From contig OZ037765.1 in assembly GCA_964035545.1 (NCBI GenBank), positions 24,422,504 to 24,486,503 on the forward strand: a stretch of 64,000 nucleotides of DNA. The letters run 5' to 3'. Of the stretch, positions 1-64,000 are shown piece after piece. Within the stretch, counting starts at the first letter, position 1, and every line of letters begins with the position of its first letter. Origin of the DNA: Bugula neritina. Lineage: Eukaryota; Bryozoa; Gymnolaemata; Cheilostomatida; Bugulidae. Made by a program: the position numbers and the translations under genes. Under the pieces are notes generated by a model. That model ran no database searches, was not told the DNA's origin, and worked only from the letters and a program-made list of their open reading frames with translations.

Positions 1-402
1 CAGTTTTTTCATCCCAACATGATAATTTTGTAAAAATGTTAGTCATGAGTAGACAATTGCTTATTGTACAACTCTTATTCACCAAAACTCTGAAACTCAT
101 GACAAATGGTTGAATACAAATGTCTTGACGTCTTAGATATTAATAAGGTTTGTATGAACAGATTTTTATAGCTATGCATGGAAACACTTTCACCCATCAA
201 AAGAATATTTGTTTAAAAAATATTGATTTTCCCTTTTGACCTCTAAAAAGGTAACTTGTAGGAATAGACATCAAATAGTGACAAAAGATACGAAGTTTAA
301 CCAATATTTCAAATCTTTTGATAAAACTGTCTTCAAACATCAGCAAATCACATCAGCCAAAAATTCAATATTTCATGTCAACTGCACAACAAACTGACTC
401 AC

Positions 403-3400
403 CTTATACCATCCATCTAGTCTGAGAAATGTATCAGCTGGCTGGTCAATATGAAGGATTCCCAGATAAGTAGATGGTACAAACTTGAGAACACCTTCAA
501 CGTTACCAATGCCCCTGCAATAATATTACCAAACCTCCAGTATAAATAGAAACACTAATCCAGTGTTGTTGTGATCTGTACTTTTCATTTCAAAATGAAT
601 TAATGGATGAATAAATGCCGAAAATAGATGAAATATTGCCTTGCCTATGTACGACCTTCCAGAAAGTAACCATGTATCCATCATAACAATGACAAAATTG
701 CCAGGAAAAAGCATTAGATATATACAACAAGCCAAATTAAATAAGAAAAAAACTGCAAGTACAAAGTAAAGCTACTGTAACTAAAAGAAAGTTCTAGATG
801 CATAACATAGCAAGCTGATGCAGTGTTCCATGTAACATGTCAACTGGAGTAGTGTGTAGTCAAATAATACTGACCTTAGTTTAGCACAGTGCTGCATGAG
901 GGACATGTTGAACCTGAAGTTGAATATGTCCCACGTGGACACGTTCTGAGTAGATCCAAGAGTTACATTACTGATGATACCCTACAAAACATACAGTAGA
1001 ATATTAGAACAGAGCAATGTGGTTTCAATATAAAATCCTCGCATGGGGTTTATAGTTACCATCCCTGTGAGAATCACTGATGGAAAGAGTTTTTTAAGTA
1101 GGCTGAGGAGTTGTTCTCTATTGTGGCTGAGGAGCAATTACAACTCTTTCTAACATCACCAATGGCTTTTACTAGGATTCGAGCCACTGACTCCAAGTCT
1201 ACAAAGCCAGTGCTCTAACCAATAGACTACAGCTGCCCCCTATTTCAATATAAATATTATTGCAATACTTCAGTAAATTGGGGGATTATAAGTCACACAT
1301 ACTTTTCAAGTACCTAAAATTCAACAGGTTTTAAAAATACTTAAAGGGTGAAAACACAGCTTCAACTGCAGAATCTAACTATAAAACAAATAGGAATATT
1401 ATTATGTTTTACAGCTGCTATAATTTGTCGCGTTTCTTCAAACTTTTGAGTAAACCAAATTGCAATAATGGAGTTATGCTACCTTTGAGCCCCGGAGTAT
1501 TCCAGAGCCATAGCCAACTCTTCCCATATTGTCTACCAGTATAGTCAGGGAGTCTCCAGCCTTTCCTTCCACAGTCACTTCTGTAGGACCATCTCGGTAT
1601 ATTATCCCATAAAATAACTACAAAATAAATATAAAAAAGTCTGCACTGTTAATAATTATGAAACTTAATATGATACACAAAACAAATAAATAGTAATAGA
1701 ATACCAGTAAATAGGGACCAGTGTGTCTATATGTAGACTAATGTATGCAAACATGTTTTGCTCTTAGGTCAGTATTAGTCAACAAATTTGAAAGTTAAAG
1801 TTACTTGCTGAGCTAAATTACAATCCAGGGAAAAGTTGAGCTTTCATTTTGAATATTGATAATCTTTTCAAAAGTTGACGAAGAAGAAAAGAAAATGAAG
1901 AGGGTGGATAATTGTGCACTTACATTGTTGACAAGGACATATCCTCGATCTCGTATACCAGGTACAGACAACTTCACTCGTGGAGCATCTTCTTTTAAAA
2001 TATGTCTGTAGAGAAGATAGCCATAGCCCTAAAGTAGAGCCGCACACTGTCAGTATAATATACTACACACAGATCCACTCTTTACTAAAACATGCACTTA
2101 GCAGAATAATTACCGTGTCCATCAGCTCCGATCTGATTGGGAAAGAAACATGGACATCTGGAAACCCGTGAAGTTTAGAAAGCAAAGGGGCACATTCATG
2201 AAGAGGCCCTTGCAGGGTAACATTCAGTTTACCAAAAGCAACTTTTGTAGAGTTTTTGGGAGAGTCCATAGTCGGGAGTATTTTGTACTAAATATAAAAA
2301 TAACTGTTAATTATATAAATGCTCAGCAAAATATGTTTGAGATGCAATTTTAACGCAATTTCATAAAATGAATTATTAGAAGTTAAACTACAAAAATTAA
2401 AGAAGCAAATCCCACACCTTCCCGATTGTGTTTCGTATTAAGTAATATTTATAGGTGAGATCTCCAGCCTCTGTAAGGGCTGCATCGTAGTCGTATGAGG
2501 TGGGTACAGGACGGAAGGGGTTGTCACCAGGGGCGCCTAACAAACAGAAGTAAATATAAAGAAAGCAAAGCAAAGATAAATTAGGATTTTTGAAATAAAG
2601 AAAGTGGCTCCTAGAGTTGTTATAGCCATTATAGACTTTCCTACTGAGCTATCACTAAAATACTAGTACAGAAGAACGTTTTAAATTTACCTGAAGTGAA
2701 GCCAAAGTTGGTGCCGCCTATAAACATGTACATGTTAACACTGTTACGCATACGGAGACTGTCATCCAGTGTTTTAGCAGCAGCTGTTGCAGATACCTGT
2801 GAATGTTTAGACCCCCATAAATCCAGCCAACCAACGTAATACTCAGAGTTGACATAAGGTCCGTTGAAAGAAGAGTTCCAGATGTTCAGAACACGATATC
2901 CTTTCTTAGCATTACCTAAAACGCATGACAGTGAAGTAAAATAACTGTAACTTATTGCCATGGAACAATATTTTCCTTATTACCTAAAAGAACATAGCTA
3001 TGCATATATTCCTTTAGGTAAAACCTATAAAAAAAATTATTAAAACGCTAAGCTCTTGTAACTACAAATAATAAGATCTACAAAAACAAGATAATCAAAG
3101 ATAAGCATTTGATAGGCATTTACTATAAATAGAGTGAATGTGACTGTATGTTAAAATTAAAAGAAAAAAGAGGATGACTCCAAAACACTATAGGGTAGTC
3201 ATAGAATAAATGAAAAATTTGTTGTCCTGCAAGAGTTACTTTCTCACATGTAGAAGTTGAGTTCCTATTTGCCAATTAACACTGCCTAAATTTTAATTTA
3301 GTGTTCACTGTTATAACTGAACTATACTCAATTCAAAGTTTAAATGTGCGGTCAACATAGTTTAATCAGCAAGAGAGTTTGGAATGAAGGTGGATAGGCT

Positions 3401-6400
3401 TACCAGCTCCGAAGTCAACTGTAGTGAGAGTGCCATTAATAGCACCACATTTAAGATAGCCCGTGCCATCTCCGTCCGTGGTGAAATATACTACATCATC
3501 CACAAACAGTTTCTTATTGAGTTCCAACAAATACTTAGTGTAGTTGTAATCACATGCTTGAAACGACCCATACTCATTCTCTATCTGCAAGTTCAAAGTA
3601 CAACAAACTTCAGGTTATGTAAGCATTTTGCAAGCTTAGCTAGATCTGAGGACTGAAATTTTATCACAAAATTTAAAATATTGAAATTCTATACCTCAAT
3701 AATTTTCATATACAATAATTTTGGCAAACTAAAGTGTTGTCAAAAAATGGCTATACATAAAACTCACTTATGCAAGTTTATATTAGCCATTCCTGTGAGA
3801 AAACCCTTGATTGGAAAGGTTTTTTTGTTAAATCGGGCTAAGGACTTATTCAGATGGGGCACAGGAGCAATTATGACTGGATGCTCTTCCTAACATCACC
3901 AATGGCCCTTGTTGGGGTTCGAACCCATGACTCCGTGTTTACTAGGCAAACGCTCTAACCCCTAGACCACGGCTGCTCCCAACAAATAGGTTATACATGC
4001 TATGTGCTTATTGAAAATAGAGACTGTTTACTGAAATCTTCAACATAATATCTCCGACTACAAAGAGGGAGCCAAAGATATCTAAAGCAACACACATGCC
4101 CACACATAAAAGATATATAAGATGATACCTAGTTTCCTACTTGGTAAATAACAATAATTTCTCAATGGAACAACATATCTTGAAACTCAAAACTTATTTG
4201 AACTGAAGGACTAACCTGCACACTAATGATTGGTCCACCGTTAACGTAAAGCAATGGGCGGAGTTTAGGAAGAAGTACATTGAACCAATCAGTGACATGG
4301 CCGATGTATGCTGAAAACACACCGATTAAATTATTTTAGACCAGCATAATTATACCATGTTATGAACAGTAACAACTTAAAACTCCACCGCAAACTTCAC
4401 TTGCAAAATTGTTTGAAAAATAAAAACACGAACTTGTATTTAATCATTAAGTTGCATGATAATTATAATATTCAGACTAAAAAGTGTATGAGTCATGAAA
4501 ATTAAACACAGTGGATTGTTCTCTAAGCAAAATTGTTAAGTATTGTAACATATGAATCACATGCTATACTAACCTGGATCAGATGATCGGAGAGCTATTG
4601 AAGCATTATCTTTAATCAGCCAATAAGGGAAACCTCCCTAAGCACACAAAAAACAACAACATTATTGATATCTGATGAAAACTTCGTAATAGCCTATTCT
4701 TGTTACATAGTTAGTAGAAACATTGAAACATTTCCATTATTATATTATATAACTAAACTGAAATGTAAAAACACATATGAACTAAACGGAAGCAGGAATC
4801 GTTAAAGAAATATTATACGCATGTATATGGAAAATGTTGCCATAATTTAGCTGCTGTAAAACGGAATTTATTAACATTATCTATATATTATCAGTAGCAT
4901 TCTTGTAAAACACTAGTGTACAGTGTAATACGCTATGGTCGCTATCAAATCTAATCTATGTTTAACACTTGACACAATTGGCCATCATATCAAAGTCTAA
5001 AACTTTGTATTTATAGTTCAACTAAAATTCTATATTTTATATTAACCAGTGTACAAACTTGAATTTATAACTTTGGAATACGAGACTTCAACCATTGTTT
5101 ACCACGTAATTATGAAAAGCTTATGAAACTGACTGGCATCATGTGCTAGGGGTCAAAGTGCGATGTACAGAGGGTCACACAAACTTTATCAGCAGCCCTT
5201 ATGTCCAGTGAGTCAACTGATAACACAATGGATCATAACATGGCCTGGGATAATACCCAGTTCACATTTTTCACTGTGGTGTAAACGGTATATGACACTG
5301 TTTTAATTGTTTATACAGCAAAATACAATTCTTATTTGTTTTCTCAATCCGTGTTTGAATTTTTCGTGTTTTTAGAAAAATATCACGATACACTTAGATG
5401 TTACACTCATATGATACTGAAATACAAAACAGCCTAACACAAAATCTATGAACATGTGTATATAATTTAACTGGTTGAAAAATACTTACAAATTCCCACT
5501 CTGCACAAATATAAGGTCCAGGCCGAATTATAACCAACAAATCTAGTTTATGCGCCATAGTCAAGAAAGCTACCAAATCATGGGCACCATTGAACATAAA
5601 TTGTCCTTTTTCAATCTCGTGAAAGTTCCAAGGTACGTAACTAAAAACATGTCCTTAATTACTACATTGTATCATGTTAGAATTCTATTATATATGCATA
5701 TGTTATCACTAGCCACATGTTTGCCAAAGCCAACTATGATTGTACAAGAAAGCAATAATTCACTCATTTGTTGAGTGAAAAGTTATTACAGTTTTTCGAA
5801 TTTAGTCTATCTACTACACGTGAGTGCATTGCATCAATAAAACCAAGATAACTAGTTTGAGCACCTTAAGAAAACTGCCCTATTTCTGTCACAAAATAAT
5901 GTGATATATCACACAAAAACTACATGATGATATGTAAGATCCAAGTGATATAAAGATTTGAATTTAACATACACTTGTATAGCATCCAAACCAGCAAACC
6001 TCATCTTATACAGCCTGTCATACCACTGATCAGGATGCACACGTGAATAGTGTATGCTGCCTACAAATGATACAACAGATTTAGTAGGCAGGGAAGCATG
6101 ACGTTACATTCATTATTGATCAACACTGTAATATATTTCAAATAGTTACCTGATACATAATTGAAAGGTTCGCCATCTTTCAAAAATACACCTGCATCAT
6201 AGTCCACAACAAAACTTCGATCAGCTTGGATTGAGACCAAAACCTGAAACATAACCTCCTGAATAATGTTTTACATTACCATTGTCAACATTGCATTTTC
6301 ATACAGCATCAGATAAGTAGGCACATAATATACACTATCAGTACTATAAAAACATTGTGTACTGATATTGGCAAATTGGTTTCAGAATTACTATTATGAT

Positions 6401-6915
6401 GTTTAGCATAGCTAAAGAATTTATTAAAATGGTACAGTAAAAATAAACAAATTGCAAAGCAGCTACTGTAGCTAATAAAAACTACCAATAATTTCAATGA
6501 CAACAATTCCGAAACTGATAAAATAAAACACTTCAAGGCTATGATACAAAGATGAAACTGTCATAAAAACACTTGTACTAGTTAGTTTATCAAGAACTCC
6601 GATTTCAACATTTGCCACTTTTTATACAGTTTCAGATCTACTCAGTATGTCTATAATTAAGTTATGTGCATTATAAAAACAGACTGTATGCAATAACGAG
6701 GTAAAACCTTTCAATTAAAGATTGTAATGAGTATCCAAGAGTACTTTCTAAAAGCAACTTTGCTTTTTAGTGTCTTTGAATTATTTGCTCAGAGCACCTA
6801 AATCAATTGAGTAAATCCCACGCTTTCAGCGATAACATAAATTCTAAATGTTAAAATTCAACGTAAGGATACTTACGAAGCAAAGGCTTGTTAGATAGAC
6901 AGAAAATGATGTCAT
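403..6915 (-). CDS. GLB1: Beta-galactosidase, GH35 (GLB1-like), 3' part off-window
   Basis: Lysosomal or secreted glycosidase that removes terminal beta-galactose. Coding exons, 5' to 3' on the minus strand: 6915-6877, 6243-6150, 6060-5973, 5640-5490, 4637-4574, 4310-4216, 3584-3404, 2915-2691, 2536-2418, 2287-2114, 2028-1924, 1617-1483, 981-875, 514-403. All have GT-AG borders and consistent phases, giving 563 codons. The last donor (at 402) shows that the gene continues beyond position 1; human GLB1 is 677 residues. The Met at 6915 opens a hydrophobic signal peptide of about 20 residues split by intron 1. Family motifs follow: [30 protein letters not shown], then IENEYGSF with the acid/base Glu at residue 181, and VNSEYYVGW with the nucleophile Glu at 262. 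[14 protein letters not shown] and the beta-sandwich DNMGRVGYG also match. Plant-like or bacterial GH35 is less likely given the GLB1-type order. Two SINE copies lie in its introns. Confidence 0.95.
1057..1240 (-). repeat. tRNA-derived SINE, copy A (diverged)
   Basis: Lies in the intron between GLB1 exons 981-875 and 1617-1483. Read on the minus strand it begins with a tRNA-like head: A-box-like TAGTCTATTGGTTAGAGC and B-box-like GGCTCGAATCC. Next comes GCCATTGGTGATGTTAG and a tail matching copies at 3785-3980 and 54471-54645. It has more mismatches than the 3785 copy. Recognised by comparing the copies within this window. Confidence 0.75.
3785..3980 (-). repeat. tRNA-derived SINE, copy B (best preserved)
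   Basis: About 196 bp in the intron between GLB1 exons 3584-3404 and 4310-4216. The minus strand starts GGGAGCAGCCGTGGTCTAGG, where TGGTCTAGGGG is a good pol III A box, and about 40 nt later has GGTTCGAACCC, a near-consensus B box. The tRNA head is followed by a conserved body, GATGTTAGGAAGAGCATCC, and a 3' part ending near CTCACAGGAATGGC. The body motif recalls the GGAAGGGCATCC core of several animal SINE families (from memory). No poly(A) or clear target duplication was found. Confidence 0.85.
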
Positions 6916-7639
6916 TTTTTCGACATAAAAAGTTCTACAAAAAATAAACAAACTGAGATAATACGTGCAGTGAAACAATTTAAGAAAACAAAAACATGAT
7001 TTAACTATGCAAATATATTTTCCATTAATCAAACCTTTTTCAGTGAACAGTTTAGGCAAATATGCAATACATAAAGGAACGGTTATCTAGTTATTAAAGC
7101 CTAGCTAGAATCTACAGCATTATTGCATCTAAAACAATTGAATCTAGAAGAATGGATGTAATTTAAAACTTAAATTTTTTAATAGCCTATTATTAATCCT
7201 TCCTTTCCCCAATATACTTGCAATAAGGTGCAGTATATGGTACAGTAACAATGTTACTCTGAAGATGGGCACAGTGGTGTCCGAAATATTAATTAATTAC
7301 TTTGCTTAATAAAGTAATAAAACCACAATGTTTCTCGTATACTTATTCATATTTTTTAATGTATCACAATGACATGTTGGCTCACTAACATAAGCTGCAC
7401 TAGGGAATATATACCTAGATATTGTTTTATTTCATTATATATGTATATAATATAACAACTATTATATAATGCTTCTAGTAATAAATTTGATAACAGAAAT
7501 ATTTCATTATTACTAGCAATAATAAAAAAATAAAACAGGCTTATTTAAAATTTAATTTATTCCTAGTTTAAAAACGCTAAATGACATAGCAATACATAGA
7601 AATGCTTTAACAAAGACAAAGAATAAGTATTCATTTACT

Positions 7640-8400
7640 AGATTAGTGTGAGTGTATGAATCCTAGTTCCAAACCCAACAGTAGCTGTAAGATTAAGTGC
7701 AACAGTAACTGTAAACTTCCAACACTGAAGTCTGTAAGCCTAAGAGTAAGTGCAACACTAACAGCACGAGTATGAGTCACACTAACTTACCAACAGTAAC
7801 ACTAACTAGTAACTAAATTGTAATTGTCACTATCATTGTGAATAATTATGATTATGACTGTCATTCTGATTTTAAGAATTCTATCAGATTTAGTAAGAAT
7901 ATGTTTATAAGTCACAGTATGAGAATGACTAGGACTATCACTATGAGTATGAGTATGGCTATGACTTAGACTATGAGTATAACTATGGGTATGATTATGA
8001 GTATGAGATTCACTTTGAATGTCAGTATCACTTTCAGTATGAGCATCATGATCAATCAAGAGCCAGAGCCCAGAGCTGTAGCACGACTAAAAAACTAATT
8101 TACTACTTTTTAATATTATCAATAATAGGTATAAATACAAGGATTTATACCATTATTGATACTATCACTTTGACTCTAAGTATGACTATCACTATGGGTA
8201 TGACTATGACTATGATATTAACTCAACTATGACTACGACTATGAGTATGAGATTTACTTTCACTTTGAAAATGAATATCAGTATCACTTTCAGTTTCAGT
8301 ATGAGCATCAATCAAGAGCTAGAGCTGTAGCACGACTAAAAAATTAATTTACCAATTTTTAATATCAATAATAGCTATAAATACAAGGATTTATAATCAC
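7640..8400. repeat. Cryptic simple repeat with tandem duplication
   Basis: Degenerate TATGAG/TATGAC/CTATCA hexamers. A longer unit occurs twice, about 7935-8150 and 8187-8395. Both copies end with the same non-repetitive tail, AGAGCTGTAGCACGACTAAA then AATACAAGGATTTATA. Reading the minus strand through it gives a Ser/His/Thr-only pseudo-ORF, which is not a gene. Confidence 0.8.
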
Positions 8401-9088
8401 TGTAAACTAATTTACAACTATATCAATATGTATTGAAACCTTGAATTACGATTATGATAGTCATAGTAATTATAACAATTTTTCGTTGAAAGAAACATTG
8501 GCGATTTGCCAGTCGATACTTGAGCACGATTGGCTGTCGGATTCTTATTATAATTATCACGCTGGTCTTACCAAGGCTAAATTATTGGTTTCCCACGTGA
8601 TGCAGCGTTGTAAATAATAGAACTTATGGCTTGTGGGTGTATAACTCTGTAACATGAATTCTGCACTGACTATGCTTACACATCGCCTGCTAATTCTTTC
8701 AACACTAATACAGCAAAATATTTATTTCAGCAAGACCAATATTAAATTTATTTATAGCTCTAATGCTCATAATTTAGGACACAAAAAGGTTATTGCTGTT
8801 TTATAAATCATCAAAATATTATATAGATAAATTAGAAAGTCCACAGCTTTGGAGACATTTGGCATGTATTATTTCACGATAATTTTATTTGAGCCAGAAT
8901 GAGATAATCATGTGTAACTTGAAAAAATTGCTTCTTTCTTAAAATATAGGTAAGCCTGTAAATATTTTTTCTAAAAGATTTGCTGCAAGTCCTGACTGCC
9001 TAACAAATAACATATAAGTATAATTGAAAAATTGACATCAAAAATTGTCCGAACAGTTAGGTGAAAACTTATGGTGGCAGATCTTTTA

Positions 9089-9392
9089 CCCCTCATTCAC
9101 ACTTTGTCGTATTCTATGCTGTAACGTAAAAATATCAGCTATTTTTAATGTGTCCGGGCTGAAGTTTTCAAAGTTTGCTATTAAGTACGATATATGACAC
9201 TTCATTGGATAATTATATCCAATGAGCTGACACAAAAGTTTTTCTGTCCAATAGGAACCCGCCGCAACCTGTTTGAATCAAGCAGTGCTTGATCCTAGCG
9301 TACCACAACACCGTATAGGAAGCTCAGACATTGTAAAAATAGCTGATATTTTACATTACTGCGTACGATATGGCAAAGCATGAATGAGGAGG
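9089..9392. mobile_element. MITE-like inverted-repeat element
   Basis: Two arms of about 60 bp (9091-9151 and 9328-9389) are imperfect reverse complements. They share CCTCATTC, CTTTG and AATATCAGCTATTTTTA-type blocks. TA dinucleotides flank the element (9087-9088 and 9393-9394), as expected for a Tc1/mariner-type target site. The centre contains a perfect CATTGGATA-ATTA-TATCCAATG palindrome (9203-9224). There is no coding capacity. Confidence 0.65.
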
Positions 9393-9499
9393 TAAGTGGA
9401 CCGAAGACTATGCCTAAACCACACTAGTAAGTAGCAACGCCATTTTAAATGCTTCTGTTTCGAGGCTATAGCATAAGGCCGATTAACCCTCCTTGATAT

Positions 9500-9582
9500 C
9501 CTTCTTGACATCACCCCTGGATTAGAACATACCACTTGGCACTTACTATACCAGTGTTCTAACCACTAGGCCGCAGCTGCTA
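9500..9582 (-). repeat. Truncated tRNA-derived SINE, copy C
   Basis: The minus strand reads AGCAGCTGCGGCCTAGTGGTTAGAAC over the A-box region, then a degraded B-box region. The body beyond the tRNA head is lost or unrecognisable. It is related to copies A and B by its first 30 bases. Confidence 0.5.
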
Positions 9583-10539
9583 CTTTTAACTGTCTAATAT
9601 TGTTCAGCTTGAGATATAATATGTTACCAACAGAATATTGCAAACAAATTATGTTATTTCAAGCAGTTTCTTTACAAAGTGTCTGCACATATGACTCCAG
9701 TATATCCTCTTAAAGAATTACCTGGCAAAACTTATTTATGTAAAAGCTGATAAGACATACATCGTACATGCTATGTTAGAGTTCATATTATTGTTGCCAT
9801 TTTTGATTGTTGCAGCCAATTGAACTAAAACTTTTAGTTCCATGGTTGCAGCATTCGTTTGAAATCCCTCAATTTTTCTCGTACGATTCTTTTTTCGTGT
9901 CAAATAGGCCTTTATGCTGTCATTTTGTATATATAATGTGTGATTATAGTTTTTTACATGAGGCTCTAATCTTTGTTTGGAATGGCATGGTTGAAGGTGA
10001 GCCTGAAACCCTCAAATGAGTGTTGGAAATTAAGGTACCTCTTAAAATCACCATACCTATACACACTTCCCACCATATAATATTATTATGCTGCCAATAC
10101 TCAAGCTATAAAACTTTCAGATGATAAAGCAATATATCAATATATCAGTTTCCACACATTAATTGATAACAGAGAAATAGCTGTTTTACACACTTAAAAA
10201 GACTTTATAATGTAGTTTATTGATAAAAAGATAAATAACATATATATGGCATATATTCAAAATATAAATGTGCACAAATTGATCATTGTATATGAATAAT
10301 GTATTGGAATCAGTTAGCCTGTGTACATATCTTTACTTGCCTGCCATGTGACAATTAGCAATTTATGCAGTAACTTAAACCAAACTATAACTAAAATAAA
10401 ATAACACTCATAGTGATGAAAGTATGGAAAAAAAAAGATTGTTTGTATATAAAAGTTAAGTGTTACCGTACTATAAGTTTCACTTTATACTATATGAGCA
10501 CATCAAGAGACAGTTACTTCACACTTCAGCATTTAAGTT

Positions 10540-13500
10540 TTAGCTATCATCAATATCTTGAATATCGTTTTCATTTTCAATTCCTTTATTTGCATAGTAC
10601 TTTCTAACAACACTCCTCCAATTGATTGCTTTTTCTATTCTTTCAGGTCCAGGCAAAACATTCTTATCTATATAAACCGCGTAACAAATATAAACATATC
10701 GCACATTGTATTTCTAAGCCAATTACAAACAAACCTTTTAAACATAGGTTTTCAATATTTTTTCCAATTGATGTAACAAGGTAACTGAATAAGTATCATT
10801 CAAGAACAATTTTTGCATTTTTTAATATTATCAGAAAAATGTCTTACCATCTGGGGCAACCCTAGTGCCTTTAATAGAGGTGGGCAAAGCATTTGAGTTA
10901 TAAGAATGATCAGTATCTGCATTCACACTGTGGGAGTTCAACCCTTCCTCATTATCTACTAGTTGTTGGCCTGAAGCTGTACAAACTTTACCTAGTAAAC
11001 AGCATAAATTGGTATCTCAAATAGGTGCTAAACAGTATATAATATAACAACAGCTCATGCAGAAGTACATAAGATAAGATTAAACTTTTATTCTAATAAA
11101 GTAAGTTTTGGTATTAATAGCAATCAGAACACAATCCTTTCAACTTTGAGCCATGAAACATTATCCAGTATACATTTCATGATGCCAAAAAAATTTATGT
11201 AAGTCTCTGGCTATTTACAAATGTTAGTTTATATTTTCAATTCCAGTACGAAGTTTGCAAACACCTTACATTGTAAGAACAAAAACAAGAAGCTTAACCT
11301 GCAATGCTTATGTGAATAGATATTTCTACCTTTATGTTTGATCAGAACCTTGAGATATATTATGAGTTTGACCAGCAGGTTGATTGGGGAAGGAGTGGAG
11401 GAGGTCTTGTTCATGTTCCTGATAAGCTTGGCACGGCCAAATTTCCATTCAGTGTCAGATTGAGCTTGTATTCGTTGGTAGGTATCTGACATCATAGCAA
11501 TTAGTAGGTTGATGAGAACAATGACAGAGATGAGAAGGTACAACCCAAACACAACTTTTATTATGGTTCTGGACCAGTTGGGAGTAGAATGTACTGGAGG
11601 TAGATTTTCTGGATCTACCAAGCCAAACAATGAAAAAAATAGCAACTCAAAAACATCATAAACTTTGAGATAAATAGCATTTGCATTGCCATTTCCTTGT
11701 CCAAGTGCCTCGCTAGCATCTCCATCATAAGGATAGACTTGCTGGTAAATAGCAGCAATATAAAATGTAAATCCAAACATGAAAACAGCAAGTATTACAA
11801 CGAATTTCACTAAATCAATAACAAGTGATCCAATGATGATAGCCCAAGGCCCAAACAAATGGTGAAAAGAAAGAAAATCTAATATTTGGACAAAGCAAAG
11901 AGTGAGAGAAATTCCTAAAAACTGATTTCGAATATATAAACATGTTCGCATATCATTCCCTTCAAGAAAAACAGCCACAACCTGAGTAACAGTGGCTGCA
12001 ACACCTAAAAACAGTATCAGGAGTTTGATGAGGCCAAGTCCATTGCGATCTCCAGGGTTGGTTAGTTCTGCTACTAATAAACCAGAGAACCATAAAAGCA
12101 ACACCCATTCAATAGGATTTGGAACAGCACTTTCTGCATCAACAATTCTATAGGGTGGAATAGCAGCCACAGCTACCAGAAAGCCAATGAAATAGACATG
12201 AGATACCAGGTATGACATGAATTTGAATATTGGAACATTGCAATACCTATGTCTCAGAGGCAATGAAAGAACCAACCATACAGGTGGGCATATAGTAAAT
12301 GCTAAGAAGAAAAAGAAAATCTTCCATGTTTTCCAATTTATTCCACCCATCCAGACATCAGATAAGTATTTCTGAATAGTTGGATGAGACACAACTTCTT
12401 TCTGGCCGCAATCTATAAGCACATCCAAAAAGGGTAACCCGAGCCGATCAACAGAGGTGAGTAACACTCGAGGAGAGTTTTCACTGGCAGCTATAGCCAT
12501 CAAATCTGTTGCCATTTGCTCGCAAAACTGTGATGCTGCAACTAACTCTTTTGCTCTCTCTTTTTCTTTTGAAGAAACTTCTAGAAACATTTTCGACATC
12601 TTTGCAGCTGTTTCACACGGTGCAGGTGAAAGGTTGATAAATTCTTCAATAGACTTTTGGTCATTGATTCGGCCACATACCATCAGATCAAATACAAACT
12701 ACAATCAACCAGAATCATCTTTAGTATCACTAACAAATGCTACATAATAATATATTCTTATATTTTTATATCTTGCATGGAATTTTTCAAGTCAACTACA
12801 AAAGGCTTTGATTGCTAAAATAGATGCAGTACCATTAAAAGTCATAGATAAAGACGAAGATGAAGGCCTTTGTGTAGCTAATTAAGCTAGATTTGGAACA
12901 AATTTGCTAGTTGTCAAATATTATTCAATTGCAGTAATAAAGAATTTTTAATAACATCTGTTTATTATTTTTTTCTTATGAATTTTCGTTTGAGGCAAAA
13001 GTTAAAATTTTGATGAGAACATAACTTCTTTTGCTACAATTTTTGTTTAACAGACAGGCTTTTTCCAATTTCTCAATTACTGCACGTATTTTGCAAATGT
13101 TTACTGAGACAAATAGTATGTAAAAATTTGTAGGTTTAATTTTTTACTGTGTTCAACAATTAATATTCGCAAGCATAGGGTATAAGTATGGGAAAGTTAA
13201 ACTCATACACAGCCATTGCAAATAAGAAAAGATAACAAGTTATGAAAATACTTGAGACTTTTAAGTTATGTTCAAGCCAAACTAGGTGGGCTGAACTATA
13301 TTATGCAAAATGTAATGAAATCTTTAGTCAGCCATCATTTTGAAGTAGAAAATTACTCTACATGCTGTACTTTACAGAATATGTAAATCTGTATTATACC
13401 AACTGGTTGGATTGTGAGAAATACAACTCAAGGTTATAAGCTTAACTCATATCAGAAAGACTATTGCGCTAAACTGTACTGATGGCTATACTTATAAGTT

Positions 13501-16500
13501 ATAGTATAACACAATGTGCAAGTGGGCATTTCAAACTCGTAAGCTTATTCATATATTATTTAATTACTCTACTTCATACTATAGATGTATTCAAACACAG
13601 TTACTATTTTTAGCACTTCTCAGGTAAAACCTCAAATAAAGTTTATTTAACAAGCTGCTTTAAATTGCTGATCTTTAGGTTCTAGCCTTAAAATTTGTTA
13701 AAATCTATACCAGTTAAATTAATAAACCATATTAATGGTTCATATACTTTTTTATCATTCATGAGAGAATAGGTGTTATGCTCTTTCTTCATAAGGAAGC
13801 TGAGGACATCCACGTGAATAAATGCAGCTGCATGACAAATGGCAGTTTTCTGATCATTAGACTCTATAACTGTAGACCCTCCCCCATCAGTTAACAACTT
13901 GACAACTTCTAGATGACCAGCTTGACTAGCATAATGAAGAGCTGTCCAGCCATTCTAAAAATATATTATACCCTGATTTAAAATGTATTTACACAAAATT
14001 TGCACCTTGCCACAATAATCACAAAATGTAATATAAATATAGACACAAGTTAAATGTAAACAAACCTCATCTACAGCATTTATCTCGGCACCTTGCCCGA
14101 GTAGGAGAGCTATCATATCTAACTGTCCGTGTTTAGCTGCCAGGTGAAGACCAGTTTTACCATGCTTGTCAGCCACATGGATCAGATTAGTATCTTTGCT
14201 GAGTAGAAGACTGATTACTGCAGTGTGTCCATTCTGAGCCGCCAAGTGTAGGGGTATGGAACCGTGTAAAACAGTTGCAGCATCAGCTTGGACCCCTGGA
14301 GAGTTGAGGAGAACACGCACCAGACCTTGATGACCTGACTGAGCCGCTAAGTGTAACGGTGTCAGACCATGCTACACATAAAATATGAAACAAAGATTAT
14401 CAAAATAATATAGTGGAGTATGTCAAAAAATATAATTATATTGCAATTTGGAAGTAAATTGTAAAATTATGATATGAAAGCATAGTTATAGTAATTAGTA
14501 CGTAATTTTTAAGAACATATTAATAGTATTAAATGCTCTATGATCTGTAGATGTAAAGATAGCTGAACAAAATTTTTAAAATCAAATAATATTATAACAT
14601 TAAATGTTAGTAAAAATGGGAAAAACTGTTTTGAATTATAAGCCATGCATAGGCTATGCTTGTTTTACATGCACATGATACTAAAAGCAGCAACTTACTA
14701 AAGTGTTGGAACTAGCCATATTATAAACAGGTATTGTTTCATTTTATTTTTAAATTATAAAATTCAAGTGAAAATTAACAAAGAAAAAAACTTAGCAACT
14801 GCATTTTTGTTGCATGTGAAGAAAAATTTCCAAAATCTTTACACAAACTTTTTATATTAAACAGACAGGATCTTGCAGCTTGTTGGGTATAACTTCACCT
14901 GTTTAAGAGCATAGGCACATATATATATATACATAAATAATATTATGATAATGTATTGTAAAAAGCAATTTTCTCACTAAGTATTTTCTTGTCCTTTATT
15001 TCATATGACTTGCATTTATAAAGTTTATGTTGGCATCATTATTATTGCTCACAATTAGTGTTGTCATAACTTTTGTAAATTAAACTATGCTATTGCTGTT
15101 AGTGATAGAAATAAAATCAATCAATCAATAATATGAGGCAAAATTTAATGCTGCTAATTTAAAGACACTCAATAAAGAAGCCACACAAAGTGCAAGTGAT
15201 TTGATTGCAAATTCTTACATGATGCGATCCCAAAGAAAGAGTGCAAGTGACAAATCATGTGCAAAGCTGATTAATAGTTAGTAACAGCAAGCAATCAAAC
15301 TGGTTAAGAGGATATGTGAATCATCAACAGAAGTTCCTACGCCAGAATTTAGAAAAAATTTAAATTTACTCACGGATTAATTAAATCTATAAGGACCCAA
15401 ATTGCACAACAGCTTGATTAAAAGTGGTCTTAGCTTAAGAATGAAGCCCAAAGCATTGCCAGCGAATTACTCAAACTTGATTTGCCAACATGTCCAATAT
15501 TTAGTAAGTACATATATGGGTACTATAATAGTTATTTACTGATACTAGTTGCTTGACCACATAAGCAAAGAGATGGAAGATTATAGACACAGCAGAAAGA
15601 CCACACAGTAAGCTGAAGGACACAAGCACGCTACTTACAGGGTGTTCAACTCCAAACTCAGCTAGTGCTTTGCTAGCTGCAATTTTGAATCTGCTCGCCT
15701 TTCTTGGTCGTTTCTACATGTTTTTTATTATATAATTTATAACTTTTAGTTAAATGAAACCACAGTGATAATTATGGCACAGGACAATTAAATAAACATT
15801 ATTGATCTTTTACACACATAATATGAGTCTACCAGAAATTATTAACTTTAACTGTTTTTGAAAGTGAAATGTTTTCTAAACTTAGGCAAGAAGCAAAAGT
15901 AGTAAGTTATAGGTTCACGCTTACTAAACTATGTACAAAAACCAGTGCATAAACTATGTATAGAAAGACATTTGAAAGCAAGAAATCACACTAATCAATT
16001 TTTGTCAACATGAAATTTGGAATTGCTTTCTCTTGCAATTGTAGAAAGTACAGTTGGCTATTAATTCATAGTATCATTTCAAAAATAGGACTTTTTGAGT
16101 GTTCATAATGCAATGTGTACTCATATCTTCGATATGAAATGTAAGATAAACTATAAACCAGTGAAACTGATGCAGCTTTAGAAGACTAAAGGAAGCAAAA
16201 ACGTTAAAAATTTGATTCAATCTAGGCACCCTTTGATATTAACTGACAAATTACGGTAAAGTTATTATATTTATGTCTAATCCTCAGTTGGTTTTGCCAA
16301 CAATTTTGACAAAACATTGTTTCATAATGTACAAAAAGTAAGAGTAACAATTACTACAATAAAGAAGAAGAATAGAAAATGTTCCCAACCTTGCAAGTAC
16401 ACCAACATGAAGCAAGTTACAAAAATATTTTTTAAATAATAAATTCAAATATAACATAATAGTTTTTCAGCTAACCTCTTGATTATCTCGAGCAACTACA

Positions 16501-19500
16501 CTAGCCACTGTAGCGGTGAGTTTGTTCAGCAATTCCCGTACAGTGTTTGTTTGGCCAAAGTGTGCCGCAACATGCAGTGCTGTAAACCCGCTGGTGCTAC
16601 TTGAGGTTGTGAGTTCCAACTTATCTTTGAGTACCTCTAGAACTTCAATGTGCCCATGTTTAGCAGCAAGGTGGAGCGGAGTCATGCCATCCTGTGGTTT
16701 TTAAATATTCCCACAAATAAAATATTGGCAATAAAACAATACTCATGTAAATCATAAACTAAACAGTATCACAAAATAATGCATGCTAATATATGTAAAT
16801 GGGGAAGCACTAAAAAATTGAATACTTACAGCATTTTCTTCTAAGGCATCGGCTCCAGAAGCTAAAAGCACACTGACCACATGATGGTGGCCTCCCTCAG
16901 CTGCCAGGTGTAAAGATGTAGATGCATTTGTCTGCATGAAACATTGGAAAGAAAGTAAGAACTTCCCCAGTAGCTCAGCAAAATAGCTTTCTAAACTACA
17001 ACTTGTAGATCTGTTCTAAAAACTTTTTCTTATTCATGACAAATAAAAAATGATCTACTGATGTGCTATAACAAATCATGCAAATACTGTAAACTTTATA
17101 ATCTTAATGATTCGCCTATCCTCAGACAAATTCAAGGGTACAAAATAAAACTTACACTGTTTTTTGCAGTGCAGATGACTGATTTGTTGAACTTCATAAG
17201 TTCTTTGATAACACCTACACACCCTTTAGAAGCAGCTATATGAGCGTAAGTCATTCCTTTCTAAAAGCAGTAATTCTGATGAGAGATTAAAGCATTGTAC
17301 ACACCCCTATGTTATAAGCAACATAATTATTATACTATAAATCTAGAAGTAGCAAACATGAAAAAAATTATTGGTTCTAAATTTAGAAGACTATCAACAA
17401 ATTATCATCTGTAAGAAAACAAATCATATAAGCACCAGTTTTGTATAAATTGCTTGAGAAAGCTATCAAATAATAATGAAGCATTATAGTATGGAAATTT
17501 GTCAGTTTAAACAGTTACATGCATAAGCTATAAAATATATGTTGATGTGAAATAATAACACATAATGTTTACTACATTCAGTACATGCCAATAATTGACA
17601 GTATGCTCACAACAACTTTGGATTTAATATGTACGTAAAGAAAAACATAGGCTATATTTAAATCAATGACAGATAATACTCTAAACTAAAAAGTAGCAAC
17701 GACAATTATGAGAAAATAACATAATATAAAATAATATGATTATAAACACTGAACTTACATTATCCTTTAAAAAGAAGAGAAAAAACTAATGTAAATAACA
17801 CACAGCATAAAAGCAAATAGTAGTATTCATAGTCAACATCATAACAGCATTAAAATGCTTCTAACAACTGTTTTTGTTAACAAGAATCAACTTGTAAGTT
17901 GGTAGTTATGCTTCATTGAACTTTTGCAATATGTAAAGATTGTACATGTAGTTGGTAACTGAGTTTTGAAAAAAAAATTGCTAATTAGGTTAAGTCTTGT
18001 GAGTATTGCAGCCAATGAGAGCAAACAAAATATATTGGCTACTTTTTATTGAATGAAAGACTATACAATTTGTAATTATATAAGTTATAACTTATAAGTA
18101 TTCAAGAGCTAATTTTCTAGGAGCAGACTATAATCTGAGGGCATTCTGCAACTGTTTCCAAGTGTGATGCATACTCTTTACATTGTATTTAAAACAGAAA
18201 AATATCTTCAGAGTGCTATATATCAAAATTTGTAATTGTCAACAAGCAGTTGCCCTTCCCCCCTTGCAATGCAGAGAAAGCACAACTATAAATCAAGATA
18301 CTTTGGATGTAATATAAAATAGATTGTAGGTGTGATGTGATATAGATGATAAGATAGTAGATATAAGAGAATGTACATAACAGAGTGTGTATAAAATGGA
18401 GTGTTTGAAAAGAGTGCATATGCAAGAGCGATGCGAGAGATAAAACGAGATTTCACATAAAAACTAAGAGGTAAGATTGTGAGAAGAGACTGTGTAGAAT
18501 ATGATTGCACTCATAAAGTGTTCAACCCGGTGGCCAGGATTGTGAATTACCTCCATACCTACTTAGAAGGCCTCTTGCTCCCAATACAGAATAAAATGGA
18601 AGTAGAGCAAGCAAAATATATTGATACACCAGCCCTTAGGCTCTATAGGAAAATAATAAAACCCAATGGATTGATAATTCAACATGCCAAGGGAGCCAGT
18701 AAATAATTTAAGTATCTATCAAATAATCATAATTGAAAAAAATACCAGTAAGCTTGCATGGCAGACACACAAAAACATGTTGATATTGGTATTACATGTA
18801 CAGGGAAACTAAATTGCTTTCAAATCACATTATTTAATGCAACTCAAATTTAAGTAACCTGAAATAATTTGCTAAAATTACTGGCCTACAATAGAGAAAA
18901 TAGTAAAAAAAAAAAGTAGGCTATGTGAATTGGATAATAAACAAATGCGCCAATCAAAAATAGTTTGCAGGTTGTGTCAAGAGAAATTAAATAAGTTTGC
19001 TGACGAGAGTGTTAAAAATATGATAGAGAGGTCTATAATAGCATATATATACATAACATACAGTGTTAGCCTTAGTGACCAAGCTAGAATCATGTTTAAG
19101 GAAGAGTTTGATGACGTCAGAATGATCATTTTCTGCTGCAAGGTGGAGAGGAGTTTGGCCATCCTACAAAATTAAATTTAAGGTTGTAAGTCAATGATTT
19201 TATATGCTGTTTATGGCAAAAGGAATCAATTACATCACATAAAACAGTGTAGGTCATCAAATTAATCTAATAAAATTTCATCAATCATCCTCACCTCATC
19301 AGGGGCATTTGCATCAGCACCCATATTAAGAAGGGTTGCACACACAGCTTTCTGGCCAGTTTCAGCAGCCATATGCATAGGCGTCTTTTTAGCCAGAGAG
19401 AGGGCATCAACTGCAGCTCCATGCTCCTCTACTAGCAGTTTGGCCAGTTTATTAAATCTGCAGTTTGTATGTAAAACAGTGATGCAATAAAACAATACAC

Positions 19501-22500
19501 GCACGCACACGCACGCACACGCACGCACACGCACGCACACGCACGCACACACACGCGCATGCACACACACACACATATTTATGTATGCACATATATGTAT
19601 GCATATATGATATATTGTATTTCCTGAAATTGAAATCTATAATATTTTCCACTGGTTTGCTGTTATTTAAAGCCCAAAATCATAAAAAATAGTATTAGCA
19701 TTTAAAATGCTATTACTTGAATGATTCAGATTTACATTAGTAGAACATAAGTTTTCAAACTAACCCATTCTGAGCAGCCAGGTGGAGAGGGGTCAGCCCT
19801 ATTTTAGATTTGGCATTAACAAATGCTTTGTGTAGAAGCAGCATGTTAGCAACTTCCAAGTTGCCACATTCCGCAGCAAGATGCAGTGCGGCTTTTCCAT
19901 GCTGTAAAACATAAATTGAAAACACAAACTAAATTGAAAAAATTTGTGATTATGAACATATTTTACTTTTTAGTTAGCTTGTTATGCTTTAATCAATGCA
20001 AATATATTTCTATGAAAACAACTACTAAGATTCTTGATAGAGAATATATTATTAAAAAATATTTATAGTCAGGTTTCTATTTACAAGACAAAGTTCAAAA
20101 TATATACTTTGAATTCTTATTTTTGTATAATATGCCCAAGAGAAGTTTTGCTTTTTTGACAATCTTTTTTTGAAAGTTGGTAATCTTTGGACAAAATCAA
20201 TACAAAAAACATGCTAAAAATATTATCTGACATAATTTTCACCATAATTTATAGTTTCATTGCATCCACTCATCGCAATTTTGAAACGAAAAGAACAATA
20301 AAATACTATGTTTAAAACTGCCATATATATTTTATATAGTCGTGAAAATATCGAAGTAATAATTTTTATCCCACTCGCATATAAATAGGCTCATAACTTA
20401 CCTCATCAAACACATCAACTCTTGCGTGATGCTGCAGCAGTACCTCGACAACCTTAAGGTGCCCTTCCTTGCTAGCCACCAGCAGTGGTGACCATCCATT
20501 ACGGGCTTGTTTGTTCAAAGCAATTTGAATCTTGCTAGGCTCTATGTGTTTAGCTACCTCGAGCAAAATGTCGGAATTACCTGCCCGTGCACAGTAGTGT
20601 ATAGGAGTTTCTAATGTCTAAAATTTATAAACAAGAATATGTAATACTAATATATCAGTCAGTAAACAAGTAGCCAAATGTAAAACTTCTACTCGTATCA
20701 AGAATCAAACTGCAGAACTTCAAATTGCATGATAGCATGCTACCCACTACACTCCAGGGGATACACCAAACATTATTTGCACTCGGCGTGATGCAGCATG
20801 GACTTCGCAGCATGAAGCTGTTGAGATGTGAATAATTCATTAGTATACTTACTAATTTGCAGCCTGCATTTGTGTCCCCTCCGTAATCTAACAGCAACTT
20901 CATAATATCAGTATCTTCAAAGTCATGATGAGCCTGACTTCGTAACAGCTCAGCAGCTAAATGTACAGTTGTTTCTCCTTCCTATGTTTAAGCATTAGGA
21001 GTAAATGCCATGTTTATTGGCATATGATAGAAAGAATAAGATAAATTATTGTATTAGGAACCTATGAAATATAATATACAATATATTAACATGCATTTTT
21101 TATTATACTTTAAATTAATTACTGTACTATTACCATTCATTTATAAATTATATATGCACTACCACATAACTTATTAATCTAAAGAGAAAAGAGCTTTCAA
21201 CTGATTAAAATTAAAATAAACCTCAATTTTTAAATTGATAGAGAGATAATACTTATTATACAGTCTCTAGCTTAGTTATAGAACCCAAGTACATTTTACA
21301 TCAGCAATGAAGCAATACATCTACAAGGACTACAACATTAACGAAACCTTACATATCACACTGTACACATGCATACCGCAGTAGCCTGGTTGACCAATAT
21401 GGTGGCATCAAATCTCGACTTGGTAACTGTCACATAGCGAAGTAGCTCCTCACAGACTGCCCAATGGCAGTATCTAACAGCCAAATGTAATGGAGTCTCT
21501 CCACTCTACAAAGTAACATAGACTCATAAACTGAGGCTGTAGTATTTACCACTAGCATTATAGGTAAAAAAAAATAGAATGAATGTTGACATCAGACTTT
21601 TTACTGCCTCTCCACACAAGAGAATTAGTTTTATAAAACAAACAGAAACATAAATGACATAAAATATGTCTTTTTTAATGCAGGTAATACTTACAGCTTT
21701 TTTAAAAGAAAGTTTATGCAAAAAAAGCACGTTTAGAAGAACAACAAGCAATATATCACATCAAACAAAGACATGATGCATGGCTAGTAAATAGGATGCA
21801 GCACGATATTACTGCAAGCGTCACCTTAGATGGCAGAGTGGGGTCACTAGACTCAGCAAGGAGGGATTTCACTACTTTCAAGTGACCGTGGCGAGAGGCA
21901 ATGTGCAATGCAGTTTCTCCGTTCTGATATAAAATACATGAACTTTTAATTCTATATATTCAAGAGATGAAATTAAATACGTAAAAATTTTTGGCTTATT
22001 TAAGCACTTTTTTAAATTATTGCTAATATGTTTCGCAGGAAAATTAAAATGTATAAAAGACTGCAATTCAACATACATCCATGTCATTGTTAACATCAGC
22101 GCCGCATCGAATCAGCATGTCTACACATTGCTCAGCTCCAGCTATCCGTGACGCAATGTGTAGAGGTGTCTCTTTACACTGCAACAAGAACAATTTATAT
22201 AACTTTGCAAGCATGCATTTAATTGCCATGAACTTATAACTTCAACAAACCTAAATCAGGTTTTTGGCACAATTAACTTGACAAACAATAAAAAATCCTT
22301 AGCAAAAGAACCCACCTTTCCTCCTTTTAATTCAACTTGTGCTCCATATCCTAAGAGAGTTTGAATGACTAAAGGCTGACATGCTTCCACGGCTATATGT
22401 AGTGAGGTGTATTGATCCTAGACATAGCAATACACTAATTATTCATGCTAAAAACTTTGCATAATAACTTGCATTTAATAAGACGTATTTCTTATTAAAT

Positions 22501-25500
22501 AAGTACAAAACTTATTGAAACTGGCAAAATACAAACATTTATTATAGATTTCATAAATTTAATTGATTGATTTGATTATTTATGGACGAAGGTAATGCAC
22601 GCAGTTGTTCTACAGAAAGGTTATTTTTGCTAAAATAGAAAATTTTCTTTCTTGTAGCTTCAGTTCTAAAAATAAATTTAATTACCTAATTTCTTCCTTC
22701 AAAAAAGAATGTTAGTTAATTATGCTGACTATGCACAATATAGCATGGTACTACAAATATTACATAGATTATTATGTTATGCAACAGGAGATAAACACAC
22801 TATAAAAATAGATTAAGACTATAGTTCACCTAGCATGTGTTGAGCGTACATAAAATAGTTTAACTCTAACCTTTGTCTTAGCATCTACAAATGCGCCTTT
22901 AAAAAGAAGCGCCTTGACCACAGCTACATGGCCTTGCTTGGCAGCACTATGAAGGCATATGGCTCCACTTTTGTTAGGCATCATCAGTGGAACACCTTTT
23001 TTCAATAGAGCCATGGATGTTTCTGTGTGTCCTATAAGGAAGAGATAATTCGTTCATTAAAAGCATTGAAAGACCCTCTAAAGTCTAAGATAAGAACTCA
23101 ATATAATATACAGATGCAAAAACCACAAGCCAATTGGTGTTTCATTTGAATGCATTTATGTCAACCTACTATACAGCATGTAATATGTCAAGTGGGAAAC
23201 CATTCAGCAATGATTGCGGATTTCATGGCTAACATCCTCTTTGATATACTAAGAGCAAGTTTTTACCTGATTCAGCAGCAACATGTAACAATGTGCTGCC
23301 GTCATACGTGCGAGCTAAAGGATCAGCCTTGACCTTGTCAGTCAGCAACTCCACAAGGCTAGTGTTGCCATACTGAGCTGCTACATGCAATGCTGTCCTG
23401 TTAAACTGTAATATATGTAGGTACTTAATAAATGCATATAAAAGCTGTTATATAAAGTTTTAGCATTGTAGAAACACAAAATTCTGTCACATTAAGCACT
23501 GCATTTGACAATGTTTTTACATACAATATAACCAAAACACACTGCTTATATCTACAAATAAATTAAATGATGCCAAAGCATTTCAACTTTCAGCTGCACA
23601 TTATAGACTTGTAAAAGGTTTAGGCAATGTAATAATAAGATTTAAACTACTCATAAAATATAAGTCCTATAATGTAATGTTCAGATAAGCATGAAGCATT
23701 TCGAGTTCGCTTTTCTTAAGAAAAAGTTGCTCTTTGGATACAAAACATGCTGCGATTTAAATTTAAGCAATTTCAAGCAGATCTCAAATAATTTTTGATG
23801 AACTATTCTAAACCGTTTTTTATTTTATGACACCAAAGATGGAAATAAATTATATAACTTGGATGTTGTATATGTTCAATGAAATGCATTTGGTAGGTTA
23901 AGAGCTGTTTGTATTTTATACTAAATTTAAATGTCTATTATTCTGTACTCAGTGACAACAGCTACCTGTGCATGCTATCAATGTTGCTAAATCATGATTG
24001 GTCTATTGGAATAGTAAATTCTAATAATAGTTTTATTCAAAGTGCAAACTGATACGACTCAGTATATCTACCTGATCACATATGTTGGGGTCAGCCTGAA
24101 TGCTGTGCAGATATTTGATCATAGCTTCATCTCCCTCCTCAACACTTACATGCAAAGGAGCCAAGCCAGCCATCTAATATATGTAGGGGAGGTAACTATG
24201 CAGGACATGTAGGATTTCAATAGCTCAACTTAAATTTCTGTTATTTAATTAGTACCTTTTCTGCACTACATAATACTTTATTGTAGCAAACCATGAATTA
24301 GCTAAAAACATAGCATTAGTAAGCTCACAGTAAAATTTGTATTAATTAAATATTGCCAAAGAGAATGTTTATAACATCCCAATAAAACATACTGCTTTAA
24401 TGTATAAGACTATACTGTATCATGTTATACTAAATACAGAACTCTTATTTTTTCTAGTCATTTAAAACAAACTTTCAGATTTTAATAGCTTCATAATAAC
24501 AGATTAGCTATTGTTGTTGTAATGATAAATATCCTATGCTATAACTAGAACTTATTAAATACTTCACTGTAAAGAAGGAATAAGCATTATGCTAGCAGCT
24601 AGTATATGCGTGTGTTTTAAATTTAAGTATCAAATTTGCAATCTATTTTTTCATTTATCACAAGTTGGCTAATAGAATGGCCATAAAAATTGTTCCAGTA
24701 TTGGATAGAATAATTCTTACATTTTGGGCATTAACACTGGCACCATGCTCATATACCAGCTTAGCCAATTCAATATCCCTTTTCTGTGCAGCCAGATGCA
24801 AAATAGTATCTCCACTAGTCTGAGTACAATAGAGAAAAATCATTAATATAAGCAATTAAAAAACAATGCATTGAACCGATAAGGTGATACCAATATACAG
24901 TAATAATAATTATGACTTTGCAAAATGTCACTAATTTTGTTATAAACAACTTCATAGAAACATACTTTCAGCTGAGCAGTCACTTGCAAATCTGAGATTT
25001 GTTGCAACAGTTCTTTGCATGTTGCCAAACTACCACTCTCTGCTGCCGCAAATAATGGTATGGCACCGTGCTAAAAGATTTCACAGTTAAAGCATAAATA
25101 GTGCAAAATCAAATGATAAGCCAGCATGTATTGCATAATTAGTGAACACATGTATGCTAGCATGCAGGATAATTAGAAGGATGTGTTTTTTAAATGCATA
25201 AAAATGTTCGTATAATTGCATAAAACCTATGATGTGCAACACCCATAATACCATATCAATATACATGCACATATGTATGACTTTGCTGGAGGAAGAGGTA
25301 TATTGGCCTAGAATATTATTCATCATAACAAATAAAATCATACTAAATTAAATGGCACTTGCTTTGTCTGCTACTAATAGGGCTTCCTTTGGGGAAAATT
25401 TTAGAATTTGCTGAACCATACTAAGGGTATTGAGACCTCTTGCACAAGCCAAATGTAAAGCTGACCTCTGGTCAATCTAAAAAAGGCAAAAGTTCATTAG

Positions 25501-27331
25501 CTGTTATTCTCCTCAATCACTATTTTAGCAAGGGAAGAATATAATTTTTATACTTATATTTTTATTCAAAATACAGAACAAATTATACTGATCTTGAAAT
25601 ATAGCACCCGAGAGAGCAAATGCTTCAGTATATAAGAATTACATCACATTGTAAAAAATATCCGTTGAGAAATTTTGTAGAAAATTTGATGCCTATGAAA
25701 AATATAATTTACATCCTTTTTGCTTCATGAAAAGTGCCAGAAGTGTGAGAAGCATTGGACACAAAAGGTAATTTGGTGACATCCCACACTTAATAACTTC
25801 ACTATTACAAACTCAATATTGAATTCGGAAAATAAGGACATCAATAGAAGCTGAAAGACAGCAAAAATAGCCCTATTTTCATTTGGTTTTTTGATGAATC
25901 AAAGCAGGGAATTACAAATCAGACATTTTTAAAAAATATTGGTCTAAAAAGTCAAGTATAGAACAAGTTATTGTATATGACGTATTCTGAATAATATGGT
26001 TACATCCCATATTCTATACCCAATGCAATACAAAATTGACCAATAATAACTGGATAATGCGAAGTACCAACAACAAAGAAATTGCCAGCACTTGGCATGA
26101 ATAAAGGTAAACAGGTCATATATATAATATTCTAATGAATACACGTGAATACTAATGGGAACATAATTAAGGAGAAAATCAGGAAATTGTACTGTTTGAG
26201 GCACAAAGAAGATGTCAAATGGTTGATCATATAACAATATGTGATGGTTGTTGTGAAGCAGACACTAGTTGCTAGGATACTGACTCTCATTGCGTGCTCA
26301 ATAATAATGAAGTGTGTTGGTGCTAGCCAGCACGCAAACGTTATTCCATATTCTGAAACCTGAATTCGAATGTAGAAATCATCACTACAGAAATGTTTAT
26401 TACCAGAATGCAAACTTTTATTGTCACTACAGTTTGACATAGATGATAAATGTAGAAAATAAAATGCAATAGAAACTAATATACCATATAACATACATTG
26501 TCCAGTGCAGCGACGTCAGCTTTTCTAGACAGCAAACATTTGACAACGTCAGCCTTGGCATAATTGGCTGCATAATGCAAAGCAGATCTGCCATGCTAGG
26601 AAAGTAAGTGAGAAACAATAAATGAACCATTCATGATGCGATACTCTAAACAAGCAATGAACTTATTATGTTGTAGCTTATATATACTAGTTTCAATAAC
26701 TATAAACGATGACAATGTTTATGGTACTTCTATATAATGCTGTAAATAGATATACTCCAATAACCCTCTCAAGAATTCTCATAAAACAGTTTCAACTCTG
26801 CATCTATAACAACATGAAGTAACCCTTATAAAGATAGTAGTTTACAATAGGCTGCCAAGGCAGCTTTAGTGAACAGTTAGTACGTTTTTTATTATTTGCT
26901 ATTAGTTATACAAAAATAATACAAAATAATATACCTGATCTAGAGCATTAATATCAGCTCCAAATTCACACAAACGTTCCACCAAAACCAGCTTGTTTTC
27001 TCTACAGCTGTACATCAATGAAGTTATCCCATCTCCCTGTAAAAAATGTTATTTTAATTTCTTTATGTTTTTCACCTCACCATAACATTTTCAACAGGTC
27101 TATAAACTATAAAATAAAAGTTAGTAGAGCATTGAACAATTTTTGGTAAAAAATATCATAACAGCCGGAATAGCTACTCACCTTGGTGTAGTTTATTTCT
27201 TCAGCACCCTTTTTAAGAGTTCGAAGAATGCTATCAGCTTGACCCCATTCATTGTTCGCACAAAGTCGCAATATGGTTGCTTGTGGAATATCTTCATAAG
27301 ATTCGTCTGATGCTGGGCTGCCACCAGACAT
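10540..27331 (-). CDS. TRPN/NOMPC mechanotransduction channel, complete
   Basis: Mechanically gated cation channel with an ankyrin spring tethered to microtubules. Exons, 5' to 3': 27331-27182, 27036-26935, 26595-26497, 25476-25363, 25070-24966, 24819-24721, 24173-24072, 23405-23267, 23031-22871, 22417-22316, 22178-22077, 21923-21825, 21505-21377, 20981-20853, 20617-20402, 19901-19765, 19457-19295, 19163-19062, (17764-17759), 17260-17156, 16931-16830, 16691-16476, 15713-15639, 14371-14066, 13954-13748, 12698-11330, 10991-10848, 10667-10540. Total about 1635 residues, close to fly NOMPC. I count 29 ankyrin repeats, the NOMPC number. The 1369-nt exon carries the linker, S1 onset WKTWKIFFFFLAF, the FLSFHHLFGPWAIIIG segment, pore FELLFFSLFGLVD (about 1436-1450), S6 with INLLIAMMSDTYQRIQAQSD, and TRP helix WKFGRAKLIRNM. 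The last exon ends with a short basic motif, EKAINWRSVVRKYY. Start: the Met at 27331 has AAA upstream; an in-frame Met at 27394 is possible. Confidence 0.97.
17759..17764 (-). other. Candidate 6-nt microexon of TRPN
   Basis: On the minus strand, a strong pyrimidine tract ending TTTTTAAAG precedes GATAAT, which is followed at once by GTAAGTTC. Six nucleotides in phase 0 would add Asp-Asn between exons 19163-19062 and 17260-17156, which are themselves phase 0 compatible. The repeat aligns with remembered fly NOMPC without the two residues, so this could be alternative or spurious. Confidence 0.4.
19497..19580. repeat. CACGCA/CA-rich minisatellite
   Basis: About five copies of a 10-bp CACGCACGCA-type unit, then (CA)n, in the TRPN intron about 40 nt upstream (in gene sense) of the acceptor of exon 19457-19295. 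In gene sense this is a GT-rich tract. Alternating purine-pyrimidine sequence of this kind can adopt Z-DNA. Confidence 0.85.
20688..20762 (-). repeat. tRNA-like sequence, possible second SINE head
   Basis: In the TRPN intron between exons 20981-20853 and 20617-20402. The minus strand shows TGTAGTGGGTAGCATGC (A-box-like) and about 40 nt later GCAGTTTGATTCTTG (degraded B box). It differs from the SINE at 3785 and has no matching body, so it may be a tRNA pseudogene or another SINE family. Confidence 0.4.
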
Positions 27332-28205
27332 TTTTATGGATGTTTGAGTACCAGCGTGTATGGTTTGAATGAAGAGGTAGCTAAATATCAACACGGCTTC
27401 CTACGTAAAAGCCCTCATGCTATTCACTGGCAATTATCTAAGCAATGAGCATGTCCGATGTTTAATAGAAGTTATTGATCTGTGGTAGAAAGGATGGGCA
27501 TCTACCACTATTATATTATGCTGCACTAACTGAAATTGCAAATTGGTGCATTTATTATCAACTACTGCAATGACTGGAAACCAGATTTGCCATGACAGCA
27601 TTAATTTCTGAATGATCCTATTATTCATATTCATAATAGTTATCCTACAATATTATTATTTATTTATAATTAAGTTCAATACTGAAAAAAAGAGCTGTAG
27701 TAATTTATAATTAATCAAACTATTGATCATAAATCTGGTACATTATGTTGAGGTACTCCAGCTAAAAGTAAATCAACAAGATTACCAATTTTATCATAAT
27801 TTACAAGAATATTTATTAAATATATAATATTGCAATACATAAACTTGCTACCTGAAATTATGTCAGGAAAAGGAATGACTATCTTGTTTTATACGCAAGG
27901 TCAATCTCATTACTGTCATATTAAAATAGATAACTTGCAGTAGTGAAAAACTGACAGAAAAGTACTGCTTCTCTAGCATGAATGCCCAATTACCAATTTA
28001 CGTGCATAAAACAAATATATAAAAAAAACACATAAGTTTGGCAATTATCTTTAGAGTTGACAAAGCTTCAGTTAAACTAAAAAACTCCCATATTAGCAAT
28101 ACATAAAATACTTATTATTTCACTAATCACTGTATAATGTATAGAAAAACTATTGGGTATTATGTTTATAATTCTTATTAGACTCATACCAGTGCAGTAT
28201 TTATT
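27332..28205. other. Spacer between TRPN start and RNASEK 3' end
   Basis: 874 bp between two minus-strand genes. It must hold the TRPN promoter/5'UTR and the RNASEK 3'UTR. I see no further gene, no clear TATA box and no repeat family. Confidence 0.6.
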
Positions 28206-30185
28206 CTAATAGACCTGTTTGGAGTTTAGATAACATGTGATACTAGAAAGAATCAAAGTGATAACATAAAAAGCAGCAGCAACCCAACAATTGTATGCTG
28301 TCTGTTCATATTTTTGTGCAACGTAGTCATATATAGCACTTCCATTGTTCAACTCCCAATCAGCCTCCACAATTCCTATGTCTTCTATCAAATTTGGACT
28401 CTTGACGTAGAAAGCTACTCCCATTATGGCCTTCAAAATAATGATACAAATCTTGAAGCTTTCAACTGCTACAAGTTTGAATATTTATTGTGGAGCAATA
28501 GCTATTTTCTACTTATATATCAAGTTCAATTATTAAGAAACTATTTTGAAATCTTTTTTCACTAGGCACAAATAAGGTGACTTTAGTTGGGAAATTCATG
28601 TTGTATCACGAAAAGCGGTTGAAAACAAACATGACCTTACATAAATACAAATAAAACTAATATACACTGCTAGCAAAAAACAAGGGCACATAAATCTAAA
28701 ATTCACTAATGACAACAGAGTGAAATTTTGGTGTTTTTTAGCAGTTATTTCAGAACCCTTAACTAAAGGGTTCTGGGACAATTTTTGCAAGGTCAAGCTT
28801 ACATGAACAGTTATAGGTTGGTTAAGAAAAGCATATTTTATTACTGTACATAGCAGATTTATATTATTATATTTTACTTCACTACATTTATTATTAAAGA
28901 CAATAATTAGATAGTTATAACTTATACATACATGTTATATTTTTCATGTATATATATATACATACACTATCTAGCTAAGGGCTGAAATATATAAATAAAA
29001 AGCCAATTTTTATATTAAAACTTTTGCACATATCTCGAAATTAAACCGCTTTATTCTCAAAAAATTGTTGAAAAAAGTGTTGGAGCATTAGCTTATACAT
29101 CATGCTGTATATACCTTTGTTTTTCTTTTTTACAAATTTTAGCGGACCATACTCAAAGGCCACAACTAAACATTATTTATGAGTCATCAAAATTTCAAAA
29201 GATGCTAGTGATGTAGATTAAAAAACTTACAAACATAGGAGAAATACGTGATACTAAAGTGAACTTTGATGTAAATTTAAATGCTGTTTAGACCTATAGG
29301 AAGCTACAAAACACGTATTTCTTTTATGGATATGGAATCTACAGATGTGCACTGTATATATGGCGTACATCAATTTCTGAATATTTTACGAATGATTTTG
29401 CAACTTTGTGGTTAATATGGCCACATTCAATGGTCCACATATATTTGATAAATTGTTTATTATTTAGGTGCAGTTTGATTTACCTATTGATATTCATAAT
29501 AGAGATAATATAATTTCTATAAATTAAAACGAAGATGGACATATTGATTGCATTCAAGCTAAGTTTTTTTGGTGGTCAAAGATTGTACAGAAAAATTCCC
29601 AAGATTTGCTATTTCTACTATAGAGCAAAGTGGAGCAAAAGTAGATTCAGCAACACTGGGGGGGGGGGGGGGGGTGAAAATGTTCTAGAAATAGTATCAC
29701 TAAAATATTGTTTTACTTTTGAGACAAATTATGAGCTACTATTTATATAATAGAACTTGCGTTAATAAATTTTCCATAATCTTTGAAAACATCAAGTAAA
29801 ATAAAAAGTCTAATAGTGTCAAAGAGTAATTAAAGTTGGCCTCTAATATAAAAGCTATACAATAAAAAACCAGTAAATTGGAAAAAATTATATAAATGAG
29901 TTGAAGTTATTATTTGCACACCACTATTAAAGATTTATATTGTGATATTTATACCATATTTGATACATTAGAATTAATAGATTACTGGACTCAAAAACTG
30001 AACAGGGTTAAGACTTCTAATTAAGTTCAACAGCAAACACTGCAACAGCCATTTCAGTGCAACATTGAGTTATATCTTGATAGTTAATAACGGTTTTTTA
30101 TACAAACCAATTGGATGATTCCCCAAACAGATATCACTAAGCAACATGCTGAGAGTTTAGGTCCACAAATGCTAGTAATTGGCAT
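28206..30185 (-). CDS. RNASEK: Ribonuclease kappa (V-ATPase-associated), complete
   Basis: Small two-pass membrane protein of endosomes and lysosomes. The family was named for RNase activity and later recognised as a V-ATPase-associated subunit needed for endocytosis. Two exons on the minus strand, 30185-30108 and 28430-28206, give 100 residues plus TAG; human RNASEK is about 98. Exon 1 encodes MPITSICGPKLSACCLVISV and WGIIQL. Exon 2 starts in phase 0 after TTTTGAAG. The family signature CGPKLxxC, LIEDIG (human LIEDVP), the NxxxxY and YNCWVAA (human YNCFIAA) segments align without gaps. Membrane segments lie at about residues 12-33 and 65-88. The donor GTTTGT is weak but plausible. The intron (1.7 kb) contains a G17 run and nothing else recognised. 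Confidence 0.93.
29658..29674 (+). repeat. Poly-G tract (G17)
   Basis: Seventeen consecutive G on the plus strand inside the RNASEK intron. It is out of character for the AT-rich surroundings. It is a potential quadruplex and a likely length polymorphism or assembly weak spot. Confidence 0.95.
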
Positions 30186-32807
30186 GTTTAGATTTCCTTG
30201 GGATTCTGCTAACTTTACACTAAAAATATAAAAAAAAACTACAGAGTGAGAGTAAGGGTGTTAATGTTCAAGGTTCAATATTGCTAATGATGGTTATCAT
30301 TGACTTAATATTGAAACTTGCTTCAACACTAATACCATAAAAATATTTGACTAATGTTTGTACACACAAATGAACTAACATTTTTATAACTAGAACTAGA
30401 GTGACCAATTAATTCAATTTCTATTATCTAAATTCTAAATTATTAATTGCATGGACTTCTTAGTGACTTGATTATTGCTTATAACCAATATTTATTGTCA
30501 ATATAAAAGAGTTACACTGATCGAAAAGAAATATTAATCCAACTTCAGTGTTGCTCAAAGAGTAGTATGAGCACCAGTAACTTTTATACCAACTTTGATT
30601 TACCAGAATTTTTAGTTTTCTTTTACTATCATCCAATTTTACAGCTAGTTATTACAGCTTATGTGAAGTCTAATGCTATAAGCCCAGTTAAGTTTATAGT
30701 TATAATCATAAAATTTTATCGTCATTATCATCGTGTTTGTGTTAAGCCTAAAAGTGAATATCAAAATGTATACTCCCAGCAATAGTTATAGTTGAAATTA
30801 AATGACCGACTTAAGACCGGTAAATGTCAATAGCAACACCACGGTGAAGTAATAATGTAGCAACTACAAAGGGATGAGTTGATTTAACTCTTGTCAATTT
30901 GAACTCTAACTTGTTTGCACGTCTTTGGTATATCACTTAATCTTATAATTATTATAACAAGTATAGATGTATTTATATTATAACTATGTTACTCACAAGT
31001 AATAAATTTAAATAACATGCTAACAGGCACAGCAGTACTAATAATAGTAGTAATATATATAACATCAGATTAAATAATAAATGGTATGATTAATGATAAC
31101 CATTCCATAAAAAATTAAATAAATTAAAATTACTCACAACTAGTAGTACAAGTACAAGTAGTCACGGAATAACTTATACTATAAATATAGCTTATACTAC
31201 AAATATAGTACTATGGGTTTAGTTTTATTATTATGATGGCTCAACTTGACTATAAATTAAAACGAATGATTATGAATTACTTACCCTCGGTCTTAAGAAC
31301 TTAAAAGTTAATGAGGGTAACACGGTAAACACAGTAAGTGTAACAGTAAAACTTAAATTGTAAAACTAAGAGTAGCCCTAAATGAAGCATTTTGATTTAG
31401 CTGGCACATAAGTCATAATGATAATCATGTGATATGGAAACATTAACTGAATGTTTTAACGACATAGAGTGAGTAAAACTAAATCAAAATGTAAGTGTAA
31501 CCTTAGCCTTAGGTACTACTAGACTAAGACTTAGTAGCAGTAATACTAATAGTAATACTAATAGTATTACTATTACATTTACCGATTTACGATTTAGTTT
31601 ACTGAAGTGAATACATTGACATAGTGATGATGTTTATTAGTATTACACTTACAATAATAATACAGCCACAAGACCAGGTACTACTACTACTAGTACTACT
31701 ACTACTCTAGTAGTAGTACTAGCACTAGTACTACTACTAGTACTAGCACTAATACTAATAGTAATAGTAATAATAGTAATACTACTACCACTACTACTAC
31801 TACTGTACTAGTACTACAGTACCAGTAGTACTAGAAGTAGTACTAGGTCTAGTACTAGTAGTACTGGTACTACGTCTATTAGTACGTCTACTTGTAGTAT
31901 TAGTAGTAGGTAGTACTAGTAGTAGTAGTACTACTACTACTACCACTACTCAGTACTAGTAGTAGTAGTACTACTACTACTACTAGTACTAGTACTAGTA
32001 CTAGTAGGATTTAGTATTACATTTACAGTATTAGTATTTGGCAATTAATTAATTACACAATTGTATTAGGATTATAAAAACATATTATTTTTAAATTGAA
32101 ATATATCTCCAAAACTAACTTTGAGTTAGATTAATACAACATTCTTAAGTAAATGATCAGGGAATAGCATACACAAATCAATTTTCCACTCAATGCATAT
32201 CATGTGACAGGATATGAACCTACGGGCTTGAAGAGGCTGTTTGGAGCATAGAATCAAAGGTAGGCGTGTCTAATTTTTCTGTAACCTTATAGTCTAAAAC
32301 CTTCATCAATGTTTTTATCTGATCGAACGAACTCTTGAAATATTGTTTTAAATTAAAAAATTAAAATTTATAAAAAACAAAGAATAAATTCCACTGTTTT
32401 AAATACGTCATTTTATATTCTAGTAGAATTTTAAACTTTAGAGTTTAGAGGCTAAAAACCACTCACTAGAATATTACTTTCAAAATCATGACTCAAGAAA
32501 TTTTAATTAGAAATTTTATGTAGTTTGCATAAAATTTAAAAATTCTTTTTAAAACTCTAGATGTTTTCACATTTAAAAATTTTGTTTAGGATTTGAGGTT
32601 AGCGATTAAAAACTAATGTAAACACGGAACTACTTTAGAAAGCAAAAGGAATTAATAAATTTATCGGGTTATCTTCTCCAAACAGTTACTTTTAACATAA
32701 CTGTTCTTTTGCAGGTAAACTTAGCTTTCACGTAAGGATCAATGCATACAATATTCTTGCCACAGCACTGACACAATCTGCCAGTATTAGTATAACTATA
32801 AATCACT
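30186..32807. other. Divergent intergenic region RNASEK / PLEKHF
   Basis: 2.6 kb between the RNASEK start (minus) and PLEKHF exon 1 (plus), so it contains both promoters. Apart from the triplet-repeat block at 31500-32030 I find AT-rich unique sequence without a convincing ORF or core promoter motif. Confidence 0.6.
31500..32030. repeat. ACT/AGT triplet block, self-complementary
   Basis: Runs of ACT and AGT triplets alternate in direction, for example TACTACTACTAG next to CTAGTAGTAGTA, so each run can pair with the next. It is densest at 31680-32010. The same triplets recur at 33160-33560, the flank into which the retrotransposon inserted. Confidence 0.9.
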
Positions 32808-35800
32808 ATGGCCGAGAGACTTGGTAGGTGTTCCTTCTAATTTTGCTAAAAGAAAAATGAAATAAAAACTGCGATTTCAAGATTATTTTGCGCATAAAAA
32901 GATTATTTGTCATTACTAGTCGATCAATATATTGGACTTGGTATTTGACTCTTGTGTATGCACTACTTCTGTCACTCACAGTCACTGTACTGAATTAAAT
33001 CCAATAACTGAATAAATATTAGTATAACTATAACAACTACAAATTCATAAAGTTAAACAAGTACCTCATTTTGAGACTGATGTTCAACTTGAACTTGAGA
33101 TTCATATTCATATTGATATTTATATTATTATTGTTGATAATATTAATCCTGAAACTCAAGCAGCTAAATAGTAACACTAGCACTAATAGAAATACTAGCA
33201 GTAGCGCTATTAAGTATGACTATAAGTATAATTATAACTATAAGGTACTGGTAGTGGTAGTACTAGTAGTAGTAGTGATACTTATACTTATAGATCTAGT
33301 TTAATATTATACTAATACTGATGGTAATACTACTATTAAGTATTAACAGTAACTCTAATGTCTAAACCTAATAATAGTAATACTAAGTCTAATACTAATA
33401 CTAATAGTAAGTTTGCTGCTTTGAAAATGACCCTTAAATTAAATAGATTATTGGCATAATAGCTAAATAAGCTATTGCTTTTTATTTTTAATTAGTAAAA
33501 ATAATACTGCTAGTAGTAGTACTACTAATAGTAATTGGCAGCTACTAATGTGATAGTTTTGTGGATTGTGAATGAAACTAGTGCTGTTACATGCTTGTAT
33601 GAGAAACAAGGCGAGAAATAAGGTAGAATGTAGATAATCTTTATTGTAGTATAGTCCGAGTGAATCAATGGTCTTTATCCAGCGAGCTCCAGTAGTAGAC
33701 TGAACTATACTGGAACTCGCTGGCTTTTATATACATGCAGGACAAAGACATTCCTTTGTTTGCCGAGATCGGAGACCCGAAATACCGAATATCGGCATTT
33801 CGGGGATCCGAAACGCCGAATCCGGCATTTCGGTACTTCGGTATTCCGATATGCCGAGAATCGGCATATCGGTGTTTCGGAGGACCGAAGTACCGATCTC
33901 GGCAACAAAGGACACACACACACAACATAAATTTACCACACACACCCCCCATCGGAAAGCATGCTTTCCGATAAAGAGGCGTACACAACACAAACACACA
34001 ACAGGGAATGACACGACAATAAAACACACAGTTGAAAGTAACACACGAAAAAAAAATATGGTAAACATGCAGTGATAGTAATAATACAATGATAACACAC
34101 AAAAAAAACAGGGAAGATTTGTGCACACACAAAAAAACAGAGCATGAATAGGTACATGCATTACATGAAGAACTTACACATAAACAAACAAAGAATAAGA
34201 GTAGAAAAGAAAAGAAAAACTATACAAATAGTCTCAGCGGCGGTCGCCAGATCGACCCCGCTCCAGGCGGCTAACTCGTCTCCGGAGTTGCCCCAGCTCC
34301 TCTTCATATCTGCGGAGCTGCCGGCGTAACTGGTGAACCTCCTCTGCCAACTGAGCTGACGTCTGGTGCCTAGGGCGGTCGGTAGTACCACGGGCAGGAC
34401 GTCGCTGGCGGTGCGTCTGCTTCTCGCCCGCCGCCGAGGGTCGGGGGCCCAGGTCCGATGAATCGGCCCTGGCACCTGATCCGACCCGTGCCAGCATGAC
34501 CCGAAGTGGCTGGGTGGCTGCCGGTTGGGGTGTCGCGGCGGGCTCCCCTTCTTCCTCCCGAACAGGCCTACACGCGGGGAATCCCAGGGCGAGAGCAGCC
34601 CGTTTGTGGGGATCCGCCACGTGTGGCAGCACCAGGTCCCGAAATTCGGGAAAGGAGGCCTGGTCTACAGCAAACGTGTAGCCCGTGTGGCAGTGAGCTA
34701 TGCGCTGATGTCTCAACACATAGTCTCTCTGGTAGGAGAACTCCCCACACGGGCAAAACACGTTGATGTAATGCTGAGGGGCGTGTACGCGCAACCGCCG
34801 TGCAGAGGAGAATTTCCTCTTACACTCATGGCAGATGCGGTTGCCCGGCTCACCGCAAGCATCACCAATTTTTAGGTTGGTGGGTCCAGTCACCCAATAC
34901 TGGCGGGCGACCAGGGCCCGAGGCAGGGCCAGTATTGGGGAGGCATCTTCTTCTGCTGGCAGGTGGTCGCCGTGTAGGATGCCCTGCTCCTCCCCGGCCG
35001 TGAGCTGAAGCTCGACCGGTTTGGGGTCAGGGCCAACCATGGCGGAACACACCTCTGTGGAGGAGGTGGCGGCCTGCTGGCTGGTAGAAGCCGAAGCAAG
35101 GCCCGGTGGGGGAGGGGAGTCGGACCGACTGGCCTCCTCAACGTCCATTCGCTCCTCTAGAATAGATAGTAGAGGCTGTGAGAAGCCGGTCTCACTATCG
35201 CCGAAATTCGGCACAGGTGTGAATGGAGATAAGTTAAAAACCGAGGGCCGAGGTGTATCGCAGAAATTGACTGAGCCTACATCGTGATTCAACAATGTAT
35301 CAATGGCAGAGTCATCTCCGAGATCCATCTCGGCCTCCGGTCCTAAGATATCAGAACCAAGTAAATCTAGTAAAGACCAGTCTACTGTAGTTTGATTAGA
35401 CTCCGCAACTGGAGGATCTAATCTAGACGAAATACCTGATTGTGTATCTGGTAGAGTGATCCCCATAGCCGCTGATAGCGTACGGAGAATAGTGGTAAAA
35501 TCAAAATGAGTATTAGAATCAGAATTTAGTTTGAGTTGCAACTGCCGTGCGAGCTGTGTGAAGTCAGAATGAGAAATGGCCGAACCTCGTGCTTCAGAAG
35601 TTTTACCTGCTGAAGCCCGAGTCGCGTGGCCCGTGGGAATTTCCCCCGGATTTCGAGAAGACAACTCGCGTGATCGAGTGTCTTCCGAAATTCGGTCGGC
35701 CATTTCTTCTTCTTGGTGGAATTCTCCGGGGTGATGGAGGGAATTTCCAACCAAGATGGGGTGGCAGTCAGTGTGGGGGGGTCTTCCTCAGGAGGGGGCC

Positions 35801-38800
35801 CCTCCAGGTGTCCTACAGCATAGTCTGCCAGGTATCTGGGAGGTCTTCTTGGCCGCTGGCTCCTCTCAAGTGGAACAGACTCTGGTGGTGTTGGTGGCTC
35901 CTGGGCTACCCTGGTAGGGGGGTCCCCGTCTTCACCCCGTACGGGGGTGGGGGTGTCCTCCCCCGGAAAGGGTTGTGAGCCAAGGGCTTGCTGCTGTTCC
36001 TGCTCCCGCTCCGCTCTCTGCTGTCGCTCCAGCTGCTCTATCAGGGCGGCTTGCTCCTGGTCTGCCTCCCTGGGGACCATGATCTCCACCTCACGGGGCC
36101 GGGTGGCCCGTCCACGACGGTTGGGCTGACGGTGGGGCTCCAAGAGGGGTGGAGCCTGACCCACCGCGTCTGGGCTGGCATGGTAAGGTTTGAGGCGCTG
36201 CTCGCTCTGGACAGAGACCTGCCCAGAGCGCTCCACACGGTATGTGTGGTTGGGCAGCACCTCTACTACGCAGTAGGGGCCGACGAACTTGGGCTGAAGC
36301 TTAGCCGACTGTCCACGCCGCCTACGGTAACTCACCATCCAGACCCAGTCTCCCACTTGGTACAACGGGGGCTCCTCTGAGTCCTCGGTGCGGGTCTGCC
36401 ACTGCTGGGTGCGCAGCGCATCATGAGCTTTGCCCATGATGTCCATCAGACCCTCCACATATTCGTGTACCGGTGACTCGGGGGCAGGAACATGGTACGT
36501 CAGGTGTTCCGGGACCCGCGTCTCCCGGCCTAACATCAGGAAGTTTGGGGTCTCCTGCGTGGCGGAGTGTGGTGTGCTGCGGTAAGCCCGCATGATCTGC
36601 GGCAGCACCACGTCCCATTCTTCCTGACCTCGACCAAGCAGCAGGCTCCGGAGCGCGTCACCCAACATCCTGTTGTTCCGCTCGACGACTCCGTTCCCTT
36701 GCGGGTGATATGGGGTGGTCCGACTCTGGTTCACCCCCCATATCCGGCAGAGGTCTCCCATGAGCTGGGACTGGAACTGGGCACCCTGGTCTGTATGTAT
36801 CTGCTCGGGCAAACCGAGGTAACAGAATACATGTTGGTCCAGGGTCCGGGCCACCGTGGGGGCGGTGGCGTCTGGAATAGCCAGAGCATCTGCCCACCGG
36901 GTAAAGTGGTCCGTGAGCATCAGTATCCAGTTGTTTCCTCTGGCGGATAACGGCATAGGCCCGACGAGGTCTACCGCCACTACTTGCCACGGTCGACCAG
37001 CGTACAGCCGGCGTCGACCAGTGGTTTCCGTGGGGCGGCCATGCTTGCTAGCTTGGCAGACCTCGCATTGCCGTACCCGCAGTCGTACGTCCCGAGTCAT
37101 TCCGGGCCAATACCAACGCAGCCGCAGACACCTGATGACCCGACTGACTCCAGCATGAGCCTGCTTATGGGTGTCCCAGATCAGTTCCCGCCGGAGGGCG
37201 CGTGGACAGACGACGCGGTCCCTCTTCTGCTGGCGGTTGTCTGCTGCTAACGTTATCATCAGGAGGCCATCAGGACTGACCTTGAGGGCATCCCAGCGAC
37301 GACAGAGGAGTTGGAACTCAACGTCTCCCTGCCGCTGCTGTTCCTCGCTAGGTCGTCGGCCCTCATTCTTGGCCTGGAAGATGTCCGCTACCGCGCCGGG
37401 TAGCGTCTCCTGGAGTCGGCACAGCTCCTTGACGTTCTGGTGCAGAGTAGGGTTGGCGTGGAGCGCCTGGACACCGTCCTGGTGGGTTTCGGTCCGAAGA
37501 TGGCCGTGCTCCCACCGGTAGGCGGTGCCCTCCACTAGCTCTGTTTCCACGTCAAGGCGAGCGGGTCCCCCGTCCCGCTGTTCGATGTGCAGGCATTGCT
37601 TACAGTCCTCTACCGGCCGGCGGCTCATGCCGTCGGCGTTCCCATGCTTCCGGCCTGCACGGTGCTCTATACGGTAAGAGAACTCGGCAAGAATCTCTAG
37701 CCAACGAGCTACCTGGCTCGAGGGCTCTGCACGTTTACACAGCCATATCAGTGATGCATGGTCTGTTCGCAAACGGAACGATTTCCCATACAGATATGGC
37801 CGAAAGTGCTTGACCGCCTTGACTACTGCTAGGAGTTCCTTCCTAGTGGTGCAGTAGTTCTTCTCGGCGGCCGCGAGAGTCTTGCTATAGTAAGCCACGA
37901 CCACCTCACTTCCACCCTGGACTTGAGACAGGACGGCTCCCACGCTGTGGTCGCTGGCGTCGGTGTCCAGGATGTACTCCTTGGCTGGATCAGGATACGC
38001 CAGGATTGGCGCTTCCATTAGCCGTTGCTTGAGGTGGTCGAATGCCTGCTGCTCCTCCTGTGTCCACTGCCACCGGACTCCCTTGGCGGTCAGCCGATTT
38101 AACGGCTGAGCCACTCCTGCGAAACCAGGTATGTACTGCCGGTAGTACCCTACGAGGCCCAGGAATGCACGCAACTCAGGGAGGTCGCGGGGAACAGTCC
38201 ACTCCTTCACAGCTTGTACCTTCTCTGGATCGGTAGCGACCCCATCACGGCCAACCACATGGCCCAGGTATGTGACTTCTGGCTGCAGGAGTGCGCACTT
38301 GGAGGGCTTCAGCTTCAGTCCGGCTGCCCGGAGACGGTCAAAGACCTCCCGCAGACGACTGACATGAGTCGAGAAGTCTGGGGAGATGACAATGACATCG
38401 TCCAGATAGATGAGGAGGGTCTTCCAGTGTAACCCACTGAGGACTTGCTCCATGAGCCGTTGGAATGTTGCCGGAGCGGACGTTAGTCCGAATGGCAGTA
38501 CTTTCCACTTCCAGAGCCCGTCGCGAGTAATGAATGCTGCTTTGTCCTGGGCATCAGGACTGAGGGGCACTTGCCAGTACCCGCTAAGCAGATCCAAAGT
38601 ACTGAAGTACTTGCTACCCGCGAGGGCATCTAGAGACTCATCTATCCGTGGGAGAGGGTAGGCGTCCTGGATGGTGGCGTTGTTGAGTCTGCGGTAGTCT
38701 ACGCAGAATCTCCAGCTACCATCCTTCTTCTTGACCAAGACCACTGGGGAGCTCCACGCACCGTGGGCAGGCTCAATCAGATCCCGGTCCAGAAGATCCT

Positions 38801-41800
38801 GTACCTGTCGGCTCACCTCCTTCTCCTTCTCCGGGCCCAGACGTCGGGTAGGCTGCCTGATGGGAGTGGTGTCGGCTGCCAGGGGTATCTCGTGAGAGAT
38901 AACCTTAGTCAGCCCCATGTCTCTATCGCCACGACTAAAGACATCACTGTACTCCGCGAGTAGTTGAGCCAGTACTTGGCGTTCAGTACTACTCGTACAG
39001 TTTCCGCATGCTCCGTCATACAGGTCAGCCAGATGCTCCGGGACTGCTTCTCGTCTGGTGTGAGGGGGGGTTTCCCTGGTTGTCGGCCACTGTCTCCAGT
39101 GCCGGACCCACATCCGCTTCCTGGATGGAGTGGTACTTCCCCACCAGCGCTCCAGCCGATAGTTGGACAGGTTCCGTGAAGGGGTTGATGCACTGCACGA
39201 GGAGCTCTTGCCGACAATCTAGCCGATTCAGGCTGTTTGCTAGTCGGATGGCTCCGTGCGTTCCTTCAACCATCCCCAGGCCGGCGATCCCCTTGCAGTT
39301 GACTCTACATCGGAGAGTCGCCTGGGACCTCCCCGGAACTGTGCAGTCCCGTACTACCTGGACTCCGCCCACCAAGGGCCTGCCAAACTTGTCAACACAG
39401 ACAAGTTCCTTCCCAGCCATCACCACCACTGACTTCTGGAAATCCATGTGGCACTGGTGTTTCTCCAGGAAGGGCATTCCCAAGATGGCGTCCTCCTTCA
39501 GCTGGCTGACGATAAACGTCTCGTGAACTGCTTGATCACGGACGCGTCCAGGTAGTGAGATGACGCCGTAGAAAGGAATGCATGATCCGTCCGCCAACGT
39601 ACCATGCGCACCTTCATACGGCTCGAGGCTCGCCCGCTCTCGTGCACCAAGGGTGTCAAAGAGACGCCTACTCAGCAGGTTGGTAGTGCACCCAGTATCC
39701 AGTAGGAATGTGGCAGCTTTACCCGAAATCTTTCCGGGCAGGAAGTAGCTGCTTCCATACGGCTGGGTGCTCCTGGAGCGGTCAGTCTCTGGGGGAGACA
39801 CGACTTGGGTCCGCACAGCGGGCCTCCTCTTCGTCTTAGAGACAACGGGGGTTTTCTGAGGTCGGGAGGGTAGCTTGGGATACTCTTGCGAGTAAGCTGA
39901 ATCCTCCTCCACAACCTCCTCGGGCAACCCCGCGAACCGGTTACGGAGTGGCCAGGCTGGAGGATCGGGTAGACCTTGCGGCCTCCGAGATCTCCGAGGT
40001 GCCTGCCATCCGGTTTCTTCTAGTTCCATCCGGGTATCGAGTGGCAGGGCAGGAGGATCGGGTAGGCCTTTCGGTCTCCGAGATCTCCGGTTTGCGTGCC
40101 ACTCGATATAGGTCGACTCTGGAGAGGTCTCTTCTACTGTCTTCCGAGTCCTATCCCGGACCGGATTGGCATGGGGCCCACGGGTGGCGGAATTCACCGT
40201 GAGCCTCGGGTGTTTAAAGGCTTCTGTCCCTTAGGGCAGTGCCTTCTCACATGTCCTGGCATCCCGCACTCCCAGCAAGTGGGCATAGGGGGGCGGACAG
40301 GGTCGTCCCGCGAGCGGGGAGCCCGCCTGTCCGTCTGGTTGCGCTGCAACTCCGTCACTGTAGCCTGCAGGCCTTTCATCATGCTCATCAGCATGTTGAG
40401 CTGCGTCTGCTCAGGTGACGGGGTAGCTGCTGCTGCCACTTGTGGGGTTGGGGGTATCTCTTCTGCATCTCCGGCCACCTGGCGAGCTGCGTAGTTCGCC
40501 CTCCGTGGCTCTTCCACCTGGAAGTAGGCCTTCCCCATCTCTAGTGCTTCGTCCAGGCTCTTGACTTTTGCGGCTAGCCAGTACCGCTGGAGGTCCGGGT
40601 GGTTCACACTCCGGAAGAACGCGTTAAAAACGAGGCGCTTCCGATCGTCGCCAGTGGCGTGACCGAAAGCAGCCTGAGCCAGGCGCTCTACCTCGTTAGC
40701 GTGATCTTCCAGAGATGTCCTTCGGTCTCTCCTCATCACTTGTAGCTGGTCTGACGCCTCTTCCGTGGTCAACCCGAACCGGGCCCTAAGAGCCCGCAGG
40801 ATGTGGGCTTCGTCGGGTCCCAGTGCGAAGTTCCTGGCCCGGCCTGTCAGACAGGCCCGGAGTTGGAGGACGCGCACCCGTACTGGCCATTCAGCGGTGG
40901 CGGCCACGTCCTCGAACTCCTTGATGAACTGTTCCACGTCTCCATCTCCTCCGAAAGTCGGGGGCTGGAGGCGATACCTGTCACCAGGTGCTGCCTGTCC
41001 TTGCCCCCGCAATCCCTGGAGGGCTGTGACCAGCGCCTCAATAGTGAGGGCTGGTGGTGCTGCTGCCTCAGGGGCTGGGTCCCCTGGGGCCATCCTATTT
41101 CTCTTAGCAACTAGCTATTCGTAGAATCCCACCGCTGCCACCAATGTGATAGTTTTGTGGATTGTGAATGAAACTAGTGCTGTTACATGCTTGTATGAGA
41201 AACAAGGCGAGAAATAAGGTAGAATGTAGATAATCTTTATTGTAGTATAGTCCGAGTGAATCAATGGTCTTTATCCAGCGAGCTCCAGTAGTAGACTGAA
41301 CTATACTGGAACTCGCTGGCTTTTATATACATGCAGGACAAAGACATTCCTTTGTTTGCCGAGATCGGAGACCCGAAATACCGAATATCGGCATTTCGGG
41401 GATCCGAAACGCCGAATCCGGCATTTCGGTACTTCGGTATTCCGATATGCCGAGAATCGGCATATCGGTGTTTCGGAGGACCGAAGTACCGATCTCGGCA
41501 ACAAAGGACACACACACACAACATAAATTTACCACACTAAGTCTAAAAGTATCTACGTTAGTAGTAGGTGATAATAGTAGTCTAATGGTTATTTTGAAAC
41601 TGAATCACACTCACAATGGCAATACCAATAGACATGTTAATGAAACTTTATAATTATAATAATATTACTAATGCTTAATTATTTGATAATATTATTTTAA
41701 TAATAGTATTAATAGTTATGGTATTTAAACTTGTTAGTGGTATGGTTTTATTATATATTTAAATAGTAGTTTTTATAGGGTAATGATTCATAAAATGAAA

Positions 41801-44800
41801 TTTGCTTCAAAATATGTATTTTGTGTTGAAGCATTGAATAAGTTTTGTGGTTTTCTCATTACTATTACTTACAAAAATTCTATTGGTTTCTCTCCAGCTC
41901 CAATCATGTGGCTGATCACATTAACCTAAACTAATGGTATTTTAGTCAAAACCAATTTTGACGCATTAACGTCAAACTAATGTATATAGATAAAAATCAA
42001 AGGGTTTTAAGTTAATTAACTTCATGCCAGTGAACTACCACAAATTACTTCAGGCTTTAGAAAAGGCTCTTGGTGGGCAATGTTACTTCAATCAAAATCT
42101 TTAATTTCCAAAAATCATCAACGATTTTAGTGGAAATCTGTGATTCATTATAGTTGTTGAAACTATTATTTAGCATTATTAGTACTAGTTGCGAACGCTT
42201 TTAATTGATTAAAAATATGAATTTCAAATTGAATAATTGTATTTAAAATATACTTGTATTTTGTGCATGGATATTACTATACATACTTTTATCGATATGA
42301 AGTTATTTGTATATGGTGTATTGTACAATACAGCAGTGAGTTTTATTACCAATTTTTTAAATCAGTTCTTCACTTTAAGTTATATTTCTTTAGCCAACAG
42401 TGAGGCAAATAGAAAAAGAATACAGTATATTGAACAGTGTTTTGGCAACTCTGGTGAGGTTAGTATTGAATTTCCTCTTTTCATTTCAAGTCAAATGTTT
42501 TTGTAAAATAGGGTAACAAGCCAACTTGTTCACGCATCTATTTTATGTTCTGCTTCAATGATTGTATTTGCTTAATTTTATGCTGCGCTTTGCTATAAGA
42601 TTAATTTGAATAAGTATCTTAAGATAGATGATAACTCTCAGACAACATTTGAAATTTGTCTTTAGTGTGAATATTTTTCTAAAATAATAATTATGGACCA
42701 CAATTACCTTGCAAGTATAAATGTGCAATGTTTATAAAATTAGTTTCATCTCATTAAATTTTTGTAGTCTATTTATTAGACTTTGATATTTCTATTGGGC
42801 TAGACTTTGTTACCAGGATAAAAAGTCACTTGCACATTAACCATAAATTTGTGATGAACTTTCTATTCTTTATATACAAGGAAGTATTACCATACTTTTT
42901 GCTGTGTTATAGTATCTGTTATCAGATGTGTTTTATGTAGCAATAAGTGAAATGAGCTCATATGTTAGTTATTTATTCATGACATCAACTTCTGAATACC
43001 TTGTGATTATTAGTAAACATGTTGTATATGTAGGCCTTTGATTTACTCCAATTATAGTTGTTGACTATTCACTCTTTTAGCCGTTGCTGGTACCTGGGAG
43101 AGTGCTTGTAGGTGAAGGGGTTCTCACAAAACTATGCAGAAAAAAACCAAAGCCTAGACAATTCTTTTTGCTCAACGATGTGTTAGTTTATGGCAACGTA
43201 GTTATTAATAAAAAGAAGGTAGGTTCTACTTCCTTTAGGCACTAATAATTTTAGTGTGACTCAACTGATCACTAGAATACATCTCACTTGAAAAAAGCCA
43301 CATTGACATGTTTTGTTCTGCCATTTTGCTCTGCCAATAATGTCATGATGGAGACAATTTACAGAAATAACATTTGCGTAAAAACTGCAAAACCTGCTAC
43401 TCTTGAAAATTATTTAGATATCAACATAATATGTTTTCAATAATAACAATCCCTACTTGTTGCGGCCTTTTTCACCATCTTCTTATGTAGTAATCTACGC
43501 CACGATTGATTTAATTTTATGTTGATTCCTTTAATGTTTTAAATTGCCTTTTAAGTGGTTTCTTTTTTTAGTGGCAGAGAATTTGAATTGTAATTTTGTT
43601 TCTATTAGTTTATATTTGAGCTGCATTTGCTTGCTTGCTGTTACAGTACAATAGACAGAAAATATTACACTTGGAAAATGTTCGAATACAATCACATCAT
43701 GATATTGGAGAGCTGAAAAATGGTTGGCAAATCTTTAGTCCAAGTAAATCTTTTGTTGTATTTGCGGCCACTGCAACAGAAAAGACGGAATGGATGGCAC
43801 ATATAAATAAATGTGTTCAGGATTTGTTGACTAAGAGTGAGTAGCTTTTATATTCAGTGACTATTTTCAGCTTATGCTTCTAATATAAAGTTGTGTTGTA
43901 CTAATTTTTACCTGGATCATGTCACTGGTTTTTCAATAAAAGTCCATTTTGTTGTTTTGTTGGGTTTTCTGCTATCAAAGATTAATAATTTGATCTTATT
44001 TATGCTATTTCTACTAATTAGATAATAGCGTAACAGTAAGGGTATATATCAACATTTCTTTTATCAAAATATAGGCGGAAAAACTCCCAGCTTAGAAACT
44101 TGCCCTGTTTGGATTCCCGATTCTGAAGCCAACGCGTGCATGATATGCAATACACCCTTCACAATTCTCAATCGCAGAGTTCGTATTTTATTAAACAATA
44201 TTCGAGTTTATATCAGCTATAGCAGTATTGGCTACCATTTTTTTTTGCAGCCATATATATTTTGTAATATGATAATTTTGTGAAAAAGTCCATCAGGCCT
44301 ATTTGTTTATTATGCAAACTGGAACACTTGGCGCCATGTTATTACTATATTATATAATATTGGATACAGGCATTGACATTATAATATATACACTGTATAT
44401 ATAAGTCAATCCGTGAAAAAAAAATCTATTTTGGGATTTTCTCCAAAACGTGGCACAATGATTGATCATAGCAATGCAAGAAACTGATGATTCTATTAAA
44501 GCATAGTTGAAATTTGTACTGATTTAAACTATGCTGAAAGCTGAAACCATTCTAGGAATCACAAACTTTGCATACTGTAAAAAGCTTAGATCGGTGATGT
44601 TAATCTACTACAGAATACCTATTGCTGAGTATCTCTAATGTCTTTTGGTAGCATCACTGCAGGAAGTGTGGGAAGGTAGTCTGTGACGACTGTTCTAAGC
44701 AGAGGTGGTCGTTTCCTCAGCAAGCTAAACAACCCCAGAGGGTCTGTGATAACTGCTTCAAGGAGCTGGAGTCGTCTACACATGGTAAGTTGACACCGTG

Positions 44801-45235
44801 GCTGTTGCTTTATGTTGGTCTAACTTTCCAACCCTTGAGATAACATTCGGCAGCACTTTATTCGGATTTGTTTTTTACAGCTGCCAACAGCGTGTCTAGA
44901 GTTCCCCAAAATGACTCTGACGATTCGGATGACTCTGATGAGGACGATGAACTGCCACCTTCCAATGATGATGAGGTGAGCTGCCTATCCTATGGCATTA
45001 TCACATCATATATTATCATATTACATATTATATATTACATATTATCACATCATATATTATTATATTGGAGTCAACAATGGGTTTTATGGTGTATTGTATT
45101 TACAGGTTGCTAAGCGATTAGAATATAATTTATATAACAATATTGGCTTTTTAAATGGTGTGTCCTTTTGTTGATGTGATGTCTAGTGTCTGAAAATGTT
45201 TGTAGGCACGGTTTTATGATGGGCGTAGGAACTGA
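32808..45235 (+). CDS. PLEKHF2: PLEKHF/phafin: PH and FYVE domain protein, complete
   Basis: Endosomal phosphoinositide-binding adaptor (PLEKHF1/2 family) in early endosome trafficking and autophagy. Exons 32808-32823, 42394-42458, 43081-43218, 43647-43836, 44075-44178, 44652-44784, 44881-44975 and 45206-45235 give 256 residues; human PLEKHF2 is 249. Exon 1 encodes only MAERL plus one base, and its phase joins exactly to LANSEANRKRIQYIEQCFG, the conserved N-terminus. The PH domain (about 28-134) contains VPGRVLVGEGVLTKLCRKKP and FAATATEKTEWMAHINKCV. The FYVE domain (about 146-210) has all three signatures: WIPD, RRHHCRKCG and RVC. The acidic tail DSDDSDDSDEDDE matches vertebrate phafins. AATAAA lies at 45531-45536. 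Intron 1 (about 9.6 kb) contains the antisense Ty3/gypsy element. The exon 1 assignment rests on phase and motif only. Whether it is PLEKHF1 or PLEKHF2 cannot be decided; PLEKHF2 is closer by eye. Confidence 0.94.
33549..33940 (-). repeat. 3' LTR of the Ty3/gypsy element
   Basis: 392 bp, identical by eye to 41145-41536. The left edge is preceded by the CTAA duplication. In element sense it contains U3 with the CCGA/TCGG array (33763-33902), a TATA box TATATAAAAG (33733-33724) and AATAAA (33645-33640), so the R/U5 boundary should lie just downstream of that signal. Confidence 0.97.
33761..33904. promoter_or_regulatory. CCGA/TCGG palindromic array in U3 (copy at 41357-41500)
   Basis: About nine CCGA and nine TCGG tetramers in 144 bp, mostly 7-8 bp apart (start positions 33763, 69, 77, 85, 92, 33800, 08, 16, 30, 38, 46, 54, 61, 69, 77, 85, 93, 99). 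The outer ends TGCCGAGATCGG and CCGATCTCGGCA are a perfect 12-bp inverted repeat. Inside is a perfect palindrome, CCGATATGCCGA-GAA-TCGGCATATCGG (33846-33872). It sits upstream of the TATA box, where enhancer sites lie. Structure is seen directly; function is inferred. Confidence 0.85.
33941..33950 (-). other. Polypurine tract (plus-strand primer)
   Basis: GGGGGGTGTG on the element strand, immediately upstream of the 3' LTR. This is the position where second-strand DNA synthesis is primed. It is short and interrupted by T, so the exact primer is uncertain. Confidence 0.6.
33951..33972. other. Perfect 22-bp palindrome beside the polypurine tract
   Basis: ATCGGAAAGC AT GCTTTCCGAT reads the same on both strands and contains the TCGG/CCGA tetramers found in the U3 array. 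It directly abuts the polypurine tract and is outside both LTRs. Confidence 0.9.
34234..35703 (-). CDS. Retrotransposon ORF3: C2H2 zinc-finger, coiled-coil protein
   Basis: 489 residues from the ATG at 35703 (good context GAAATGG); the frame is open to 35754. It overlaps the end of pol (35526) in the -1 frame. It is not an envelope: no signal peptide or transmembrane helix. Features seen: Ser/Thr/Pro-rich N-terminus; acidic hydrophobic segment DWSLLDLLGSDILG (about 108-121) resembling activation domains; Pro-rich middle; finger 1 CHEC-x12-HAPQH (C-x2-C-x12-H-x3-H, about 291-311); finger 2 CPC-x12-HQRIAH (C-x-C-x12-H-x4-H, about 317-337); basic Arg-rich stretch; and a C-terminal coiled coil starting QLAEEVHQLRRQLRRYEEEL (about 451-482). 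I do not recognise a named family. DNA or RNA binding with dimerisation is inferred. Confidence 0.85.
   Translation of the reverse strand: MADRISEDTRSRELSSRNPGEIPTGHATRASAGKTSEARGSAISHSDFTQLARQLQLKLNSDSNTHFDFTTILRTLSAAMGITLPDTQSGISSRLDPPVAESNQTTVDWSLLDLLGSDILGPEAEMDLGDDSAIDTLLNHDVGSVNFCDTPRPSVFNLSPFTPVPNFGDSETGFSQPLLSILEERMDVEEASRSDSPPPPGLASASTSQQAATSSTEVCSAMVGPDPKPVELQLTAGEEQGILHGDHLPAEEDASPILALPRALVARQYWVTGPTNLKIGDACGEPGNRICHECKRKFSSARRLRVHAPQHYINVFCPCGEFSYQRDYVLRHQRIAHCHTGYTFAVDQASFPEFRDLVLPHVADPHKRAALALGFPACRPVREEEGEPAATPQPAATQPLRVMLARVGSGARADSSDLGPRPSAAGEKQTHRQRRPARGTTDRPRHQTSAQLAEEVHQLRRQLRRYEEELGQLRRRVSRLERGRSGDRR
35526..39113 (-). CDS. pol: Retrotransposon Pol: reverse transcriptase, RNase H, integrase
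   Basis: 1195 residues, same frame as gag. RT: VVLVKKKDGSWRFCVDYRRL, LPFGLTSAPATFQ and catalytic YLDD (about 236-239). RNase H: LDTDASD (about 382-388), KELLAVVKAV, RTDHASL and an NADGMSRR end. Integrase: zinc-binding HKQAHAG...CEVC, core Asp residues in AVDLVGPMP and HTDQGAQF, Glu in VVERNNR, and a GPY/F-type module KFVGPYCVVE. A long Pro/Glu/Arg-rich tail follows and has no recognised domain. The ATG at 39113 is internal to the natural fusion; the protein is normally made as Gag-Pro-Pol. Uninterrupted, so likely functional apart from the pro/RT frame change. Confidence 0.97.
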   Translation of the reverse strand: MWVRHWRQWPTTRETPPHTRREAVPEHLADLYDGACGNCTSSTERQVLAQLLAEYSDVFSRGDRDMGLTKVISHEIPLAADTTPIRQPTRRLGPEKEKEVSRQVQDLLDRDLIEPAHGAWSSPVVLVKKKDGSWRFCVDYRRLNNATIQDAYPLPRIDESLDALAGSKYFSTLDLLSGYWQVPLSPDAQDKAAFITRDGLWKWKVLPFGLTSAPATFQRLMEQVLSGLHWKTLLIYLDDVIVISPDFSTHVSRLREVFDRLRAAGLKLKPSKCALLQPEVTYLGHVVGRDGVATDPEKVQAVKEWTVPRDLPELRAFLGLVGYYRQYIPGFAGVAQPLNRLTAKGVRWQWTQEEQQAFDHLKQRLMEAPILAYPDPAKEYILDTDASDHSVGAVLSQVQGGSEVVVAYYSKTLAAAEKNYCTTRKELLAVVKAVKHFRPYLYGKSFRLRTDHASLIWLCKRAEPSSQVARWLEILAEFSYRIEHRAGRKHGNADGMSRRPVEDCKQCLHIEQRDGGPARLDVETELVEGTAYRWEHGHLRTETHQDGVQALHANPTLHQNVKELCRLQETLPGAVADIFQAKNEGRRPSEEQQRQGDVEFQLLCRRWDALKVSPDGLLMITLAADNRQQKRDRVVCPRALRRELIWDTHKQAHAGVSRVIRCLRLRWYWPGMTRDVRLRVRQCEVCQASKHGRPTETTGRRRLYAGRPWQVVAVDLVGPMPLSARGNNWILMLTDHFTRWADALAIPDATAPTVARTLDQHVFCYLGLPEQIHTDQGAQFQSQLMGDLCRIWGVNQSRTTPYHPQGNGVVERNNRMLGDALRSLLLGRGQEEWDVVLPQIMRAYRSTPHSATQETPNFLMLGRETRVPEHLTYHVPAPESPVHEYVEGLMDIMGKAHDALRTQQWQTRTEDSEEPPLYQVGDWVWMVSYRRRRGQSAKLQPKFVGPYCVVEVLPNHTYRVERSGQVSVQSEQRLKPYHASPDAVGQAPPLLEPHRQPNRRGRATRPREVEIMVPREADQEQAALIEQLERQQRAEREQEQQQALGSQPFPGEDTPTPVRGEDGDPPTRVAQEPPTPPESVPLERSQRPRRPPRYLADYAVGHLEGPPPEEDPPTLTATPSWLEIPSITPENSTKKKKWPTEFRKTLDHASCLLEIRGKFPRATRLGLQQVKLLKHEVRPFLILTSHSSHGSCNSN
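39025..40218 (-). CDS. pro: Retrotransposon protease frame (Pro), -1 relative to gag
   Basis: Aspartic protease expressed by frameshift from gag; the coordinate 40218 is the slippery site. The ORF has no ATG at its beginning, as expected for a frameshift product. A linker carries two tandem copies of a W-x-A-x-RRSRRP-x-GLPDPPA block. The protease core has FLLDTGC (active-site DTG) and, about 70 residues on, AILGMPF, the flap-distal ILG motif of Ty3/gypsy proteases. The frame ends at TGA 39025, overlapping pol (39113) and shifted by one base from it at a C7 run (39064-39070). Confidence 0.9.
   Translation of the reverse strand, partial: FKHPRLTVNSATRGPHANPVRDRTRKTVEETSPESTYIEWHANRRSRRPKGLPDPPALPLDTRMELEETGWQAPRRSRRPQGLPDPPAWPLRNRFAGLPEEVVEEDSAYSQEYPKLPSRPQKTPVVSKTKRRPAVRTQVVSPPETDRSRSTQPYGSSYFLPGKISGKAATFLLDTGCTTNLLSRRLFDTLGARERASLEPYEGAHGTLADGSCIPFYGVISLPGRVRDQAVHETFIVSQLKEDAILGMPFLEKHQCHMDFQKSVVVMAGKELVCVDKFGRPLVGGVQVVRDCTVPGRSQATLRCRVNCKGIAGLGMVEGTHGAIRLANSLNRLDCRQELLVQCINPFTEPVQLSAGALVGKYHSIQEADVGPALETVADNQGNPPSHQTRSSPGASG
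40194..41093 (-). CDS. gag: Retrotransposon Gag with zinc knuckle
   Basis: 299 residues from an ATG in good context (AGGATGG). The central retrotransposon-gag domain contains FGGDGDVEQFIKEFEDVAA and RARNFALGPDEAHILRALR. A short Glu/Pro linker follows, then one CCHC knuckle, CWECGMPGHVRRHC (C-x2-C-x4-H-x4-C), near the C-terminus. It forms the particle and binds the RNA genome. The TGA at 40196-40194 ends it 16 nt downstream of the TTTAAAC slippery site. Confidence 0.95.
   Translation of the reverse strand: MAPGDPAPEAAAPPALTIEALVTALQGLRGQGQAAPGDRYRLQPPTFGGDGDVEQFIKEFEDVAATAEWPVRVRVLQLRACLTGRARNFALGPDEAHILRALRARFGLTTEEASDQLQVMRRDRRTSLEDHANEVERLAQAAFGHATGDDRKRLVFNAFFRSVNHPDLQRYWLAAKVKSLDEALEMGKAYFQVEEPRRANYAARQVAGDAEEIPPTPQVAAAATPSPEQTQLNMLMSMMKGLQATVTELQRNQTDRRAPRSRDDPVRPPMPTCWECGMPGHVRRHCPKGQKPLNTRGSR
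40212..40218 (-). other. -1 ribosomal frameshift site gag/pro
   Basis: Element strand reads T TTA AAC in the gag frame, a canonical X XXY YYZ heptamer. Ten nucleotides downstream CACGGTG can pair with CACCCGTG (one bulged C) around the gag stop codon, forming a stimulatory hairpin. The pro frame is exactly -1 and open from this point. Confidence 0.85.
41124..41143 (-). other. Primer-binding site for tRNA-Leu
   Basis: Plus-strand GAATCCCACCGCTGCCACCA is the 3' end of a eukaryotic tRNA-Leu (AAG/UAG type) including CCA, as remembered for human tRNA-Leu-AAG. On the element strand this is its complement, one base after the 5' LTR. The 20-nt match appears perfect. Confidence 0.88.
41145..41536 (-). 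repeat. 5' LTR of the Ty3/gypsy element
   Basis: Promoter-bearing copy. In element sense the U3 array occupies about 41498-41359, TATATAAAAG is at 41329-41320 and AATAAA at 41241-41236. It is followed on the right (plus coordinates) by CTAA at 41537-41540, matching the duplication left of the other LTR. Confidence 0.97.
41320..41329 (-). promoter_or_regulatory. LTR TATA box
   Basis: TATATAAAAG on the minus strand in the 5' LTR, about 30 bp downstream of the palindromic array and about 80 bp upstream of AATAAA. This is the spacing expected for an LTR pol II promoter with a short R region. The same box exists in the 3' LTR at 33724-33733. Confidence 0.75.
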
Positions 45236-47324
45236 TGGAGGACACTTGAAATGCCACTTGTTTTAGAGATTACGTTTAATTATTGCCATTGATTACTTTT
45301 GTTACATACTGCCCCTTTTTCAGAGTCTATAACATTTTTTACAGTTTAGTACTGCTAAGTTAACTAGTTTTTTATTGGCCGAGTGTCTGAACAAGTTATA
45401 AATTGTAAATAATTGTCTGTGGATTGGCTGGATGGGTGTGATGGAGTTATCTATGAAGCTGATGTTATTTTTTGTTGGCATATGTCTTGGCTTGATCTTG
45501 CAAAAGTTTTATTCTTGTTGATTTATGCTAAATAAATATTCCGGTACATTTGACGTTAATTTTCTATGATATTATGTATATATAATATTATATTTTGTGA
45601 TTTAATTTTCTTTGAATAGCTTTGATCAATAAAAGTATGTATGATTTGGTTAGTAATTTAGAACTACTGAGTACCTTTTATTTTAATTTTTTGGTTTGTT
45701 CTAAGAATTTCAGTCAAATTGAATCAAACGTTCTACAAGATTGCAAGAAACTCTTTACAAAAGCGCATTGGGCACATGTTGGAAGGTTTATTTACACATT
45801 TAATATTGAACACTAATAAAAGTGCCCTTTATAGTAATAAGTGTTTTGTGATTTCTTTTGTGCATTGATCATCAGAAGAAAAGCAATAAATGCAACATTT
45901 CCGTGATAAAAATATGTGATCAAATCAAAGGACCCCAAGAATTTGTAATGCAATCTTCGATTTATACCAAAAACATAAACACAAGGCATCTTACAATCCT
46001 GGTTCTGCTTAATTAAATATGAAACAAGAGTTTTCATTTTTGAAGATAGTGCTCACATCATTCAAACCAAAAACTTAAATTTGTATGCTTCACTATAAAT
46101 TATCTGCATGTGTGCTATCCAGTAGTAAAACTGAAATGGTGGATGTTGTAGAGGAGAAGTGAGTGTTCACCTGTTTGGCAAATAAAAGAAATTTGGTCTC
46201 CTTTTATTCCAATAATTTGATTAGCATGTTCTTTTGCTATAACTTGCATCTAATTGCCTATTTTTAAAACACTTGAAATGTAGACTAGAAAACTTCATTC
46301 AATTATAAGCTATGCCACTGAACTGAAACTGGGTTATTGTTCAATGAGCTATGCTTAGCAATTAATATATAGAGTTATCTTCCCAATAACTGTAACATCT
46401 TCAGCGCTAAAACCCGACAGCCAATTACTTGCAAGACTAGTGCAAAGTGCGTTCTAGTAATGTTTATTCATTGCCAAGCTTAAAATTTTACACCTTGTAG
46501 TTCTAATGCACTGTTGAAGTTTAATTTTTTGTTTGACATTTTCTGTCCGCAATGATTGGTGTTTTAGTTTTATATTTTGATTTGGTAGTACTGTAATAAC
46601 TAAAATATGCATTTTATAACAAATACTTGGCAATCATATTTACGTTGTGCTTTTTTGCCATATAATCGTAATGATACTAACACTATTAGTATTAGTATTA
46701 GTATTAGTATTACTATTACTATCTACTTCCAGTATGACTAATATCAAGTATGAGTATTTGTAAGAGTATCACTGCATATACATAGCGAAGCTAAAGTAAA
46801 AATTTTGTCAGAACCAATTTTAGTTAACCTTTGATTTTAAATTTTAGTTTAAATCAGTAGCTAACCGTTATTACATACTAACAAATAATTTATTTTGCTG
46901 AATCAAATGTAGCACTGCTTTTACTCTATTACTATTAGTATTTGCGAAGAAGACAAATGGATAATGATGCCCCATTCAAGATATTAGACTTAGAGTGATA
47001 TATAAAGCATTTAGTTGCATATTTGATATAACTATTTGTTCTTCATTATTATTTAAATGTGCATTGAAAATTAAAAAACAACTTGTAAAAGTTAAATTAA
47101 TTTACATATACTCTTCGGTCTTTTTGTGCATCACTAGTTCTTCTCTTCCTAAGTCTGATATATATAATATTTTAATTTAAAACTGCTGAAAAAAATATTT
47201 CTAATTTGCTGTTGCATTCTTATTACGTACTTTAGAAAATATTTGTTAGATGGAAAGAAGCTTGCAGGAGAGATATCCTTTTTTGCATAAAGAAAGACTT
47301 TGGAACTGAAATTAGTTTTCTAAT
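45236..47324. other. Intergenic region PLEKHF / CSTPP1
   Basis: 2.1 kb between two plus-strand genes. Contains the PLEKHF 3'UTR with AATAAA at 45531 and a short (TAGTAT)n run near 46680-46720. No additional coding exon recognised. Confidence 0.65.
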
Positions 47325-50300
47325 ATGGCTCGTGGTCTTCTTGCTGATGACTATTTAGGTAAGGATGAATAACTTCTATATAAAAAAACTTTTTAATTTA
47401 AAGTTTTTAAGCTTATAAGATTAAATTGCAACATTATACTTAAATTTTAAAGATAGCTTTTACATTTTCTTGTACCTTTATCATGTGACATTTTGGTTTA
47501 ATATGTCTACCTGAAAGAACAAAAATATGTATGTGGTACTTTTATGTTAGTTAGAAAAAATAGTTACGAGTGTCATGTATGTAATGTATGTATGTATGTA
47601 ATTAATGGCATGCAAGTGATATATTGTATATTTTTCCAGCATATCACAACATACTGACATATATAGAAGATGCTACAGCTCAATTGCTACGATATAGAGC
47701 TGATATTCAAGCAAAAATAGATGTTAACAAGTTTTTTGCTAGCTAGTAAGTTTTCAGTTGGTTTTTTCGTATTCAGAAATATTGTGTTTTAAACCATTAA
47801 TAATACGTTTTATTGTGTACTCATATAATATGTCGTCAATAGCACAGAAAAATTTTATTCCATGAATAATCAGCGAAATAATTTTTAGAGTTTTTGGGTA
47901 AACAAATTAATATAATACAAATGTTTTTTTGTCCAACATGGCGTTTCTATTGAAATATTTGTTTTTAAATATAGATCTCCATCAATAGAAAATTATAATA
48001 TTTTGTGCTAAGGATTTTCAACTTTACAGCAACAAATCTTTACTGCCATGTTTTTAAATAATCACAAAAGCATCAAGAGTGTTTTTTTTACCAGTTTGTG
48101 GACTGACTGTATAATTATTTAAATATACACCTGTAAACCAAATATATTTGTTACAAAACAAGGTGCTAATTTTTAAAATTTTAATTGCTGATTTTATTTA
48201 AATTAACAAAGTCTAAATGTCATTAAGAAACGTGTTGCATTGAGTCAGCTGTTGTTTAACTTATATTTTAGTTTTACATGTTTAAAAGAGGGGAAGCATG
48301 CAATTTTTCGAGAATTTGAATTTATCAACTCAACTCCATATAACAGAGCTTGCTTTGTTGACACATTTCACAAATGCTTTGCTGCATTAGGAAAGAAAGG
48401 AGGTTGGTAGCGGACTTATTATTGCTAGATTTTTTGAAACAATGTGTAGTAGATTTGTGGGTTATAGAATGAAATCAGGCAGAGAACATAACTCCTTGTT
48501 ATAGAAGAGACAAGAGAGAGAGGTTGCCGTGTGCTTGCAGTACTCTATTATAGTAGAGAGAAGTGTCCAGTGTGAGCTCCAGTCCGCAAGTGACTGAAGC
48601 TCTAAAATGCGTGTCCTTTTATACTGGTAGAACAAAGGACCTCTAGAACCTTCCACCGACAGCGGGCCGATGTTCGGCAGGGGATACCGACATTCGTCAT
48701 GTCGGTAACCGACACTGGAAATATCGGTAACCGACATTCGGTCTGCCTGCATCCACCTGCCGAAATCGGTCCAACTGTCGGTTTACATGAATCAACAAAA
48801 ATGAACCCAACCAAGTGTATGCGTATTGTAACTTGTAATTGGGGGAAAGGGGATTAACTATTTACTATGTTAAAAGCTCAACATTAGCCATAGTGTTTAA
48901 GGTATTAGAAAGTTACGCTACATAATTAGCTATGATTACAGTATTTAGAAAAATAGCCATAAGTAAAGTGTCAAGGGGGATAACTCTTAATATTTACCAC
49001 AAATGTTTGTTGCTGATATATTTTGACAAAAAGGTAATTTGTATATGTTAAACTCAGATTTACTGGCTTAGCCTTTCTGCAAATTCACTGGTAACTTTTT
49101 AGATTTATTTTCATCTATTCTATGTCTTTGGTTCAGCTTTTAACAAAGTATAGAATCATTTCAACATAGATGAAGCTATTTTCATTTATAATTAGAATGT
49201 TTTTTTAAGTGAGCTTGGTCATGTTTATATATAATCTATACATAATATACTTGCACATTGTATGATTTGTTTACAGATTTGCTGGCTATAAGGGACTATT
49301 ATGCTTTAGTCTCTGTATTATGCAGTGATTTTCCATATGAGATGCTTCAGAAAACAGCAAAGATAGTACTCATTGACGATGCCCACGATTGCCTAATATC
49401 ATTTACAGACTTTCTTTATTCTTTTCAACTGCAACTGTATTATCAAGGTAATTCCAAATATTTCATAACATGGTTTTTTAAATCATATGCTTTCATGATA
49501 AGTCCATTATCTGTTGATCAGTTTTTCCCTGCTATTCAGCAAAGGCTTATGATGTATGCAAAAATACATATTATTATGTGGTGCTGATAAATGGTCTTAA
49601 ATGTAAATACAGTATGCATTGAATAACAATCTTTGTTTCCCAAACCTTTGCAATTTTATTGTGAAATTTTGTGTTCCACAGTTTATTGTGTCTTTATTTC
49701 ACAGAGTTCTTGGAAGCTTCTAGCAATACGTACCAGTCGTTACTCACTGAGAGCCACAGCCCACGAGATATTGTTGTCCCTACTGATCACACTACACAAG
49801 TTCATAAGGAGAAACAATTACCAAGCAATTCTACTCTTACAGCTACAGAAGGAGTTGATAGCATGAAATTTTACAAATCACTCAGTCAGCTGATAGATAA
49901 ATACCGATTTAGGTAATTTATATTCTTGTACATGCTTTTCAACCTCAAAACTCTCACAAAACATGAAAGCTACAGGTAAGGTGGAACTAACAGCTACTGT
50001 GTAGAAGTTTCAGAGATACATCTTATTACACACTAAAATATGATGATGTAATAATATTTTATACAGAAAAGTTTAGTATATTTACCTTGTTTGCAGTATC
50101 ACATTACCACTTGCTCTAAGCTAACAAATGTGCAATATGAACAATAACTATATTTTATGTTTCATATTGAAATGTATAAAGATACTGATGACAAACCAAC
50201 TGAAATTTGTTTTTTCATACGAATAATTTAAACTCCATTTTATTAACTTTCCAGCATACCTTCATTAGCAACTCTGAAAGAAATTCTTTCAGCTAGTCCT

Positions 50301-52389
50301 ACAACTACTTTTTATGGCTTTCTGGTTGCACTGTCGAAAAGTGAGGCAATAAATAGTGGAATAGGTAGGTAGCTGTTTATTCTTATTGACATATTCTGCA
50401 TCAGGGTGTTTTTTAATTATTGGGCAAATACTGTTTTTATATATGCTTTGCCGGGCTAAGTTGTATAAATTTGGTATAATAGCCTGTATTTTAAATTCAA
50501 GAAAATCTCAAAACTCTTTTTTATAAAGTTGAAGAGTTAATTTACAGATACAGTTGCCATTGCTTTGCTGTGTTTTTACTAATGTTTAATTTATGTAGGG
50601 TTTATGTCACATCTATTTTGTGCTATCGAATTGTTAGCTTTTGTTTTATTTTTTTAGGAAGATTACCTGCTAGCACAAATATATTTGATGGAGTTGAATC
50701 TTCAAGTTTGTAAGTGTTTCTATGAACTCTGCAAAGTAATTAAACTGCATTGATACTAAATTTGTTCTCCAAGCTGTTCATTTAAAATTCATACATTATA
50801 CTTCCTTTATAACTAGTATGAAGATTTGCGAGTCACTTCAACTGTAGCCATGCAATGCAATTGGTATTATATTGTCTATCTTCTTCAGCACTATTTTATT
50901 TTTCAAGGAGAAAAAAACACTTAGTAGATGTGCATTTTGCTGTTTTTCATAATAAGTCCTATAGTTTCAATGCATCCTGATTAGGGAGAGTGTGTATTGG
51001 CCCATAAAAATGTTTATTCTTTGCTTATATTGGCTAACTATCATTTTATCACTGGACATAAACCATAACACAAAAAAACTAATAGTTTAAAATGATACGA
51101 AGTCTAAGCATGAAAGTTATCTTTAATTATAGACAAACATTTTAGATCAAACACTTTAGCTTCTGCTTCATATCCTTTGAATAGTTTTTTCTAGAAACAC
51201 AGTTTGCACCTCCAATTGTTATCTTCAAAATATAAGCTTGTTGAATTTAGTAGCACCTGTTTTATTTTATGTTTACTACTCTCTAACTTTGAAAAATTTA
51301 TTCCAATAATGCTTCTACTGCTGGTTTATTCTATTAGATGACAATGCTTAATTTTTAGGTGTAAAACTGGCCTTAGCAATTTTATGAAAAATTGACCATT
51401 TTTCCAAAAGATTGCACTATTGCAGCACTAATTTGTCACGTGACTTATAGTGAAATATTTTATTTGAAGTTATTTTATTGATATATTTTATAACAAAGAG
51501 GGACTATATATTATGCAGATATTGAAGATGCAATTGGCCTCAGACTGGTCTGCTGTTTGCATTCACAATTTATTCCAATATAATTTGTTATAGTAGTCAA
51601 ACATCATGAAAAAGGCATGCATCATGGTAAACATCTTATACACAGCTCATTTAATATAGCTATACTTTAGTGGCTAGTTTTACTTCACAATCCTAGAACT
51701 TCACAATAATAGGCTTTACTATAAAGTACTGTTTTACCTTCATTACTGTTTTCTGCTTGCCTTAGTTCAAACTCATTTTTACTTCTTGACCTTTCTTGGC
51801 ATTTTTGTTAAATTGCAAGTAATGAGGACTTTTGATTTTACATTCATTTTTAACTATAGAACATTTACTTACATTTAGAAAAAAGAATTGTGGACAAAAG
51901 CTCTGTGATTAGTATAAAACTAAAATATAGTGGTATTGCACTGTGAATATTTTTTACAGTAAAATTTATTTTACCAAATAATAAAGAATTACCATTGGGC
52001 AAAATAATAGTGTACCTACCCTTACATTATGCATATTATATTTATTTCAGTGAATATTTGATGTTGAAATTTATTTTCTCAAACATTTTTTGACAACTAT
52101 TATAATGAAAACTATAAATATATTAAATGCTGCTATTTATGCAAACAGGTTAAAGGTGCAATCTGTGACAATAACAACAAAGCAAACCGAAGAAAAACCT
52201 TCAGAAGGTGACCAAAAATCTTCAGTCATCCAAGAAAATTTGAAGAAACAAACTCAATCACAGCAAACAAAAAGTGAATCTATGAAAACTGCACCAAAAG
52301 TTTTTACTAAAAAGTCTTCTGAAAGAGCCAGACAGATTTCTACAGAGAGCAGCTCAGATGCTGATTCCTCTGAGAGTGATTCAACTTAG
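47325..52389 (+). CDS. CSTPP1: CSTPP1 (C11orf49-like), complete
   Basis: Centriolar-satellite regulator of the tubulin polyglutamylase complex, which modifies ciliary and centriolar microtubules. Exons 47325-47358, 47640-47745, 48272-48402, 49277-49447, 49705-49912, 50255-50364, 50658-50709 and 52149-52389 give 350 residues; the human protein is about 331. Matching blocks: HNILTYIEDATAQLLRYRAD (human HVLTYMEDAVCQLLENRED), FREFEFINSTPYNR, FPYEMLQKTAKIVLIDDAHD, SFTDFLYSFQLQLYYQ and TFYGFLVALSK. The Ser/Asp-rich end SSSDADSSESDST resembles the vertebrate acidic tail. All junction phases agree. Intron 3 holds a solo LTR and intron 7 is about 1.4 kb. It converges with cytohesin, whose stop is 401 bp away. 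Confidence 0.93.
48443..48794 (-). mobile_element. Solo LTR of a related Ty3/gypsy family
   Basis: 352 bp in CSTPP1 intron 3, starting TGTG and ending CA, flanked by ACAA on both sides (48439-48442 and 48795-48798). Like the full element's LTR it has GAGCTCCAGT, a minus-strand TATAAAAG and a CCGA/TCGG inverted-repeat array (48656-48781). The sequence otherwise differs. The internal region is gone, consistent with LTR-LTR recombination. Confidence 0.85.
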
Positions 52390-52790
52390 AATATTTATTA
52401 ACAAGGTTAAATTACTATTGAAAATCTCAAGTGTGTACATATACAAAATATTCATTTCCTTATGCTTTATCAATCATTGATGCATCACTGATGAGTAGCA
52501 CCCTTTTTTGTTTAAAAGTTGATAATCTTGTTACCTTGTTGTTACTTAGACGCTACTTAATTTTTTTATTTGCCAGCACAAGCTAAATATAACATTTGTA
52601 TAAAAATATATGAACGAATATAAATCAATTTAAACTAATATTGGCACTGCATTGCAGTAGGAATAAATAAAACAAAGAATAATAGGACAATTCTATAGGA
52701 GCTGAAAGAAAATATGAAAAGTGAATGGTTAAATCAAGGTTTTGAGACCAAAACACAGAGTATATTATACATAGTGCATTACTTGAAGTT
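52390..52790. other. Convergent 3' ends of CSTPP1 and cytohesin
   Basis: 401 bp between the two stop codons. A plus-strand AATAAA for CSTPP1 lies at 52662-52667 (overlapping copy at 52666-52671). A minus-strand AATAAA for cytohesin lies at 52570-52565. If these are used, the transcripts overlap by about 100 bp. Confidence 0.55.
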
Positions 52791-55700
52791 TCAATATTTG
52801 CCATGTTTGATCTTATTCTTCTTAGATTGAATTGCATCATACACAGGATTGTGGCTACCACACACACTGTAATAGAAAAAGAAAGGAAAATGAGGTAATA
52901 AGCTTCTGACTGCACACAGTTTACAAGTAGTGGCCTAATCAAGAACCTAATAATAGCTGCCGATGATAGTGTCAAAAATTATCACAAAACGAACAGTGCT
53001 TTAATATAAATGCGAAAAACTTCTCCGATATTGAAATTCCAGATAAAAAATCACGAACATACTATTACAAATTAACTAACTGCATGTAAATAATAAAAGC
53101 AACTACATAACTGTTACATGCATAAGCATGGCCAGTACTCTAACTCTTCAACAGTGCATCAAGAAAAACTACAATGTCAAACAATAACTATAACAAAACA
53201 ATTATATGAAAATGCTGACAGCGGATAATTCCATGCCAACAACAATCAAAATGAGCACAAATTTTACAAACTTGGTCCGACAAACAGCACAAACTAAACA
53301 CACAGTAAAGCAACCGCAAATATCACTCAGCAAACTCATAAGATGAGGTAAATCGAGTATATAATCACATTCTAGCACAGTTAGCAGAAGAAAGTGGTGA
53401 AAGTAGGCATGGTGTTAGAGAAACAAATGTTATTGATAGAAATATTAGCTGGCAATGTTGATAGCCTAGAACATGAACATGATAATTACCATGCAGTGAC
53501 TTTGGAAGTTATCATGTACCAGTCAGCGTCCTAAATTGAACACATTCAATAAACATTGAGGAAAAGGAAGTAATGCATGAAAGAAAGAGCAAAATGGCAA
53601 ATATTGTAAAATTGTACATGATAAAAAACAAGAAGAATTATTGATTTGTACAGCTGGGATTGGTAAAGTGTGAATCATAAGTCTTACTTAATGCATTTAA
53701 TCCAGTCTTCCATTTCAGCAGCAGAGGCAGCAGACATCTTGTAGACGTTATGTCGTCCCTCCATCACCTTCCCACTCTTCTTATCCGTCTTGCACGCCTT
53801 GATGCAATCTGTGTGGAGACCAAAGAGCTCAAAGCAATGAGCTCTAGACTGCTCTTCAGCACACTCTCGTACACTTAGACTCTCCAAAGGTATGATGCCC
53901 CGAGGCTCCTTATCCTAGTAATGGCAAGTAACATATTTTTCATATATAAGAGTATCTTTACTTGCATTGGTCTAGGGCAGTCATGAGCCTTTTGAGCTGG
54001 TAAATGTGGCCTTTTGGTAAAAATAAAAAAATAGTTTAGTTTCAATCCTTTCTGAATTTTGCTTTTTACTAATTCCCAAGTTTACTATATGAATCATGGC
54101 TGCTAGCACATATTATTGTGAACAGCTATTCTCTCAAATGGGGTATGCCAAAAGCAAATTTAGATTGAGGCCAACAGACTCCTATTTGACCGATATCCTT
54201 CAGAGATCGGCATCGGACATTGAGCCAAATTGTCAAACCATACTGTGCTCTGTTCAACGTATAAAATATGCTTACTTTCCTGAACAAATCAATTTATTCT
54301 CCTGGATCTTTTTTCATAACAAAATAAAAGCATATCAAATTCGAAAATAGGCTTTAAATAATAATAGATAGAGGGTTTTGACAGTGAAATTGAGACTGAA
54401 CTTTCTAGTGGCCTTGTTGGTGGCTCAGGTTTTTTTTAACGGCCTTTTCCCAAAAAAGGTTGAGCACCCATGGTCTAGGGATTAGACTTTACAGTATTGG
54501 TTTAGTAAACATCAAGTCATGGGTTCAAACCCCATTAAAGGCCATTGGTGATGTTAGGAAGAGCATCCAGTCATATTTGCTCCTGCGCCACATTTTAGAC
54601 CAATTTAAAAACCTCTTCCATCAGGTGTTCTTACAAGGATAGCATTTAATTAGAGAAATATTGAGGAGGTTAGCTCACCGCAGTATACTCAAAGTAATAG
54701 AGGCATTTCCCACTCAGTATAAACCACCTTCTCTTCCAGCTCCTATACCGGCCACCTGTAAAACACATTATTTGGTATACTAAAGCATTGCATAGAGGTC
54801 ACGTGTTGTAAAATATATTAGCTGGTATTTTAGAAGCTTTGTTCTAGCAGCTCTAAAATACTTCAATTTCACATAGTATTCTTACCAGCATAAAATCTTG
54901 ATACAATGTCATGATAGTTGATTTTAAGTGATATAAATCCCAAATAATTAAATTAAATTAAATTAATTACAAACTTGATGAATAAACTTCCAAGCTTGAG
55001 GCTTGGAATATCTCCAAATTTGAATTGCTTCTCACTTTATTTTAAAGAGAAAAGTTCTAAATTAAAAACCTACCTTGCTTCCAGAGCCAGCCCTCCTTGT
55101 CCGGGTTGAAAAAAGTATTATTTAGATCATTCCCATCATCTTCTGGTATCTTGAATGGCTCCTTCTTGATAGAATCATATATACTCTACAAATAACAAAA
55201 TTGACAGAATCATCAGTAATTTACTGAGAAGTTGCAGCTTAAATTTTGAGACAAAACAAAATAATTGAAGTTGAGAATCAGCTGCTGTTCTACAACCTTA
55301 GCTTTTGTTATTTTTCCTCAAATTCTGGTGAGGAGGAAGATAGTAGTAATAAACTCTGTCAAAATAAATATAAACTTTTCTACAAACCTCTAGCAGTTCT
55401 CTAGGCAGATCTCCGCCATCATTGATGCCTCGATTCATGCTAACAAACTGCTCAATGTCTGGCTTATTCTTAACGCTAGGATTGTGCAGGCTGGTATTCA
55501 GCATTATAATGGAGAAGGCCAGGACGTAGCACGTATCTACAAAGTGTAAACAGTTAATGCTACAAATTGCAAAACAAAATGATAGTAAAGGACTAAAGCA
55601 GCCATTAACAAAAATACTATCTATAAGTTTCACAATAGTCTAGTGACTACTGTATGTAAGCTATAAATAATTAGACAGTTTGAAAGATATGATCATCAAG

Positions 55701-57584
55701 CTGACAGCGTCTGATCTTGCCGAGACTATATAGCAGTATATTTATATGCGTCACAGTAGAAGCAGGTGTCTACCTGTAGTTGTAAATATTCCTGGATTGA
55801 GATCACAATATCTCTCAGCAAACTTCTCCATCATTCTATCAATCTTCTGAGCCTCACCAGGCAAACGGAAACTCCATAAAAATTGTCTTAAAGCTGAGAC
55901 AATCAGCATATCCTGCAGTTCTTGCAAATTAACAAACGCATTTAGCACATCCAAATTAAACTCTTCTCTACAAACAATACATGACAGAGATGTATCAGAA
56001 AGCTCAAGAGAAAAACTCATGTTAATACAGGCAGGACAGTTCATCATACAAATTCGCACTTGAACTGTAAATTTACAGGAAATATTCTAAATGTTCATAC
56101 TTTTCTCCTAGATAGTCACCAATGGCTGTTTTATTTAATCCATCACTGTATAGAAACTTGGCCACTTCTTCGCAATTAGGCTCAAGGAGTTCTTGATCAA
56201 TCAGGTAGGCAATGCCCTAGAAAATACAAGATGTACCTGATATGTATAACTTTTTATTTATAATTGCTTTACTGCTGTAAAAATGCTACATAAATAAATG
56301 ACAATAGAAGCAACCATACACGTTAACATTTCAAACTAGTTGTAATTCAAGTTCAACATTCAACAAACTTAATCTCAATACCCAATAATTATTAGAGGTT
56401 TTGTATATTTCAGTTTTGTATATAAACATTAGTGAAGGAGCTTTTATAACGACATGAATCTTTAGATTTTACACCTTCACTTCATTTATTCATAATAAGC
56501 CATTGTGAGATAAGCCAGTTTTGGCAACTTTAGCATAATTTACAGAATACTAATTACTGTACTATGTTTATTTCACTTCATCCATGTATTCTTATCAGAA
56601 ACATGTTTGCAGACATCTTAACACATACCTTTGTGGGATTCAAATTAAATTGCCTTTTACCAGCAAGGAGCTTCTTTTCTCTAGTGTTTTCTCGACTAAA
56701 ATCCAGGGTATAGTATTGGAATAATTTGCAGTATTACGCGATATGGACTACTGAATACCAACCAATTCAATAAAATCTTAGCTAATGGACCTTGATTAAA
56801 CGTTGCAACTCAATTAAAAATTGTTAAGTAGCTATTATTACCTCTCCTCATCAACATCCATAGTATCCATTTCCTCTGAGATTCCATGTATTTCTCGTTG
56901 TAAGGACTAAAAGCATAGTTACTTTGGACTAAACAAAAACTTAATGGTTAATAACAAGCACACAATCCAAAAGGGATCATCATCAGTTAGAGCATCAGTT
57001 TGGTAAGCGCAAGGTCATGGGCCACTAGTGTCATGACGAGTGTCTGGTCACAATCACATTTGTACACCAAATACACAGTCCGCATGTCACTTAAAGTCCT
57101 TGTCATCAGAGGTTCTAATAGAGATGGAGAGAGTTAACAATCTACAAGCCTATTTAACTAAAAAAACAAGATGTAGCATACATTTTTAAAACTGTTAATA
57201 AGCTTTTATTTGACTTTTAGTTACTCCTAAATGAATAATTATTATATTAAAATATAGTATACAGAATAGAAAAAAAAGCTATTTGAATTTTCCATCAACT
57301 TAAAAAAGATAAAACGTTATACTCTTACTTACTCTTATATCTTCTATGAGCTGCTCCTTCCGCAATCGAATTTTGTCGAGAAGACGACGCTCCTCATCCG
57401 TTAAATCTACAGAGAGAACGTGCATAAAATAGTAAAATGAAGATTACTAAACTTATCAAAAAAAGGAATTATAACTACCTATAAATCGAAGCATTGGAAA
57501 TCCTATTAACAAAAAATTATTCCTTTATTTTCCCATTCAAATGTTACACTAACCATTCATATCTATCCCTGCATCCATTTTCAT
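52791..57584 (-). CDS. CYTH1: Cytohesin (Sec7-PH Arf GEF)
   Basis: Activates Arf GTPases at PIP3-containing membranes. Coding exons: 57584-57554, 57406-57333, 56906-56842, 56695-56629, 56216-56101, 55967-55774, 55536-55388, 55185-55074, 54755-54679, 53914-53688, 52866-52791. Total 395 residues (human 395-400). An N-terminal coiled coil ([20 protein letters not shown]) precedes the Sec7 domain with [12 protein letters not shown], whose catalytic glutamic finger is residue 156, the same number as in ARNO, and [12 protein letters not shown]. The PH domain reads [19 protein letters not shown] with two glycines, the high-affinity PIP3 form, and ends DWIKCI. The last exon ([19 protein letters not shown]) aligns in register with vertebrate DPFYEMLAARKKR but is diverged. 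The exon containing Met57584 is open upstream to its acceptor at 57622, so a longer N-terminus is possible. Which vertebrate paralogue is not decidable. Confidence 0.95.
53978..54472 (+). mobile_element. hAT transposon remnant with dimerisation-domain ORF
   Basis: In the cytohesin intron between exons 54755-54679 and 53914-53688. Flanked by an 8-bp duplication GTCTAGGG (53970-53977 and 54473-54480), the hAT length. The ends CAGTCATGAGCC and, reversed, CATGGGTGCTCAACC resemble weak hAT termini. The plus-strand ORF 54096-54350 encodes [20 protein letters not shown] and [19 protein letters not shown], typical of the hAT C-terminal dimerisation region. The rest of the transposase is missing. Confidence 0.7.
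54471..54645 (+). repeat. tRNA-derived SINE, copy D
   Basis: Starts TGGTCTAGGGATTAGAC (A box) and continues GGGTTCAAACCCC (B box), GCCATTGGTGATGTTAGGAA and GAGCATCCAGTCAT, ending TTCTTACAAGGATAGC. This matches the 3785-3980 copy end to end. The hAT element lies against its 5' end, and its target duplication is the SINE's own A-box sequence. Confidence 0.8.
56970..57050 (+). repeat. Degraded tRNA-like sequence
   Basis: In the cytohesin intron between exons 57406-57333 and 56906-56842. Contains CAGTTAGAGCATCAGTTTGG and GCAAGGTCATGGGCC, resembling the A-to-B-box interval of the SINE at 54471, but the B box is lost and the body does not match. Confidence 0.35.
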
Positions 57585-57622
57585 ATTGATGACAGTAAGT
57601 GGAGAAGATACCAGTGTTGAAT

Positions 57623-60600
57623 CTGGAAAACAAAAGCATATATTCAATTACACAAACAGCACAAACGTCAAGAATACCAAATTTATATAAGCCATAAAAG
57701 AAAAAGAGGACAACTTTATCATTTTACGTCTACTATTAACTGTGAAATATTGTTAGAAATTTTGAGATATAGGATTTGTTAGTGGGCCTATAATCTTCAA
57801 GACTTCACCTGAAAGCGGTATTTAGAAATATAATTAAACTGTAAACCACTATGAGTATTACTAATAGTACCATAACTTAGAACATAACCATTCTAAAAGC
57901 GACATAATGATGATGCTTTAAACAATTACTATAAGTATCCCAATGTCACTATAAAAATTAGGCTTATACTTATATGCTATAAAATTACGCTTACACTTAT
58001 TTTTCTAGTGAGAATGTGAGCTCATAAGAGTGGCTAAATTAGTCATTAAAAATAATATGAAAGTAGTTCAACAGAAAAGCTAAAGTTAGTAGACTTGCTC
58101 TTAGAATTACTCTCACTGTGAGTTTGATTCAGAGCCACATTTAATTATAAAACTAACTGAAAAACTAAGCTTAACCTAGCTGAATATGAATGTGACAGTG
58201 AAAAAATGACAGTGAGTTCACTGAGTACCAGCATGCCTATGAGTATGAAGTGGAGTATTAGCGTAACCATTATAAAATTATTCATAATTATAGTGATTAC
58301 AATTATTAGATTTAGTAGCAATTAATATAATCATTATTATTGTGATCATGATATTGATAAGCCATAATATTAATTACATTTCTCTCAATATTGAATTTGA
58401 AATTCATATAATGATTATATTTATAATAATTATCAATTTAATAACAAATATACTAACACTTTTAGTCAATAATCACAAAGCCAAGATGATGATTATAATT
58501 ATATTCATTATCATTATAATTATCGCTACGATTATGATAACTGATAAGTTAAAGGCATAAACTTAAAGTGATAATTGATCTTGATAACTCATAACTATCA
58601 ACTGGTAAGTGATAAGTCTTAGGTAAAGCCGAAAATGAAAGACTAGAATCAAAATAAAAATGACCGAAGCCCAGAGGCAAAGAGAAAGGACTAAAGGCAA
58701 AAGTTAAAACTTAAGACTAAAAAGTATTTTTTGTAAAATTTTACTTTTTATGTTACTCTTAGACTTAAGTCTTAACCCTTAGCCCTTAGGCCTTAGGGCT
58801 TAGGACTTTTACTTTAGAGTTTAGTCAAGATTTACTCCAACTCTAACAGTTAGTCTTTAGGTTAGAGTTAGACCAGCATGAGCATGATGAATTGAATTAC
58901 AGCCTACGGCTAAAGTTAAACTCAAAATTTTCACTCAAATTCATTTTCAAACTGAAACTCAAACTGTAAACTTGAAGTTAAACTTTAAAATTAAAGTTAT
59001 CCAATAATATTAATTATAAATGAATAATTATAATACAAATTTTGATCAAAAATTTTTTGTAAGCAAATCTATATTGATACAGATACATGTACTTTCAGTT
59101 CTGTAAACTTGTATTTGTATAAGTTAATTTTTATAATCATCATCCGAATCTCCCTAATCATAATGATAATGATAAGCGTTGGTGTATTTTGAGCAATTCA
59201 CAACTTCCTTTTAGCTATAGCTTGCTTTAGTAGAAGATAACTCTGAAAGCAAATGAGACAGGTTTCGCGCAACTTCCCGTAAATGAAGAGAATGCACATA
59301 TAAAGAACCTGGATGTTGCAGTTTCTCCAATAGAAAAACAGTAGTAAAAGAAAGAAAACTGCATGTTTCCCATTGTTTGTATATCAATAGATTCCTACAC
59401 CGTTTCACTTTAGCAGTTGGTTTCAAACTCGAAATATGTTTTAGTAATAATCACTTATTCTTCACTCGCTTACTTAAAATTTTTCAACGGTAATACTAAT
59501 ACCCAATCTCATATTGATAGTTGATAACTATAAGTATAAGTATTAGTACAACACTTATGACTTAAAAACTATAACTTATAATAATAATTATATTTATTAT
59601 AAATATAAGTCAGATAATACTCAATCTCATACTCATAGTGATAGTCATAGTGATAGTCATAGCCAAACTCAATCACAATGAGTATGAATGTAACTATGGG
59701 TATCACTATCAGTATCATATTGATATTATCATTATCACTCACTATCATTATGACTATACTCTAAGTCTATAACTGTAACTATAAGTATTACTATTAGTAT
59801 TAGACTTAGTGATATTCATATTGATATTGATAACGATAATCATATTCATATTAATAGTATAACTATTATTATCAATATTTTTATTAGTATTACTATTACT
59901 ATTAGAGTAATTATTAGTATTGGTACTACTAACAGTAACAGTTATATTTATAGTATTTATATTGATTTTAATTGAAATTAATTTATTACTAGACAAAATC
60001 AAGTTATTATAATTATAAGACATGACCATAAATTGATAAAACTGTCAATCACAAAGATAATGACAAATGATTTTAATTATTTTCATTTATAATATTAAGT
60101 AAGATTAAATATAATATTGATTATTGATGGTCATCAGTATTATCATAATTATTACACTAATAAATATATTATAATTAATATTATATTTATGAGTTATACT
60201 TACAGCAATAATCATTTTAATGATTTTTCTAATATCAACTTTTTTTAATAAATACTGATGTTAAATTGAAATTTAAACTCAAATTTCACTCAAAGTTGAA
60301 GCTTTAGCTCTAATAATGAAAAAGAGGAAATAAAACTTATAGTTATGCTCAATCTTATACTTGTATTCAAATTTATAGTTAGACTAGTACTTGTAGTTAT
60401 GGCGGTACTCGTTACTGATATAACCTAAATTTAAATTTAAATAAATTGCTCAGACTTTAACTTTAGGTAATTCTAGTCTTAGTCAAGTGACAACTGACAA
60501 TTATACGTTTATTCATCTTGAAATTCATATTAGACATTGATACTGGTAGGCTAGTTGTAGCAATCATAGTGAATAAGTTATTATTGCAAAGTAAGTATCA

Positions 60601-61211
60601 GTATGAGACAGTTGATATTAAGTTTATACTTGTAGTTATATTTATATCAGCTACGAGTCGGAGTTATCACTTTTCAGTTTTGGGTTTGAGTATTCACATG
60701 ATATATTGGAGTTTAAGGTAATCGTATAACTATAAGAGAAAGATGAACTCTGACTCTAAGTCATCTTAATAGATAAGTCATAATGATAATTATCATGTCA
60801 TTTTGGCAATACTCAATGTGATGGTCCTAGCAAAAGTCATTTTGCACTTCAACTTGAATCTACCAGTTACTATAATTGTTGTAGTAATATTAATGTTACA
60901 GTAAAGGTGCTAGTAAAAGTAATAATATCACTTTGTCATTTATATTGAATTTTGATGTCACTAATTAGCGAAATTATTTTTTAGGGTACACATTTTGTTT
61001 ATATGTCAATGTTTAACTAATTTCTATCCAGTAATTGATAATTTTCCTTTTAAAATTTTGATACATGCGTTTCTAGTAAACATAGAAACCTTGCTCTTTT
61101 TGCCTTTAACTAGTCTACTGTTAATTCTGGCAGATTTCTAGTTACAAGTTATAAGAATTATTGCTTGGAGTATGGTGGGCTTTCTGTAGTTGGCTGTTTG
61201 GTTTGCACATT
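57623..61211. other. Divergent intergenic region cytohesin / USP, cryptic repeats
   Basis: 3.6 kb between cytohesin (minus) and the USP gene (plus). Much of it (about 57830-60900) is cryptic simple sequence: TAGTCATAGTGA-type, AAACTTAAAGT-type and TTATTAGTATT-type runs, comparable to 7640-8400. No exon with family similarity was found. Both promoters and any 5' non-coding exons must be here. Confidence 0.65.
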
Positions 61212-63930
61212 ATGCCAGCTCTTGCTGCTGAATGGAGCTATATTGATCATTCACCCTCATCATATACTAGTGCCAGACCAACTGACTATGTGCAGTCCAA
61301 GTTTCTTACTTCTGCAACAAATAATTCAGCTATTTCATCAGGTATATTGATGATTAAACAATAAGTTACTTGCTAAAGTGTTAAGTGTTTGATTGCATAT
61401 ATGTTAATCTATTCCTTAAATTTAATGCTTTAGATGAAATATTTGGCCAAATAACTTGTTAACTTGCTACAATAATATTCCATATTGAGTATTTTTGGAA
61501 GAAAAAAGTAATAAATCCATTCACAAAGAGTAATAAATATATAGTGATTTATACCAAACTTGTAACAGATGTAGTCGAAAGATGCGATTTTATAGATTAT
61601 ATTAAATATTTTAGTATTCAGCACCAGATGATTTATTATATTGTTTAATTAAATTCTTTTTTTTAGCATAAATTACAATGCATGAGAATGTAATATTTAT
61701 TATTGCTGTTTAATGTGTTTTTGAATATGTGGTCTTATCCCATGCTATGCTTGGCCAGGTTCTACCAGCGTAGCACGTAACAGACCAGATCGAAATGATG
61801 GACTACCACCAGCAAAGGTGTCACTTTTCAACGAAGCCAAGTTGAAAATGAAATGGCCAGAAAAACGGATTGTTGGAGCCGGTCTTATAAATTTAGGAAA
61901 CACTTGCTTTATAAATAGTGTTTTGCAATGTCTTTCCTACACTGTTCCTCTTTCATGTCACCTTCTCAGTGGTAGCCACAAAAGCTCATGTAAGTTATAT
62001 ATGGTTTATTTTGTTTTTTAATTATCCTGTAGTTCAATAAAAAAGATTTTTCTACATGCTAAATAACGCCACAAAAAATATATAAATAAATATATAATAA
62101 TATCCAGTAATAGTATCAGCACATTTTAGTAAGAGTTACCAATGTAAATTTACTGTTATATGCAGGCAAAGAAGTTGGTTTCTGTATGCTCTGTCTGTTA
62201 CAAGACCATGTTACTCGAAGTGCTTTTCATCAAGGAGATGCCTTTAAACCATTGAAAGTTCTTCAAAACCTTAGAAGTAAGTCCTGGTTTCTTTAAAATC
62301 ATTTGTCTTATCATTTTGCTACAAATGACATTTCCAAATGGCCCTGGTATACAATGTGTAAATTCTATGAAGTTCTTGAGGAGTTTTAAATAGTATTGGC
62401 AGTAATTGGCTAGAGAAAGCACACCTGCTGAACCTGTAAGAAATGTTCTGTTATTACATTTGAAGGAATTTTATTATCATTAAGTCTCTGTTTTTATGTC
62501 TCATTCAGCTTACATCCAATTAAATACCACACTTTTCTATGGTAAATTCATGCAAAGTTCGCTCCTCTTAAAAAAGGACAACTCCAAATGAATTAGCCCT
62601 TTTGTTATTGCAGCCATAAATGTAATTGTTGTCTTATAGTGGAAACAAACCTGGCCAACATTGGTTTAGTTTTAGTTAATATTCCACTGTGTTTTCGCTA
62701 CACTCATTTTGCTTTGATTTTTTTATGAATCATAAGATGCAAAAGCTCAGAAATGCAAAAGCATTTCCTATAACTAGTTCTTTAATAGAGCTATCTTATT
62801 TTTACCTAACTACTATCATTTGAATGTGTTTGGTCTGTAAAGTAAAAGGTACTCTACTGTTTTGTAGACATAGCGAAATGTCTGACGTGGGGAAGGCAAG
62901 AAGATGCCCATGAATTTCTACGCTATGTCGTGGACTCCATGCAGAAGTCTTGTCTTTCAGGACTCAATGGGTTGGTACTTTACCTTTTACTTTGGTGTTT
63001 TTATGGATTTATGTAGACTTACAAGATTGCTAGCTGTAGAATGTTGTCGATATGAGCTGGTTTGCTGTAGTGTTTCATTTCCTCTCTGTAGACTGGATAA
63101 ATATAGCAAGGAGACCACTCTGGTACATCGAATCTTTGGTGGATATCTACGGAGTCAAGTCATGTGTATGCAGTGCCGACATGCTTCTAACACATTCGAT
63201 CCATTTTTAGACATCAGTGTGGAGGTCAAGGTAATCTAATTATATAAGTAGTCAACACTATAGAAGATATGCAAAATTATAATGCTGTTATGGTTAATGA
63301 CTGATTGCCTTGTTGAATTAAAAAAGTAAATACTTTGCCCTTAAGCCTCTACTAATTAATTAAGTTAAATTAATTCAATTAAATTGTTTATTGTTTTTCT
63401 GTTAGACTATATTATATAATGTTTATGCTATTTTAGGAGTCGAGCAATCTGGAGAATGCTCTATCTAAATTTGTCACACCGGAAACACTAGATGTAGAGA
63501 ACGCATATAAATGTGAGAGGTAAGTGTTACATTGTCATAATTTCTTACCTACTAGCAGTAGTATGCAGTAGTATTTCCTAAACTTGCATGCTTCCTGTAA
63601 ATATTTATTGGCAATTTGTGGAATTTTTAAAATTTATCATGCCCATGTTTGCAGTACCTCTCAAAACCTGGCTAAAATTTAGTTAGTTGAAACTAGCTTA
63701 GCTGCACTAAAGCACCTCTTAGTATAAGTGATGATGAATTAGTATGAAACATTTGCAGCTGCATGAAAAAGGTGTGTGCTCAGAAGAGATTTACTATACA
63801 CAAGGCCTCTAATGTACTCACCATACACCTGAAGCGGTTTGACATGAACAGGATGTTAGGCACCAAAGTAAGCCGTCACATCAAGTTTCCATCAGAGCTC
63901 AACATTCGTCCATATATGAGCGTTTCCACG
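61212..63930 (+). CDS. Ubiquitin hydrolase, USP36/USP42 type, N-terminal part
   Basis: Deubiquitinase; USP36 is nucleolar and acts on rRNA-processing and other targets. Exons 61212-61341, 61759-61989, 62166-62276, 62868-62970, 63092-63230, 63437-63519 and 63759-63930 give 323 residues, and the last donor (GTAAGC at 63931) shows the gene runs off the right edge. The Cys box [20 protein letters not shown] contains the nucleophile Cys93 (numbering from Met 61212). Then follow [50 protein letters not shown] with its Cxx[21 protein letters not shown] (second CxxC) and [19 protein letters not shown]. The His box lies off-window. An upstream in-frame Met at 61161 exists. USP36 and USP42 cannot be separated here. 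Confidence 0.95.
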
Positions 63931-64000
63931 GTAAGCTTTAGATTCTCGGGAATTATTTTATGTAATTTTTTTATCATTTGAATGTATATGCCAGTCTTGA

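What the first reader, a model, noticed from the sequence alone, without database searches (positions are those of the whole stretch)
33549..41536. Retrotransposon that may encode its own transcription regulator (ORF3 plus U3 operator-like array)
Seen: a third ORF of 489 residues after pol with two C2H2-type fingers, an acidic hydrophobic stretch and a C-terminal coiled coil, in an element whose U3 is an array of CCGA/TCGG tetramers just upstream of the TATA box. Known: gypsy elements with a third ORF usually carry env, not a finger/coiled-coil protein. Inference: ORF3 dimerises and binds the array to activate, repress or protect the element, giving a self-regulating retroelement. An alternative is that ORF3 is an RNA-binding or nuclear-import accessory protein.
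Basis: partly seen in the sequence, partly recalled or inferred. Interest (0 to 1): 0.85.

Follow-up and report, generated by a model that had tools for sequence, protein, structure and literature searches.

The report
Retroelement zinc-finger protein and promoter array
A family of animal jumping genes carries a conserved but unnamed zinc-finger protein module at the end of its enzyme gene and, in several of its branches, a ladder of one short DNA word in its own promoter; the two may form a self-control circuit, but nobody has shown that they touch.

Summary
A young Gypsy element (33549-41536, minus strand; identical 392-bp LTRs, TSD TTAG) carries a 489-codon ORF3, with 18 CCGA/TCGG tetramers in 140 bp upstream of its TATA box. 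Two things change the reading. (1) ORF3 is not a true third ORF: 27 of 90 genome match rows lie in frames of at least 1,600 codons, so elsewhere ORF3 is the C-terminus of Pro-Pol; the window copy's frame is broken. A ~95-residue finger core follows integrase in 35 of 120 listed Pol relatives and is under purifying selection (dN/dS 0-0.20, 14 pairs). (2) The array is constrained as DNA: among F1 copies 6 of 72 tetramer sites vary against 20 of 68 spacer sites (non-CpG tetramer sites 0 of 36). Stem-pair changes show no sign of RNA-structure selection. Best reading: the module binds U3 and controls the LTR, in the manner of plant VANC anti-silencing proteins. Binding was not tested. Against: finger-bearing F4 lacks the CCGA array; finger-less relatives (N1-N3, S) keep it; another finger-less family (N1703) has neither. 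Rivals are integrase tethering, a host factor on the array, and RNA binding.

The parts
41145..41536 (-). 5' LTR (392 bp, TG...CA; TSD TTAG at 41537-41540)
33549..33940 (-). 3' LTR, identical to the 5' LTR; TSD TTAG at 33545-33548
41359..41498 (-). CCGA/TCGG array in U3 of the 5' LTR (18 tetramers)
33763..33902 (-). CCGA/TCGG array in U3 of the 3' LTR (18 tetramers)
41321..41329 (-). TATA box of the 5' LTR; Inr-like TTCAGTC at 41294-41300 (label recalled), AATAAA at 41236-41241
41128..41144 (-). primer binding site TTGGTGGCAGCGGTGGG directly after the 5' LTR (label recalled)
40194..41093 (-). gag (299 aa, one CCHC knuckle, E 0.017, below the Pfam cut-off)
40212..40218 (-). TTTAAAC heptamer in the gag/pro overlap, a classical -1 ribosomal slip site (recalled)
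39025..40230 (-). protease frame, stop to stop
35526..39113 (-). pol frame from its first ATG: RT, RNase H, integrase, GPY motif
34234..35703 (-). ORF3 (489 aa); in other copies of this genome in a long frame with Pro-Pol
35290..35385 (-). acidic/hydrophobic stretch, residues 107-138
34579..34938 (-). finger core, residues 256-375
34771..34833 (-). finger 1, C2H2, residues 291-311
34690..34755 (-). finger 2, C-x-C-x12-H-x5-C, residues 317-338
34249..34365 (-). C-terminal arginine-rich predicted helix/coiled coil, residues 447-485
33951..33972 (-). 22-nt palindrome ATCGGAAAGCATGCTTTCCGAT just before the polypurine tract (33945-33950)
48443..48794 (-). solo LTR of a related, finger-less subfamily (S), TSD TTGT, 12 CCGA/TCGG

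Best explanation
ORF3 is the C-terminal module of the Pro-Pol polyprotein of a branch of animal Gypsy elements: a long, probably disordered acidic region, a two-finger core and a coiled coil (shown by sequence, conservation and frame). The U3 array is a DNA element read tetramer by tetramer (shown as constraint in F1 and F2). The inferred step is that the module, as a coiled-coil dimer, binds CCGA/TCGG half-sites in the element's own U3 and keeps the LTR active or protects it from CpG-methylation silencing. Finger-less relatives that keep the array would be served in trans. A finger-less family that has neither fingers nor array is consistent with the pair belonging together.
For: Core in 35 of 120 listed Pol relatives, and in 34 of the 39 whose tail after integrase is 350 aa or longer (recounted, because the printed bins leave out one tail over 1000). 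Six zinc-ligand positions invariant in 40 of 40 aligned rows, out of 60 sequences with the core. dN/dS of the core 0-0.20 in 14 pairs. CCGA/TCGG is the most enriched tetramer upstream of TATA in 7 of 8 LTRs, 0 of 500 shuffles each. Tetramers conserved and spacers variable in F1 (6 of 72 vs 20 of 68 sites, p 0.002; substitutions 6 vs 79; non-CpG tetramer sites 0 of 36), and in F2 plus N3 (1 of 44 vs 8 of 46, p 0.03; both LTRs of three elements). The array pattern is genome-wide: 315+291 matches vs 1+2 for the reversed pattern. Pieces of family N1703/N1836 show no array, and no ORF3 match lies beside those copies. Host CpG observed/expected is 0.39 against 0.74 in the element body, so CpG silencing is plausible.
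Against: No binding data. F4 has the fingers but 0 CCGA/TCGG in the 226 nt first tested; in the 175 nt upstream of its TATA it has one TCGG by eye and only a weak GCGA excess (7 vs 3.0; 4 of 500). N1, N2, N3 and S keep the array without fingers, and N1's LTRs are identical over the 427 bp compared, so it moved recently. In finger-less S the tetramers are not more conserved by site (8 of 48 vs 13 of 78, p 1.0). The closest listed Pol relative, P0029 (74% over 991 aa), has no finger core. The one BEL control LTR has 3 CCGA/TCGG against 0.7 expected (6 of 300 shuffles), a slight excess of its own. The finger helices hardly change among array-bearing subfamilies, so co-variation cannot be shown. 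A Pol-level product is an unusual way to make a transcription regulator.
Confidence: 0.4

Rival explanations
1. Integrase tether: the module stays joined to, or close to, integrase and guides integration or nuclear entry by binding DNA or chromatin, as a chromodomain does in chromoviruses. The U3 array is then a separate feature bound by something else.
For: In frame with and after integrase in 35 of 120 listed Pol relatives; in long frames in 27 of 90 match rows of this genome. The helix residues of the fingers are conserved among the array-bearing subfamilies, as for one common target. Element Gypsy_Ds1 of an ostracod has a 250-aa C-terminal extension with a coiled coil that its authors thought might serve integrase contacts (PMC7998251, passages).
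Against: The stretch between integrase and the fingers is long (hundreds of residues) and mostly low-confidence in the model. It does not explain why the tetramers are conserved. No target-site survey was made.
Confidence: 0.25
2. Host factor on the array: the CCGA/TCGG ladder is an enhancer, insulator or CpG island read by a host protein, and ORF3 is unrelated to it.
For: Finger-less N1, N2, N3 and S keep the array. F4 keeps fingers without the CCGA array. Arrays of host zinc-finger sites in a Gypsy element are known (the Su(Hw) insulator of Drosophila gypsy; recalled).
Against: N1-N3 and S are kin of finger-bearing elements and may be served in trans. Another finger-less family, N1703/N1836, has no array. 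Whether host genes carry such arrays was not examined.
Confidence: 0.2
3. RNA accessory protein: ORF3 binds the genomic RNA, whose U3 can fold into a very stable hairpin, and serves export or packaging (as Rev/Rex, or CERV of Cer1).
For: Array RNA folds far better than dinucleotide shuffles in the element (-94.5 kcal/mol, z -13.7) and in the solo LTR (-84.2, z -9.5), and better than shuffles that keep the tetramers (sense z -6.1 and -7.0, antisense -3.7 and -4.7). The predicted coiled coil is arginine-rich.
Against: Among F1 copies stem changes are 9 A-C, 7 G-U, 3 other mismatches, 3 one-sided changes that give a Watson-Crick pair, and only 1 double compensatory change. The tetramers are conserved in sequence, not in pairing. 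Any two-sided array of a tetramer and its complement folds well. Rfam gives no match at gathering scores.
Confidence: 0.1
4. Ordinary captured coding sequence without a selected function in the element.
For: Elements with the finger-less C-terminus multiply well: 69 matches, 13 of them in 1,703-codon frames.
Against: dN/dS of the core 0-0.20 and the spread of the core in Pol relatives.
Confidence: 0.03

Closest known systems
VANC anti-silencing proteins of Arabidopsis VANDAL transposons (PMC5735166, abstract and outline read; PMC10398659, listing only)
   Same: An element-encoded protein; targets that often form tandem repeats and vary between related elements; a methylating host (here inferred).
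   Different: Plant DNA transposons; no sequence comparison with VANC was made here. Binding and methylation loss are shown there. Here nothing is shown beyond sequence, and the protein is a Pol extension of an LTR element.
C-terminal coiled-coil extension of Gypsy_Ds1, ostracod Darwinula stevensoni (PMC7998251, passages read)
   Same: About 250 aa beyond the integrase of a Gypsy element, with a coiled coil.
   Different: The passages read mention no fingers in this extension; its authors discuss a spike-like origin and, as an alternative, integrase contacts. I did not compare the sequences.
CERV of the C. elegans Gypsy/Ty3 element Cer1 (PMC10309623, abstract and passages read)
   Different: Made from a spliced mRNA and needed for genomic-RNA export; no C2H2 pair or LTR array was reported in what I read.
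Chromodomain at the integrase C-terminus of chromoviruses (recalled)
   Same: An accessory chromatin-facing domain after integrase.
   Different: A different domain and a much shorter tail; no chromodomain was found here by Pfam.
ORF3s of bdelloid rotifer LTR elements (PMC5408684, passages read)
   Same: Non-env third ORFs in Gypsy-like elements.
   Different: Those are GDSL esterases, DEDDy exonucleases, or env-like and transmembrane proteins in the passages read.
Su(Hw) insulator array of Drosophila gypsy; retroviral transactivators such as foamy virus Tas (both recalled)
   Same: An array of zinc-finger sites in a retroelement; an element-encoded activator of its own LTR.
   Different: Su(Hw) is a host protein; Tas is not a finger protein fused to Pol.

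Membership tests
Gypsy (Ty3) LTR retrotransposon | Paired LTRs with TG...CA ends, TSD, PBS and PPT | tested here: met
Gypsy (Ty3) LTR retrotransposon | Order protease, RT, RNase H, integrase with GPY/F motif | tested here: met
Errantivirus-like Gypsy with env | Third ORF encoding an envelope protein | tested here: not met
   ORF3 has fingers and a coiled coil; Pfam gives no env family. No separate transmembrane prediction was run.
Chromovirus | Chromodomain after integrase | tested here: not met
   no chromodomain in Pol or ORF3 at E up to 1
C2H2 zinc-finger protein | Curated Pfam zf-C2H2 score and conserved C2H2 ligands | tested here: inconclusive
   score below cut-off, but C291, C294, H307, H311, C319 and H332 invariant in 40 of 40 rows
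VANC-like anti-silencing system | Element-encoded protein binds repeats in its own element and removes methylation | not testable with these tools
   array constraint shown; binding and methylation not measured
VANC-like anti-silencing system | Protein and target motif change together between related elements | tested here: inconclusive
   one subfamily, F4, differs in both motif and helix residues; the array-bearing ones change little in either
Rev/Rex/CERV-like RNA-export system | Structured RNA target kept by compensatory change | tested here: not met
   1 double compensatory event against 12 pair-breaking events (9 A-C and 3 other)

The most novel reading that the evidence does not exclude
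A branch of animal Gypsy elements carries a self-recognition circuit: a Pol-encoded dimeric two-finger protein reads a ladder of CpG-bearing CCGA/TCGG half-sites in the element's own U3 and lifts silencing or drives transcription. Finger-less derivatives live on it in trans, and at least one family that does without the protein does without the ladder too. It would be an animal retroelement counterpart of the plant VANC system.
Probability: 0.33. Interest if true: 0.85.

Novelty: new variant of a known kind. Interest (0 to 1): 0.6.

Why it matters
The finger core is a repeated extension of Gypsy Pol (35 of 120 listed relatives). The Pfam lists of those 120 name no C2H2 family, ORF3's own Pfam matches stay below cut-off, and my paper searches did not find it described. 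With the array it makes an old question testable in one genome: whether retroelements of animals encode sequence-specific regulators of their own LTRs. Subfamilies with and without fingers and with and without the array sit side by side, so simple binding and reporter tests can settle it.

Tried and rejected
RNA hairpin as the selected object: first attractive (G-T against A-C mismatches 3:0), then not supported by pair changes among copies. Independent third ORF made by splicing or its own start: not needed, since other copies have it in a long frame. Recently captured host gene: not supported by the spread among Pol relatives. Known fold: Foldseek gave no match with E at or below 0.001; PDB sequence matches are to generic fingers (best Sal-like protein 3, E 1.7e-4); the full-length model is poor (mean pLDDT 49), the core fair (78). 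Scans of viral contigs and genome contigs gave no relative of the query. The period-7.65 regularity of the element's array is not significant in the solo LTR.

Rows and failures: of 13 elements whose LTR pieces I compared, an LTR pair was found in 8, plus one spurious 70-bp match (F1c); 4 gave none. I used one LTR per subfamily and left out F2_C1_3.8 and F4_C2_12.6 as near duplicates; F1b's match ends at 302 bp. The 8 LTRs are six of these plus the window LTR and the solo LTR. In one search F4 was first cut at a wrong TATA; one search uses the later one. In one search two of the 22 copies are partial (L003, L019). Of 60 sequences with the core, 40 were aligned (ORF3, 35 Pol relatives, 4 of the 28 ORF3 homologues). 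Only 120 of 364 Pol hits are listed; 117 of them show the integrase end. The first control pieces missed the LTRs. One LTR of a BEL-type element (Peptidase_A17 match) was then obtained by a 452-bp match whose ends I did not check, while the second control gave only an 81-bp match; so the negative control is a single LTR. S was looked at in 4 pieces and N in one piece set each. For N1704 and N1703b the true TATA was not placed. Pieces L061-L063 were fetched and not analysed. Array presence on contig C1 was read by eye; one search lists C1 only as far as 34.97 Mb.
Full report
What is there. The window is 64 kb of an animal-like genome (about 32% GC outside the element; exons of a TRP-like channel and others, by eye) and lies in an unnamed 215.8-Mb assembly. 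At 33549-41536 on the minus strand is a GC-rich Gypsy element with two identical 392-bp LTRs, 4-bp TSD TTAG, a primer binding site and a polypurine tract. It encodes gag with one knuckle, protease, RT-RNase H-integrase, and the 489-codon ORF3. Identical LTRs say that the insertion is recent.

ORF3 is the tail of Pol. A protein search gave 11, and a profile search 28, relatives of ORF3 (sources jgi, lgn and ena). Three of them (P0006, P0008, P0028) run, by eye, from the typical Pol tail into ORF3 without a break. A search with the window's integrase region listed 120 of 364 Pol proteins. A profile seeded only on ORF3 relatives found 59 sequences in its first pass over ORF3 and the 148 proteins, and 60 in the end. 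Of the 120 Pol proteins 35 have the finger core, each after integrase; of the 39 with a tail of 350 residues or more, 34 have it. The closest in Pol, P0029, has not. In the host genome 27 of 90 ORF3 match rows lie in an open frame of 1,600 codons or more, 20 of them of 1,981-1,998, and fetched pieces of F3, F4, C2_1.08, C3_6.89 and C5_13.85 show the Pol-tail motif in the ORF3 frame. So the element is gag plus a Pro-Pol-ORF3 frame. In the window copy that frame is broken at the pro/pol and pol/ORF3 borders; an assembly error cannot be excluded, and copies with an open frame exist.

The module. Forty aligned cores keep C291, C294, H307, H311, C319 and H332 in 40 of 40 rows, C317 in 34, T275 in 36, D347 in 33 and D327 in 31. 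Pfam finds only sub-threshold C2H2 matches in ORF3. AlphaFold gives a fair core model (pLDDT 78) and a C-terminal helix, with a low-confidence N-terminal half; no known fold is matched at E up to 0.001. dN/dS over 14 pairs is 0-0.20 in the core, 0.10-0.47 in the C-terminal part and 0.32-0.75 in the N-terminal part; the most distant pairs are saturated at synonymous sites.

The array. In the element, CCGA/TCGG occurs 18 times in 140 bp as a ladder mostly of 7-8 bp with paired orientations, ending some 30 bp before TATA. LTRs of other subfamilies were fetched in pieces. CCGA/TCGG is the most enriched tetramer of the 175 nt upstream of TATA (171 in the solo LTR) in 7 of 8 LTRs (F1, F1b, F2, F2b, F2c, F3, S), with 0 of 500 shuffles reaching the count in each. 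In F2 it takes the form of six CCGAnnnTCGG dyads. ORF3 identity to the window is about 57% for F2 and 45% for F3. Genome-wide the motif CCGAn4CCGAn3TCGG has 315+291 matches against 1+2 for the reversed pattern; paired dyads, a palindromic pattern, have 138 sites, each counted on both strands, against 0.

DNA or RNA? Array RNA folds extremely well, also against shuffles that keep the tetramers, so I first took an RNA element seriously. Twenty-two F1 copies (16 distinct rows) speak against it. Tetramer sites vary at 6 of 72, spacer sites at 20 of 68 (Fisher p 0.002); substitutions are 6 against 79; tetramer sites outside the CpG vary at 0 of 36. Stem-pair changes are 9 A-C, 7 G-U, 3 other mismatches, 3 one-sided changes to Watson-Crick and 1 double compensatory. 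The word is kept, not the pairing. F2 with N3 agrees (1 of 44 vs 8 of 46, p 0.03; 4 distinct rows); S does not by site (8 of 48 vs 13 of 78, p 1.0; substitutions 9 vs 27; non-CpG tetramer sites 1 of 24; 12 distinct rows). Copies share descent, so these p-values are only a guide.

Does the array go with the fingers? Finger-bearing F1, F1b, F2, F2b, F2c and F3 have it; finger-bearing F4 (38% identity) does not, having at most a weak GCGA excess with one GCGAnnnTCGC dyad. F4's fingers differ from the window's at few helix positions, by eye A to H and V to I in finger 1 and R to K in finger 2. This is one event and proves nothing. Finger-less relatives fall in two groups. N1 (Pol 92%, gag 82% identical to the window element over the pieces compared), N2 and N3 carry an alternative C-terminus and keep 14, 15 and 10 tetramers. 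Four S pieces show no core match, and S4 keeps 12 tetramers. Two pieces of the finger-less N1703 type and one of N1836 have no cluster (densest windows 1, 1 and 0; fold z 0.1 for N1703a and 0.2 for N1836), and N1704 shows none either (densest 1). On contig C1, by eye, an array pattern lies beside 10 of 10 F1/F2-class ORF3 copies, 0 of 1 F3-like, 0 of 5 F4-like and 3 of 9 copies with the alternative C-terminus. A BEL-type LTR of the same genome has 3 CCGA/TCGG against 0.7 expected (6 of 300 shuffles) and fold z -1.2. The link is therefore a tendency within one clade, not a rule.

Mechanism. Shown: a conserved Pol C-terminal finger/coiled-coil module under selection, and a U3 word array under sequence constraint. 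Inferred: that the first binds the second. The host window is CpG-depleted (observed/expected 0.39 against 0.74 in the element body), hence probably methylating; every tetramer carries a CpG. That makes an anti-silencing role of the VANC kind, or methylation-sensitive activation, the most attractive version. Integrase tethering is the main rival, because the module sits in frame after integrase.

Literature. Searches of the held library found no description of this module. The nearest are the coiled-coil extension of Gypsy_Ds1 (PMC7998251, passages), bdelloid ORF3s (PMC5408684, passages), CERV of Cer1 (PMC10309623, passages and abstract) and VANC (PMC5735166, abstract and outline; PMC10398659, listing). 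Passages of PMC2836005 (Ginger transposons) and PMC6338049 (accessory domains) were also seen and held nothing closer. Most subscription papers and Repbase are not in that library, so the family may be annotated elsewhere.

Noticed in passing
48443-48794: Solo LTR of the finger-less S subfamily with TSD TTGT; 42 matches in the genome (two of them short), several in pairs about 7 kb apart.
   Followed up: yes
33951-33972: 22-nt palindrome with TCGG/CCGA directly before the polypurine tract; kept or nearly so in F1b, F2, F2b and F2c and degenerate in F3.
   Followed up: partly
L084 (N1), L087 (N2), L090 (N3): Alternative finger-less Pol C-terminus (about 60 aa, ends ...ILDRCTEEIESLVHHLQ in N1/N2); 69 matches in the genome, 13 of them in 1,703-codon frames.
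   Followed up: partly
31500-33540: Long stretch of TAC/TAG trinucleotide repeats beside the insertion; the TSD lies at its edge.
   Followed up: no
11229-12683: Intronless-looking 484-codon ion-channel ORF (Pfam Ion_trans) with ankyrin-like frames at 13955-20981; looks TRPN/NOMPC-like by eye.
   Followed up: no
55298-56086 and 61725-63239: Exons that look, by eye only, like an Arf-GEF (Sec7) and a ubiquitin hydrolase.
   Followed up: no
window outside the element: CpG observed/expected 0.39, so the host probably methylates CpG; the element body has 0.74.
   Followed up: partly
33893-33912 and 33752-33772: The array is bounded by a 20/21-nt inverted repeat (TCCTTTGTTGCCGAGATCGG ... CCGATCTCGGCAAACAAAGGA) holding CTTTGT words that resemble HMG/SOX sites (recalled).
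   Followed up: no
G000:C2:22723773-22724753: One ORF3 match is reported in an 'open frame' of 63,007 codons, probably an artefact of a withheld or masked stretch.
   Followed up: no
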